Shown here: in pieces, positions 1-41,606 of the stretch
Numbering within the stretch: position 1 is the first letter of the stretch
Layout of the letters: each line of letters opens with the position of its first letter
Origin: Sphingomonas sp. 67-36
GTDB lineage: Bacteria; Pseudomonadota; Alphaproteobacteria; Sphingomonadales; Sphingomonadaceae
NCBI GenBank assembly: GCA_001897375.1
Contig: MKSU01000029.1
Span: 1 to 41,606 of the forward strand
Direction of reading: 5' to 3'
Length of the DNA stretch: 41,606 nucleotides
Program-made: the position numbers and the translations under genes
The notes under the pieces: generated by a model
The model's database searches: none
The model's input: the letters and a program-made list of their open reading frames with translations, nothing else
What the model was told of the DNA's origin: nothing

Positions 1-2
1 TG

Positions 3-407
3 CGGTTCGGCGGGGGGATCAGGGCTGACTCCATGAGCAGCACCAATCCTACCCGACTGACCGAGCATATGGGACCATGCGAGGCGACGTGCCCCGCCTC
101 GATCCTTGCGCTGCTCGGGCCAGCGGACCACCCTTATGCGCTCGACTGGCGACGACGCTGCTTCGTCTCGCTCCGCCGGCGCGCGCGCCCGCTCGATACC
201 GGCATGCGGATTCGCTTTCCCGAGCCGATGACGTTCACCGACGGCCATGTCGGTCAGGAGTTCGTCGTCGAGCGAACCGGCAACACGATCCGCTTGCGGG
301 ACGCAGGGACGGGTGGGCGTTACCGGGTCGCCGGCCTACGCGAGCGTCGTTGGATGCCCGTGCTGCGGACCATTGTCCATTCGGTAGCATTCACCCCGCG
401 ACCGTGA
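3..407 (+). CDS. DUF6927 domain protein, C-terminal part (5' end outside or lost)
   Basis: Only the C-terminal half of a DUF6927-type protein is present. The landmarks are MGPCEATCPASIL, then RIRFPEPMTFTDGH, GQEFVVER and a GGRYRV tail. The frame is open to the left edge of the window, with a possible ATG at 33. Members of this family, as I recall them, carry an N-terminal region of about 100 residues that is missing here, so the gene either begins left of the window or was truncated. Function is unknown. A second, shorter copy of the tail lies near 2677-2775. Family assignment is from memory of conserved motifs; start uncertain. Confidence 0.6.
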   Translation, partial: RFGGGIRADSMSSTNPTRLTEHMGPCEATCPASILALLGPADHPYALDWRRRCFVSLRRRARPLDTGMRIRFPEPMTFTDGHVGQEFVVERTGNTIRLRDAGTGGRYRVAGLRERRWMPVLRTIVHSVAFTPRP

Positions 408-420
408 GGCGAGGGCAAAC

Positions 421-858
421 TCAAGTCGCCGACACTCTGCTTATCCTGACTTTTTTATCGGCCCGGCGCCGCGTCTGGATCAACGCCGTCTCCATACTGT
501 GCTGAAAATTCCGGCATTCTGAGTGACTGACCGCCGGACACGCGGCGGCACGTCTCAGCTCGTCGCGCATGGCTGCCAGCCTCCTTATCCTCGCGTCCAA
601 CTCGTCGGCTTTTGCGGCGAGGACTTGCCGATCAAGGGATATCTCACCGCCGCGCCCGATGAATGCTGCAATCTCGATAAGGGAAAAGCCGACATCACGA
701 CCCAACGCGATAAGCGCCAGTCGTCTGAGCACGGCAGGCTCGAACATGCGGCGTAGGCCGCGCCTGCCGACTGACACGATTAGGCCGCGGTCTTCGTAAT
801 AGCGAAGAGTTGAGGCCGGAAAGCCCGATTGCCGAGCTACCTCAGCAATGTCCATCAT
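421..858 (-). CDS. MerR-family transcriptional regulator
   Basis: The N-terminus is a MerR winged helix-turn-helix (MDIAEVARQSGFPASTLRYYE), followed by the MerR wing (RGLRRMF) and a long helix suited to the dimerisation coiled coil. The effector region holds two cysteines (CPAVSHSEC) and not the CX2CXCX5C iron-sulfur motif of SoxR. It is divergent from a membrane methyltransferase gene; the shared interval holds an inverted repeat that spaces a -35 box in MerR fashion, so it probably controls itself and that neighbour. The start is ATG at 858; ATG 855 or GTG 864 are possible. The ligand is not known. Confidence 0.88.
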   Translation of the reverse strand: MMDIAEVARQSGFPASTLRYYEDRGLIVSVGRRGLRRMFEPAVLRRLALIALGRDVGFSLIEIAAFIGRGGEISLDRQVLAAKADELDARIRRLAAMRDELRRAAACPAVSHSECRNFQHSMETALIQTRRRADKKVRISRVSAT

Positions 859-864
859 CACCAC

Positions 865-888
865 TTGACCTCAAGTTGACTTGAAGTG
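865..888 (+). promoter_or_regulatory. MerR/SoxR-like operator and promoter
   Basis: TTGACC (865-870) is a good -35 box. It is followed by the near-perfect dyad CCTCAAGT/ACTTGAAG (869-886) in the long spacer typical of MerR-controlled promoters. The dyad closely resembles the SoxR box of soxS. A weak -10 (CAAGGT, 890-895) sits about 19 bp from the -35. It drives the plus-strand methyltransferase gene and lies just in front of the divergent merR gene. Confidence 0.7.
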
Positions 889-936
889 GCAAGGTGCTCG
901 CTGTGGGCTTCAGGGGCAAGTGGAGGTAAGAGCGCT

Positions 937-1431
937 GTGACCATCGAAATCCAATCGACCGATCTTGATACGGCGGAAATCAAAATACGACCGCCCCTCC
1001 TGTTCGCTGCCGCACTGGCGCTTGGCGTCGTGCTGGATCACTTGCTTCCTTTGCCGATCGGCATCTCTCGAAGCGACGGATTGGTCCACAAGCTCGCTCC
1101 CGCAATAATTATCCTGCTAGGTGTTGCTGTAGCCGTCGCAGGTATCCGCAATTTCTCGCGCGCGGGCACGCCGGTACCCGGCAACCGGCCGGTTCGGTCT
1201 GTTGTCACGACGGGGATACACGGCTGGAGCCGCAATCCCATTTATGTCGGAATGATCCTGCTCTATATAGGCATCGGGATCGCGGTGCGGAGCCCTTGGG
1301 TTCTCGGGCTTGCGTTATTCATCATCATCTTGCTGCGTTACGCCGTCATCGCTCGCGAGGAGCGCTACTTGGAACGACGTTTCGGCGACGCCTACCGTGA
1401 CTACAAGCAACGTGTCCGGCGCTGGTTTTAG
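937..1431 (+). CDS. isoprenylcysteine carboxyl methyltransferase-like membrane protein
   Basis: This 164-residue integral membrane protein belongs to the ICMT/PEMT-like group of bacterial methyltransferases. It has two N-terminal hydrophobic segments, then GIHGWSRNPIYVGM, which matches the RNP.Y.G cofactor-binding motif, further hydrophobic helices, and the C-terminal EERYLERRFGDAYRDY signature. The GTG start is chosen because GGAGG sits 10 bases upstream; an upstream GTG at 886 falls inside the operator. The MerR gene across the operator is its likely regulator. The natural substrate is unknown in bacterial members. Confidence 0.85.
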   Translation: MTIEIQSTDLDTAEIKIRPPLLFAAALALGVVLDHLLPLPIGISRSDGLVHKLAPAIIILLGVAVAVAGIRNFSRAGTPVPGNRPVRSVVTTGIHGWSRNPIYVGMILLYIGIGIAVRSPWVLGLALFIIILLRYAVIAREERYLERRFGDAYRDYKQRVRRWF

Positions 1432-1580
1432 GTTCTCACAGGCCGAGTCTAGCCTTCGTGTTCAACCGGTAGCGTTGCCGCCGCGGCCGTAAGGCCAGCG
1501 CGGAGCTCGGACTCCGTCGCCCTCTTTGAGAACATCGTTCAGTCGGAGTAGAAGATGCCGCGACAGCGGGATGATAGGTT

Positions 1581-2324
1581 GTGAGCGCTTCACTCTACGA
1601 TCCGATAAACTGTTACAAGCCGGTGGCAGAAAACATCGGCATCGTGGATGGCCCGTTCGAGTATTTCACGGTCGCAGGCATTCGAATGCCGATGCCGTTT
1701 ACCACTCGTATGACCGTTGTTCGGATTGCCAATGGTGATCTGGTTTTGCACTCGCCTATCGCATTCGATGAGCGGCTGGCGGCTGAGCTTCGGAAGATGG
1801 GCACCGTCCGGCACCTGATTTCGCCAAATCAATGGCATTATGCGCATATCGGGGAGTGGCAGGTGGCGTTTCCTGACGCGCTTGCGTGGGCGTCGCCTGG
1901 AGTCCGCCGACGGGCGCATGCCCGGAAAATCGTGGTCAGATTCGACCGCGATCTACAGCCGGCACCACCCGACGAGTGGCGAACCGAGATCGATCAGACG
2001 CTCATTCCAAGTGGCATTTTCAGCGAGTTCGTTTTCTTCCACGAGATGTCCCGAACGCTCATCCTCACTGACACGATCATGAACATGGACTTGCACAAGC
2101 TGGACGAGCCATGGCGCAGCGCCACCAGGCTCGCTGGCATGTACCATCCGCATGGCCAGCTCTTCTTCGGCGTGCGGATTTCGCTGCTATTTCGCTACGC
2201 TAGAGCCAAGGCCGCTTTCCAAAAGATCCGCTCGTGGCAGCCCCAGCGCATCCTGCTCAGTCACGGTCGATGCTTCGAGGCGAAGGGCGAGGAGGTCACG
2301 CAGCGGGTGTTCGGTCGGGAGTGA
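1581..2324 (+). CDS. DUF4336 domain protein (metallo-beta-lactamase-like fold)
   Basis: The 247-residue protein resembles the DUF4336 family. It has VRHLISPNQWHYAHIGEW in the place where metallo-hydrolases carry an HxHxDH loop, then FFHEMSRTLILTDTIMNM and a late ILLSHGR strand. This suggests a beta-lactamase-like fold with incomplete metal ligands. Its role is unknown. GTG at 1581 is taken as the start; the ribosome-binding site is weak. It stands alone between the methyltransferase gene and the first copy of the duplicated segment. Confidence 0.7.
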   Translation: MSASLYDPINCYKPVAENIGIVDGPFEYFTVAGIRMPMPFTTRMTVVRIANGDLVLHSPIAFDERLAAELRKMGTVRHLISPNQWHYAHIGEWQVAFPDALAWASPGVRRRAHARKIVVRFDRDLQPAPPDEWRTEIDQTLIPSGIFSEFVFFHEMSRTLILTDTIMNMDLHKLDEPWRSATRLAGMYHPHGQLFFGVRISLLFRYARAKAAFQKIRSWQPQRILLSHGRCFEAKGEEVTQRVFGRE

Positions 2325-2402
2325 AAACTGCGCCGCCCCAGCGTCGATGCTGCTCCGAGGCCTTTCTCCGGTGCGCGCAGCATCGACACGGGGCTAACCA
2401 GA

Positions 2403-2667
2403 ACCAGCAAAGAGGTCGTCATGTCCGATGATGCCGCGCCGATCGACGCGGCGCGACGCGCGCGTTTGTGCAACCGACGAGATGCCGACCGGGTCGCCGA
2501 GCAGCTTTGCCAGACAACTCTCCGCCGCATGGCCGTCGTCCGCACCACATCGCGGCTCCAGCCCTACCGGGTCGTTGATGGTCCGACCGCCGACGACGGG
2601 GCAGTCGAAATGGAGGTCATCGTCCTTTGACCGCCGCGCCTCACGAGGTCAGACCGGCGTCCAGAAA
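2403..2667. repeat. 265-bp duplicated segment, copy 1
   Basis: This segment aligns without gaps to 3802-4066, with scattered substitutions. It contains a ribosome-binding region, a 69-codon gene and the last nine codons (ending FLDAGLTS) of a convergent gene whose intact version is at 4040-4525. Homology stops abruptly at 2667, where DUF6927-tail sequence begins. Confidence 0.9.
2421..2630 (+). CDS. small protein of unknown function, copy 1
   Basis: The 69-residue product starts MSDDAAPIDAARRARLC and ends VEMEVIVL. AGAGG lies about 6 bases ahead of the ATG. A second copy at 3820-4029 encodes a protein of the same length with about ten substitutions; many nucleotide differences are silent, so both copies appear to have been under protein-level selection. 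No family is recognised. The opposite-strand reading frame across the same bases looks like a shadow. Confidence 0.65.
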   Translation: MSDDAAPIDAARRARLCNRRDADRVAEQLCQTTLRRMAVVRTTSRLQPYRVVDGPTADDGAVEMEVIVL

Positions 2668-2676
2668 GACGCTGGG

Positions 2677-2775
2677 AGGGCTGGGCGCTACCGGATTTCT
2701 GGCCTGCGCGAGCGCCGTTGGATGTCTGTGCGGCAGACGATCGTGCACCCGGTGGTCTTTACGCCGCGAATTCGA
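2677..2775 (+). pseudogene. DUF6927 C-terminal remnant
   Basis: In one frame the sequence reads RYRISGLRERRWMSV...TIVHPVVFTPR, closely matching the end of the DUF6927 gene at the left edge of the window (RYRVAGLRERRWMPV...TIVHSVAFTPR). No start and no upstream DUF6927 domain are attached. It directly follows the end of duplicated segment copy 1, so it marks a recombination junction. Confidence 0.75.
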
Positions 2776-2873
2776 TCCCCGAGGGACAGGCATGGTAGCC
2801 ATCACCCCACGGCGGCTACTAGTTTGGTTGGGGCGGGGCGCCCGAGAACGGTCGCCTCTACCTCTACCGCTGG

Positions 2874-3443
2874 TTACGCAGTCAGGTGCTGGAACAAGAT
2901 CGATCCACCGATTGCTACTAGTGCAAGGCCGCCGAGTAGGCCGGCATAACGTCCAAGATACGGCCCCATATGTTTGCCAAGCATGACTCCGCCCGTGGCG
3001 ACGATTGTGGTGATGCCGCCGATAATGAGGCAGGCGATCCAGACATTCACATCCATGAGCGCGAGCGAAATGCCGACTGCCGCCGCATCAATGCTGGTAG
3101 CGATGGCGGTTGCTGCCAAGCGCCAATAGTTCACCTTCGGGGTCGGCTGAGCAGGCAGCTCATCCTTAATTACGGCGGCCTCGCGAACCATATAAGTACC
3201 GACCGCTAAAAGCAGGCCGAACGCTACCCAATGATCGTAATCAGCAATCCAGTCGTTGAGTAAATAGCCGAGAAAATAGCCAATCGCCGGTGTGATCGCT
3301 TCAAAGAAGCCAAAGACCATCCCGACGCGCAAAGCCTCCCTCCACCGGCTCTTTTGGTCTACGGCGCCTCTGCCAAGCGATGCAGCGAATGCATCAACGG
3401 ACAGGCTCGCGCCCAAAGCGCCAAGCGTCAAAATCCCAGCCAT
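2874..3443 (-). CDS. mntP: MntP-type manganese efflux pump
   Basis: The 189-residue protein matches the length of E. coli MntP. It has six hydrophobic segments in two related halves, each with its conserved acidic motif: SLSVDAFAASLGRG in the first helix and ATSIDAAAVGIS in the fourth. MntP exports Mn2+ across the inner membrane. The ATG at 3443 gives the standard N-terminus (MAGILTLGALGASLSVD); the frame is open further upstream but that part reads as leader RNA. A manganese riboswitch precedes it. The gene sits in the block between two copies of the 265-bp duplication. Confidence 0.93.
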   Translation of the reverse strand: MAGILTLGALGASLSVDAFAASLGRGAVDQKSRWREALRVGMVFGFFEAITPAIGYFLGYLLNDWIADYDHWVAFGLLLAVGTYMVREAAVIKDELPAQPTPKVNYWRLAATAIATSIDAAAVGISLALMDVNVWIACLIIGGITTIVATGGVMLGKHMGPYLGRYAGLLGGLALVAIGGSILFQHLTA

Positions 3444-3514
3444 GCTGTTCAAACTCGGGGCCAACAACCAACAAACGCACACATCCCCGGCCACACATAG
3501 GGACAGCGCGTCGT

Positions 3515-3625
3515 TGGTCTTGCTGAGCAAACGCTCGTTTGCTGCCACCGCCACGACCCCGAAAGATCAAGCGTGTTGACGATGGCCCCGCTAGAAGCGG
3601 GTAGCTACTCCCCAAGAGCGAAGCC
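3515..3625 (-). ncRNA. yybP-ykoY manganese riboswitch
   Basis: Read on the minus strand, the leader of mntP contains the hallmark TTGGGGAGTAGC (about 3615-3604), a GC-rich hairpin (3600-3583) and the conserved GTCAACACG (3580-3572), followed by a second GC-rich arm. The same elements occur in the E. coli mntP leader. Short complementary TCTTG and CAAGA sequences could close the element. Mn2+ binding would be expected to raise mntP expression. The 3' boundary is approximate. Confidence 0.82.
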
Positions 3626-3801
3626 ACGACTTAGTGTGTTGCCGTAATCGGATCAACCCCGCCGGATTTCCAATTTCTCAGAGTGGTGCCATTGAGGGTA
3701 AGTACCCCAACAGCGGCGTGATCGCGTGGCACCCCGAATAATTGGTTGTTCGAGCAGCGTTCGCTGCCAACCTATGGAGCGTGGACGCCGATGTGACTTG
3801 T

Positions 3802-4066
3802 ACCAGCAAAGAGGTCGTCATGTCTGATGATGCCGAGCCGATCGACGCCGCGCGCCGCGCGCGTCTGTGCAACCGACAAAATGCCGACCGGGTCGCCGAG
3901 CAGCTCTGCCAGGCAACCCTCCGCCGCGTCGCCGTGGGCCGCACCACGTCGCGGCTCCAGCCCTATCGGGTCGTCGATGGCCCGACCGCCGAGGACGGGA
4001 CGGTCGAGATGGAGGTCGTCGTCCTTTGACCGCCGCACCTCACGAGGTCAGGTCGGCGTCCAGAAA
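3802..4066. repeat. 265-bp duplicated segment, copy 2
   Basis: This is the partner of 2403-2667. Here the homology continues naturally into the complete convergent gene (4040-4525), so this copy looks like the parental arrangement. Confidence 0.9.
3820..4029 (+). CDS. small protein of unknown function, copy 2
   Basis: The 69-residue paralogue of the protein at 2421-2630 (MSDDAEPIDAARRARLC... VEMEVVVL) has the same AGAGG-ATG arrangement. It is convergent with the minus-strand gene that ends at 4040, 10 bases away. No domain is recognised. Confidence 0.65.
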   Translation: MSDDAEPIDAARRARLCNRQNADRVAEQLCQATLRRVAVGRTTSRLQPYRVVDGPTAEDGTVEMEVVVL

Positions 4067-4525
4067 CCAGGACGGCCCTTCCGTGAACTCCGCTGACGCA
4101 TCGACCAGCGGGCCATCGGGACATTCCGCAACATAGGGGTTCACCAACGGGATCGTCGGCTCCATCCGGCGGAACAGGCCAACCGCGGTCTGCGCGCGCG
4201 CCAGCGTCAGGCTCTCGAGCCATTCGAGATCCTCGAGCATTCGGACGACGCCGCGGCCCGCCAGGCAGAAATAGAGGCAGCGCTGGAAATCATCGCATGG
4301 CGTGGCGAGGATGCCCGCCAAGCGCTTCTTGCCATCCGGCTCACAGGCGTGAACCCAGTCGATCGCCTCGCGAAGCTCCCGCGTCGCGTAATAGGCGTCC
4401 TCGGGCGCGACGCCGATCGCCGCGTTGGCGATCATCCGCCGCGTCGGCGAAATCCGCTCATCGGTGCCCGCATCACGCAGCGTGATGTCGAGGTCGAATG
4501 TTCCAACATGATCGATCGTCGCCAT
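4040..4525 (-). CDS. conserved hypothetical protein
   Basis: The 161-residue soluble, acidic protein starts MATIDHVGTFDLDITLRDAG and contains three cysteines in CDDFQRCLYFC. ATG 4525 is preceded by AAGGGG at a good distance. It is the only minus-strand gene between the mntP block and 23 kb. Its last nine codons are duplicated at about 2643-2667. I recognise no family; it could belong to the same group of element-borne proteins as its neighbours. Confidence 0.6.
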   Translation of the reverse strand: MATIDHVGTFDLDITLRDAGTDERISPTRRMIANAAIGVAPEDAYYATRELREAIDWVHACEPDGKKRLAGILATPCDDFQRCLYFCLAGRGVVRMLEDLEWLESLTLARAQTAVGLFRRMEPTIPLVNPYVAECPDGPLVDASAEFTEGPSWFLDADLTS

Positions 4526-4663
4526 GATCCGATCCCCTTTCCGGCCGCAAACATAACAAGAACGCAGACCGACGCCAATCGCGCGCTCCATGTTCTGCGC
4601 GGCGGTCAGCAGGCCGAAGTCTACCGAAAGTCGGCCCGCGAGCTGTCGAGCCTGGCAGCCTCG

Positions 4664-4680
4664 AAGGGGAGGGGGAGGGG
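4664..4680 (+). repeat. purine tract GAAGGGGAGGGGGAGGGG
   Basis: This is one of eight G/A-only tracts that precede sub-operons in the cargo region. Here it lies 29 bp before the DUF7007 gene, separated from the real ribosome-binding site (GGGAGAG). Confidence 0.7.
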
Positions 4681-4708
4681 CTCCGGCGATCCAGCAGGGA
4701 GAGTTCGC

Positions 4709-5338
4709 ATGGCCATGTTCCCCTCAACGCCGCAGCCGCAGGACACGCCGTGGGGCGCGCCGCAAAGCGCCGATCAGCTCCTGCCCGGCATCTGGCTTGT
4801 CGAAACCGCCTCGCACGGCGGCTTGATGCTGTCGGCCGCGCGCCAGGGCGCGATGCCCGACGCGCTGCGCCGCGAGGACGGTATTTACGAGGAGGATTGC
4901 GACTGGGCGCTGCCGGTGCTCGGCTTCGAGGCCGAGTTCGCGCTGGCCGCTCGGACCCCGGCGGGCTGGGTGCAGCTCGCGCACGACACCGCCCGTATGT
5001 GGCATCCCGATGCGTATATGGCGTTTACCGGAACGACGCTCACGCCGTCGGACAGCTATGTCCTCAAGGAACGCGAGGCCTATCGCGAGCGCATCGGCAG
5101 GATCGTGGTCCGGAGTGCCTACGGATCCTGGGCGGACTGGGTGCCCGAGGGCAAGACCGGTGTCGTCGGAGCACCGCTCGAAGGCGTCAATCATCTGGCG
5201 CAGCCGCGCTATGGAGCGGCCACGTACCGCGGCCTGTGCGATGCCGCAGCCTACGACGCGCGCTCGCGCCCCGTGGCCTTCGACGAGCTCGGGGTCGAAC
5301 TGCTCGATGAGCCCAGCACCGTCGCACCGGCGGCGTGA
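4709..5338 (+). CDS. DUF7007-like protein
   Basis: The 209-residue protein begins MAMFPSTPQPQDTPWG and then has LLPGIWLVETASHGGLMLS and EEDCDWALPVLGF, which match my recollection of DUF7007 proteins. A tyrosine/aspartate-rich stretch with a SYGSWADWVPEGK-like region (SAYGSWADWVPEGK) follows. No enzymatic motif is evident. Its stop overlaps the ATG of the TGT-like gene (TGATG), so the two are translationally coupled. GGGAGAG lies just upstream of the chosen ATG. Confidence 0.65.
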   Translation: MAMFPSTPQPQDTPWGAPQSADQLLPGIWLVETASHGGLMLSAARQGAMPDALRREDGIYEEDCDWALPVLGFEAEFALAARTPAGWVQLAHDTARMWHPDAYMAFTGTTLTPSDSYVLKEREAYRERIGRIVVRSAYGSWADWVPEGKTGVVGAPLEGVNHLAQPRYGAATYRGLCDAAAYDARSRPVAFDELGVELLDEPSTVAPAA

Positions 5339-6345
5339 TGCCGATCGCCATCGTCGTCGGTCTGCCGCACCTGTCGGCGGGGCCGATCCTGTCGCGCGCG
5401 CTCGCGCTGCGGTGCCCGCTGCTCGTCTCGGCCAATGCGCTGTCGCGCTGGGCGATGCGGCGAGGTGTTCGCGAGTGGGCAGGGTGGCGACTGGCGCCGC
5501 TCGCCAACCTGCCCGAGCGCGCCGACTGCATGCTCGACAGCGGCGGCTTCACCGCGCACGTCACCTATCGCGGCTTTCCCTGGACGATCGCGCAATATCT
5601 CGATCTCGCCGCCGCGTATCCGTTCCGCCTGTTCGCCAGCCTCGACTACCCGGCCGAGCACGAGATCGCCGGCGACCGCGCGGCGGTGCGCGAGCGGATC
5701 TCGCGCACGATCGCGGCAAACCGCGAAACGCGGCGCCAGGCCGAGGACCGCGGCCTTGAAGATCGGCTCATGCCGGTGCTGCAGGGGCGCACACCCGAAG
5801 ACTTCGAACGCTGCGCCGACGCCCTGGCGTGGTCGATTGTGCCAGGGCGAACGATCGGCGTCGGTAGCATGTGCCGGCGCCAGACGCGCGGCCCCGACGG
5901 ACTCGTCGCGGTGCTCGAGCATCTTGATCGCGTGCTGCCTGCGCGAGTCCGGCTCCACGCGTTCGGCGTGAAAGGCGACGCGCTCCCTTATCTTCGGCAT
6001 CTCGAACACCGCGTCGTCAGCATCGACAGCCAGGCCTATGGAGTCGCCGCCCGCCGCGATGCGCACCGTCGCGGGGTGCCGAAGACCGATCGTGTCGTCG
6101 CCAGGCACATGACCCGCTGGGTCGAGGCGCAGACACGCGCTGCGACAGCGCGAGGCCAGCGGCTGCCGCCCTTCGCCGTGCCGACGCCCGATCCGATCAT
6201 CACCGTTCCCCGCGAGTCGGCGATCGCGCGGGCTCGCCAAGAGATCAACGATCTGATCGAGTCCGGCGATCTCGACCACGACGACATCGTCGAGAGCTGG
6301 ATCGAAGCCTGGGCGGCCGACCTGCCGCTCGAAGAGCACGACTGA
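5338..6345 (+). CDS. TGT/DpdA-like base-exchange enzyme (DUF7221-like)
   Basis: The 335-residue protein resembles the queuine tRNA-ribosyltransferase superfamily. MLDSGGF (Asp67) matches the active-site DSGG of TGT, SLDYPAE (Asp103) follows on the next strand, RTIGVGSMCRR (about 172-181) fits the base-binding glycine loop, and VVSIDSQAYG (Asp230) sits where the nucleophile is expected. The family swaps guanine for 7-deazaguanines; DpdA members act on DNA. No preQ0 synthesis genes are nearby, so any such substrate would come from the host. The C-terminal zinc site of tRNA TGT is not seen. A DNA target is inference. Confidence 0.72.
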   Translation: MPIAIVVGLPHLSAGPILSRALALRCPLLVSANALSRWAMRRGVREWAGWRLAPLANLPERADCMLDSGGFTAHVTYRGFPWTIAQYLDLAAAYPFRLFASLDYPAEHEIAGDRAAVRERISRTIAANRETRRQAEDRGLEDRLMPVLQGRTPEDFERCADALAWSIVPGRTIGVGSMCRRQTRGPDGLVAVLEHLDRVLPARVRLHAFGVKGDALPYLRHLEHRVVSIDSQAYGVAARRDAHRRGVPKTDRVVARHMTRWVEAQTRAATARGQRLPPFAVPTPDPIITVPRESAIARARQEINDLIESGDLDHDDIVESWIEAWAADLPLEEHD

Positions 6346-6346
6346 C

Positions 6347-6369
6347 AGAGGGAAGGGGGAGGGAGCGGG
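6347..6369 (+). repeat. purine-rich tract
   Basis: AGAGGGAAGGGGGAGGGAGC lies directly after the TGT-like gene and before the next gene. It belongs to the same recurrent G/A tract class as 4664-4680. Confidence 0.65.
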
Positions 6370-6410
6370 TGGGCGCGAGATGGCGCTCGCAGCGACAGGA
6401 ACCTGCGGCC

Positions 6411-7055
6411 ATGACCTACGATGTGGCATTCCGCCACCAGCAGGCGCTCGACCCGAGCGCGCTCTCGACGATCGGTGCTTCGCTTCACGCGATCGGCGCA
6501 GCCGTGAGGGACTGCCGCAACGCCGGGGTCGATGCCGAGACCGACCCTGCCGTCGTGCTGTTCGTGCGGCATCTCGCGCGCCTAACCGAAGGCCAGCCCG
6601 ATACCATGGTGCTTCGCCGGGCGTGCATGGACCGCATCGCCGCGTTGCGGCGCTTTCCGGCGCTGCAGGTGCTGGCGATCCGCGGCGTCGCCCACGACGA
6701 ACCTGCGAAAGCGCGGTTCCACGCCGATGGGCGCGCGGCAATGCGCCGCCTCGCCGAGGCACTTGGCCTCGATCCGTCGCGCTACGACATCCGGTCGAAT
6801 CGTGCCGGCCCCGCCGTCTCGGGCGAGATCACGCTCCATGGCGAGGAACTGTGGGTGCAGCTCAGCCTCGGCGCGATGGGGCCGGACAACGAGGTCTGCT
6901 ACCGGCGTGTGCGCGATCGCCACGACCATTGCGGCGAGCGCAACCATTGGGCCTCGGTCCGCGCGCTGCTCGCCCCCGACCGCTTCGCCGCGACGCTGCG
7001 CAGGGACCTCGGCCTCTCGTCGGCGGCGACCGAGCCGGTCCATCTCTTCGCGTGA
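6411..7055 (+). CDS. conserved hypothetical protein
   Basis: The 214-residue soluble protein starts MTYDVAFRHQQALDPSAL. A helical N-terminal half contains repeated arginine-rich helices. A C-terminal part reads VSGEITLHGEELWVQLSLG and then RRVRDRHDHCGERNHWASV, a Cys/His/Asp-rich loop that could bind metal. AGGA lies about 12 bases before the ATG. It sits between the TGT-like and PP-loop genes and reads in the same direction. I do not recognise a named family. Confidence 0.6.
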   Translation: MTYDVAFRHQQALDPSALSTIGASLHAIGAAVRDCRNAGVDAETDPAVVLFVRHLARLTEGQPDTMVLRRACMDRIAALRRFPALQVLAIRGVAHDEPAKARFHADGRAAMRRLAEALGLDPSRYDIRSNRAGPAVSGEITLHGEELWVQLSLGAMGPDNEVCYRRVRDRHDHCGERNHWASVRALLAPDRFAATLRRDLGLSSAATEPVHLFA

Positions 7056-7097
7056 CGCGCTCGCCGCGCGGCGCGCCATCTTCACGGAGTTCCTGCC

Positions 7098-8198
7098 ATG
7101 AACGTCCCCGCGGCGCTGCCGCCGCTTGCCTTCGACCCAATGATCCTCACCGCGATCACGGACGGTGCCTGGGTCGTCTTCAACCTCTCGTCGGGCAAGG
7201 ATTCGAGCGCGGCGACGTTCGCGACGATGAAGTTCCTCGATTCCGTCGGTCATCCTCGCGACCGGCGGCTGGCGATCCATGCCGACCTCGGCCGCGCCGA
7301 GTGGGGCTCGACAGCCGCGATGGTCGAGCGGATCGCGGCGCTGGCCGGTCTGCCGCTGACGACTGTTCGCCGGCGGGCCGGCGACCTGTTCGCGCGCTGG
7401 CACCAGCGGTTTGAGGCCGGCAAGGCACGCTACGAGGCGCTCGAGACATACAATCTGATCGGTCCGTGGTCGAACGCCGGGCTCCGCTTCTGCACCTCGG
7501 AACTGAAAGCCCAACCGATCGGCCAGGCGCTGTCGCGGATGCTGCGCGGAGCGACCATCATCAACGTGCTCGGCATCCGGCACGACGAGAGCGAGGCGCG
7601 GGCGCGAACGCCGATCGCCAAGGCAGATCATCGTTTCGCAGCGTCGGACAATGCCGCCGGCACGCGCATGCTGGTCTGGAATCCGATCGTCGGCTGGTCG
7701 AGCCAAGACGTCTTCGAGGCGCATGCCGCGCTCGGGATCCCGCTGCACGAGGCCTATACGGTCTATGGCAGCTCCCGCTTGTCGTGCCGCTACTGCGTCC
7801 TGCAGTCGCTGGCCGACCAGCGTGCAGCCGCCGCGGCGCCCGAGAACCGCCAGGCCCTGATCGACCTCGTGACGCTTGAAGCGCGTTCGACCTTCTCCTT
7901 CCAGCCGACCCGCTGGCTCGGCGACGTCGCGCCCGACCTGCTTCCCGCCGATCTCCGCGAGGCACTCGTTCGTGCCAAGATCGACGCGCGGTCGCGTCGG
8001 CTGGGTGAGGCCAGCCTGCCCGCAGCCCTTCGCTTCCAACGAGGCTGGCCGCCGCGCTTGCCGACGATGGCCGAGGCGCGGGTCATCGCTGACGTCCGCG
8101 CTCAGCTGCTGGCGCGGCATGCGCTCGCCAACCTTTATCCCAGCCCGCGTGCCATCCTCGCCAGGTTCGCCGAGCTGCGCGCGCGGAAGGCGGCATGA
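7098..8198 (+). CDS. PP-loop ATPase, PAPS-reductase-like family (first copy)
   Basis: The 366-residue protein has the PP-loop FNLSSGKDSSAAT (motif at 31-36), FCTSELKAQPI, the family's CT..LK nucleotide-binding motif, and SCRYCVLQS, a CxxC late in the fold. These fit the adenine-nucleotide alpha-hydrolase superfamily that includes PAPS reductase and DndC. Such enzymes activate a substrate with ATP or reduce sulfate esters; the substrate here is unknown. No cysteine desulfurase or other dnd gene is nearby, so phosphorothioation is not supported. GGAG precedes the ATG, and the stop overlaps a small upstream ATG of the next gene. Confidence 0.85.
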   Translation: MNVPAALPPLAFDPMILTAITDGAWVVFNLSSGKDSSAATFATMKFLDSVGHPRDRRLAIHADLGRAEWGSTAAMVERIAALAGLPLTTVRRRAGDLFARWHQRFEAGKARYEALETYNLIGPWSNAGLRFCTSELKAQPIGQALSRMLRGATIINVLGIRHDESEARARTPIAKADHRFAASDNAAGTRMLVWNPIVGWSSQDVFEAHAALGIPLHEAYTVYGSSRLSCRYCVLQSLADQRAAAAAPENRQALIDLVTLEARSTFSFQPTRWLGDVAPDLLPADLREALVRAKIDARSRRLGEASLPAALRFQRGWPPRLPTMAEARVIADVRAQLLARHALANLYPSPRAILARFAELRARKAA

Positions 8199-8269
8199 GC
8201 GATGCCTGTGTCGGCAGCGGGTCTCGCCGGGCACGACCGGTTAAACATCAAGCAGGAAGGACTACCGGC

Positions 8270-8731
8270 ATGGCCGATCGCGCTTCAGCATCCATTCGTA
8301 TCGGCGGCGTGCTTGCACGCGTCCTCGTCGATGCGCTTATTGCGACAATCGCGCGGGAGGGGGGCTTCGCCGGATGGGACGAGACCCCGATCGACGCAGC
8401 CACGCTCGAACGCAAAGGGTCGCTTGAAGTGTGCGGCTACGAACTCGCCGGGGGCGTCTTCGACGAACTCGAGGCTTTTTGCGTCGAGCACGGGCTTGCC
8501 TTCATCCGTACATCGGGAAGCTGCCCAGGCGCGTTCGGGCCCGAGCGGGTCGTCTACAAGGGCGCAGGGGAGCCGGGTCATTTCGCCTTGGACGAGGATG
8601 ACCGGGTGGTGATCGACCGCTCGACGATGGAAGCGCTGGGCACCCTCGAGGCGGCGCGCTGCTATTTCGACGCCGCCGATTTCGAGCCGCCCGAACTCAC
8701 CGTGGCCCGACGCGCCCGACGATCCGGCTAA
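8270..8731 (+). CDS. conserved hypothetical protein
   Basis: The 153-residue acidic protein starts MADRASASIRIGG. ATG 8270 has AGGAAGGA upstream; an earlier ATG at 8195 overlaps the PP-loop stop but would add a poorly structured leader. Mixed alpha/beta content with SGSCPGAFGPERVVY in the middle. No family recognised. It closes the first sub-operon before the toxin-antitoxin pair. Confidence 0.6.
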   Translation: MADRASASIRIGGVLARVLVDALIATIAREGGFAGWDETPIDAATLERKGSLEVCGYELAGGVFDELEAFCVEHGLAFIRTSGSCPGAFGPERVVYKGAGEPGHFALDEDDRVVIDRSTMEALGTLEAARCYFDAADFEPPELTVARRARRSG

Positions 8732-8790
8732 GAGCAGAGACTGGCGCGCGAGCAATCAGCTTGCAAAACATCATCTGTCGGACTAGATAG

Positions 8791-8802
8791 CTGACTAGTC
8801 AG
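8791..8802. promoter_or_regulatory. palindromic operator of the toxin-antitoxin pair
   Basis: CTGACTAGTCAG is a perfect 12-bp palindrome 16 bp upstream of the antitoxin ATG. Phd-type antitoxins commonly bind such sites to repress their own operon. A related GACTAGATAG lies immediately before it. Confidence 0.65.
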
Positions 8803-8818
8803 AGTGAGGAAAGCAGGT

Positions 8819-9076
8819 ATGACCAGATGGGCAGTTCAGGACGCAAAAGCGCGGTTCAGCGAAATGCTCGACACCTGCCTGCGCGACGGTGCTCAGGTCG
8901 TCACAAAACGAGGAGCTGAAGCTGCGGTGCTCGTCCCGATCGCTGAATGGGAAAGGTTGCAGACGGGCGCGCGTCGGAGCCTGAAGGCGCTTCTCCTCGC
9001 CGACACCCCGCGCGCCGATCTTGCGATTCCCGCCCGAGGCGCAAGCCGCCGTCGCGCCGCCCTCAACCTTCGCTGA
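8819..9076 (+). CDS. Phd/YefM-family antitoxin
   Basis: The 85-residue protein reads MTRWAVQDAKARFSEMLD, then VTKRGAEAAVLVPIAEWERL, the standard Phd/YefM N-terminal DNA-binding fold, with a variable basic C-terminus that would neutralise the toxin. It is followed after 4 bp by a PIN-domain toxin gene. A GTG five codons upstream (8804) is possible, but GAGGA sits well for ATG 8819. Confidence 0.92.
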   Translation: MTRWAVQDAKARFSEMLDTCLRDGAQVVTKRGAEAAVLVPIAEWERLQTGARRSLKALLLADTPRADLAIPARGASRRRAALNLR

Positions 9077-9080
9077 TCCG

Positions 9081-9494
9081 ATGTACTTGCTCGATACAAA
9101 CGTCGTGTCGGAGTTGCGGCGAGCTAAGCCCCACGGTGCGGTACTCGCATGGCTTGAACGAGCAGACGATGCCGACCTTCACTTGTCGGCGATGACCGTT
9201 GGCGAGATCCAGGCGGGTATCGAGATCACGCGCGAGCAGGACGCTTCTAAGTCGGCCGAACTGGAAAGCTGGCTCGAAGAGGTTTCGAGCGGCTACCAGA
9301 TCCTGGCCGCCGACGCGCCGGTCATGCGACAATGGGCTCGCTTCATGTACCGTCGTTCGGACACGTTGATTGAGGATGCCGTCATCGCCGCGACCGCACA
9401 GGTCCATCGGCTGATCATCGTGACGCGCAATGTTCGCGATTTTACTCCTTTCGGCGTCGAGACGCTCGATCCGTTCAAGCCTCTCGGTCGCTGA
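9081..9494 (+). CDS. vapC: VapC-type PIN-domain toxin
   Basis: The 137-residue PIN protein carries the acidic residues of the VapC ribonuclease site: LLDTNVVSEL at the start, SAMTVGEI with its glutamate, IEDAVIAATA and TRNVRDF. VapC toxins cleave tRNA or rRNA and are held inactive by the antitoxin encoded directly upstream. The frame is intact, so the pair may be functional and could stabilise the element. Confidence 0.93.
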   Translation: MYLLDTNVVSELRRAKPHGAVLAWLERADDADLHLSAMTVGEIQAGIEITREQDASKSAELESWLEEVSSGYQILAADAPVMRQWARFMYRRSDTLIEDAVIAATAQVHRLIIVTRNVRDFTPFGVETLDPFKPLGR

Positions 9495-9735
9495 CCGTTC
9501 GACCCTGAGCGGGCTTGCTACCGACTAGCGTTCGACTGTTGCGAGGACAGGCGAGCGTCCCTCGCTAGGCTAGACCGCCTGCTTTCGCGGCCCCATCACA
9601 GCATCGACTTGACAGTGGTGCCGCCATCGCCGCCGCGGCGCGATCCGCGCTGCCGAGTGATTTGACGAGTAAGTGGAGGGGGAGGGGGGCGGTGAGTCCG
9701 CGCCAAGTTGGTCCGTCGGGCATCGGAGAACGGCC
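9495..9735. other. intergenic region with purine tract
   Basis: The 241 bp after vapC hold no convincing gene. A GGAGGGGGAGGGGGG tract lies at 9675-9689, 47 bp before the next start codon. No clear -35/-10 pair or terminator was found. Confidence 0.6.
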
Positions 9736-10947
9736 ATGGCAAGCGTCACCCCTCTGCCCCTTCCGCAGCCGAGCAACAGCGTACCGATCGGCCGCCACGC
9801 CACCGGCGCGCTCTCGATCGATCTCGACCGTTTGCTCGCCGGACGGCTGCTGATCCAGGGCAGCTCGGGCGCCGGCAAGAGCCGCACACTGCGGCGTATC
9901 ATTGAAGAGGCCTTCGACTATGTGCTGACGATCATCGTCGATCCCGAAGGCGAATTCGGCAATCTCGCCACGCATATCGGGGCGACGTCGCTGCGCGCCT
10001 GCGAGCTCACAGCCGATGGCTTGACCGCCGCATCCGCGCGGGCCCGCGCACACCGCATCCCGCTCCATCTCGACCTGACCGACCTCGATCCCGACCAGCG
10101 GATCGTCAAGGCCGCGGCCTTCTTCGCCGGGCTGATCGGCGCGCCGCGCGAGCATTGGGCGCATACGGTCCTCGTCTGCATCGATGAAGGCCATCTGCTG
10201 GCGCCGCACCATGCCGGCTCGGCGCGCGACGCCGAGACCCGTCGCCTGGGCGTCGCGACGCTGACCGACCTTTGCGCGCGCGGGCGCAAGCGCGGGATCG
10301 CCCCGATCATCGCTACGCAGCGGCTGGCCAAGCTGTCGAGCTCGGTGACCTCCGAGCTGCAGAACTTCCTCGTCGGCCTGAACGTATTCGATCGCGACAT
10401 CGCGCGCGCGGCGGACCTGCTGGGCTTCTCCAGCAGGGACGCCGAAAACCTGCGCAAGCTTGCGCCCGGCGAATTCTACGCGATGGGGCCGGCGATGGCG
10501 CCGATCCCGCTGCTCGCGAAGATCGATCCGACCATCACCGAGCATCTTGGCGCGACCCCCGAGCTGCAGGCGGCGGCCGACCTCGACGAGGATGAGGCGG
10601 CGCGGCTGCTCGATCTCGCGGCGTTGCGCGAGATGCCGGCCGGCGCGCGCGATGGCGCGCTCTCGATGAAGGGACTGCGTGCGCTCGACAGCTTCCTGAT
10701 CGACCCAGCGGCGGCGGTCGCCGCCGCCATCGTCGCCGCGCTGAAGCGGATCGCGCCTAACGCGACAACGGCCGCCGATCTGGCCGCCCATCTCGCCGCC
10801 GACCGCGAACAGGTCGACGCCGCGCTCGATATCCTTTCCGCGCTCAACGCGATCGATACGATGCCGCGCGGCGCGCACCGGATCGCCCGCCTGCACGCTA
10901 GGTTGCGCGCCAAGATCGGCGATGTTGCCGTCGTGGGGCTCGCATGA
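9736..10947 (+). CDS. HerA-like / DUF87-type ATPase
   Basis: The 403-residue protein is a P-loop NTPase of the HerA/FtsK kind: Walker A GSSGAGKS (42-49), IVDPEGEFG (about 68-75), the strand typical of HerA-like proteins, Walker B VLVCIDEGHLL (about 146-155), a CARGRKRG stretch, and sensor IIATQRLAKL. The C-terminus is helical. It lacks the N-terminal HAS barrel of archaeal HerA. Such ATPases act as DNA translocases in repair, transfer or defence complexes. ATG 9736 has GGAG upstream. Its stop overlaps the SANT-repeat gene by ATGA, and a Mom-like gene follows. Confidence 0.85.
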   Translation: MASVTPLPLPQPSNSVPIGRHATGALSIDLDRLLAGRLLIQGSSGAGKSRTLRRIIEEAFDYVLTIIVDPEGEFGNLATHIGATSLRACELTADGLTAASARARAHRIPLHLDLTDLDPDQRIVKAAAFFAGLIGAPREHWAHTVLVCIDEGHLLAPHHAGSARDAETRRLGVATLTDLCARGRKRGIAPIIATQRLAKLSSSVTSELQNFLVGLNVFDRDIARAADLLGFSSRDAENLRKLAPGEFYAMGPAMAPIPLLAKIDPTITEHLGATPELQAAADLDEDEAARLLDLAALREMPAGARDGALSMKGLRALDSFLIDPAAAVAAAIVAALKRIAPNATTAADLAAHLAADREQVDAALDILSALNAIDTMPRGAHRIARLHARLRAKIGDVAVVGLA

Positions 10948-12356
10948 CCGGGCTCGACCTTGCGCCCACCATCGTCGAGCTTGTCGCCTGCCCGGCGGCA
11001 CCGCAGCCGCGGGGACCTTTGCGCGAGATGGCGTTTCGCAAGGACGCCTGGACCGGGTCGGAAATCGCGCGGCTTTGCGAACTGTTCCGCGACGACGTGT
11101 CGCTCGACGACATCGCCGCCGCACTTGGTCGTGGCCGGGCCGGCGTCGCCGATCGGATCGGCGTGCTCGGCCTTCGCCGCAACTCGACCCGCCCCTGGTC
11201 CGAGCGTGAGGACGAGGAACTGACCCGCCGCTACGGCGTCGAGCCGACTGCGGCGATCGCCTCGGACTTCGGGCGATCGTGCGCGGCGATTTATGCGCGC
11301 GCCGGGCTGCTCGGTCTCGGCGAGGCGATTGCCGCCGCGTGGACCGAATGGGAGGATGCCCAGCTGCGCGCGGGTTATGCCGCCGGCGTCCCCATCGCGC
11401 AGCTCGCCACGCTCATCGGCCGGCCGCTTGGCGGAATCTCGTCGCGCGCGGGCTCGCTCGGGATCGTCCACGCCAATCATCCCGCCGACTGGTCGGCGGA
11501 TGAAGCTGCGCGCGCGCTGACGCTCGCCGAGGAGGGGCATCGCTACCGCGACATCTTGAACATCATGTGTGCCGAAGGCTTTCCGGCGCGCTCGCTCGCC
11601 GGATTCGGCCCGATCGTTCGCCGTCTGGGCTATGGCCGCGGCTGGGGACGGCCTTGGTCGCCCGAAGAGGATGCGCTGCTTCGCCAGGCCTATGCGGACG
11701 GCGCGAGCCTCACGCCGCTACGGACGCGGCTCGGGCGGACCAACCACTCGATCCGCTGGCGGGCGGAGTATCTCGCGCTGCGCGGCACGCACGTCCGCCG
11801 CAACGGGTTTCGCGCCGGCCCCGACTGGACCGAGGCAGAGATCGCGATGCTGCGCGCCGAATACGGCACGACGCCCAATGTCGACTTGGCGGCGAAGCTC
11901 GGCCGCACCAAGGCCGCGATGTTCACCCGCGCGAACCTGCTCGGGCTCGTTCACGGCTATATCCGGCCGTTCTCGGAGGAGGAGAGCCAGGCGTTGGCGG
12001 CCGCCTACCGCACCAATATCGCGATCGCCGATCTCGCAATGGCGCTCGGCCGCAAGGCCTGCTCGGTCAGCAAATACGCGACCAACCACGGCTACCGGTT
12101 CGGGCGGCGACCGAGGCGCGACGGCGGGGTGTCGCTCGCCGACCTGCTTGCGCTACGTCATCCGCCCGACCGCACCGAAATCGTCGGCGCGACCCCGTTC
12201 GCGTCCGTCACCGCGCAGCAGGACGCCCGAACCACGTGGCGAGCCATGGCAAGGGCGAGACGCGCGACGACCCGGTCGAGCTTCCGAGGCCGGGTGCACG
12301 CGCGCGCAGCGCGCAGGAGCCGCCGCCGCGGATCGGGACACCGCGCCCCCCGCTAG
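10944..12356 (+). CDS. seven-repeat SANT/Myb-like DNA-binding protein
   Basis: The 470-residue protein consists of seven tandem units of about 48-55 residues. Each starts with an aromatic plus acidic helix (W36, W85, W133, W183, W238, W295, F343, as in PWSEREDEEL and DWTEAEIAML), continues to an LGR turn in most units and ends in a helix closing with LGL or LGY. This is the SANT/Myb tri-helix pattern, the fourth unit being the most diverged. The C-terminus (about 425-470) is very basic. A modular, sequence-specific DNA-binding role is likely. It overlaps the HerA-like gene and lies 38 bp ahead of the Mom-like gene. Confidence 0.8.
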   Translation: MTGLDLAPTIVELVACPAAPQPRGPLREMAFRKDAWTGSEIARLCELFRDDVSLDDIAAALGRGRAGVADRIGVLGLRRNSTRPWSEREDEELTRRYGVEPTAAIASDFGRSCAAIYARAGLLGLGEAIAAAWTEWEDAQLRAGYAAGVPIAQLATLIGRPLGGISSRAGSLGIVHANHPADWSADEAARALTLAEEGHRYRDILNIMCAEGFPARSLAGFGPIVRRLGYGRGWGRPWSPEEDALLRQAYADGASLTPLRTRLGRTNHSIRWRAEYLALRGTHVRRNGFRAGPDWTEAEIAMLRAEYGTTPNVDLAAKLGRTKAAMFTRANLLGLVHGYIRPFSEEESQALAAAYRTNIAIADLAMALGRKACSVSKYATNHGYRFGRRPRRDGGVSLADLLALRHPPDRTEIVGATPFASVTAQQDARTTWRAMARARRATTRSSFRGRVHARAARRSRRRGSGHRAPR

Positions 12357-12394
12357 CGACCTTCGCCGTGCTCCGCCCTCACAGGACCACGCCC

Positions 12395-13201
12395 ATGGAA
12401 ACGACCCGCAGCCAACGCTGGCGCGAGCGGCGAAGCCGCTTCGTCGACGATCTCGAAGTGATCGACCCCAACGCCTATGCGGTCGATGTCATCGATTATC
12501 CCGCCGCCCGCGCGTTCATTGCCGAGCATCACTATCTGCCGACCTATCCCGCCGCCCAGGTCGCGGTCGGGCTGTTCGCCGCGCGGCCGCGGCCGGTGCT
12601 GGCCGGCGTCGCCGTCTTCGCCGTCCCCTCGACGGGCGCGGTGGTCACGGCGCATAGCGGCCTCGCGACCGCCGCCCAGGGTTGCGTCCTCGCCCGGCTG
12701 CTGCTGCTCGACTCGGTCCCGCAGAACGGCGAGAGCTTCTTCGTCGCCCGCGCCCTGCGCCTGCTGCGCCGCGAACGCCCAGCGATCGAGGCCGTGGTCA
12801 GCTTCAGCGATCCATCGGCAGGCCATATCGGCCGCGTCTATGCCGCGCTGTCGAGCGCCTATCGCGGCCGGACCGCCGAGCGGCTCGTGCTGATGGCGGG
12901 GCGGCGCACGGTCTCGGACCGGACGCTGTCGAAAATCCGCGGCAGCGAGCGCGGCCATGGCGGCGCGATCGACCAGCTCGTCGCCCTTGGGCTTCCTCCA
13001 CCCGCTGTCGGCGAAGAACCCCCGGCGTGGCTCGCACGGCTCCGCCGCGAGCGCCACCTCGTGGCCCGTCGACGCCCGGGACTCTTCACCTATTGCTTCG
13101 AGCTCACCCGCCACGCGCGCCGCGCCGGCCGGCCACTACCTCGGCTGACCTATCCCAAGATCTTGCCCGAGGTTGCGCCGACTCTGCCGTTCGAAACCTA
13201 G
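12395..13201 (+). CDS. Mom-like GNAT-fold DNA modification protein
   Basis: The 268-residue protein matches the family of phage Mu Mom, which converts adenine in DNA to N6-carbamoylmethyladenine and so blocks restriction. Visible landmarks are FIAEHHYLPTYP (41-52), GVAVFAVPS, ARLLLLDSVPQNGESFFVARAL (about 100-121), and VVSFSDPSAGHIGRVYAA (134-151) followed by a tyrosine before RG (Y156). The last block is the strongest family signature. A C-terminal arm of about 80 basic residues follows. AGGA precedes the ATG. It shares a likely operon with the HerA-like and SANT-repeat genes. Substrate and modification chemistry are unproven. Confidence 0.75.
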   Translation: METTRSQRWRERRSRFVDDLEVIDPNAYAVDVIDYPAARAFIAEHHYLPTYPAAQVAVGLFAARPRPVLAGVAVFAVPSTGAVVTAHSGLATAAQGCVLARLLLLDSVPQNGESFFVARALRLLRRERPAIEAVVSFSDPSAGHIGRVYAALSSAYRGRTAERLVLMAGRRTVSDRTLSKIRGSERGHGGAIDQLVALGLPPPAVGEEPPAWLARLRRERHLVARRRPGLFTYCFELTRHARRAGRPLPRLTYPKILPEVAPTLPFET

Positions 13202-13277
13202 CGCTAGGCCGCCATCACTCGCGTAGACGCGCCGCCTGCCGACTCAAACCGCGAGGAAGACGCCACAGCGGCACCCG

Positions 13278-13295
13278 GGAGAGGAGGGGGGAAGG
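13278..13295 (+). repeat. purine tract before the GHKL gene
   Basis: GGAGAGGAGGGGGGAAGG lies 43 bp before the GHKL ATPase start, which has its own ribosome-binding site (GAGGAG). Member of the recurrent tract class. Confidence 0.65.
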
Positions 13296-13337
13296 AACGG
13301 CGGGGCGACGAAATTGCGCGCTCCGAGGAGACACCGC

Positions 13338-14978
13338 ATGCCATCCACCATCCGCCCCACCGTCAGCCCGGCGATGATCGGCAAGGTCGGCCGCCTGTTC
13401 AATGGAACGCTAGCCGATATCCTCGCCGAGCTCTTCCAGAACGCGCGACGCGCCGGCGCGACGATGCTGCGGGTCGACGCCCATCCGAGCGCCGATGCGA
13501 CCATACTCACCATCACCGACGACGGCTGCGGGATCGACGACCCCGCGAGCATCGTCACGCTCGGTCACTCCGGCTGGTCAGAGGCGATCTGTTCGAGCGA
13601 GGATCCGGCCGGCATGGGCGTGTTCAGCCTTGCCGGGCGCGATGTCGCGATCACCTCGCGGACCGCCGACCGCCCGGTCGGCTGGAGCGTCGCGATCGGG
13701 GCCGGACAATGGGACGGCGGCGACGATCTGGTCGTCGCCGAGGCCGATCACTCGCCCGGCACGACGATCAGCATCGTGCTGCCCCCGGAGTGGTTGCAAC
13801 AGCTCGACGACGTAATCGCGACCGCCGCGCGTCATTTTCCGGTGCCGGTGTCCTTCAATGGCAGCGAGTTGGCTCGCCAGGATTGGCTCGACGGCGCGAT
13901 CGCCGTGTCGGCGTGGAACGGCAGCCGGATCGGCGTCTTCGAGGGCGCCGATCCTTACGGAGCACGCATCAACTTCCACGGCGTGACGATCAAATGCCGG
14001 CTCCCCTCGCTCACGCAGGTCAACGATCGTGCGCTTCTCGCGCGGGTCGACATCGGCTCGACGCCGTCGCTCCAACTGGTGCTGCCGGCGCGCAAGGAAG
14101 CGGTGGAGAACGACGGGCTTGCCGCGCTGCGCGCCGCCGCCGAGCGCGCCATCTTCGCGGCCGTGGCTGAACAGCCCTCGCACAGCCTTGGTTTCGAGGA
14201 CTGGCAGCGCGCTCGGTCGCTGGGCGTCGATCTTCCCGAGGCCGCGCCACTGCTGCGCGCCTGGCAACCGCAACTCGCCGACAGCGCGTTCTCCCGCGAG
14301 GACGGTCCGCTGCTTGCCACCGAGTCCGCGGTCCTCGCTGGCGATCTCGAGCCGCAGATCGCCAGTCCGCTCGACCGGGCGCTGCGCGATGACCCGTTGC
14401 GCCAGTCACTCGTCCAGCCCGAGCGCCGCTATGTCGGCTACGCCTGGTACGACCGGCTTCCCAGCATCATCGATGTCGCCTTCCATGTCGCCGCCGTCGA
14501 TGGGGCAGCCCATGTGATCGGGCTTCACGGCGACGTCCCCGAACTCCCCGACCATGTCGAGGCGCGCGCGATCGACATGGTCGTCACCGTCCAGTCCGGC
14601 GACGAGGCCGCGAACCATGTCGTCGCGACCGACCTGGCCTTCGGCAGCGCCGACAATTGCTGGTACGATCTCGACGCCGCGCGCATCGCCTGGGTGCGGG
14701 GGCTGACGCCCGACCAGCTCGCCGAGCAGCTCGAGAACGCATTCTTCGCCTCGAGCGACGATCACGATGCCGACAACTGGGATACGCAGCACGGGCATTT
14801 CCAGGATGCGGCGCGGATCATCGCGATGGATCTGCTCGCCAGCCCCGACGACGCTCTTGTCGATCGCGTCAGGCGCGCGATCAGCGACCATGTCTGGTTC
14901 CTGCCCGAGAAGCGCAGCATCACGATCGCCATCGTCGATCGCGCGATCAACGTCGCGCTCGGCCCGGAACCAGTGTGA
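13338..14978 (+). CDS. GHKL-type ATP-binding protein (Hsp90/MutL-like ATPase)
   Basis: The 546-residue protein has all Bergerat-fold motifs: the N box ELFQNARRAG (31-40), G1 DDGCGID (61-67) and a G2 region with AGMGVFSLAG (91-100). A second domain includes VDIGSTPSLQLVLPARKEAVEN, reminiscent of the transducer domain with a catalytic lysine. There is no histidine-kinase dimerisation domain. The C-terminal 250 residues are not recognised. Proteins of this kind act as ATP-driven clamps. GAGGAG precedes the ATG, and the stop overlaps the start of the second PP-loop gene (TGATG). Confidence 0.85.
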   Translation: MPSTIRPTVSPAMIGKVGRLFNGTLADILAELFQNARRAGATMLRVDAHPSADATILTITDDGCGIDDPASIVTLGHSGWSEAICSSEDPAGMGVFSLAGRDVAITSRTADRPVGWSVAIGAGQWDGGDDLVVAEADHSPGTTISIVLPPEWLQQLDDVIATAARHFPVPVSFNGSELARQDWLDGAIAVSAWNGSRIGVFEGADPYGARINFHGVTIKCRLPSLTQVNDRALLARVDIGSTPSLQLVLPARKEAVENDGLAALRAAAERAIFAAVAEQPSHSLGFEDWQRARSLGVDLPEAAPLLRAWQPQLADSAFSREDGPLLATESAVLAGDLEPQIASPLDRALRDDPLRQSLVQPERRYVGYAWYDRLPSIIDVAFHVAAVDGAAHVIGLHGDVPELPDHVEARAIDMVVTVQSGDEAANHVVATDLAFGSADNCWYDLDAARIAWVRGLTPDQLAEQLENAFFASSDDHDADNWDTQHGHFQDAARIIAMDLLASPDDALVDRVRRAISDHVWFLPEKRSITIAIVDRAINVALGPEPV

Positions 14979-15896
14979 TGCCTACCCCCGAAGCCCGGGC
15001 GCCCATCGTCCTGTCCTACGGCGTCGGCGTCGATTCGACCGCGTTGCTCGTCGAGCTTGTGTCGCGCGGCGCGGCGCCCGATCTCGTGCAGACCGCCGAC
15101 ACCGGCTCCGAGCGCGACGAATTCTACCGTTATCTCGAACGCATGCAGGCATGGATGGACGAGCGCCGCATCGCCAACGAGGTCGTTCGCTATGAGCCGA
15201 AACGGTTCAAGCATTGGCCGCCTTACGGCTCGCTCCACGCCAACGCGCTCACCAAATGCGACGCTGCCGTCGATTTCGCTGGGCCGACATTCGTGCAGCC
15301 TCAAGTGGAAGCGCGCTCCGGCCGACGCGTCGCTCAAGGCGTGGCCGCCGGCGCGCGATGCCTGGGCGCGCGGCGAGCGTGTGATCCGGCTGATCGGCTA
15401 CGACGCCTCGCCGGCGGATACGCGGCGCTACAATCACGCCGTCACGATATCCGAGCCACTCTTCGACATCCGCTATCCCTTGCGCGACTGGGGCTGGACC
15501 CGCGACGACTGCGTCGCGCGGATCAAGGCCGAAGGGCTGCCGGTCCCGATGAAGTCAGCCTGCTGGATGTGCCTCGGCATGAAGCCCGAGGAGGTCGAGA
15601 CGCTGCCGCCGCGCCAGCTCCGCCTCATCGTCCTGATGGAGGCGCGCGCGGCGCCGCGGCTGCGCACGGTCGAGGGCCTCTGGCGGTCCAGCACCAAGGC
15701 CCGGCCGGGCCGGATGACCGACTTCATCCGCGCCCGCGGCTTGCTCCCCGCCGACGAGATCGACGCCATCGTCGCGCGCGCACCGACCGAGCTGGTCGCC
15801 TTCCAGCAGGGCGCGGCCGCGATCCCGCTCGAGCGTCGCCCCTCGATCGAGACCTGGCTCGAACAGTTCAACACCCGCCTGGAGACCTTGTCATGA
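14978..15896 (+). pseudogene. PP-loop (PAPS-reductase-like) gene, second copy, frameshifted
   Basis: The N-terminal part reads SYGVGVDSTALL, a PP-loop, then ADTGSERDEFY. Family-like sequence continues in one frame to about 15254 and then in the next frame as NATLPSISLGRHSCSLKWK, ERVIRLIGYDA and SACWMCLGMKPEE, to the stop at 15896. The two halves join in the A run at 15254-15256 if one base is removed (or two added). The whole would be about 305 residues. It overlaps GHKL upstream and DUF3768 downstream by a few bases. It may be a true mutation, a sequencing error or, less likely, programmed slippage. Confidence 0.85.
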
Positions 15897-16255
15897 ACGT
15901 CTCGACCGTCGCAGCCTCCCGCACGTCGCGGATCGCCGAACTCAACGACCGCGTGCGCGAAGGGTCCGATCCGACCGCGCGGATCCTGATCACGCGGGCC
16001 TGCCTCGCGACCTTTTGCGGGGGTGACACCGCTGCCGGCCTCCTCGCCCAGGCCGGGTTGATGGCGGCGGTGCGCGCCACTGAATTCACCGCCGATTGCC
16101 CCGAGCGCGACTTCGCCGAGCTCAGCTTCCGCGGCGAACGCGTGTTCCTGAAGGTCGATTATTACGACGAGACCCTGACCTGGGGGTCTGAAGACCCGGC
16201 CGATCCGGCGCGGACCGTGCGGGTACTCACCGTCATGATGCCGGAGGATCTGTGA
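15893..16255 (+). CDS. DUF3768 domain protein
   Basis: The 120-residue protein contains RIAELNDRVRE near the start and ends with VFLKVDYYDETLTWGSEDPADP and RVLTVMMPEDL, the features of DUF3768. Function unknown. Its ATG overlaps the stop of the frameshifted PP-loop gene (ATGA). Because of that frameshift, the upstream N-terminal frame runs open straight into this gene. Confidence 0.88.
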   Translation: MNVSTVAASRTSRIAELNDRVREGSDPTARILITRACLATFCGGDTAAGLLAQAGLMAAVRATEFTADCPERDFAELSFRGERVFLKVDYYDETLTWGSEDPADPARTVRVLTVMMPEDL

Positions 16256-16449
16256 TGCGCCCGATCGCCCCAGCCACGTCGAACGACCGGGTCGCCGTCG
16301 CGCGCGCCTGCGCGCTCCTGCGCGAGGCCCGCGATCTCCTGCGCAGGACAGGGGCGCCGCGCGCGCACAAGGCCGTGATCCGCGGGCTCAAGAGCGCCGA
16401 GGGCGCCGAGCGCCACGTCGCGCACCGGCTCCGCCGCTCGACATCGTGA
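16255..16449 (+). CDS. small basic hypothetical protein
   Basis: The 64-residue product begins MRPIAPATSNDRVAVARACALL and is largely a single arginine-rich helix pair. Its ATG overlaps the DUF3768 stop by one base (TGATG), which supports translation. No family recognised. Confidence 0.55.
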   Translation: MRPIAPATSNDRVAVARACALLREARDLLRRTGAPRAHKAVIRGLKSAEGAERHVAHRLRRSTS

Positions 16450-16483
16450 CGATCGGGGCCAGCGCCACCTCGGCCGGACAGCA

Positions 16484-16502
16484 AAGAGGAGAGGGAAGGG
16501 GA
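16484..16502 (+). repeat. purine tract before the DUF6878 gene
   Basis: AAGAGGAGAGGGAAGGGGA precedes the next gene by 26 bp. Member of the recurrent tract class. Confidence 0.65.
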
Positions 16503-16527
16503 CGGGCGATCCATGAAGGAGACAGCC

Positions 16528-17427
16528 ATGCCCCGGCACATCGACATTGGCGGCGCGCCCGCGCACGCCGAATGCGCGCAGCTCGGCCAGACCGAGAATT
16601 TCGACAGCGTCAACCGTCTCGAGGTCCGGCTCTACGAGGCCGCGATCACGGCGCGTGTCGGGCTGCCGCCCGACGGCTGCGCGTTCGAGGCTCGCGAAAA
16701 CCGGCACGACTTCGGCGTCTATCGGACGCTCGCGCTGCGGATCGACGATGAAGCCGACTTGGCCGTCGCCGCCTATGCCGCCGCTGTTGCGGAGGGTCTG
16801 GGCTATTGGACCGAGGCCGGCTTCGCACCGCCCATCCAATATGCGCTGGGCGGCGGCAGCACGACGTTCGGCCGGTCGTTCGACGACATCATCCGCGGCG
16901 CGATGATGACGACGCGCCCTTCCGAAGACGGGAAGTTTCCGATCCCCGAGTTTGCGACGCTCCACGGCAACCTCAAGCAAGCCTTTCCGGCAATCGCCGC
17001 GACGCTCGAGCTCTGCGACCCCGGCGCGCAGGCGCGCCAGGCCCTCGCGCGCGCCAAGGCCCCGATCCTCGCGATCATGGCTGAGGCCGGGATCGGTCAC
17101 ATCGCCATCGACTACGACGGCGGCGGCGACGAGGGGCAGGTCCATGAGTTTCAGGCAACCAACGTCGCCGGCGAAGCGGCCGAACTGCCGACGGTCGACT
17201 GCGAGAGCGTGACGCTCAGCTATCGAGGCGAGACGATCAGCGAGATCGTGTCCTTCCAAGACGCGCTCGACGCCTTCGCCAGCACCGCGCTCGAGGCCCT
17301 CCACGACGGATGGGAGAATGGCGAGGGCGCCTACGGGACCGTCGAGATCGATGCACGCACCGGCGAGGCCACGCTGACCCACAACATCCGCGTGATCACC
17401 GCCGACACCAGCGTCTCCAGCCTATGA
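16528..17427 (+). CDS. two-domain protein with C-terminal DUF6878-like domain
   Basis: The 299-residue protein has an unrecognised N-terminal domain (MPRHIDIGGAPAHAECAQLG onward, with YALGGGSTTFGRSFD). From about residue 185 comes a DUF6878-like domain: GHIAIDYDGGGDEGQVHEF, then ALHDGWENGEGAYG and VEIDARTGEATLTHN. AAGGAGA precedes ATG 16528; ATG 16513 in the same frame is poorer. Function unknown. It opens a run of four small hypothetical genes. Confidence 0.75.
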   Translation: MPRHIDIGGAPAHAECAQLGQTENFDSVNRLEVRLYEAAITARVGLPPDGCAFEARENRHDFGVYRTLALRIDDEADLAVAAYAAAVAEGLGYWTEAGFAPPIQYALGGGSTTFGRSFDDIIRGAMMTTRPSEDGKFPIPEFATLHGNLKQAFPAIAATLELCDPGAQARQALARAKAPILAIMAEAGIGHIAIDYDGGGDEGQVHEFQATNVAGEAAELPTVDCESVTLSYRGETISEIVSFQDALDAFASTALEALHDGWENGEGAYGTVEIDARTGEATLTHNIRVITADTSVSSL

Positions 17428-17437
17428 GGGACCGCCC

Positions 17438-17794
17438 ATGTCGCACTGCTATTATCATGCGCTCTCCTCGGTGAAGCGCTGGGGCGGCGTCGCCGCCGAC
17501 TATCTCCCGGTCCACCAATGGTTCGACGAAAGCAAGGCGATCCTCGCCGATCCGCGCCACCGCGCGCTCCGCCATCATGCCGAGGGCATCTTCATGGCGG
17601 AGCGGCTGTTCGGCATTTCCATCACCAACGCCGACGGCCGTGTCGTCCCGGTCCGGCTTATCGGCGAGCAGCATGTGACCGAAGACTTGGGTCACATCCC
17701 CAGCTTCGCCGATTGGGCGCGGCTGATCGCGCCCGCCGCCTGGGTCACGCGCGGAAATCCCAAGGGATCGCCGGGCCTCGACACCGCACACTGA
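17438..17794 (+). CDS. DUF6915 domain protein
   Basis: The 118-residue protein matches the DUF6915 pattern almost throughout: HALSSVKRWGGVAADYLPVH, FDESKAILADPRHRALRHHA, EGIFMAERLFG and VGEQ-like GEQHVTEDLGHIPSFADW. Histidine-rich helices suggest a possible metal site, but no activity is known. It starts 10 bp after the DUF6878-like gene. Confidence 0.85.
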   Translation: MSHCYYHALSSVKRWGGVAADYLPVHQWFDESKAILADPRHRALRHHAEGIFMAERLFGISITNADGRVVPVRLIGEQHVTEDLGHIPSFADWARLIAPAAWVTRGNPKGSPGLDTAH

Positions 17795-17806
17795 AAGGAA
17801 TCGGCC

Positions 17807-18514
17807 ATGTCGAACAGCTATGTGCATGCCAGTTTCGCCATCGCGGTGACATCCGCCGAGGCCGAGGCACTTGTCGACGTCGCACGCGCGGTCGAGGCGA
17901 TCGAGGATGCGGCAAGCGATCCTGCGGTCGATCTCGCCGGGCGATACGAGACACTCTCGCCGGCGTTCCGCTCCGCTTTCCCGGCCGAGCCCGGGAACCC
18001 CTTCGGCTCCTTCGTCGCCATATTCAGCGACCCCGACTATCCTGTCCTCGGGTTCACCATCGAAGCACTTGAGCCCCGTCCCGATGGCCAAACCGACTTT
18101 ATCCTGTCCGGCGACCAGTTCGGCGTCGAGGAGGCTGCAACCCTTCTCTTCGCCATCTGCAAGTCGGCGCTCCCGTTCGGCTTCGAATATGCGATGACCT
18201 GCGACCGGCTGCGCCCGGGCGAATTCGGTGGCGGGTTCGTCGTCATCGACCCCGAAGGCATCGGCTACCACGGCACGCGAGACGGTCTCGACCGCGCGCT
18301 CACGCGGCAGGCCGCGGACGACGATCGTTGCTTCGTGCTGTCCGCGCGCGACCCGCAGCACGGACTGCGCTTCTGGAACCGCGAGGCCGGCTTCGGTCCG
18401 CTCGAGCATGCGAGCCCGTTCGGGAGCGCCGAGGTCGAGGCCCCGGGCTTCGCCATGCCCATCGTTACGGCGTCCAACGTATGGATGGCGCTGCCGCGCA
18501 AATTTGCGCCATGA
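17807..18514 (+). CDS. conserved hypothetical protein
   Basis: The 235-residue soluble acidic protein begins MSNSYVHASFAIAVTSAEA. It shows alternating strands and helices (FVAIFSDPDYPVLGFTIEAL; GGGFVVIDPEGIGYHG). AAGGAA precedes the ATG. No family is recognised. It overlaps the next gene by 4 bp. Confidence 0.6.
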   Translation: MSNSYVHASFAIAVTSAEAEALVDVARAVEAIEDAASDPAVDLAGRYETLSPAFRSAFPAEPGNPFGSFVAIFSDPDYPVLGFTIEALEPRPDGQTDFILSGDQFGVEEAATLLFAICKSALPFGFEYAMTCDRLRPGEFGGGFVVIDPEGIGYHGTRDGLDRALTRQAADDDRCFVLSARDPQHGLRFWNREAGFGPLEHASPFGSAEVEAPGFAMPIVTASNVWMALPRKFAP

Positions 18515-18807
18515 ACGCCGCGACGCGCTTCATCGTCGCGCTCTACTGGGTCGACCTCGCCTACGGCGGTCCCGAGGAGGGTGGCTGGTGGTACGATACC
18601 GGCGAACTCGCCCGGCCGCTCCGCGTTTGTGCCACCGAGGCCGCCGCGGCGGCGCTCGCGGCGCGCGTCAACCGCCTGCTGGCCCGGCTCCAGCGCCACC
18701 GTCGCCCGGTCCATTCGGTCGCCTATGACGGCGGCCGCTGCGCAGCCCTCGTCTTCGAGGCGACCGCGCCGCCGCGCTTTCCCGATGCGAGGCCGCATAA
18801 CGAATAA
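18511..18807 (+). CDS. small hypothetical protein
   Basis: The 98-residue product starts MNAATRFIVALYWVDLAYGG and is coupled to the gene before it by an ATGA overlap. Tryptophan- and arginine-rich, no transmembrane segment of convincing length. Function unknown. Confidence 0.6.
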   Translation: MNAATRFIVALYWVDLAYGGPEEGGWWYDTGELARPLRVCATEAAAAALAARVNRLLARLQRHRRPVHSVAYDGGRCAALVFEATAPPRFPDARPHNE

Positions 18808-18859
18808 CCGCAGCGTCGGCGGGCGACCGCTCGCGGACGCCTTCTTTAAGGAGGGGACC

Positions 18860-19087
18860 ATGCCCGACTTCCGCATAACCGTCACCGAGACGTTCGGCGC
18901 GCCCGAGGGCACGACGCTGCTCGACGACGCCCGCGGGTTGCTCCTGCCGACCGGCGAGATCATCAAGCCCTGGATCGTGCTCGAGCTCAATGAGGACCGC
19001 GATCTCAGCGGCGCCGACATGGACCGGCTGGGACTCGATGTCGGGCTCGACTTCGCCCGGATCGTCGAACCGCTCGCCGACATCTAA
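18860..19087 (+). CDS. small hypothetical protein
   Basis: The 75-residue acidic protein (MPDFRITVTETFGAPEGTTL...) has one of the strongest ribosome-binding sites of the window (TAAGGAGGGG, centred about 9 bases before the ATG). Predominantly beta N-terminus, acidic helix at the C-terminus. No family recognised. Confidence 0.65.
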   Translation: MPDFRITVTETFGAPEGTTLLDDARGLLLPTGEIIKPWIVLELNEDRDLSGADMDRLGLDVGLDFARIVEPLADI

Positions 19088-19188
19088 GTCTGAGCAGGCC
19101 TTTCGCGCCGCCGACCGTGAAGCGTCCGGCTGCGGCCCATTCTCCAGGGCGCCGGACCAGCTCGGCAGTGACCGACCGTCCAGATGGT

Positions 19189-19205
19189 GAGGGGAGGGGG
19201 AGGGA
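19189..19205 (+). repeat. purine tract before the macrodomain gene
   Basis: GAGGGGAGGGGGAGGGA precedes the macrodomain gene by about 50 bp. Member of the recurrent tract class. Confidence 0.7.
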
Positions 19206-19254
19206 GCGAGCGCGTTTCGATCTCAGATCCGGGACCGCCTCAGGAGGCTCCACG

Positions 19255-19695
19255 ATGGCGATCAGCCGACGCTCCGGCGACCTCACGCTCGATGATGCCG
19301 ATCTGCTCGTCAACGCCGTCAACACGGTCGGCGTGATGGGGAAGGGCGTTGCGCTGGCCTTCCGCCATCGCTGGCCCGGCATCATGTCCTCCTATCAGCA
19401 TGCCTGCCGGACGGGCGGCCTGACGGCGGGCGGCTGCATTCTGCTGCCGCTTGACGACGGGCGGCACTGGGCGGCGCTGGCGACCAAAGGTCACTGGCGC
19501 GACCCCTCGAGGCTCGAATGGATCGCCTCGGGCCTGGCGACGCTGGCGCTGCGCGCCCGCACCGCCGGCATCCTGTCGATCGCCATTCCCCCGATCGGCT
19601 GCGGCTTGGGAGGCCTCGACTGGCGCGACGTCGCTCCGCTCGTCGCCGCCACCCTCGGCGCATTCGACCTTCGGCTCTACAACGCACCGTTCTGA
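19255..19695 (+). CDS. DarG-like macrodomain protein
   Basis: The 146-residue protein is a single macrodomain. Near the N-terminus is VNAVNTVGVMGKGVALAFRHRWP, the ADP-ribose-binding motif of the DarG/TARG1 type; SIAIPPIGCGLGGLDW forms the second ligand loop. Members remove ADP-ribose from proteins or from DNA thymine or guanine. No DarT-like ADP-ribosyltransferase is visible in the window, and no C-terminal DarG antitoxin domain is attached. CAGGAGG precedes the ATG. A role reversing DNA ADP-ribosylation is inference from context. Confidence 0.85.
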   Translation: MAISRRSGDLTLDDADLLVNAVNTVGVMGKGVALAFRHRWPGIMSSYQHACRTGGLTAGGCILLPLDDGRHWAALATKGHWRDPSRLEWIASGLATLALRARTAGILSIAIPPIGCGLGGLDWRDVAPLVAATLGAFDLRLYNAPF

Positions 19696-19784
19696 CGATC
19701 GTCGTTCTCCCGGCCGTGGCGCCCCTCGGCATGCCGCCACCGAAGCGCCGATTTCAGTTCGTCCCATCCCACTTTGAACCAGTC

Positions 19785-19837
19785 CCGACCCAGGGGTCGG
19801 ATGGGCGCGTTCGCGCCTGCCCGGCCTGAAGGCCGGG
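19785..19837. repeat. three tandem short hairpins
   Basis: Three adjacent inverted repeats occur: CCGACCC/GGGTCGG (19785-19800), GGCGCG/CGCGCC (about 19804-19817) and CCCGGCC/GGCCGGG (19820-19837). They run into the purine tract at 19834-19857, just before the DUF736 gene. There is no T-run, so this is not a standard terminator. Confidence 0.6.
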
Positions 19838-19857
19838 GAGAGGGAGGGGGAAGGGAG
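19834..19857 (+). repeat. purine tract before the DUF736 gene
   Basis: A G/A run containing GAGAGGGAGGGGGAAGGG, 47 bp upstream of the DUF736 start. Member of the recurrent tract class. Confidence 0.65.
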
Positions 19858-19903
19858 ATGGTGTCACGGACAATGGGTTCGAGACAGCATCAGGAGAAGC
19901 ATC

Positions 19904-20407
19904 ATGAACATCGGCAATCTGAAGGCGAACGCGGACGGCATCGTCATGGGCCGCATCACCACCCTGAGCGTCGCGATGACGGTCGCGCTGCGTCCCGTCG
20001 CCAGCTCCAACGAGAAGGCGCCCGCGTTCGACATGATGGCGCTCAGCGCCGACCGTCGGCAGTGGATCAGCGTCGGCGGGCTGTGGGAGTTCACCTCGAC
20101 CGCGACCGGCGAGGCCTTCCTTTCGGGCCGGATCGACGATCCGAGCCTGGCCAAGCCGCTCGACGTCGCGCTCTTCCGCCAGCAGGACGGGTCCTACAAC
20201 GTCGCCTGGCGGCGGCCGCAGACCCGCTCGGCGCTGCCGACGACGGCGGCGACCTCGGGCGGTGACGAACTGCCGCCGTTCCCGGGCGACGCCGCGGCTC
20301 CCGCGGGCGGGCCCGACGGCGGCGGCGACGGCCTCGGCGAGTCCACCGCGCCCGCGCCCGAGGCGAAGCGCCGCGGCGCCAAGGCGGACGAGCCCGTCAC
20401 GGCCTGA
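19904..20407 (+). CDS. DUF736 family protein
   Basis: The 167-residue protein starts MNIGNLKANADGIVMGRI and reads on through SSNEKAPAFDMM and WISVGGLWEFTSTATGEAFL, then LDVALFRQQDGSYNVAW, the standard DUF736 layout. DUF736 proteins are widespread on alphaproteobacterial plasmids and integrative elements; function unknown. The last 65 residues are a low-complexity Pro/Gly/Ala tail not typical of the family. CAGGAGAAG precedes the ATG, and a terminator follows. Confidence 0.9.
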   Translation: MNIGNLKANADGIVMGRITTLSVAMTVALRPVASSNEKAPAFDMMALSADRRQWISVGGLWEFTSTATGEAFLSGRIDDPSLAKPLDVALFRQQDGSYNVAWRRPQTRSALPTTAATSGGDELPPFPGDAAAPAGGPDGGGDGLGESTAPAPEAKRRGAKADEPVTA

Positions 20408-20454
20408 GCACACCGGCGGGGCGGCTGGCCAACGGTCGTCCCGCATCGACATGG

Positions 20455-20487
20455 AGGGGTCGCTCCACGCGGAGCGGCCCCTTTCTT
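20455..20487 (+). terminator. rho-independent terminator
   Basis: AGGGGTCGCTCC, loop ACGC, GGAGCGGCCCCT, then TTCTT. Placed 48 bp after the DUF736 stop. Confidence 0.85.
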
Positions 20488-20837
20488 GCGTTCGCCTGGA
20501 CAGCGTCAGGCGCGGGTTCTGCGCCCGGATCGGCCGCGATGGTCGTCCCCACATAACAAACCAAATACTCTCTCTATGACTTCCTAGTCTGGCATGCGAG
20601 GTTGGCGCTGCGGTCAAGGATGAGCGGTCCCCCCAATTTTCACGGCGCCGACACTCGGGCTGACGCCCTCCCTTACGACACCGAGAAAATCGGCTCCCCC
20701 GCTCACGAGCGCTAACCGGGGTCCGGCCCGTCTGCGACGGACCGGCTTCCCGGTTAACGTCCCTGACCGAGCTGACCACCGCATGCCGGATGATCGGGGT
20801 CATCGAGTGGATGACGTTTCACCGATTGGAGGCAATC
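20488..20837. other. intergenic region with repeat element copy 1
   Basis: This 350-bp stretch between a terminator and the DUF2493 gene holds no gene I can support. Its main content is the 87-bp element at 20614-20700. GGAGG before ATG 20838 is the ribosome-binding site of the next gene. Confidence 0.65.
20614..20700 (+). repeat. conserved-ends element, copy 1
   Basis: Left end TCAAGGATGAGCGGTCCCCC then AATTTTC; right end GAGAAAATCGGCTCCCCC. The same two ends recur at 22553-22635 around a different middle. ATTTTC and GAAAAT can pair, flanked by GAGC and GCTC. It sits about 140 bp upstream of the DUF2493 gene and could be a leader RNA, a small mobile element or a protein-binding site. Confidence 0.75.
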
Positions 20838-21833
20838 ATGACCAGCTTCAACACCTTCGCCGATCTCGGCCAGCACCTGATCGCCGAACGCGCGTCGCGC
20901 GCGACCTACGACGACGGCGTCGCGGACACCTACGACGGCAGCTTCGTCGAGACGAGCGAGCTCGCCAAGCTCACCTTCGTCGACGCGCCAGAGGCGATGG
21001 ACATGCCCGACCCGCAGGCCTGCGCGGTGGCGATCGAGATGATCGTGGGCACCATCTTCGACGTGCTGCGCGACAGCCGGATGGAGGAGTTCGCGCAGCA
21101 GCTTGCCTGGGGTGTCGTCAACAGCTTCCACATGACTGCCCGGCTCACCGAGGGCCGTGAGGACGATGCCGCCAAGAAGCTCGGGGATCTCGCGCGCAAC
21201 TACGATCCGTCCGAGATCTACGCAGTCGAGCTGGAGGAGACGCAGCTCCTCACCCAGACGCTGCAAGGGTGCCGTGAGGCACTCGAGGCGATGCGCGACC
21301 ACGCCTCGAAGGTCTATCACGTCGAAACCGGGCGGCCCTTCACCGCGACGCGCGGCTCGCAGGTTGCCCGCACCGGAGTCACCGCCTCGCAGATCAACGC
21401 GCGGGACTATCTCGCCGCCCGCAATCGCCAGCGCCGCGAGGAGTTCGCGCCCGAAGGACCCATCGTCGTCGTGAGCGGCGGCATGGAGTGGCACGATCAC
21501 GAGGTGCTGTGGGAGCGCCTCGACGCGATCCGCGAGCGCGTGCCCGAGATGATCGTCGCGACCACGGGGATGCGCAAGGGCGTCGATGCGATCGCGACGT
21601 CGTGGGCGACCGCGCGCAAGGTCAAGTCGATCGCGTTCGTGCCGGACCGCCGGCTCGGACAGCGCGCCGCGTTCGTCCGCAACGAAAACCTCGTCAAGCT
21701 GCGCCCGGTCGAAGCGATGGTCTGCGAGGGCTCGGGCATCCAGGCCAATCTCGCGCAGCGGCTGCGGGCGGCGGGGGTTCCGCTACACATCTTCCGCGTC
21801 GCCCAGCAGCAACCGCTCGTGCGTCGCGCCTGA
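20838..21833 (+). CDS. DUF2493 (SLOG-type) protein
   Basis: The 331-residue protein has a helical N-terminal domain (MTSFNTFADLGQHLIAER..., with SASR-like spacer SRMEEFAQQLAWG) and a C-terminal Rossmann-like DUF2493 domain. The latter includes IVVVSGGMEWHDHEVLWERL, then MIVATTGMRKGVDAIATSWA and EAMVCEGSGIQANLAQRL. DUF2493 belongs to the SLOG superfamily of nucleotide-ligand sensors, which includes DprA and CARF-linked defence proteins. The ligand is unknown. GGAGGCAATC precedes the ATG. It is monocistronic with a strong terminator. Confidence 0.87.
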   Translation: MTSFNTFADLGQHLIAERASRATYDDGVADTYDGSFVETSELAKLTFVDAPEAMDMPDPQACAVAIEMIVGTIFDVLRDSRMEEFAQQLAWGVVNSFHMTARLTEGREDDAAKKLGDLARNYDPSEIYAVELEETQLLTQTLQGCREALEAMRDHASKVYHVETGRPFTATRGSQVARTGVTASQINARDYLAARNRQRREEFAPEGPIVVVSGGMEWHDHEVLWERLDAIRERVPEMIVATTGMRKGVDAIATSWATARKVKSIAFVPDRRLGQRAAFVRNENLVKLRPVEAMVCEGSGIQANLAQRLRAAGVPLHIFRVAQQQPLVRRA

Positions 21834-21842
21834 ACGGACGTC

Positions 21843-21884
21843 GGGAGCGGCTCCGGCTTCGGCTGGAGCCGCTCCCATTTTTTT
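21843..21884 (+). terminator. rho-independent terminator
   Basis: Perfect 12-bp stem GGGAGCGGCTCC/GGAGCCGCTCCC with a 10-base loop, followed by ATTTTTTT. It ends the DUF2493 transcript. Confidence 0.95.
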
Positions 21885-21963
21885 GGTCGCGAGGGACGCG
21901 GCGCTCGGGCGCATCGAGCGCCGCTCGCGCCGCCAGCAGCAGGCTTACGCCTGCCGGTGAAAG

Positions 21964-21979
21964 GCGAGGGGGAAAGGAA
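21964..21979 (+). repeat. purine tract
   Basis: GCGAGGGGGAAAGGAAG lies 30 bp before the gene at 22010. Member of the recurrent tract class. Confidence 0.6.
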
Positions 21980-22009
21980 GGTTGGAAGCGGACATTCGGG
22001 GAGAGCGCC

Positions 22010-22348
22010 ATGACCACCGCATGCGACATTGCCAACCGATGGGATCGCGTGCTCCCGGCCGCGTTGGTCTCGCCCGACCGCTTCGAGGCCTTCGCCGCGC
22101 ACGTCCGCCATGCCAACCAAACCTACGCGCTTGCTCGCGGCAGCTTCGCCGTGCTGGTGGCGGCGGTGCGGCCGTTCGCGCTGGCGACGCTCGTGCGCCT
22201 GCTCGGCGACGACGACGATGTCGTCGCGGTGCTCGACGAGGCGCAATTTCTCGGCCGCTGCGTGGCGCTGACGCCGCGCCCGGACTGGGGATACAGCCTC
22301 TCGCTCGCGGTGGCACGCGACCAGGGTTCGCCGCTGATCCAGGCCTAG
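22010..22348 (+). CDS. conserved hypothetical protein
   Basis: The 112-residue, mainly helical protein starts MTTACDIANRWDRVLPAALV and includes FEAFAAHVRHANQTYALARG and LVRLLGDDDDVVAVLDEAQF. GGGGAGAG lies directly upstream of the ATG, and a terminator follows 25 bp after the stop. Function unknown. Confidence 0.65.
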   Translation: MTTACDIANRWDRVLPAALVSPDRFEAFAAHVRHANQTYALARGSFAVLVAAVRPFALATLVRLLGDDDDVVAVLDEAQFLGRCVALTPRPDWGYSLSLAVARDQGSPLIQA

Positions 22349-22373
22349 CCTCCGCCCGGAACAGCGCGCGATC

Positions 22374-22417
22374 GGGGCAGCGTCGCGATCCCCCCGCGCG
22401 GCGCTGCCCCCTTTTTT
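22374..22417 (+). terminator. rho-independent terminator
   Basis: GGGGCAGCGTCGCG pairs with CGCGCGGCGCTGCCCC around a short C-rich loop, followed by CTTTTTT. Confidence 0.9.
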
Positions 22418-22736
22418 GCCCGCTGCTCTCGCGTCCAAATCCGCGCCGCCCAGGTGCCTGTCCGGGCTCGCCTGCGGCATCGCTCCGGCGGCCCCCAAAC
22501 CAAGCCTCTTCTCTCACAGAAGTCCGATGATGCCATGCGCGCCAATGCCGCCTCAAGGACGAGCGGTGCCCCCAATTTTCAGCTGGCTCCGCGTCCGCTG
22601 CGCTCCCGCTCCACCATCAGAAAATCGGCTCCCCCACTCGCCGCTGCGCGGTCGCCGGCAAGCCGGCGATCCTTGACCCGGCGCGCCGCGCACGACCGCC
22701 GAATGCCGTCTTTTCGACAGACAGCAGGAGGCCAAC
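22418..22736. other. intergenic region with repeat element copy 2
   Basis: About 320 bp without a supportable gene. It carries the conserved-ends element at 22553-22635 and a GCCGGC-type hairpin near 22653-22668. The next gene begins with CAGGAGG upstream of ATG 22737. Confidence 0.6.
22553..22635 (+). repeat. conserved-ends element, copy 2
   Basis: The same ends as 20614-20700 (TCAAGGACGAGCGGTGCCCC at the left, AGAAAATCGGCTCCCCC at the right) enclose an unrelated centre of similar length. It lies about 100 bp upstream of the gene at 22737. Confidence 0.75.
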
Positions 22737-22961
22737 ATGCAACTCAATTCCACGATCGCCGTCGCCGACCACGCCGCCTACATGCACGCCGTCGCGTGCG
22801 CCGAACGCCGGGCGCTGCACAGCTACTTCGACCAGCATGTCATCGAGGATGAGGACGGCGTCTACGTCGCGATCGACGAAGGCGACTACAACGCGCTGCC
22901 GATGGCGCTGATCGACCGCGTCGTCCACACCGTGCCGGGCGCGATGCACGACGAATTCTGA
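22737..22961 (+). CDS. small hypothetical protein
   Basis: The 74-residue acidic protein starts MQLNSTIAVADHAAYMHAVA and ends VVHTVPGAMHDEF. CAGGAGGCC gives a strong ribosome-binding site, and a terminator follows immediately. Function unknown. Confidence 0.65.
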   Translation: MQLNSTIAVADHAAYMHAVACAERRALHSYFDQHVIEDEDGVYVAIDEGDYNALPMALIDRVVHTVPGAMHDEF

Positions 22962-22968
22962 CACGCAA

Positions 22969-22999
22969 GGGGAGGGGCCGACAGGCTCCTCCCATTTTT
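22969..22999 (+). terminator. rho-independent terminator
   Basis: GGGGAGGGGCC and GGCTCCTCCC form the stem, followed by ATTTTTT. It ends the small gene at 22737-22961. Confidence 0.85.
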
Positions 23000-23012
23000 T
23001 GCATGAAGCCAT

Positions 23013-23068
23013 ACGGGCGACCGGGGCATCGAGCCCCGGCCGCCCGTGCCGCGGCGAGGACGCCGCGG
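23013..23068. terminator. two consecutive strong hairpins, possible minus-strand terminator
   Basis: ACGGGCG..CGGGGC / GCCCCGG..CGCCCGT (23013-23047) is followed by CCGCGGCG/CGCCGCGG (23049-23068). They lie directly downstream of the minus-strand gene that ends at 23073. There is no T-run on that strand, so this may instead be a transcript-end barrier or a structural site. Confidence 0.5.
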
Positions 23069-23072
23069 CGGG

Positions 23073-23291
23073 TCAGGCGGCGAGACGCTTCTCGACCTCG
23101 TCGATGCCGAGCGCCCTGATCTTCGCGGTCAGGGCCGCGATCCGCTGACCGTCGAGCGCCAGCAGCCCTGCCCGGTCGATCGCCGCGATCGCTTCCTCGC
23201 GCTGCCGCTCGGCGAGCCTCTGCTTGCGCTCGGCGAGGCGCCGTTCGTCCTCCTCGATCGATTGCCGTTCCTGTTCCAAACTGCGCGCCAT
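23073..23291 (-). CDS. small coiled-coil protein
   Basis: The 72-residue protein is almost entirely a charged heptad-like helix (SLEQERQSIEEDERRLAERK...) and ends with ALTAKIRALGIDEVEKRLAA. ATG 23291 has GGAGG six bases upstream. It is divergent from the ribbon-helix-helix/TraD/relaxase genes. Small coiled-coil proteins next to relaxase genes in alphaproteobacterial elements (TraC/TraD/MobC-like) often help relaxosome assembly; that role here is inference from position only. Confidence 0.65.
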   Translation of the reverse strand: MARSLEQERQSIEEDERRLAERKQRLAERQREEAIAAIDRAGLLALDGQRIAALTAKIRALGIDEVEKRLAA

Positions 23292-23960
23292 GCCCGCCTC
23301 CATCAACGCTTGGGTACGACGCCGATGGTGACGGGCATGACCATCGACAGGCAAGCGAGAACGATGTCAGAGGGGCAGCGGCTCGACGGCGGTCGGCCGC
23401 CGCCGATCGGGCTCTATGCGGGCGGCGGCTGCGCCGCGCCCTTACAAAGCCGGCGGCGCGGCGCTTGCCGTCTTCGCCCATTCGGGTCACGATCCCTGCC
23501 GTGGCCGACCGGCGCCGGGTCGCCGGTCATTGGCTCATGCCGATTCAGCGGTGCGTCGGGCGGCTGGCCGTCCGCTGGTGCGGGACGGCGCGTCCGGCGT
23601 CGATGGACGCATCCGCGAATCCCGACCCGCCTGGCGGCGGCCGGCTGACCCCGCCGGTCGGGTGACCGGCACTTGGCCTTCCAGCACGAGCGCAGGTGAG
23701 CCCGAGCGACAGTCATGGAGAATGCACACCCTATGCACGGTCGTGCAATGAGAGTCCGAGCTATCTCAAAGGATTAGCCGTGAGCGATCCAGTAGTCGCG
23801 GCGAGTACGCGCCGGGTTACATCCGGGAATGGCGGATTTCGGCCATCAGCGCGTGGTCGCGGCGACTACGCCGAAGCTCGGCCAAATCGATTGCCCGCCA
23901 CATGCGCGCCGTTTAGTCTCCACCCGAGCCCCCACCGGCCTCTCCGCTAGGAGGCCGGCT
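23292..23960. other. 669-bp intergenic region, candidate oriT
   Basis: This gap separates the divergent coiled-coil gene from the transfer genes. No supportable gene lies in it; open frames here have arginine/proline-rich shadow composition. Base composition drops in GC near 23700-23790, where a TGCAC direct repeat (23723-23727, 23734-23738) and the inverted repeat TGCAC-GGTC-GTGCA (23734-23747) occur. Position and structure are those of an origin of transfer. No nic sequence can be assigned with certainty. Confidence 0.45.
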
Positions 23961-24254
23961 TTGAAGACCACGCTCAGGCATTACAATCTCCGGGTCGAAC
24001 GGCGGCAGTGGGACCGCCTGGCGACGCTCGCGCGCGACCGCGGGGTCTCTCCCGCCGAGATCGTCCGCGCGGCGATCGACGCCTATTTCGCGCAAGCCGA
24101 CCTGCTGGACGCGAGCCGGCGCCGGCTGGTGCGGATCGGTGAGTTTCAGCAGCTCGCGCTCGACGTCATCATCCGCGAGCAATTCCCCGAGTTCCGCGAG
24201 CGCATTCTCGCCGAGGTCGACAAGCGCGTGGAGCTTCATCATGGCGCGCGCTGA
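23961..24254 (+). CDS. ribbon-helix-helix protein, relaxosome-type accessory factor
   Basis: The 97-residue protein starts LRHYNLRVERRQWDRLATLA after a few residues, followed by RGVSPAEIVRAAIDAYF, the strand-helix-helix of the MetJ/Arc fold. A C-terminal helical part (LLDASRRRLVRIGEFQQLAL) follows. TTG at 23961 is chosen because AGGAGG is 6-7 bases upstream. It overlaps the TraD gene by 14 bp. Such proteins bind oriT next to MobF relaxases or repress the transfer operon. Confidence 0.8.
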   Translation: MKTTLRHYNLRVERRQWDRLATLARDRGVSPAEIVRAAIDAYFAQADLLDASRRRLVRIGEFQQLALDVIIREQFPEFRERILAEVDKRVELHHGAR

Positions 24255-26535
24255 CATCCGCTCGGACGGGCGGCCAATCCCGCTCAAGCACCATTCGGCA
24301 CGCGGCAAGGTCCAGCGCAACTCGGGCAATTTCACCCGCGGTTCGCAGCTCCTCACCCACGAGGTGCTGATGTGGTTCGCCGGCGCGAAGCTGCCGGTCA
24401 TCGTCTGGTTTTTCTGCTTCCTGATCGCCTATTCGGTAATCCTCTCGATCATGCTCGACGAGCACGAGATCCAGCTCATCGGCATGCGGCTCTATGCGAT
24501 GCTCTGGAACTGGATCGGCGCGAACCCGATGAAGCCGGTCAACCTGACGCTCCCCGACGGCCACATCCGCCCGACCGTGATGGCGGTGGTCGAGCATATT
24601 CCCCAGGTCATCACCGCCTCGGGCAAGGCGATCCGCGGCCTCATCGGCTCGTTCTTCGTGTCGTTGTTTGCGACGATCCCGCTGTCGATCTGGTTCGTCG
24701 ACCTGTCGCGGCGGCGGGGCCGGACGATCCTTCAGGAACGCCACGAGCGCGGCGCGATGCTGGTCGAACGCGACGTGCTCGCCGGCGAGATCGCGCGCCA
24801 CAACCGGGCCTGTTTCGAAGCCGATGCGCGGACGCATTATCCCGATCTGACTCCGGCCGAAGTAGTGCGGCTGCCGTTCGCGGCGCGCAAGGCGGCGGGA
24901 ATCCATCACCCGTACAGCCTGGCCGGCATCGCCTATCCCTACCGGCTCGAGCAGAGCCATACGATGATCATCGGCACGACCGGCGCGGGCAAGACGACCG
25001 AGCTGCGGCGGCTGGTGACGCAGCTGCGCGAACGGCAGGACACCGCGGTCGTCTTCGACCTGACCGGCGCCTATGTCGAAAGCTTCTACGACCCCGCGCA
25101 CGACACCATACTCAACCCAATGGACCAGCGCTGTCCGGCCTGGTCGATCTTCGCCGATTGCACGACGCATAGCGAGTTCACGGCCGCGGCGGCGGCGCTG
25201 ATCCCGGCCGACGGCGGCTCGTCCGAACCCTTCTGGGCGCTTGCCGCGCGCACGCTGTTCATCGAGATGTGCGTAAAGCTGCAGGAGGGCGGCGCGACGA
25301 CCAATCTGGCGCTGTCCGAGAACCTGATGACCGCCGATTTGAAGCGCGTGCATCGCTTCCTCGCGAACACCATTGCCGACCCGCTGACCGCGCCGGAAGC
25401 CGCGCGCATGGCGGAGTCGATCCGGGCGGTGTTCAACACCAATGCACAGGTGCTTCGCTTCCTGCCCGACGAGGGGCCGCGCTTCTCGATCCGCGACTGG
25501 ATCACCGGCGACAAGCAGCCCGGCAGCATCCTGTTCGTCACCTCCAACTATGTCGATCTGCCGATGAACCGGGCGCTGCTGACGCTGTGGATGGACCTTG
25601 CGATCAACCGGTTGATGACGCTGCCGCGCACCCGCTCATTGCGAACGTGGTTCCTGTTCGACGAGCTGGGCGCGCTGCACCGCCTGCCGGCGATCGAGAA
25701 CGGACTCCAGACCGCGCGTTCGTTCGGCGGCGCAATGGTGCTGGGACTGCATAGCTTCGAGAAACTGATCGAGGTCTATGGCGAGCAGGGCGCACGCAAC
25801 CTCGCCAGCCTCGCCCGCACCAAGCTCATTCTCGCGACCGCCGATCTCGACACCGCCGAGCAGTGTGCCCGCTACATCGGCAACCGCGAAGTCCGCCAGA
25901 TGGATGAGGCTTACAGCTACGGGTATAACAACACCCGCGACGCCTCGACGCTGACCCCGCGCAAGCAGGTCGAGCCGCTCGTCATTGCCGACGACATCAC
26001 CAACCTGCCGTCGATGTACGGGTTCGTAAAATTCCCCGATGGGTTCCCGGCCGCCCGGATCAAGCTCGTCTGGCGCGATTACCCGAGCATCGCTGAGGGC
26101 TTCATCGCGCGACCCGATCCGAAGCCCGTCCGTTCGAAGCGCGGCGCGGCGGCCTTCGCGGAAGGTGAGGGGGAGCAGGGTGGCCGGGACGGGTCGGGCC
26201 AGGTGGTGCATGAGGCGGGGGAGGCGCTCGACGCCGCCCGCGCGCTGGCGGCATCGATCCTGAGCGCGCCGACCGAGGACGAGCTCGCCGCGCGCGCGCA
26301 GGATGGGGAGCGGACGGATGCAATCGTGCCGGTCGATGCCGACGCGCATCGCCGCGCCGGCGAGCCGGCAAAACCGCGTGAGCCCGACGACCCGCGCGGC
26401 GCCGATGCAGCCGCGCGCCGTTCCGGTCGCGATGCGCCGCGCAGCACGGCTGTCGAGGATCTGACGCTCGTCGAGCTGCGCCAGGATTTCAGCGAGCCGG
26501 ACGCCGGGCATGACGGCCCGGACATGGGCATCTGA
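24241..26535 (+). CDS. traD: type IV coupling protein TraD/VirD4-like
   Basis: The 764-residue protein has two N-terminal transmembrane helices (about residues 39-73 and 135-160). The Walker A IIGTTGAGKTTE follows near 243-254, and later come FLFDELGALHRLPAIENGLQ, the Walker B region, and LARTKLILATADLDTAEQ. It is the hexameric ATPase that links the relaxosome to the mating channel. The last 110 residues are charged and low complexity. GGAG precedes ATG 24241, and the relaxase gene starts 3 bp after the stop. No mating-pore genes lie in the window. Confidence 0.93.
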   Translation: MARADIRSDGRPIPLKHHSARGKVQRNSGNFTRGSQLLTHEVLMWFAGAKLPVIVWFFCFLIAYSVILSIMLDEHEIQLIGMRLYAMLWNWIGANPMKPVNLTLPDGHIRPTVMAVVEHIPQVITASGKAIRGLIGSFFVSLFATIPLSIWFVDLSRRRGRTILQERHERGAMLVERDVLAGEIARHNRACFEADARTHYPDLTPAEVVRLPFAARKAAGIHHPYSLAGIAYPYRLEQSHTMIIGTTGAGKTTELRRLVTQLRERQDTAVVFDLTGAYVESFYDPAHDTILNPMDQRCPAWSIFADCTTHSEFTAAAAALIPADGGSSEPFWALAARTLFIEMCVKLQEGGATTNLALSENLMTADLKRVHRFLANTIADPLTAPEAARMAESIRAVFNTNAQVLRFLPDEGPRFSIRDWITGDKQPGSILFVTSNYVDLPMNRALLTLWMDLAINRLMTLPRTRSLRTWFLFDELGALHRLPAIENGLQTARSFGGAMVLGLHSFEKLIEVYGEQGARNLASLARTKLILATADLDTAEQCARYIGNREVRQMDEAYSYGYNNTRDASTLTPRKQVEPLVIADDITNLPSMYGFVKFPDGFPAARIKLVWRDYPSIAEGFIARPDPKPVRSKRGAAAFAEGEGEQGGRDGSGQVVHEAGEALDAARALAASILSAPTEDELAARAQDGERTDAIVPVDADAHRRAGEPAKPREPDDPRGADAAARRSGRDAPRSTAVEDLTLVELRQDFSEPDAGHDGPDMGI

Positions 26536-26538
26536 GCG

Positions 26539-29526
26539 ATGCTGTCGGTCGCCTCGGTCCGCTCGGCGTCGGGCGCGGCGAGCTATTTCGCCAAGGACGA
26601 TTATTATACCGGCGAGCAGACCTCGGAGGCGAGCCTGTGGGACGGCGCCGGGGCGGCGTCGCTCGGGCTGGACGGCGAGGTCGACGCCAAGGTGTTCGAG
26701 GGCATCCTCAACGGGGTACTGCCCGATGGCGAAGCGGTCGGGCAGGTCGACAACCGGCAGGCGGGCGTCGACATGACCTTCTCGCTGCCCAAATCGGCGT
26801 CGGTGCTCGCCTATGTCGCCGGCGATCAGCGCATCCTCGCCGCCAACATGACCGCGGTGCGCGCCACAATGCGTTGGGTCGAGGCGAACCTCGCCGAAGG
26901 GCGCAAGGACGTCGATGGGCGCAAGGTGCCGGTCAAGACCGGCAATCTCGTCTATGCGCTGTTCCAGCACGACACGAGCCGCGCGCTTGATCCGCAGGGC
27001 CATATTCATGCGGTCATCGCCAATCTGACGCGGATGCCCGACGGACAGATGCGCGCGCTCCATAACGGCGCCTTGTGGAAGAACAACGCCGTCATCGGCT
27101 CGATCTACCACGCGCAGCTGCGCCACGAGTTCGAGAAGCTCGGCTACCGCATCGAGGGCGCCGGCAAGCATGGCTCGTTCGAGATCGCCGGCGTGCCCAA
27201 GCCGGTGATCGACGCCTTCAGCCAGCGGCGCCAGGCGATCCTCGCCAAAGCGGCCGAGCTCGGCATCGTCTCGCCGCAGGGACGCGACGAGATCACCACC
27301 AACACCCGCGATCCCAAGCTCAATGTCGAGGATCGCACCGCGCTACGCCAAGCCTGGGTCGACAAGGCGGCGGGGCTCGGCTTCGACGGGGCGGCTCTCG
27401 TCGCGGCCGCGCACGCCGCGGCTGGGCAGTCGGCCGAGGCGACGCGGCTTGAGCGAGGCTATGCGGCGATCTCGAAGGCGCTCGGCGCGGCGGCCATTCT
27501 GCTCGGCAGCCTCCATCGTCCGCATGACCCGCTCGTCGACAGCGGGCTGGCCCGGTTGGCGCGGTCGCCGGCGGACGCCCGCGCGCAGCTCGCGGTTGCG
27601 TCGGCGGTGCGCATCCTCAGCGAGCGCGAAGCGGCGTTCCCGCTCGCGGGGCTGTCCAAGGCGGCGCTCGACCTGGCGCTGCCCGGCGTCACGATCGACC
27701 ATGTTGAGCGGCGCGTGGCGACCTTACTCGATCGCGGGCAGTTGCTGCCCGAGGCGAGCCGCCGCCACGACGGCGCGGTGCTGCTGGCGACCACGCCCGA
27801 GGCGCTGCGCACGGAGGAGCAGATCCTGGCCGCGATCGAAGAGGGCAGGGGCCGCGCGGCGCCGATCGTGCCCGCGAGCGCGGCGCCCGAGAGGCTGCAG
27901 GACGTCGCCGCGCAGCCGCTCAACCCGGGCCAGCTTGCGGCCGCGACGATGATCGTCGGCTCGGCCGACCGCACCGTTGTCGTGCAGGGGGTCGCAGGGG
28001 CGGGCAAGTCGACGATGCTTGGTGCGGTCGCAAGGGTCGCCGAAGGCGAAGGGCGTTCGGTGCTCGGGCTGGCGTTTCAGAACAAGATGGTCGCCGACCT
28101 AAGCGATGGCGCGGGCATCGAGAGCCGGACGGTCGCCGCGTTCGTCCACGCCCATGAGCGTTTCCTGATCGAGCGCGCGGGTCCGCGCTACGAGGAGGCG
28201 CGCGCGGCGCTGGCGAGCACGCTGCTCGTCGTTGATGAGACCTCGATGGTGTCGAGCGCGGATCTCCTCAAGCTGCACCAGATCGTCGATGCGCTCGGCG
28301 TCGAAAAGCTCGCGCTGATCGGCGATCGTCAGCAATTGTCGTCGATCGACGCCGGCAAGGCGTTCGCGCTGGTCCAGGCGGGCGGCGCAACGACCACGCG
28401 GATGGACGAGAATATCCGTCAGCGGAGCGACCAGCTGCGCACCGTGGCAGCGCTTGCCAATGTCGGTCGCGCCCGTGCGGCGATCGACGTGCTGGGCGCT
28501 TCGGTGGTCGAGAACGCCGCGCCCGCCGAGCATGCCGCCGCACTTTGGCTGGCGCTGTCACCCGACGAACGCCAATCGACGCAGCTGTTCGCCTCGGGCC
28601 GCGATACCCGCGCGACGCTCAATCGCGTCATTCAGGACGGGCTGGCGGCCGAAGGCACGGTGAAGGGCGACGGGCTCGCGCTTATCGTCCTCGAGCGCGT
28701 CAATCACACGCACGAGGAGATGCGCCACGCGTCGAGCTACCACGCGGGGCAGGTGCTCGAGGTTGGGCGCAGGCTCGACGGCCTGGGGCTGACCACCGGG
28801 CGCTATGACGTGACGCGCGTATTCGCCAACGGGCGGGTCGAGCTTGCGATCGGCGGTCGGCGGATGCGGATTGATCCGCAGCGCCTGCCGCTTGGCGGCG
28901 GGCAGGGCGGATTGGGACTGAGCGAGCGCAAGGCGCTGCGGCTGCATGAAGGCGACCGGATTCGCTGGACCGCCAACGACAAGCCACGCGGGCTGCACAA
29001 CAGCGCCATCGCCCGCGTCGTGTCGATCGACGGCCGGGGTGTGACGGTCGAAACCGCCGGGCGCGATCGCCTGATCCTGGGCCACAGCGACCCGATGCTG
29101 GGGCGGCTCGACCTTGCCTACAGCCTCAACATGCACATGGCGCAGGGCATCACCACCGATCGCGCGATCACCGTGATGTCGTCGGGCGAGCGCTATCTGT
29201 CGAACCAGCGTCTGTTCAATGTCGGGGTGACGCGCGTGCGCGACCAGCTCACCCTCGTCGTCGACGACAAGGAGCGGCTGCAGGCGCAGCTCGACCGCAC
29301 CCCCGGCAACAAGACCTCGGCGCTCGAAACGCTCGGCCGGTTGGAGATCGATGCGCGAAAAGGGGAGGGTCGCGGCCGCTTCGATCCGGGTCCGCTCAGT
29401 CCGGACCTGATCGTCGGGCCGAAGGATCGGCCCGCGCCGCGCGGCGGACAAGCGAGGGCCGCGCCGGCCCGTACCGACCTGCCGCCGCTGCCGCTCCCCG
29501 AGCGCAGCCTTGGCCTCGATTTGTGA
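26539..29526 (+). CDS. traI: MobF-family conjugative relaxase-helicase (TraI/TrwC)
   Basis: The 995-residue protein has an N-terminal relaxase domain with catalytic tyrosines in SYFAKDDYYTGEQ (Tyr16, Tyr22, Tyr23) and a histidine triad in FQHDTSRALDPQGHIHAVIA (His144, His155, His157). It is followed by a RecD-like helicase: Walker A GVAGAGKST (about 484-492), LLVVDETSMVSSADLL, and a C-terminal SLNMHMAQGITTDRAI motif. It nicks oriT, stays bound to the 5' end and unwinds the transferred strand. It is immediately downstream of traD. The frame is intact. Confidence 0.95.
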   Translation: MLSVASVRSASGAASYFAKDDYYTGEQTSEASLWDGAGAASLGLDGEVDAKVFEGILNGVLPDGEAVGQVDNRQAGVDMTFSLPKSASVLAYVAGDQRILAANMTAVRATMRWVEANLAEGRKDVDGRKVPVKTGNLVYALFQHDTSRALDPQGHIHAVIANLTRMPDGQMRALHNGALWKNNAVIGSIYHAQLRHEFEKLGYRIEGAGKHGSFEIAGVPKPVIDAFSQRRQAILAKAAELGIVSPQGRDEITTNTRDPKLNVEDRTALRQAWVDKAAGLGFDGAALVAAAHAAAGQSAEATRLERGYAAISKALGAAAILLGSLHRPHDPLVDSGLARLARSPADARAQLAVASAVRILSEREAAFPLAGLSKAALDLALPGVTIDHVERRVATLLDRGQLLPEASRRHDGAVLLATTPEALRTEEQILAAIEEGRGRAAPIVPASAAPERLQDVAAQPLNPGQLAAATMIVGSADRTVVVQGVAGAGKSTMLGAVARVAEGEGRSVLGLAFQNKMVADLSDGAGIESRTVAAFVHAHERFLIERAGPRYEEARAALASTLLVVDETSMVSSADLLKLHQIVDALGVEKLALIGDRQQLSSIDAGKAFALVQAGGATTTRMDENIRQRSDQLRTVAALANVGRARAAIDVLGASVVENAAPAEHAAALWLALSPDERQSTQLFASGRDTRATLNRVIQDGLAAEGTVKGDGLALIVLERVNHTHEEMRHASSYHAGQVLEVGRRLDGLGLTTGRYDVTRVFANGRVELAIGGRRMRIDPQRLPLGGGQGGLGLSERKALRLHEGDRIRWTANDKPRGLHNSAIARVVSIDGRGVTVETAGRDRLILGHSDPMLGRLDLAYSLNMHMAQGITTDRAITVMSSGERYLSNQRLFNVGVTRVRDQLTLVVDDKERLQAQLDRTPGNKTSALETLGRLEIDARKGEGRGRFDPGPLSPDLIVGPKDRPAPRGGQARAAPARTDLPPLPLPERSLGLDL

Positions 29527-29571
29527 AGGAGCGCCGGCGTCAGTGCCGGCTGCAAGGATGGGAGAACGACG

Positions 29572-29775
29572 ATGGGATGGGAGTTCAGCAGCGGCGGCAG
29601 TTTCGGGAGCGAGCGCGACGCGCATGATTATGCCGAGCGCAACGGCATCGACCGACGCGATGTGCGCACCCGGCGCAAGGGAGATCGGGTCGAGCTCGAG
29701 ATTCGGGATTCCGCAATCGACGACCGCCGGCTCCAGGACCGCGGCGAAGGCCGCAAGGACGGGTGGGGAGCATGA
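29572..29775 (+). CDS. small hypothetical protein
   Basis: The 67-residue charged protein starts MGWEFSSGGSFGSERDAHDY. GGGAGAACG precedes the ATG. Its stop overlaps the start of the DUF2726 gene (ATGA), so it belongs to the tra transcript. No family recognised. Confidence 0.65.
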   Translation: MGWEFSSGGSFGSERDAHDYAERNGIDRRDVRTRRKGDRVELEIRDSAIDDRRLQDRGEGRKDGWGA

Positions 29776-30250
29776 ACTGGTCGAGCATCGTGCCGATGCT
29801 GGTTCTCGTTGTCGGCCTCTCCGCCGCGTGGCCGCCTTGCTCCGGACACCGGCGGCTGCCCCGCCGGCGCCCGTTGCTAAGCCGTTGCTGACCCCGGCAG
29901 AGCAGGTGGCGCTGGACTTGATCGAGACCGCATTGCCGCACTGCCGCGTGCATGCGCAGGTGGCGATGGGCGCACTGCTGTCACCGCCCCGACACGAGGG
30001 CAGACGGCGCGCCGCCGACCGCAACATCTTTTCACAGAAGATCGTCGACTTTGTCATCCAGAGCCGCGCCGACGGCCGCGTCCTGGCCCTCGTCGAACTC
30101 GACGATCGCACGCATCGGCGGGCGCGGGACGTGGCGCGCGACGTGATGACGGCAAAGGCGGGCTACCGGACGATCCGGCTGGTCGCGGGACAGCGCCTTA
30201 GCAGCGCCAGCGTCACCGCAGCCACCGCGTTTCTAAACGGCTCTCCTTAA
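29772..30250 (+). pseudogene. DUF2726-type membrane-anchored nuclease-like gene, one base missing
   Basis: From ATG 29772 the frame encodes a signal anchor (MNWSSIVPMLVLVVGLSAA) and then runs into a stop. The expected continuation, VAALLRTPAAAPPAPVAK, then LLTPAEQVALDLIE and the DUF2726 domain (FSQKIVDFVIQ, VLALVELDDRTH, YRTIRLV), lies in the frame one base back. Restoring one base in the GCGTGG at 29826-29831 joins them into a protein of about 159 residues. The LVELDD motif resembles restriction-endonuclease-fold catalytic residues. A downstream GTG start (29828) would give a soluble form. Confidence 0.75.
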
Positions 30251-30281
30251 TACGTGCTGCCGCGGCCGCCGTCGGGTCTCC

Positions 30282-30326
30282 TTGACAAAGAGCGCAATTG
30301 ATTCGACAATACTCGAAATGTCGAAT
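30282..30326 (+). promoter_or_regulatory. ars promoter with ArsR operator
   Basis: TTGACA (30282-30287) and GACAAT (30305-30310) are separated by 17 bp. The inverted repeat ATTCGACA (30301-30308) / TGTCGAAT (30319-30326) covers the -10 box, an ideal place for ArsR repression. Confidence 0.85.
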
Positions 30327-30329
30327 CGT

Positions 30330-30674
30330 ATGGACAGTTCCTCGGCGGTAGCCGCGCTTGGCGCACTGGCGCACGATCACCGCCTCGCGGTGTTCCGATT
30401 GCTGGTGCAGGCCGGGCCGGACGGGATTGCGGCCGGCGCGCTGGCTGAGCGCCTCGGGCTCCCGGCCTCGTCGTTGTCATTCCACCTGGCGCATCTGCAC
30501 CGGGCCGGGCTGGCCAAGCAGCGCCGCCACGGCCGCTCGCTGATCTATTCTGCCGCCTATCCGGCTATGAACGCCCTCATGGGCTATCTCACCGAGAATT
30601 GCTGCGGGGGTGTCGCCTGCGATGCTGCCGCGGCCTGCGAACCATCCCTGAAATCTGAAAGGAAAACCGCATGA
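30330..30674 (+). CDS. arsR: ArsR-family arsenic-responsive repressor
   Basis: The 114-residue winged-helix protein contains ALGALAHDHRLAVFRLLVQ and a recognition region LGLPASSLSFHLAHLHRAGL. The C-terminal cysteines (ENCCGGVACDAAAAC) suit trivalent arsenic binding. It heads the ars operon and its operator overlaps the -10. ATG 30318 is an alternative that would give an almost leaderless mRNA. The stop overlaps the next start by 4 bp. Confidence 0.93.
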   Translation: MDSSSAVAALGALAHDHRLAVFRLLVQAGPDGIAAGALAERLGLPASSLSFHLAHLHRAGLAKQRRHGRSLIYSAAYPAMNALMGYLTENCCGGVACDAAAACEPSLKSERKTA

Positions 30675-31162
30675 AGCGCCTTCACGTCCACGTCGGGGTC
30701 GATAACCTCGACCGATCGGTCCGCTTCTACTCGACCCTGTTCGGTGCCGAACCGAGCACGCTCAAGGCAGACTACGCCAAGTGGATGCTCGACGATCCCC
30801 GCGTGAATTTCGCGATTTCGCATGGGCATCACGCCGCCAAGGGCATCGAGCATCTGGGCATCCAGATAGACAACGAGGCGGAACTGGCCGACCTCCATGA
30901 ACGCCTGGCCGCAGCAGACCGTCCGGTCTTCGATGAGGGTGCCACCTCGTGCTGCTACGCGCAGTCGACCAAATCGTGGATCACGGACCCGCAAGGCGTC
31001 GTTTGGGAGACCTTCCACACGACCGGGGAAGCGACCAGTTATGGCGGCGAAGCGCCGATCGCAGAGCTGCGCTCCGCGAGCGCATCCGCCTCTGCTTGCT
31101 GCACGCCCGCGGCCATCCAAACCTTAACGGCGCCATGCTGCGCGCCGGCCGCGGCGGAGTAG
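30671..31162 (+). CDS. arsI: ArsI/CadI-family metalloprotein
   Basis: The 163-residue vicinal-oxygen-chelate protein has predicted metal ligands His5 (LHVHVGV), His61 (EHLGIQ) and Glu113 (VWETFH). The paired cysteines Cys94-Cys95 (TSCCYAQSTKSW) are diagnostic of ArsI, a C-As lyase that demethylates methyl-arsenicals with O2 and Fe2+. Extra cysteine pairs near the C-terminus may help bind arsenic. It overlaps arsR by ATGA. Confidence 0.9.
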   Translation: MKRLHVHVGVDNLDRSVRFYSTLFGAEPSTLKADYAKWMLDDPRVNFAISHGHHAAKGIEHLGIQIDNEAELADLHERLAAADRPVFDEGATSCCYAQSTKSWITDPQGVVWETFHTTGEATSYGGEAPIAELRSASASASACCTPAAIQTLTAPCCAPAAAE

Positions 31163-31168
31163 CGCGGG

Positions 31169-31597
31169 ATGGCAATCGATATCGTCATTTATCACAATCC
31201 CGAGTGCGGCACGGCGCGCAACGTGCTTGGGCTGATCCGCAACGCCGGGATCGAGCCGCATGTCGTCGAGTATCTGAAGACCCCGCCGTCGCGCGCGCTG
31301 CTGGTCGAACTAATCGGCCGCGCCGGGATCACCCCGCGCGAACTGCTGCGCGAGAAAGGCACGCCTTATGCCGAGCTGGGGCTCGCCGACACGTCGCTCG
31401 CCGACGACGCGCTGGTGGACGCGATGATGGCACATCCGGTTCTCATCAACCGGCCGCTGGTCGTCTCGCCGCTCGGTGTGAAGCTCTGCCGCCCCTCGGA
31501 AGCCGTGCTCGGTCTGCTGCCCGCGCCACAACAGGGCGCGTTCTCGAAGGAGGATGGCGAGCGGGTTGTGGACGCCTCCGGCGCGCGCGCCGCCTGA
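31169..31597 (+). CDS. arsC: arsenate reductase, glutaredoxin-coupled (ArsC)
   Basis: The 142-residue protein has YHNPECGTARNVLGLI with the catalytic Cys13, LVDAMMAHPVLINRPLVV and a C-terminal R-P-containing CRPSEAVL. It matches plasmid R773-type ArsC, which reduces arsenate to arsenite for export by the next gene product. It starts 6 bp after arsI. Confidence 0.95.
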   Translation: MAIDIVIYHNPECGTARNVLGLIRNAGIEPHVVEYLKTPPSRALLVELIGRAGITPRELLREKGTPYAELGLADTSLADDALVDAMMAHPVLINRPLVVSPLGVKLCRPSEAVLGLLPAPQQGAFSKEDGERVVDASGARAA

Positions 31598-31614
31598 ACG
31601 CCAGGGAAATAACC

Positions 31615-32694
31615 ATGTCCACCATCGTCCCCGTCGCCGGCCCTGTCCCGGCGCGCCTCGGCATATCCACATTCGAGCGGTATCTGACGCTATGGATTGC
31701 GCTCTGCATCATCGCCGGGATCGGGCTAGGGTCGTTGCTGCCAAACGTGTTCGCGCGCGTAGCCGCGGCCGAGGTCGCCCGCGTCAACCTGGTCGTCGCC
31801 GCGTTGATCTGGCTAATGATCATTCCGATGCTGCTCAAGATCGACTTCGGCGCGCTCGGGTCCGTCCGCCAACACTGGAAGGGGGTGGGCGTTACCCTGT
31901 TCATCAATTGGGCGGTCAAGCCGTTCTCGATGGCGGCGCTCGGCACGGTCTTCATCGGCTATCTGTTCGCGCCGCTGCTGCCGGCCGGGGAAGGACCGTC
32001 CTACATCGCCGGGCTGATCCTGCTCGCCGCCGCGCCCTGCACGGCGATGGTGTTCGTCTGGTCGAATCTTTGCGACGGCGAGCCGACCTACACCCTCAGC
32101 CAAGTCGCGCTGAACGACGTGCTGATGGTCTTCCTGTTCGCACCGCTGGTCGCGCTGCTGCTCGGCGTCGCCGCGATCACGGTGCCGTGGGATACGCTGC
32201 TGCTCTCCGTCGTCCTTTACATCGTCGTGCCGGTGACCGTCGCCCAAATGATCCGGCGCGGGGTGCTGTCGAGCGGGGGCAAGCCCGCGCTCGATCGGCT
32301 GCTCGCACGCCTCGGGCCGGTGTCGCTGGTCGCGCTGCTCGCGACGCTGGTGCTGCTGTTCGGATTCCAGGGCGAGCAAATCATCGCGCAACCGTTCGTG
32401 ATCGGGCTCCTCGCTGTGCCGATCCTCATCCAGGTCTATCTGAACGCCGGGTTGGCCTACTGGCTGTCGCGCCGGTTCGGGGTCGCGTGGTGCGTCGCCG
32501 CGCCGGCTGCGCTGATCGGCGCGTCCAACTTTTTCGAGCTGGCGGTCGCCGCGGCTATCTCGCTGTTCGGGTTGAAGTCGGGCGCGGCGCTGGCGACGGT
32601 CGTCGGGGTGCTGGTCGAGGTGCCGGTGATGCTCTCGGTGGTGTCAATCGTGAAGCGGTCACGCGGCTGGTATGAGCAAGGCGCGCCCGCATGA
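31615..32694 (+). CDS. arsB/acr3: ACR3-type arsenite efflux permease
   Basis: The 359-residue protein has about ten transmembrane helices. It carries the ACR3 signatures LIWLMIIPMLLKIDFG, LLAAAPCTAMVFVWSNLCDG (with the catalytic cysteine) and SQVALNDVLMV, and ends with a conserved GASNFFELAVAAAI. It exports arsenite. CAGGGA precedes the ATG. Confidence 0.96.
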   Translation: MSTIVPVAGPVPARLGISTFERYLTLWIALCIIAGIGLGSLLPNVFARVAAAEVARVNLVVAALIWLMIIPMLLKIDFGALGSVRQHWKGVGVTLFINWAVKPFSMAALGTVFIGYLFAPLLPAGEGPSYIAGLILLAAAPCTAMVFVWSNLCDGEPTYTLSQVALNDVLMVFLFAPLVALLLGVAAITVPWDTLLLSVVLYIVVPVTVAQMIRRGVLSSGGKPALDRLLARLGPVSLVALLATLVLLFGFQGEQIIAQPFVIGLLAVPILIQVYLNAGLAYWLSRRFGVAWCVAAPAALIGASNFFELAVAAAISLFGLKSGAALATVVGVLVEVPVMLSVVSIVKRSRGWYEQGAPA

Positions 32695-32905
32695 CGGGGT
32701 TGCGGAGCCGGCGGCTCGATCTCGCCGACATGCGCGAGCTTCACGATGCCCTTGCCACGCCAGACCTGCCTGTCGCTGATCTGGCGAAACCCGGACGCGT
32801 ATTCTTCCGATTCTGAGATAACGCCGGCCTAGTTGGCTTTGCGGGACTTGAAAGGGGAAGGGGCCGATCGGCTGCCTCGTCAAGCTGCTCTGATCTCTAC
32901 CAAAG
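32691..32905 (+). pseudogene. GNAT acetyltransferase remnant (ArsN2-like)
   Basis: From ATG 32691, overlapping the acr3 stop, the frame reads RSRRLDLADMRELHDALATP, DLPVADLAKPG and VFFRF, then a TGA at 32814-32816, then in the same frame DNAGLVGFAGLE. Sequence resembling the next part (EGADRLPRQAAL) continues in another frame and then ends. This is the first third of a GNAT protein of the kind often placed last in ars operons, broken by a nonsense codon, a shift and a 3' deletion. Confidence 0.7.
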
Positions 32906-32908
32906 CCG

Positions 32909-32946
32909 CGCAGTGACACTTCACCGCCGGGTAAAGTGTCACTGCG
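32909..32946. repeat. 13-bp inverted repeat
   Basis: CGCAGTGACACTT (32909-32921) and AAGTGTCACTGCG (32934-32946) are perfect complements around a 12-base spacer. The site lies between the GNAT remnant and the winged-helix gene at 33012. It could be an operator or recombination site; there is no T-run. Confidence 0.85.
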
Positions 32947-33011
32947 ACTCAACTGCCGAACAAGCGAGATAGGGGATTCACAAAGGCGCCTTGGCGTGCT
33001 TGTTATGTTCC

Positions 33012-33554
33012 ATGGAGCAGCTGGACCTTCTCGGCGTCTTTGAGAGCAGCAGCGGCGACGCCGCGCCGCTTGATCGGCCGGCGCTTGTCGAGCGGCTCAC
33101 CGCCATCTCCGCCCGTCCGCGCTTCGCCTTCTTCGTGCTCGATCTGATCGCCAAGGCCAGCGGGGCGTCGGGAAGCGTCGGGCCCTATGTCGTGGAGGAT
33201 GACCAGGCGCTGCCGGTGCGTGACTGGCTCTGCGACGCGATCATCGCCGTCTCTGGGCGCGAGCCAAAGCGTCTCGCGGTCGCCGCGCAGGTTCGCCGCG
33301 ACCTCGACCGGCGCGCGGTCCTGCCGCGTGACCCCAGTGCGGCGCAGGCGATGATCGACACCGAAGTTCGGGGGAGGCTGCGACAGTCCGGCCGGTCTAA
33401 CATCAGCCGCGCGGTGTCCGATCTCGTCCGTGCCGGCCTCGTCCGCCGCCATTATCAGGGCTATGCCGTCGACCATCACAACCGCGGCGCCCAGCGCCAG
33501 GCGGTCTATCAGGTCACCGACCTCGCGCGCCGCGCTCTCGCGGACGCCGCTTAG
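33012..33554 (+). CDS. winged-helix (MarR-like) DNA-binding protein
   Basis: The 180-residue protein starts MEQLDLLGVFESSSG. It is helical and acidic at the N-terminus, and its C-terminal half has SGRSNISRAVSDLVRAGLVRRHYQ followed by QRQAVYQVTDLARRAL, a winged helix with a wing. A TTG at 32991 could add seven residues. The long inverted repeat 66 bp upstream is a plausible binding site. Family and target are not known. Confidence 0.65.
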   Translation: MEQLDLLGVFESSSGDAAPLDRPALVERLTAISARPRFAFFVLDLIAKASGASGSVGPYVVEDDQALPVRDWLCDAIIAVSGREPKRLAVAAQVRRDLDRRAVLPRDPSAAQAMIDTEVRGRLRQSGRSNISRAVSDLVRAGLVRRHYQGYAVDHHNRGAQRQAVYQVTDLARRALADAA

Positions 33555-33557
33555 CGA

Positions 33558-33950
33558 TTACACGCCGTTATGGCGCCACAACTTCGCCGGGCTCTCGCCG
33601 AAACGCGCGCGGAATGAGCGACTGAAATGGCTGCGATCGACAAAGCCCGACAAGCTCGTCGTTTCGAGCAGCTGGCGCGCACGCTCCAGCCTGAGCGCCA
33701 TGACGAAATCCATCGGTGTGGTTCCCGTCGCGAGCTTGAAAGCCTTGGCGCACGAAAAGCGCTTCATACCGATCGGGTCGGCAAGCCGCGCGACACTATA
33801 GTATTTCGCGCGCGTTTGCGCTACGATCTTGGTCACACGCTGCGCCAGTTCTGAGTCGGTCAAGACTGATCTGCTTGGCCGACTGTCAAGATTAAGAACG
33901 GTGCTCGTCGTGCCCGAGCCGACGTCTTTCTGTCTGTGGAAAGATGCGCG
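33558..33950 (-). pseudogene. decayed AraC-family regulator
   Basis: The C-terminal half reads as an AraC DNA-binding domain: AKAFKLATGTTPMDFVMALRLERARQLL and GFVDRSHFSRSFRARFGESPAKL. Between LLETTSLS and GFVD the usual helix (IAEIALAC-like, about eight residues) is absent, which would destroy the second helix-turn-helix. There is no good ATG; the frame is open without a start back to about 33950, next to an insertion-sequence end. An annotated 101-residue protein from TTG 33863 is possible but probably not functional. Confidence 0.65.
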
Positions 33951-33998
33951 ATTTTACATAAGATATATTATCGGTCTAGTCGGTTGTAAGCGCTAAGT

Positions 33999-34033
33999 AC
34001 AAATGGCACCAGCCCGCTAGACATAAATGGCAC
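33999..34033 (+). repeat. paired AAATGGCAC direct repeats at the left end of an insertion sequence
   Basis: ACAAATGGCAC (33999-34009) and ATAAATGGCAC (34023-34033) stand 24 bp apart just upstream of the transposase gene. They look like terminal transposase-binding repeats. No inverse copy is found after the transposase gene, so the right end appears lost. Confidence 0.55.
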
Positions 34034-34098
34034 TCTGCGGTGCTATCGGTGGGTCGCCGGTGTCAATAGCCGTTCTCGGCAACGAGGACGCGCATTGT

Positions 34099-35512
34099 AT
34101 GACGGTGCTGGCGATGAGTGCTGCTGAGATCACCCGCTTCGACACGCTGATGCGGCTCGACCGCGGCGAGATCCGGGTCGCGGACGCGATGGAGCTGCTC
34201 GGCCTTGCGAGGCGGCAGGTGTACCGGCTGCTGGGCCGACTTCGAGAGGACGGCGCTAGCGGCCTGGTGTCGCGCAAGCGAGGACGCCCGAGCAACCGGC
34301 GCTACAGCGACGCCTTCCGCGCCGAGGTGGTCACGCTGGTGCGCGAGCACTACGCCGACTTCGGACCGACGCTGGCGCGCGAGTACCTCGCCGAGCGCCA
34401 CGGTATCGGGCTGTCGTGCGAGACCCTGCGGCGCATCATGCTGGAAGCCGGGCTGTGGCAGGACCGTGCGGCCAAGCGCCCTCGCCCGTACCAGCCGCGC
34501 TATCGGCGCGACTGCCGCGGCGAGCTCGTCCAGGTCGACGGCTCCAAGCACTGGTGGTTCGAGGGCCGCGGTCCGCAATGCACGCTCCTGGTCTTCATCG
34601 ACGATGCCACCAGCGAGCTAATGCACCTCGGGATGGTCGAGAGCGAGAGCACCTTCTCGTACATGCGCGCGACGAGGACCTACCTCGAGCGGCACGGCAA
34701 GCCGGTGGCCTTCTACACCGACAAGCACAGCGCCTTCCGCAACAACACGGCCTCGGCGAAAGGCGACGGCATGACCCACCTTGGCCGCGCACTGGACCGG
34801 CTCGACATCGAGCTCATTTGCGCGAACTCGCCATAGGCAAAGGAATGCAACGCTGCAGGATCGCCTGGTCAAGGCGATGCGGCTACACCGCATCTCCACC
34901 GTCGACCAAGCCAACGCCTTCCTCCCCTCCTACATGGCAAAGCACAACCGTCGGTTCGCCAAGGCGCCGTTCGACCCGCGCGACCTTCACCGGCCGCTTG
35001 CCATCCACGAAGACCTGGAGGCGGAGCTGGTGTGGCGCGAGCAGCGCACCGTCACCGGCGCCCTTACGTTGCACTACAACAAGGCGATGTTCATCCTGGA
35101 GCCCTCGCCTGCGGCACAGGCGATCGCGCGCAAGAAGGTGGACGTGTGCGAGTACCCGGACGGTCGGCTCGAGATCCAGCACGAGGGCACGGCCCTACCC
35201 TATCGCATGTTCGACAAGATGCGCCGGGTGAACCAGGCTGCTGTGGTCGACAACAAGCACCTCGACGCTGCCTTGGCGCTCGCACACGCCATCCAGCAGG
35301 TGCAGCCGCATCACGCGAAGCGCAATAACAACGAACCAGCCCGCACCGCTCAGACGGCCGGCGTATTCAAGGGCCCCTCGCCCGTGCCCCCTGGGCCGAA
35401 GCTGGACCGCCGCAAACTGGGCGATCAGCGCCTGGAGCGAGGCCCTCGCCTCTCCAACGACGAACTCGTCGCGCGCGGCCTGGGCGAGTATGTCCGCCAG
35501 CACACAGAATGA
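34099..35512 (+). pseudogene. broken DDE transposase (ISNCY/ISPlu15-like)
   Basis: The N-terminal part has a helix-turn-helix (RVADAMELLGLARRQVYRLL) and the integrase core with the first two acidic residues (LVQVDGSKHWWFEG and VAFYTDKHSAFRNN). After ELICANSP the frame hits TAG at 34834. The C-terminal part resumes in another frame as NATLQDRLVKAMRLH and runs to 35512. Compared with the expected SPQAKGRVERxNATLQ, about 17 bases are missing. They would have encoded the segment with the third catalytic residue, so the element cannot transpose by itself. Confidence 0.85.
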
Positions 35513-35574
35513 CCGGGAGCTGCGCCTGCCGGCGTCTTAAAAAACGATGGTATCTTGGGACAACCTGACAACGA

Positions 35575-36120
35575 TCAGTCCGGGATCAGTGCCCAACCGC
35601 GTATTTGCAACGTCGCCATCGTCGTAAGCGCCGACACGTCGATTTCGACGGCCTTGTCGACCGTGGCTGGGGCGATCTCATTTCCGACCAAAGCTTGGCT
35701 ACACACCCGAATGGATACGCCTGCTCGCTTCAGCGCCGCTGTGAGGGCAAAATTGGGGTTCCTGGCGGCACCGGTTTTCGTCGCATATGCCCTGTCTTCG
35801 ACAATAATCGGCGTCGCCGGACCGTGGACGATCACGACCACGTCTCCCCGTGCTGGTCGCACGCCGTCCGCGCCAAGCAAATTGAGGAACCGTGCGACCT
35901 TCTCCAGCGAAGGATTGACCTTGTCGGGGGATGACGCCGCCTTCGTCACGCTGAACAGCACGCGATATCGCAGCGAGTGGTCTGGCCGCTCCATTGCGCC
36001 TTCGATCGGCGTGATCTTGCCATAACCGGCAATCACTAACTGTTGAGCGGTGACGCCCGCCGACACGGCACTACTCATGATGGCTAGGCATCCTGCAACC
36101 GCAATAGTGGGAAGCCGCAT
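35575..36120 (-). CDS. exported DsrE-family protein
   Basis: The 181-residue precursor has a signal peptide (MRLPTIAVAGCLAIMSSAVSA). The mature part has VLFSVTKAASSPDKVNPSLE, ARGDVVVIVHGPATPIIV and a late VRVC-like SIRVCSQALVGN, the conserved cysteine position of DsrE/DsrF proteins. These handle protein-bound persulfide. It closes the minus-strand part of the sulfide cluster. Confidence 0.8.
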   Translation of the reverse strand: MRLPTIAVAGCLAIMSSAVSAGVTAQQLVIAGYGKITPIEGAMERPDHSLRYRVLFSVTKAASSPDKVNPSLEKVARFLNLLGADGVRPARGDVVVIVHGPATPIIVEDRAYATKTGAARNPNFALTAALKRAGVSIRVCSQALVGNEIAPATVDKAVEIDVSALTTMATLQIRGWALIPD

Positions 36121-36148
36121 CTAGTTTTTCCTTCTGCAACCGAAATGA

Positions 36149-36559
36149 TTATCCGACCCTCGCAAATACGGCTGCGCCGATGTTTTGCGGCCGCGCGACA
36201 GCCATCGCCCCGCGCGCTCGCGCCGGACGGGGAGCGGGCGGTGTCTCCTCCACTGCTAGATCGTCGGCACCGAACATCGCTTCGAGCGTACGCACGCAAA
36301 GCGCAGCCGCGTCATCGGCAAGCCGGTAGTGGACCTGCTTGGCTTCACGTCTCGTCTTCACCAGATCGGCGCGGCGCAGCTCGGCAAGCTGCTGGCTGAG
36401 GGCCGGTTGTGTCACGCCGGTAGCAGCCTCTATTTCCGCTACCTGACGCTCACCGCCGAGTAGATAGGACAGGATCATGAGGCGCTGAGGTTGAGCGAAC
36501 ACGCGCAGCTTCTCGACCGCCGTGTCCGCAATCGCGCGGGACTGATGGATCGCCGTCAT
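36149..36559 (-). CDS. BigR/SqrR-like ArsR-family repressor lacking the usual cysteines
   Basis: The 136-residue winged-helix protein reads EKLRVFAQPQRLMILSYLLGG, then TGVTQPALSQQLAELRRADL. The layout is that of BigR, which senses persulfide through two cysteines. Here the first cysteine position is serine (MILSYLL) and the second falls in AMFGADD without cysteine; the only cysteine is in AALCVRTLEAMF. A 40-residue Pro/Ala/Arg tail follows. It overlaps the peroxiredoxin gene by 4 bp and likely controls the divergent sulfide operon. Confidence 0.85.
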   Translation of the reverse strand: MTAIHQSRAIADTAVEKLRVFAQPQRLMILSYLLGGERQVAEIEAATGVTQPALSQQLAELRRADLVKTRREAKQVHYRLADDAAALCVRTLEAMFGADDLAVEETPPAPRPARARGAMAVARPQNIGAAVFARVG

Positions 36560-37179
36560 CGATCGGCCTTCAACTGATGAAACCAGTCGGGACCGGCGCT
36601 GCCCGGTAAGGCAGGCGGAAGAAGGACGTCATCACCCGGCTGCCAGTCGGCCGGCGTATAGGCTTGTCCATCGGCCGTTCGCTGCAATGCTCTCACCGTG
36701 CGGAGCATCTCGTCGACCGATCGCCCGACGTTCATGGGATACCAGTTGAGCGCACGAATGATGCCCTCGGGATCGATGAAATAGGTCGCGCGGACGGCTG
36801 AGGCGTCACCAGCCTCCTCATCGAGCATGCCATAGGCGTAACCCACCGCCATCGACGGATCTTCCACGACCGGGAACGGCACCTCTACGCCGAAGACATC
36901 CTTGATCGCGCGCAACCAGGCGACATGCGAATACAGGCTGTCGACCGACAACCCGAGCAAGACGCAGTCCAGCTCTTCGAATTGCGGTGCGGCCTTCGCC
37001 AAAGCCACGAACTCGCTGGTGCAGACCGGCGTAAAATCGGCCGGATGCGAGAAGAATACGATCCAGCGACCACGATACTGATCGAGCGTCATTTCGCCCT
37101 GCGTCGTGCGGGCCGTAAAATTCGGGGCCGCGTCCCCAATACGCAACGAGCGCGGTGCGTCTGCATCCATCGTTTCCAT
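36556..37179 (-). CDS. 1-Cys peroxiredoxin (Prx6-like)
   Basis: The 207-residue protein has FFSHPADFTPVCTSEFVALA with the peroxidatic Cys53, then LGLSVDSLYSHVAWLRAI and RATYFIDPEGIIRALNWYP, plus the long C-terminal extension of Prx6-type enzymes. It would reduce peroxides or polysulfide-derived oxidants in the cytoplasm. It starts 85 bp from the divergent dioxygenase gene and is the first gene of the minus-strand transcript. Confidence 0.92.
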   Translation of the reverse strand: METMDADAPRSLRIGDAAPNFTARTTQGEMTLDQYRGRWIVFFSHPADFTPVCTSEFVALAKAAPQFEELDCVLLGLSVDSLYSHVAWLRAIKDVFGVEVPFPVVEDPSMAVGYAYGMLDEEAGDASAVRATYFIDPEGIIRALNWYPMNVGRSVDEMLRTVRALQRTADGQAYTPADWQPGDDVLLPPALPGSAGPDWFHQLKADR

Positions 37180-37205
37180 GTCTTCCAGATGGCACGGGGC
37201 GCCCG

Positions 37206-37234
37206 TTGACGCAAGTAAGTTACATGACTACATA
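37206..37234 (+). promoter_or_regulatory. promoter of the sulfide-oxidation operon
   Basis: TTGACG (37206-37211), a 17-bp spacer and TACATA (37229-37234) form a good sigma-70 promoter 30 bp before the first gene. The A/T-rich interval is shared with the divergent peroxiredoxin-repressor transcript, so the repressor probably binds here. Confidence 0.7.
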
Positions 37235-37263
37235 AACCGTGAAACCGATAAACGGAGGCGATC

Positions 37264-38181
37264 ATGGAATCGGCTTTGAACGAGGCAATTGCGCAGATTG
37301 AACGTGCGAAGGCGGCGGAAGCGCCGGTTGTTCACTCGTTCTTCGATGAGCCGACCAACACCGCGACCTACGTCGTCTGGGATCCTGCCACGCGGAAAGC
37401 AGCGGTTGTCGACAGTGTCCTGAATTTCGACGCTGCGGCCGGTCGGACCAAGACGGCGTCGGCGGACGCGGTAATCGCTTATGTGCGGGAGCACGGCCTT
37501 TCGGTCGACTGGCTGCTCGAGACCCACGCCCATGCCGATCACCTTTCTGCGGCGCCCTACCTGCAAAAGGCGCTGAGCGGTCAGCTCGCGATCGGCCGCG
37601 AGATCATCCGCGTGCAGAACGTCTTCGGCAAGATTTTCAACGCCGGCACCGACTTCGAGCGCGACGGCTCCGAGTTCGACCGCCTGTTCGACGATGGCGA
37701 CCGTTTTGCGATCGGCAACATCGAGGCCATCGCGCTGCATGTGCCGGGGCACACCCCCGCCGATATGGCCTATATCATTGGCGACGCGGTCTTCACCGGC
37801 GATACCCTTTTCATGCCGGATTACGGCACCGCACGCGCGGATTTCCCTGGTGGTGATGCGCGCCAGCTATTCCGCTCGATCCGCCGACTGATGCAGTTGC
37901 CCGACGAGACGCGGCTGTTCCTGTGCCACGACTACAAGGCAGCGGGGCGCGACCAGTATGTCTGGGAGACGACCGTGGGCGCGCAGCGCGTCGGCAACGT
38001 CCATGTCCATGAAGGGGTGGACGAAGACGACTTCGTCGCGATGCGCACCAGTCGCGATGCCACCTTGTCGATGCCCAAGCTCATCCTGCCATCGGTGCAG
38101 GTGAACATGCGCGGCGGCCATCTGCCGGAGCCGGAAGCCAACGGCACCCGCTACCTCAAGATCCCATTGGATGCGCTGTGA
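37264..38181 (+). CDS. blh: metallo-beta-lactamase-fold persulfide dioxygenase (Blh/ETHE1-like)
   Basis: The 305-residue protein has the metal-binding THAHADH motif (87-93), HVPGHTPADMAYIIGDAVFTG with further ligands, and LFLCHDY near residue 220. It matches the ETHE1/Blh group that oxidises glutathione persulfide to sulfite with O2 and Fe2+. AACGGAGG gives a strong ribosome-binding site. It leads an operon with tightly overlapping genes. Confidence 0.92.
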   Translation: MESALNEAIAQIERAKAAEAPVVHSFFDEPTNTATYVVWDPATRKAAVVDSVLNFDAAAGRTKTASADAVIAYVREHGLSVDWLLETHAHADHLSAAPYLQKALSGQLAIGREIIRVQNVFGKIFNAGTDFERDGSEFDRLFDDGDRFAIGNIEAIALHVPGHTPADMAYIIGDAVFTGDTLFMPDYGTARADFPGGDARQLFRSIRRLMQLPDETRLFLCHDYKAAGRDQYVWETTVGAQRVGNVHVHEGVDEDDFVAMRTSRDATLSMPKLILPSVQVNMRGGHLPEPEANGTRYLKIPLDAL

Positions 38182-38618
38182 TGCCCGGATTTTCCAAAGC
38201 CATGCCGCTTCCCGGCTTCATCGGTGGCCTGATGATCGGTGTCGCTGCGGCGATCATGTTGCTGGGCAACGGCCGCATCGCCGGGGTCAGCGGCATGTTC
38301 GCGCATTTCCTCGGCCTGTCCGAAGGGGGGGCGCCCTGGATGATGGCACTCCTGTTCACAGTGGGGCTGCCCCTGGGCGCAGCGCTTGCTGCGGCCAATC
38401 TGAGTGTGGAAGCCCGCTTCCCGACATCCCTTGGGCTGATCGTCGTCGCCGGGCTGATCGTCGGGATCGGTACGCGGCTCGGCGCGGGATGCACCAGCGG
38501 TCACGGCGTCTGCGGCCTGTCGCGCCTGTCGCCGCGGTCCATCGTCGCGACCGGTACGTTCATGGCGACCGGTATCGCCATCGTGACCCTCATGCGCCTG
38601 GCGGGGGTGACGCTGTGA
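38181..38618 (+). CDS. YeeE/YedE-family transporter, N-terminal half
   Basis: The 145-residue protein has four hydrophobic segments and the conserved GIGTRLGAGCTSGHGVCGLSR with two cysteines, a mark of YeeE/YedE permeases that take up thiosulfate or sulfur compounds. It overlaps the previous stop (TGATG). The C-terminal half is encoded by the next gene. Confidence 0.9.
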   Translation: MPGFSKAMPLPGFIGGLMIGVAAAIMLLGNGRIAGVSGMFAHFLGLSEGGAPWMMALLFTVGLPLGAALAAANLSVEARFPTSLGLIVVAGLIVGIGTRLGAGCTSGHGVCGLSRLSPRSIVATGTFMATGIAIVTLMRLAGVTL

Positions 38619-39043
38619 TGCGCCAAGGCATCCTCTCGCTCGTGAGCGGCACGCTGTTCGGCGCCGGCCTCGCCGTTTCAGGCATGATCGATCCTGCGCG
38701 GGTGCGGGCGTTTCTCGACGTCGCCGGTGCCTGGGACCCGACCCTAGCTTTCGTCATGGCCGGGGCAATCCTGCCGATGGCGATAGCCTGGCTCGTCGTG
38801 CGCCGGCGCTCCACGCCAATCATAGCCGAGCAATTCCATACGCCCGCCACGTTGCCGATCGACGCGCGTCTGATCGGCGGTGCCGCCCTGTTCGGCATAG
38901 GCTGGGGCCTTGTCGGCCTCTGTCCAGGCCCTGCCATCGCCGCGCTGGCAATCCAGCCTGCACCCGCGCTGCTCTTCATCGCCGCGATGGCGCTGGGCGC
39001 AGCCATCCACCGCTTCGCACTTACCCCACGCCGTTCGGCGTGA
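38618..39043 (+). CDS. YeeE/YedE-family transporter, C-terminal half (DUF6691-like)
   Basis: The 141-residue membrane protein has GTLFGAGLAVSGMIDPARV near the start and LFGIGWGLVGLCPGPAIAAL with its cysteine later. It is the partner of the preceding half-transporter, and the two ORFs overlap by one base (TGATG). Two-subunit YeeE pairs of this sort are common beside BigR/Blh. Confidence 0.88.
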   Translation: MRQGILSLVSGTLFGAGLAVSGMIDPARVRAFLDVAGAWDPTLAFVMAGAILPMAIAWLVVRRRSTPIIAEQFHTPATLPIDARLIGGAALFGIGWGLVGLCPGPAIAALAIQPAPALLFIAAMALGAAIHRFALTPRRSA

Positions 39044-39061
39044 CCGGACAGGAGACGTCAC

Positions 39062-39496
39062 ATGGCCTTCAAGAAGATCACACCGTCCTTCTCGGCTGCT
39101 CCCCAGCTCACCCGGGATGACGTCGCTGCTGCCGCGCAGGCGGGATACCGCTCGATCATTTCGAGCCGGCCCGACGGCGAGGAGCCGGGGCAGCCAAGCG
39201 CGCGGGACATGGCCCGGATGGCCGAAGAACATGGTCTTGCGTTCGCCCATGTCCCGATCGTGCCGGGCAAGGCGACCGATGCAGATGCCGATCGGATGAA
39301 GGAAGCGCTGACCGCGCTGCCGGGACCGACGCTCGGCTTTTGCCGAAGTGGTACGCGGGCGGCCACCCTTTGGGCACTGGCGGAGGCGGACCAAAGCGAT
39401 CCTGCAACGATCATCGGTCAGGCCAAGACAGCCGGATACGACCTCGCCGATCTGAAGCCGGCGCTTGCCCGCCGGTCTAAGAGGACCAGCAAATGA
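39062..39496 (+). CDS. DUF442 / TIGR01244-type sulfur-transferase-like phosphatase
   Basis: The 144-residue protein has AGYRSIISSRPDGEEPGQPS and the signature loop LGFCRSGTRAATLWAL, a cysteine-loop like that of dual-specificity phosphatases and rhodaneses. In many bacteria this domain is fused to the N-terminus of Blh; here it is a separate gene. It overlaps the next gene by 4 bp. Confidence 0.9.
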   Translation: MAFKKITPSFSAAPQLTRDDVAAAAQAGYRSIISSRPDGEEPGQPSARDMARMAEEHGLAFAHVPIVPGKATDADADRMKEALTALPGPTLGFCRSGTRAATLWALAEADQSDPATIIGQAKTAGYDLADLKPALARRSKRTSK

Positions 39497-40725
39497 CCTA
39501 CGACGTCGTCATCATCGGAGGTGGGGCTGCTGGCATCTCAACGGCCGCCAGCATCCTGAAGCGCAACGCCAAGGTATCGATCGCTGTCGTCGATCCCGCC
39601 CGGGATCACTATTACCAGCCCGGTTGGACGCTGGTAGGCGCTGGCGTTTTCACCCCCGAACAGACCCGCAAGGCGGAAGCAGACGTGATGCCGAAGGGCG
39701 TCGAATGGATACGGCTGCCTGCGATTACCATCGACCCCGATCGCCAGGCGATCACCCTGGGAGACGGGGATACGATTGCTTACCGTGTTCTGATCGTCGC
39801 CCCCGGCCTGCGTTTGGCGTGGGAGAAGATCGCGGGGCTTCCCGAGGCGTTGGGCCGCAACGGCGTCACGTCCAATTACCGCTACGATCTGGCACCCTAC
39901 ACTTACCAGCTTGTCCAGGAATTGCAGCGGGGGCGCGCGCTGTTCTCGCAACCGCCGATGCCGATCAAGTGCGCCGGGGCGCCTCAAAAGGCGATGTACC
40001 TGTCCTGCGACATCTGGCGCGAGAGCGGTGTTCTTCCCGCGATCGACGTCGAGTTTCACAACGCCGGCGCGGCACTGTTCGGCGTGGCGACCTACGTCCC
40101 GGCGTTGATGGAATATGTCGAGAAGTATGGGATCGACCTCAAGCTCGAGTCCAATTTTGTTGCGGTCGACGGCGACCGGCGTGTCGCCACGTTCGAGCGC
40201 AAGCGGGATGGCGTGAGCGAGCGGATCGAGCGCGAGTTCGACATGCTCCACGTCGTGCCGCCTCAGGTTTCGCATGACGTCGTTGCCAAAAGTCCGCTCG
40301 CGGCGGCAAACGGCTTCGTCGAGGTCGATGAGGCGACGCTGCGCCACAAGCGGTACGACAATGTCTTTAGCCTGGGCGATGCCGCTGGCACCAGCAATGC
40401 GAAGACGGCTGCGGCAGCCCGCAAGCAGGCCCCGGTAGTAGCGGTCAACGCGCTCGCCGCGCTCGATGGCAGGCCCCCTGTTGTCGACTATGACGGCTAT
40501 GGATCGTGCCCGCTCACCGTCGAGCGTGGTAAAATCGTGCTGGCCGAGTTCGGTTATAGCGGAAAGCTGCTCCCGAGCTTCCCGTCGTGGCTGTTGAACG
40601 GCACGCGCCCGACGCGCGCTGCCTGGTTCCTGAAGGAGCGGGTGCTGCCCCCGATTTATTGGCAGGGCATGCTGAAAGGCCATGAGTGGATGGCGGCGCC
40701 GCATGAGATCGGCAAGGCGGCATGA
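39493..40725 (+). CDS. sqr: sulfide:quinone oxidoreductase
   Basis: The 410-residue flavoprotein begins with the FAD dinucleotide-binding motif VVIIGGGAAGIS. Cysteines Cys160 and Cys172 (MPIKCAGAPQKAMYLSC) and Cys339 (YGSCPLTV) suit the redox centre, with NVFSLGDAAGTSNAKT as the second FAD motif. It oxidises sulfide, passing electrons to quinone and producing persulfide for the dioxygenase. It is a membrane-surface protein; the C-terminal PPIYWQGMLKG region is typical of type II SQR. Confidence 0.94.
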   Translation: MTYDVVIIGGGAAGISTAASILKRNAKVSIAVVDPARDHYYQPGWTLVGAGVFTPEQTRKAEADVMPKGVEWIRLPAITIDPDRQAITLGDGDTIAYRVLIVAPGLRLAWEKIAGLPEALGRNGVTSNYRYDLAPYTYQLVQELQRGRALFSQPPMPIKCAGAPQKAMYLSCDIWRESGVLPAIDVEFHNAGAALFGVATYVPALMEYVEKYGIDLKLESNFVAVDGDRRVATFERKRDGVSERIEREFDMLHVVPPQVSHDVVAKSPLAAANGFVEVDEATLRHKRYDNVFSLGDAAGTSNAKTAAAARKQAPVVAVNALAALDGRPPVVDYDGYGSCPLTVERGKIVLAEFGYSGKLLPSFPSWLLNGTRPTRAAWFLKERVLPPIYWQGMLKGHEWMAAPHEIGKAA

Positions 40726-41504
40726 CCCTCGAACCGATCCAGTATCTGTTGGGCGCGCTGTCCGGCGGCCTGGTGGGCTTCACCCTCGGGCTTGTCGGCG
40801 GGGGCGGATCGATACTCGCCGTCCCGCTCATGGTCTATCTCGTGCGCGTGCCGAACGCGCACCTTGCCATCGGCACGAGCGCGTTCGCGGTTGCCGCCAA
40901 TGCTGCGACCGGGCTGATCGGTCATGCCAAGGCGCATACCGTCAAATGGCGCTGTGGCGGCATGTATGCGACCGCCGGCATTATCGGTGCCTTGTTCGGC
41001 TCCACCGCGGGCAAGGCCATGGATGGCGGCAAGCTGCTCTTCCTGTTCGCCATGGTCATGGTTGTCGTCGGCGTCCTGATGCTGCGCGGGCGCGGTGACA
41101 CGGGCAACCCGGGGGCGGAGTGCAATCGGGAGAAGGCGCCGAAGGTGCTGGGCTACGGCCTCGGCACCGGTCTGTTCTCGGGCTTCTTCGGCATCGGCGG
41201 AGGCTTTCTAATCGTCCCTGGCCTGATCGGGTCGACGGGCATGCCGATCCTGAATGCTGTCGGCACGTCATTGATCGCCGTCACCGCGTTCGGGCTGACG
41301 ACGGCCGCCAACTACGCGTTTTCCAGTCTGGTGGACTGGCCGCTTGCTTTCGTGTTCATCGGCGGTGGAGTTGTCGGCGGTCTGATCGGCACGCGCATTG
41401 CGAAGCGCCTCGGTACGGGCGGCACGCTCACCACGGTCTTTGCCGTCCTGATCTTCGTGGTGGCGGCCTACATGCTCTGGAAAAGCGCGGCCGCGTTTCT
41501 CTAA
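40722..41504 (+). CDS. TauE/SafE-family sulfite/sulfur-compound exporter
   Basis: The 260-residue membrane protein has two homologous halves, each with the family glycine motif: LGLVGGGGSILAVPL near the start and GFFGIGGGFLIVPGL in the middle. About eight transmembrane helices. In this operon it probably removes sulfite made by the dioxygenase. It overlaps sqr by ATGA. Confidence 0.93.
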   Translation: MTLEPIQYLLGALSGGLVGFTLGLVGGGGSILAVPLMVYLVRVPNAHLAIGTSAFAVAANAATGLIGHAKAHTVKWRCGGMYATAGIIGALFGSTAGKAMDGGKLLFLFAMVMVVVGVLMLRGRGDTGNPGAECNREKAPKVLGYGLGTGLFSGFFGIGGGFLIVPGLIGSTGMPILNAVGTSLIAVTAFGLTTAANYAFSSLVDWPLAFVFIGGGVVGGLIGTRIAKRLGTGGTLTTVFAVLIFVVAAYMLWKSAAAFL

Positions 41505-41606
41505 TGGAGGGTGCGATTACCATCGGGCCGCTGATGCTGGCCGTCGATCGCGGGCTTGCCGTGCTGTGCATCGTCGTGTTCCTTGGCCTCACGACACTGG
41601 CCGGTC
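41504..41606 (+). CDS. N-terminus of a membrane protein, cut by the window end
   Basis: ATG overlaps the preceding stop (TAATG), so the gene belongs to the sulfide operon. The visible 34 residues start MEGAITIGPLMLAVDRGLAV and are mostly one hydrophobic helix. Membrane-bound TlpA-type thioredoxins often occupy this place in related operons, but the fragment is too short to assign. Confidence 0.55.
   Translation, partial: MEGAITIGPLMLAVDRGLAVLCIVVFLGLTTLAG

What the first reader, a model, noticed from the sequence alone, without database searches (positions are those of the whole stretch)
5338..13201. Candidate DNA base-modification cassette: TGT/DpdA-like enzyme plus Mom-like protein on one conjugative element
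Two unrelated enzyme families known for covalent DNA base modification occur within 8 kb in the same orientation: a TGT-fold protein with the DSGG and downstream Asp motifs, and a GNAT-fold protein with the Mom-type SFSDPSAGHIGRVY block. PP-loop, HerA-like, SANT-repeat and GHKL proteins are interleaved. DpdA-type enzymes insert 7-deazaguanines into DNA and Mom modifies adenine to evade restriction. A conjugative element would gain from either when entering a new host. That the two act together is inference; preQ0 genes are not in the window.
Basis: partly seen in the sequence, partly recalled or inferred. Interest (0 to 1): 0.9.

Follow-up and report, generated by a model that had tools for sequence, protein, structure and literature searches.

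The report
Plasmid genes that camouflage DNA bases
A conjugative element of a sphingomonad bacterium carries two enzymes of the kinds that phages use to disguise their DNA from restriction enzymes; relatives of both recur together on many plasmids and a few phages, which suggests, but does not yet prove, that such plasmids chemically disguise their DNA when they enter a new host.

Summary

The link is real but optional. Mom lies within 10 kb of DpdA in 26 of 80 DpdA loci, nearly all sphingomonad. The genes overlap by 4 nt in a Kitasatospora plasmid, form PP-loop/Mom/DpdA in a metagenomic contig, and lie close in a phage, a betaproteobacterial plasmid and another alphaproteobacterium. Both were on one strand in all 38 loci holding both (26 after collapsing near-copies). 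Many loci carry only one.

Most likely: anti-restriction base modification for plasmid establishment, one mark on G and one on A. No modified base has been measured; joint action is inference. HerA/SANT/GHKL look like a separate module.

The parts
4709..5338 (+). DUF7007-domain protein, gene directly upstream of and overlapping the DpdA-like gene (stop TGA 5336-5338; GTG 5335 or ATG 5338 start of the next gene)
   Evidence: Pfam DUF7007 2.9e-40; in the stretch held in 20 of 80 DpdA loci
5338..6345 (+). DpdA/TGT-fold protein, 335 aa, predicted DNA guanine transglycosylase; catalytic pair D67 and D230; D103, Q149-G150, G174, G176 invariant
   Evidence: Pfam DpdA 1.1e-13, phrog_1279 7.2e-20; model pLDDT 93.6, Foldseek top hit 7ui4 DpdA; alignment to 1iq8 D95/D249; invariant in 63 of 63 aligned sequences
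6411..7055 (+). P3, 214-aa protein of unknown family, commonest of the tested neighbours of the DpdA-like gene
   Evidence: in the stretch held in 51 of 80 DpdA loci, same strand in all 51; no Pfam family over its cut-off
7098..8198 (+). PP-loop (PAPS-reductase/DndC-like) ATPase with three conserved cysteines C132, C230, C233
   Evidence: Pfam PAPS_reduct 4.3e-11, phrog_424 1.7e-20; Cys conserved in 100%, 93%, 93% of 40 long homologues; close to Mom in L016, L170, L203, L210
8270..8731 (+). P5, 153-aa protein of unknown family
   Evidence: no Pfam match; in the stretch held in 12 of 80 DpdA loci
9736..10947 (+). HerA/DUF87-type ATPase (neighbouring module, probably separate)
   Evidence: Pfam DUF87 5.5e-10; PADLOC mad8 5.4e-15; in 11 of 80 DpdA loci
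10944..12356 (+). SANT/Myb-like repeat DNA-binding protein (neighbouring module)
   Evidence: phrog_323 1.1e-54, 5 stretches; overlaps the HerA gene by 4 nt; in 11 of 80 DpdA loci
12395..13201 (+). Mom-family protein, 268 aa, predicted adenine-N6 hypermodification enzyme; S114 aligns with Mu Mom S124
13338..14978 (+). GHKL ATPase protein (neighbouring module)
   Evidence: Pfam HATPase_c 1.5e-4 and NCBIfam MutL 4.4e-5, both under their cut-offs; PADLOC REase_II 7.6e-6 over residues 8-68; in 10 of 80 DpdA loci
24139..29526 (+). TrwB-type coupling protein and TrwC-type relaxase genes that mark the element as conjugative or mobilisable (context)
   Evidence: Pfam TrwB_AAD_bind 1.9e-161; TrwC 5.5e-81

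Best explanation
A DNA base-modification module in the cargo/establishment region of a sphingomonad conjugative element. The DpdA-like enzyme, working as a TGT-type base exchanger on DNA, swaps some guanines for a host-supplied 7-deazaguanine (preQ0 or preQ1). The Mom-like enzyme adds an acyl-derived group to the N6 of adenines in certain sequence contexts. The PP-loop protein probably works on the same substrates (making or converting the 7-deazaguanine, or thiolating a base). The marks disguise the element's DNA from restriction enzymes in a new host, on the incoming strand and again after the genes are expressed there. Shown here: family, fold and catalytic residues of the two enzymes; recurrent co-location on one strand; most precursor genes in the host. 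Inferred: activity on DNA, nature of the bases, the PP-loop's role, anti-restriction effect, and that the two marks are parallel rather than steps of one pathway.
Against: Nothing here measures a modified base. 54 of 80 DpdA loci have no Mom and 29 of 32 viral Mom loci no DpdA in the stretch held (some flanks are short), so any joint function is optional. Of 15 plasmid Mom loci not chosen for having DpdA, 1 had DpdA within about 6 kb. NCBIfam's DpdA equivalog cut-off is far from met (27.5 of 200 bits). The fold does not separate DNA from tRNA enzymes (VIA Z tied; Foldseek TM-score to 7ui4 only 0.47). PTPS-family QueD not found in the host. Plasmids of one lineage share backbone genes, so co-occurrence counts are not independent. 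Conjugation brings in single strands, where restriction has a smaller effect (review passage).
Confidence: 0.58

Rival explanations
1. Passenger model: both genes are real DNA-modification enzymes but independent items collected in an anti-defence island of large plasmids; their closeness reflects the island, not a shared task.
For: Each occurs alone in most of the loci examined. Spacing in sphingomonads varies from 12 nt to over 8 kb, with PRTRC, VapC or HerA genes between in some. Leading regions of plasmids gather unrelated anti-defence genes on one strand (Samuel 2024, PMC11541004, passages seen), so a shared strand is weak evidence.
Against: Overlapping genes in unrelated replicons (L170, L213) and two gene orders (DpdA>Mom and Mom>DpdA) look like repeated selection for co-expression; co-occurrence p 4.8e-5.
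Confidence: 0.27
2. Defence model: DpdA/Mom mark self DNA and HerA, GHKL and SANT proteins form the attacking part, a modification-based restriction system carried by the element against phages or rival plasmids.
For: HerA-like protein resembles mad8 and HerA of defence systems (PADLOC 5.4e-15 and 5.1e-12) and the GHKL protein a type II restriction enzyme model (PADLOC REase_II 7.6e-6, residues 8-68); chromosomal dpd clusters include restriction (recalled); HerA/SANT/GHKL sit between and beside DpdA and Mom here and in L014, L076, L081, L082.
Against: HerA, SANT and GHKL are each present in only 10-11 of 80 DpdA loci; the REase_II match covers just the ATPase part of the GHKL protein, and no nuclease domain was matched among the 10 proteins scanned; L104, L170, L196, L204, L210 and L213 show no HerA, SANT or GHKL match with the models.
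Confidence: 0.1
3. RNA model: the TGT-fold protein modifies tRNA (or the Mom-like protein some RNA), to help the element's or host's translation.
Against: The host already has a canonical Tgt; the sequence matches Pfam DpdA, and Pfam TGT did not appear up to E 1; best Foldseek hit is the DNA enzyme; the family is found on plasmids and phages.
Confidence: 0.05

Closest known systems
Phage DpdA without preQ0 genes (third group of Hutinet et al. 2019, PMC6884629), and bacterial DpdA (7ui4)
   Same: TGT barrel, catalytic Asp pair, no preQ0 genes alongside so host supply would be needed (group 3 phages, section 8 seen)
   Different: On a conjugative element rather than a phage or a chromosomal dpd island; below the NCBIfam DpdA equivalog cut-off; about 29-32% identical to the mycobacteriophage matches listed
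Phage Mu Mom (8bv8) and Mom-like phage proteins (phrog_1384)
   Same: Fold, Pfam Mom family, S124 position kept as S114, D139 region aligned
   Different: About 21% identical to Mu Mom; on a conjugative element; linked to DpdA and PP-loop genes (Mu mom's partner com is recalled)
Jumbo phage PA5oct (Iyer 2021, PMC7824862, passages seen)
   Different: A phage; the passages seen describe no adjacent pair with a PP-loop protein and no conjugative plasmids
Plasmid leading-region anti-defence islands (Samuel 2024, PMC11541004, passages seen)
   Same: Anti-defence and methyltransferase genes on one strand; here all cassette genes run toward the predicted origin side of TrwB/TrwC
   Different: A word search of that paper's main text gave no hit for Mom, deaza, phosphoadenosine, tRNA-ribosyltransferase, hypermodif or Sphingo; oriT was not located here

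Membership tests
DpdA (DNA 7-deazaguanine transglycosylase) | Pfam DpdA profile over its curated cut-off | tested here: met
   51.3 bits against 27
DpdA (DNA 7-deazaguanine transglycosylase) | NCBIfam NF041059 DpdA equivalog cut-off | tested here: not met
   27.5 bits against 200: not an equivalog of that model's DpdA, so filed only in the wider family
DpdA (DNA 7-deazaguanine transglycosylase) | TGT barrel with the two catalytic Asp | tested here: met
   D67 and D230 in 63 of 63 aligned sequences
DpdA (DNA 7-deazaguanine transglycosylase) | Inserts preQ0 or a derivative into DNA | not testable with these tools
   Needs LC-MS/MS or an in vitro assay
Mom (momylating enzyme) | Pfam Mom profile over its curated cut-off | tested here: met
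   88.3 bits against 27.1
Mom (momylating enzyme) | Mu Mom fold and the essential Ser124 | tested here: met
Mom (momylating enzyme) | Makes N6-modified adenine in DNA | not testable with these tools
   Needs LC-MS/MS or nanopore data
dpd genomic island (DpdA-DpdK defence system) | Accompanying dpdB-K genes | tested here: inconclusive
   Among 10 proteins scanned with PADLOC (9 cassette proteins plus 16513-17424) the only dpd model matched was DpdA, 3.8e-5; the rest of the window was not scanned with PADLOC and the element is incomplete
Plasmid leading-region anti-defence island | Between oriT and the first-entering genes, on one strand | tested here: inconclusive
   One strand and upstream of TrwB/TrwC; oriT not identified

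The most novel reading that the evidence does not exclude
PP-loop ATPase, Mom-family acyltransferase and DpdA-family transglycosylase form one pathway that writes a new hypermodified base into the DNA of plasmids and phages: the PP-loop protein (three conserved Cys, as in sulphur-transferring PP-loop enzymes, recalled) alters the 7-deazaguanine or a base, DpdA inserts it, and Mom acylates it or a neighbouring adenine. It would be a camouflage pathway used by conjugative plasmids as well as phages, spread across alpha- and betaproteobacteria and actinobacteria.
Probability: 0.15. Interest if true: 0.86.

Novelty: new variant of a known kind. Interest (0 to 1): 0.62.

Why it matters
DNA hypermodification is known as a phage tactic against restriction; plasmids are known for inhibitor proteins and methyltransferases. 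If large plasmids of sphingomonads and of actinobacteria carry working DpdA and Mom enzymes, plasmids too may disguise their DNA chemically, which would bear on how far they spread and would point to new DNA bases in easily grown strains such as Sphingobium indicum UT26 (pCHQ1 carries the DpdA-like gene). It is directly testable by nucleoside mass spectrometry.

Tried and rejected
Considered and set aside: an obligate two-gene system (most loci examined carry one gene only); HerA/SANT/GHKL as part of the chemistry (10-11 of 80 loci); membership in the dpd defence island (no support, but only 10 proteins were scanned). Linkage of the PP-loop with DpdA or Mom at genome level in the order: no support (1 and 0 shared genomes with G000 left out, p 0.09 and 1.0); its support is local gene order only.

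Led nowhere: P3 and P5 have no Pfam family over its cut-off. oriT was not found; the 22.5-23.85 kb stretch has matches in 300 plasmid records, none over 80% of it, and holds inverted repeats. A narrow Mom search of viral contigs gave 1 locus, redone with a wider alignment (32 loci). Sequence search of solved structures with the PP-loop gave nothing significant. Mantel correlation of DpdA and Mom distances (0.80 over 26 loci, 0.70 over 19) fits co-inheritance but also plain shared ancestry of the elements, so it is not counted as proof. A first guess that Mu S124 matches S138 was dropped after the numbering.

Rows dropped before counts: L001, L002, L184, L185, L192, L215, L239 and L252 (second copies of places already held) were left out; L219 is a second copy of L010 and was counted among the 38 but not among the 26. 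Weak hits (for example L109, Mom 4e-5) fell below that call's threshold.

Literature: in the listings I saw no paper describing Mom and DpdA together on plasmids. The narrowest search (mom, dpda, plasmid) held 2 papers, both reviews, one seen in passages, the other in the listing only. Several other searches held more papers than were listed, and only open-licence papers are in the library. Iyer et al. 2013 on base-modification systems is recalled and was not read.

Full report
What is there. The window is the whole of contig C29 (41606 bases) of a 4.0 Mb genome in 32 contigs. From 4709 to 14978 the genes of interest lie on the + strand. The order is DUF7007 (4709-5338), DpdA-like (5338-6345; a GTG start at 5335 overlaps the DUF7007 stop), P3 (6411-7055), PP-loop (7098-8198), P5 (8270-8731), a VapC-type toxin gene (PIN domain, 9081-9494), HerA-like (9736-10947), SANT-repeat (10944-12356), Mom-like (12395-13201), GHKL (13338-14978). 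Further on are a TrwB-type coupling protein and a TrwC-type relaxase, so the element is conjugative or mobilisable.

The PP-loop protein matches PAPS_reduct and, weakly, DndC models. C132 is kept in all, and C230 and C233 in 93%, of 40 long homologues. Its role is open: sulphur transfer, or work on the 7-deazaguanine, are both possible.

Precursor supply. The genome has QueC (5.5e-70), a radical-SAM gene next to it whose start reads like QueE (the QueE label is mine), QueF and a canonical Tgt. The PTPS family that holds QueD gave no match. So preQ0/preQ1 metabolism exists, with one step unaccounted for.

Distribution. In PLSDB, 95 plasmid records match the DpdA-like and 82 the Mom-like protein. 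Of the 38 best DpdA records (sphingomonads, 51.5% identity or more) 20 also appear among the 22 Mom records of 59% identity or more. Of those 22 Mom records, 21 have a listed DpdA match, one of them partial (not all rows were listed, and several records are near-copies). In a genome collection the best 80 of 102 confirmed DpdA loci were fetched; 73 are titled as sphingomonads or close kin and 7 as MAGs, uncultured or other genera (L035, L036, L055, L071, L081, L088, L097), and some genomes gave more than one locus. Mom is in the stretch held in 26 of 80, PP-loop 22, P3 51, DUF7007 20, HerA 11, SANT 11, GHKL 10. Of the 58 loci with at least 9.5 kb downstream, 22 have Mom. DpdA-like genes with no Mom match in the stretch fetched sit near methyltransferase genes in pCHQ1 of Sphingobium indicum and in a Roseomonas plasmid.

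Statistics. Over 296 genomes of the order, DpdA occurs in 10 and Mom in 10 at E 1e-3. With the window's own genome left out, 4 genomes are shared where 0.27 are expected (p 4.8e-5). The genomes are not independent, since related plasmids move among them. Over 398 genomes of the phylum, Pfam DpdA and Pfam Mom each exceed their cut-offs in 5; G544 of another family has both, about 1.4 kb apart. With G000 left out this single case has p 0.04, or 0.09 if the weaker Mom matches are counted too.

Other backgrounds. L170, a contig of a viral collection, has PP-loop, Mom and DpdA in one run: PP-loop and Mom overlap by 4 nt, and the DpdA start overlaps the Mom stop by 1 or 4 nt; Pfam confirms the three. 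L213, a Kitasatospora plasmid, has DpdA and Mom overlapping by 4 nt and a PP-loop gene about 4 kb upstream. L210, a Piscinibacter plasmid, has PP-loop, Mom, a second PP-loop-like gene and DpdA. L104 is a phage contig (terminase large subunit, PHROG 38, 5.2e-65) with DpdA and then Mom about 0.6 kb on; L256 also has DpdA then Mom. L204, a Streptomyces plasmid, has DpdA and what may be a broken Mom. L203 has PP-loop and Mom, with no DpdA match in the 12.8 kb held.

Selection of these. 17 of the 90 plasmid records with a relative of the L170 Mom were fetched as L197-L213. L204 and L210 were picked because both genes were already listed in those records, L203 with a PP-loop gene already named in its row. 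Of the other 15 with respect to DpdA, 1 has it within about 6 kb. Among 32 viral Mom loci, 3 have DpdA and 2 PP-loop in the flanks held; two of the three are the contigs of L104 and L170. Among 80 viral DpdA loci (the best of 133), 3 have Mom (one weak) and 2 PP-loop. In all 38 loci with both genes they are on one strand, in two orders; L010 and L219 are the same place and others are near-copies, 26 remaining after collapsing.

Reading. The simplest account is a pair of DNA base-modifying enzymes, one for G and one for A, used as anti-restriction camouflage by conjugative elements, with repeated but optional pairing. That fits what is known for phages: phage 9g DpdA alone put preQ0 into DNA, but protection from EcoRI needed the further amidated base (PMC6884629, passages and section 8). 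So the DpdA-like protein may need a partner to give protection, and the PP-loop protein is a candidate. Plasmid anti-defence genes of the leading region lie on the strand that enters first (PMC11541004, passages seen). The cassette genes all run toward the relaxase side, as expected for such a region (inference), but oriT was not located.

What is not shown. No base has been measured; DNA as substrate is inferred from family and fold; joint action is inferred from gene order. The passenger model (two separate anti-defence genes in one island) remains a strong rival.

Noticed in passing
window 9736-14978: HerA-like and SANT-repeat genes, often with GHKL, form their own conserved run (HerA 74-77% identical in L014, L046, L051), present with or without Mom; function unknown.
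   Followed up: partly
window 6411-7055: P3, a 214-aa protein without any Pfam family over its cut-off, is the commonest tested companion of the DpdA-like gene (51 of 80 loci) and may be a partner subunit.
   Followed up: partly
window 8818-9494: A VapC-type toxin gene with an antitoxin-like ORF upstream (my reading) lies inside the cassette; VapC matched in 8 of 80 DpdA loci.
   Followed up: no
window 30671-41504: Cargo genes: glyoxalase-like, ArsC-like, metallo-beta-lactamase-fold, pyridine nucleotide-disulphide oxidoreductase and TauE/SafE genes; the last three recall sulphide detoxification (inference).
   Followed up: no
window 34027-35512: Winged-helix and integrase-core domains in 34027-34836 and an overlapping ORF suggest an IS630-like transposase in two frames (the IS630 label is recalled).
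   Followed up: no
phage record MT836715.1, 1263-3053: A 9 kb record filed as 'Bacteriophage sp.' from human faeces has the DpdA-like and Mom-like genes adjacent at 54% and 61% identity; it looks like a sphingomonad plasmid fragment.
   Followed up: no
L044, L059, L089: A divergent Mom subgroup (41-46% identical) near DpdA and PP-loop carries a short insertion before the conserved His (as L104 and L170 do) and, in two of three, Thr at the S114 position.
   Followed up: no
window 20790-21833: SLOG-family (YAcAr) domain protein upstream of the conjugation genes.
   Followed up: no
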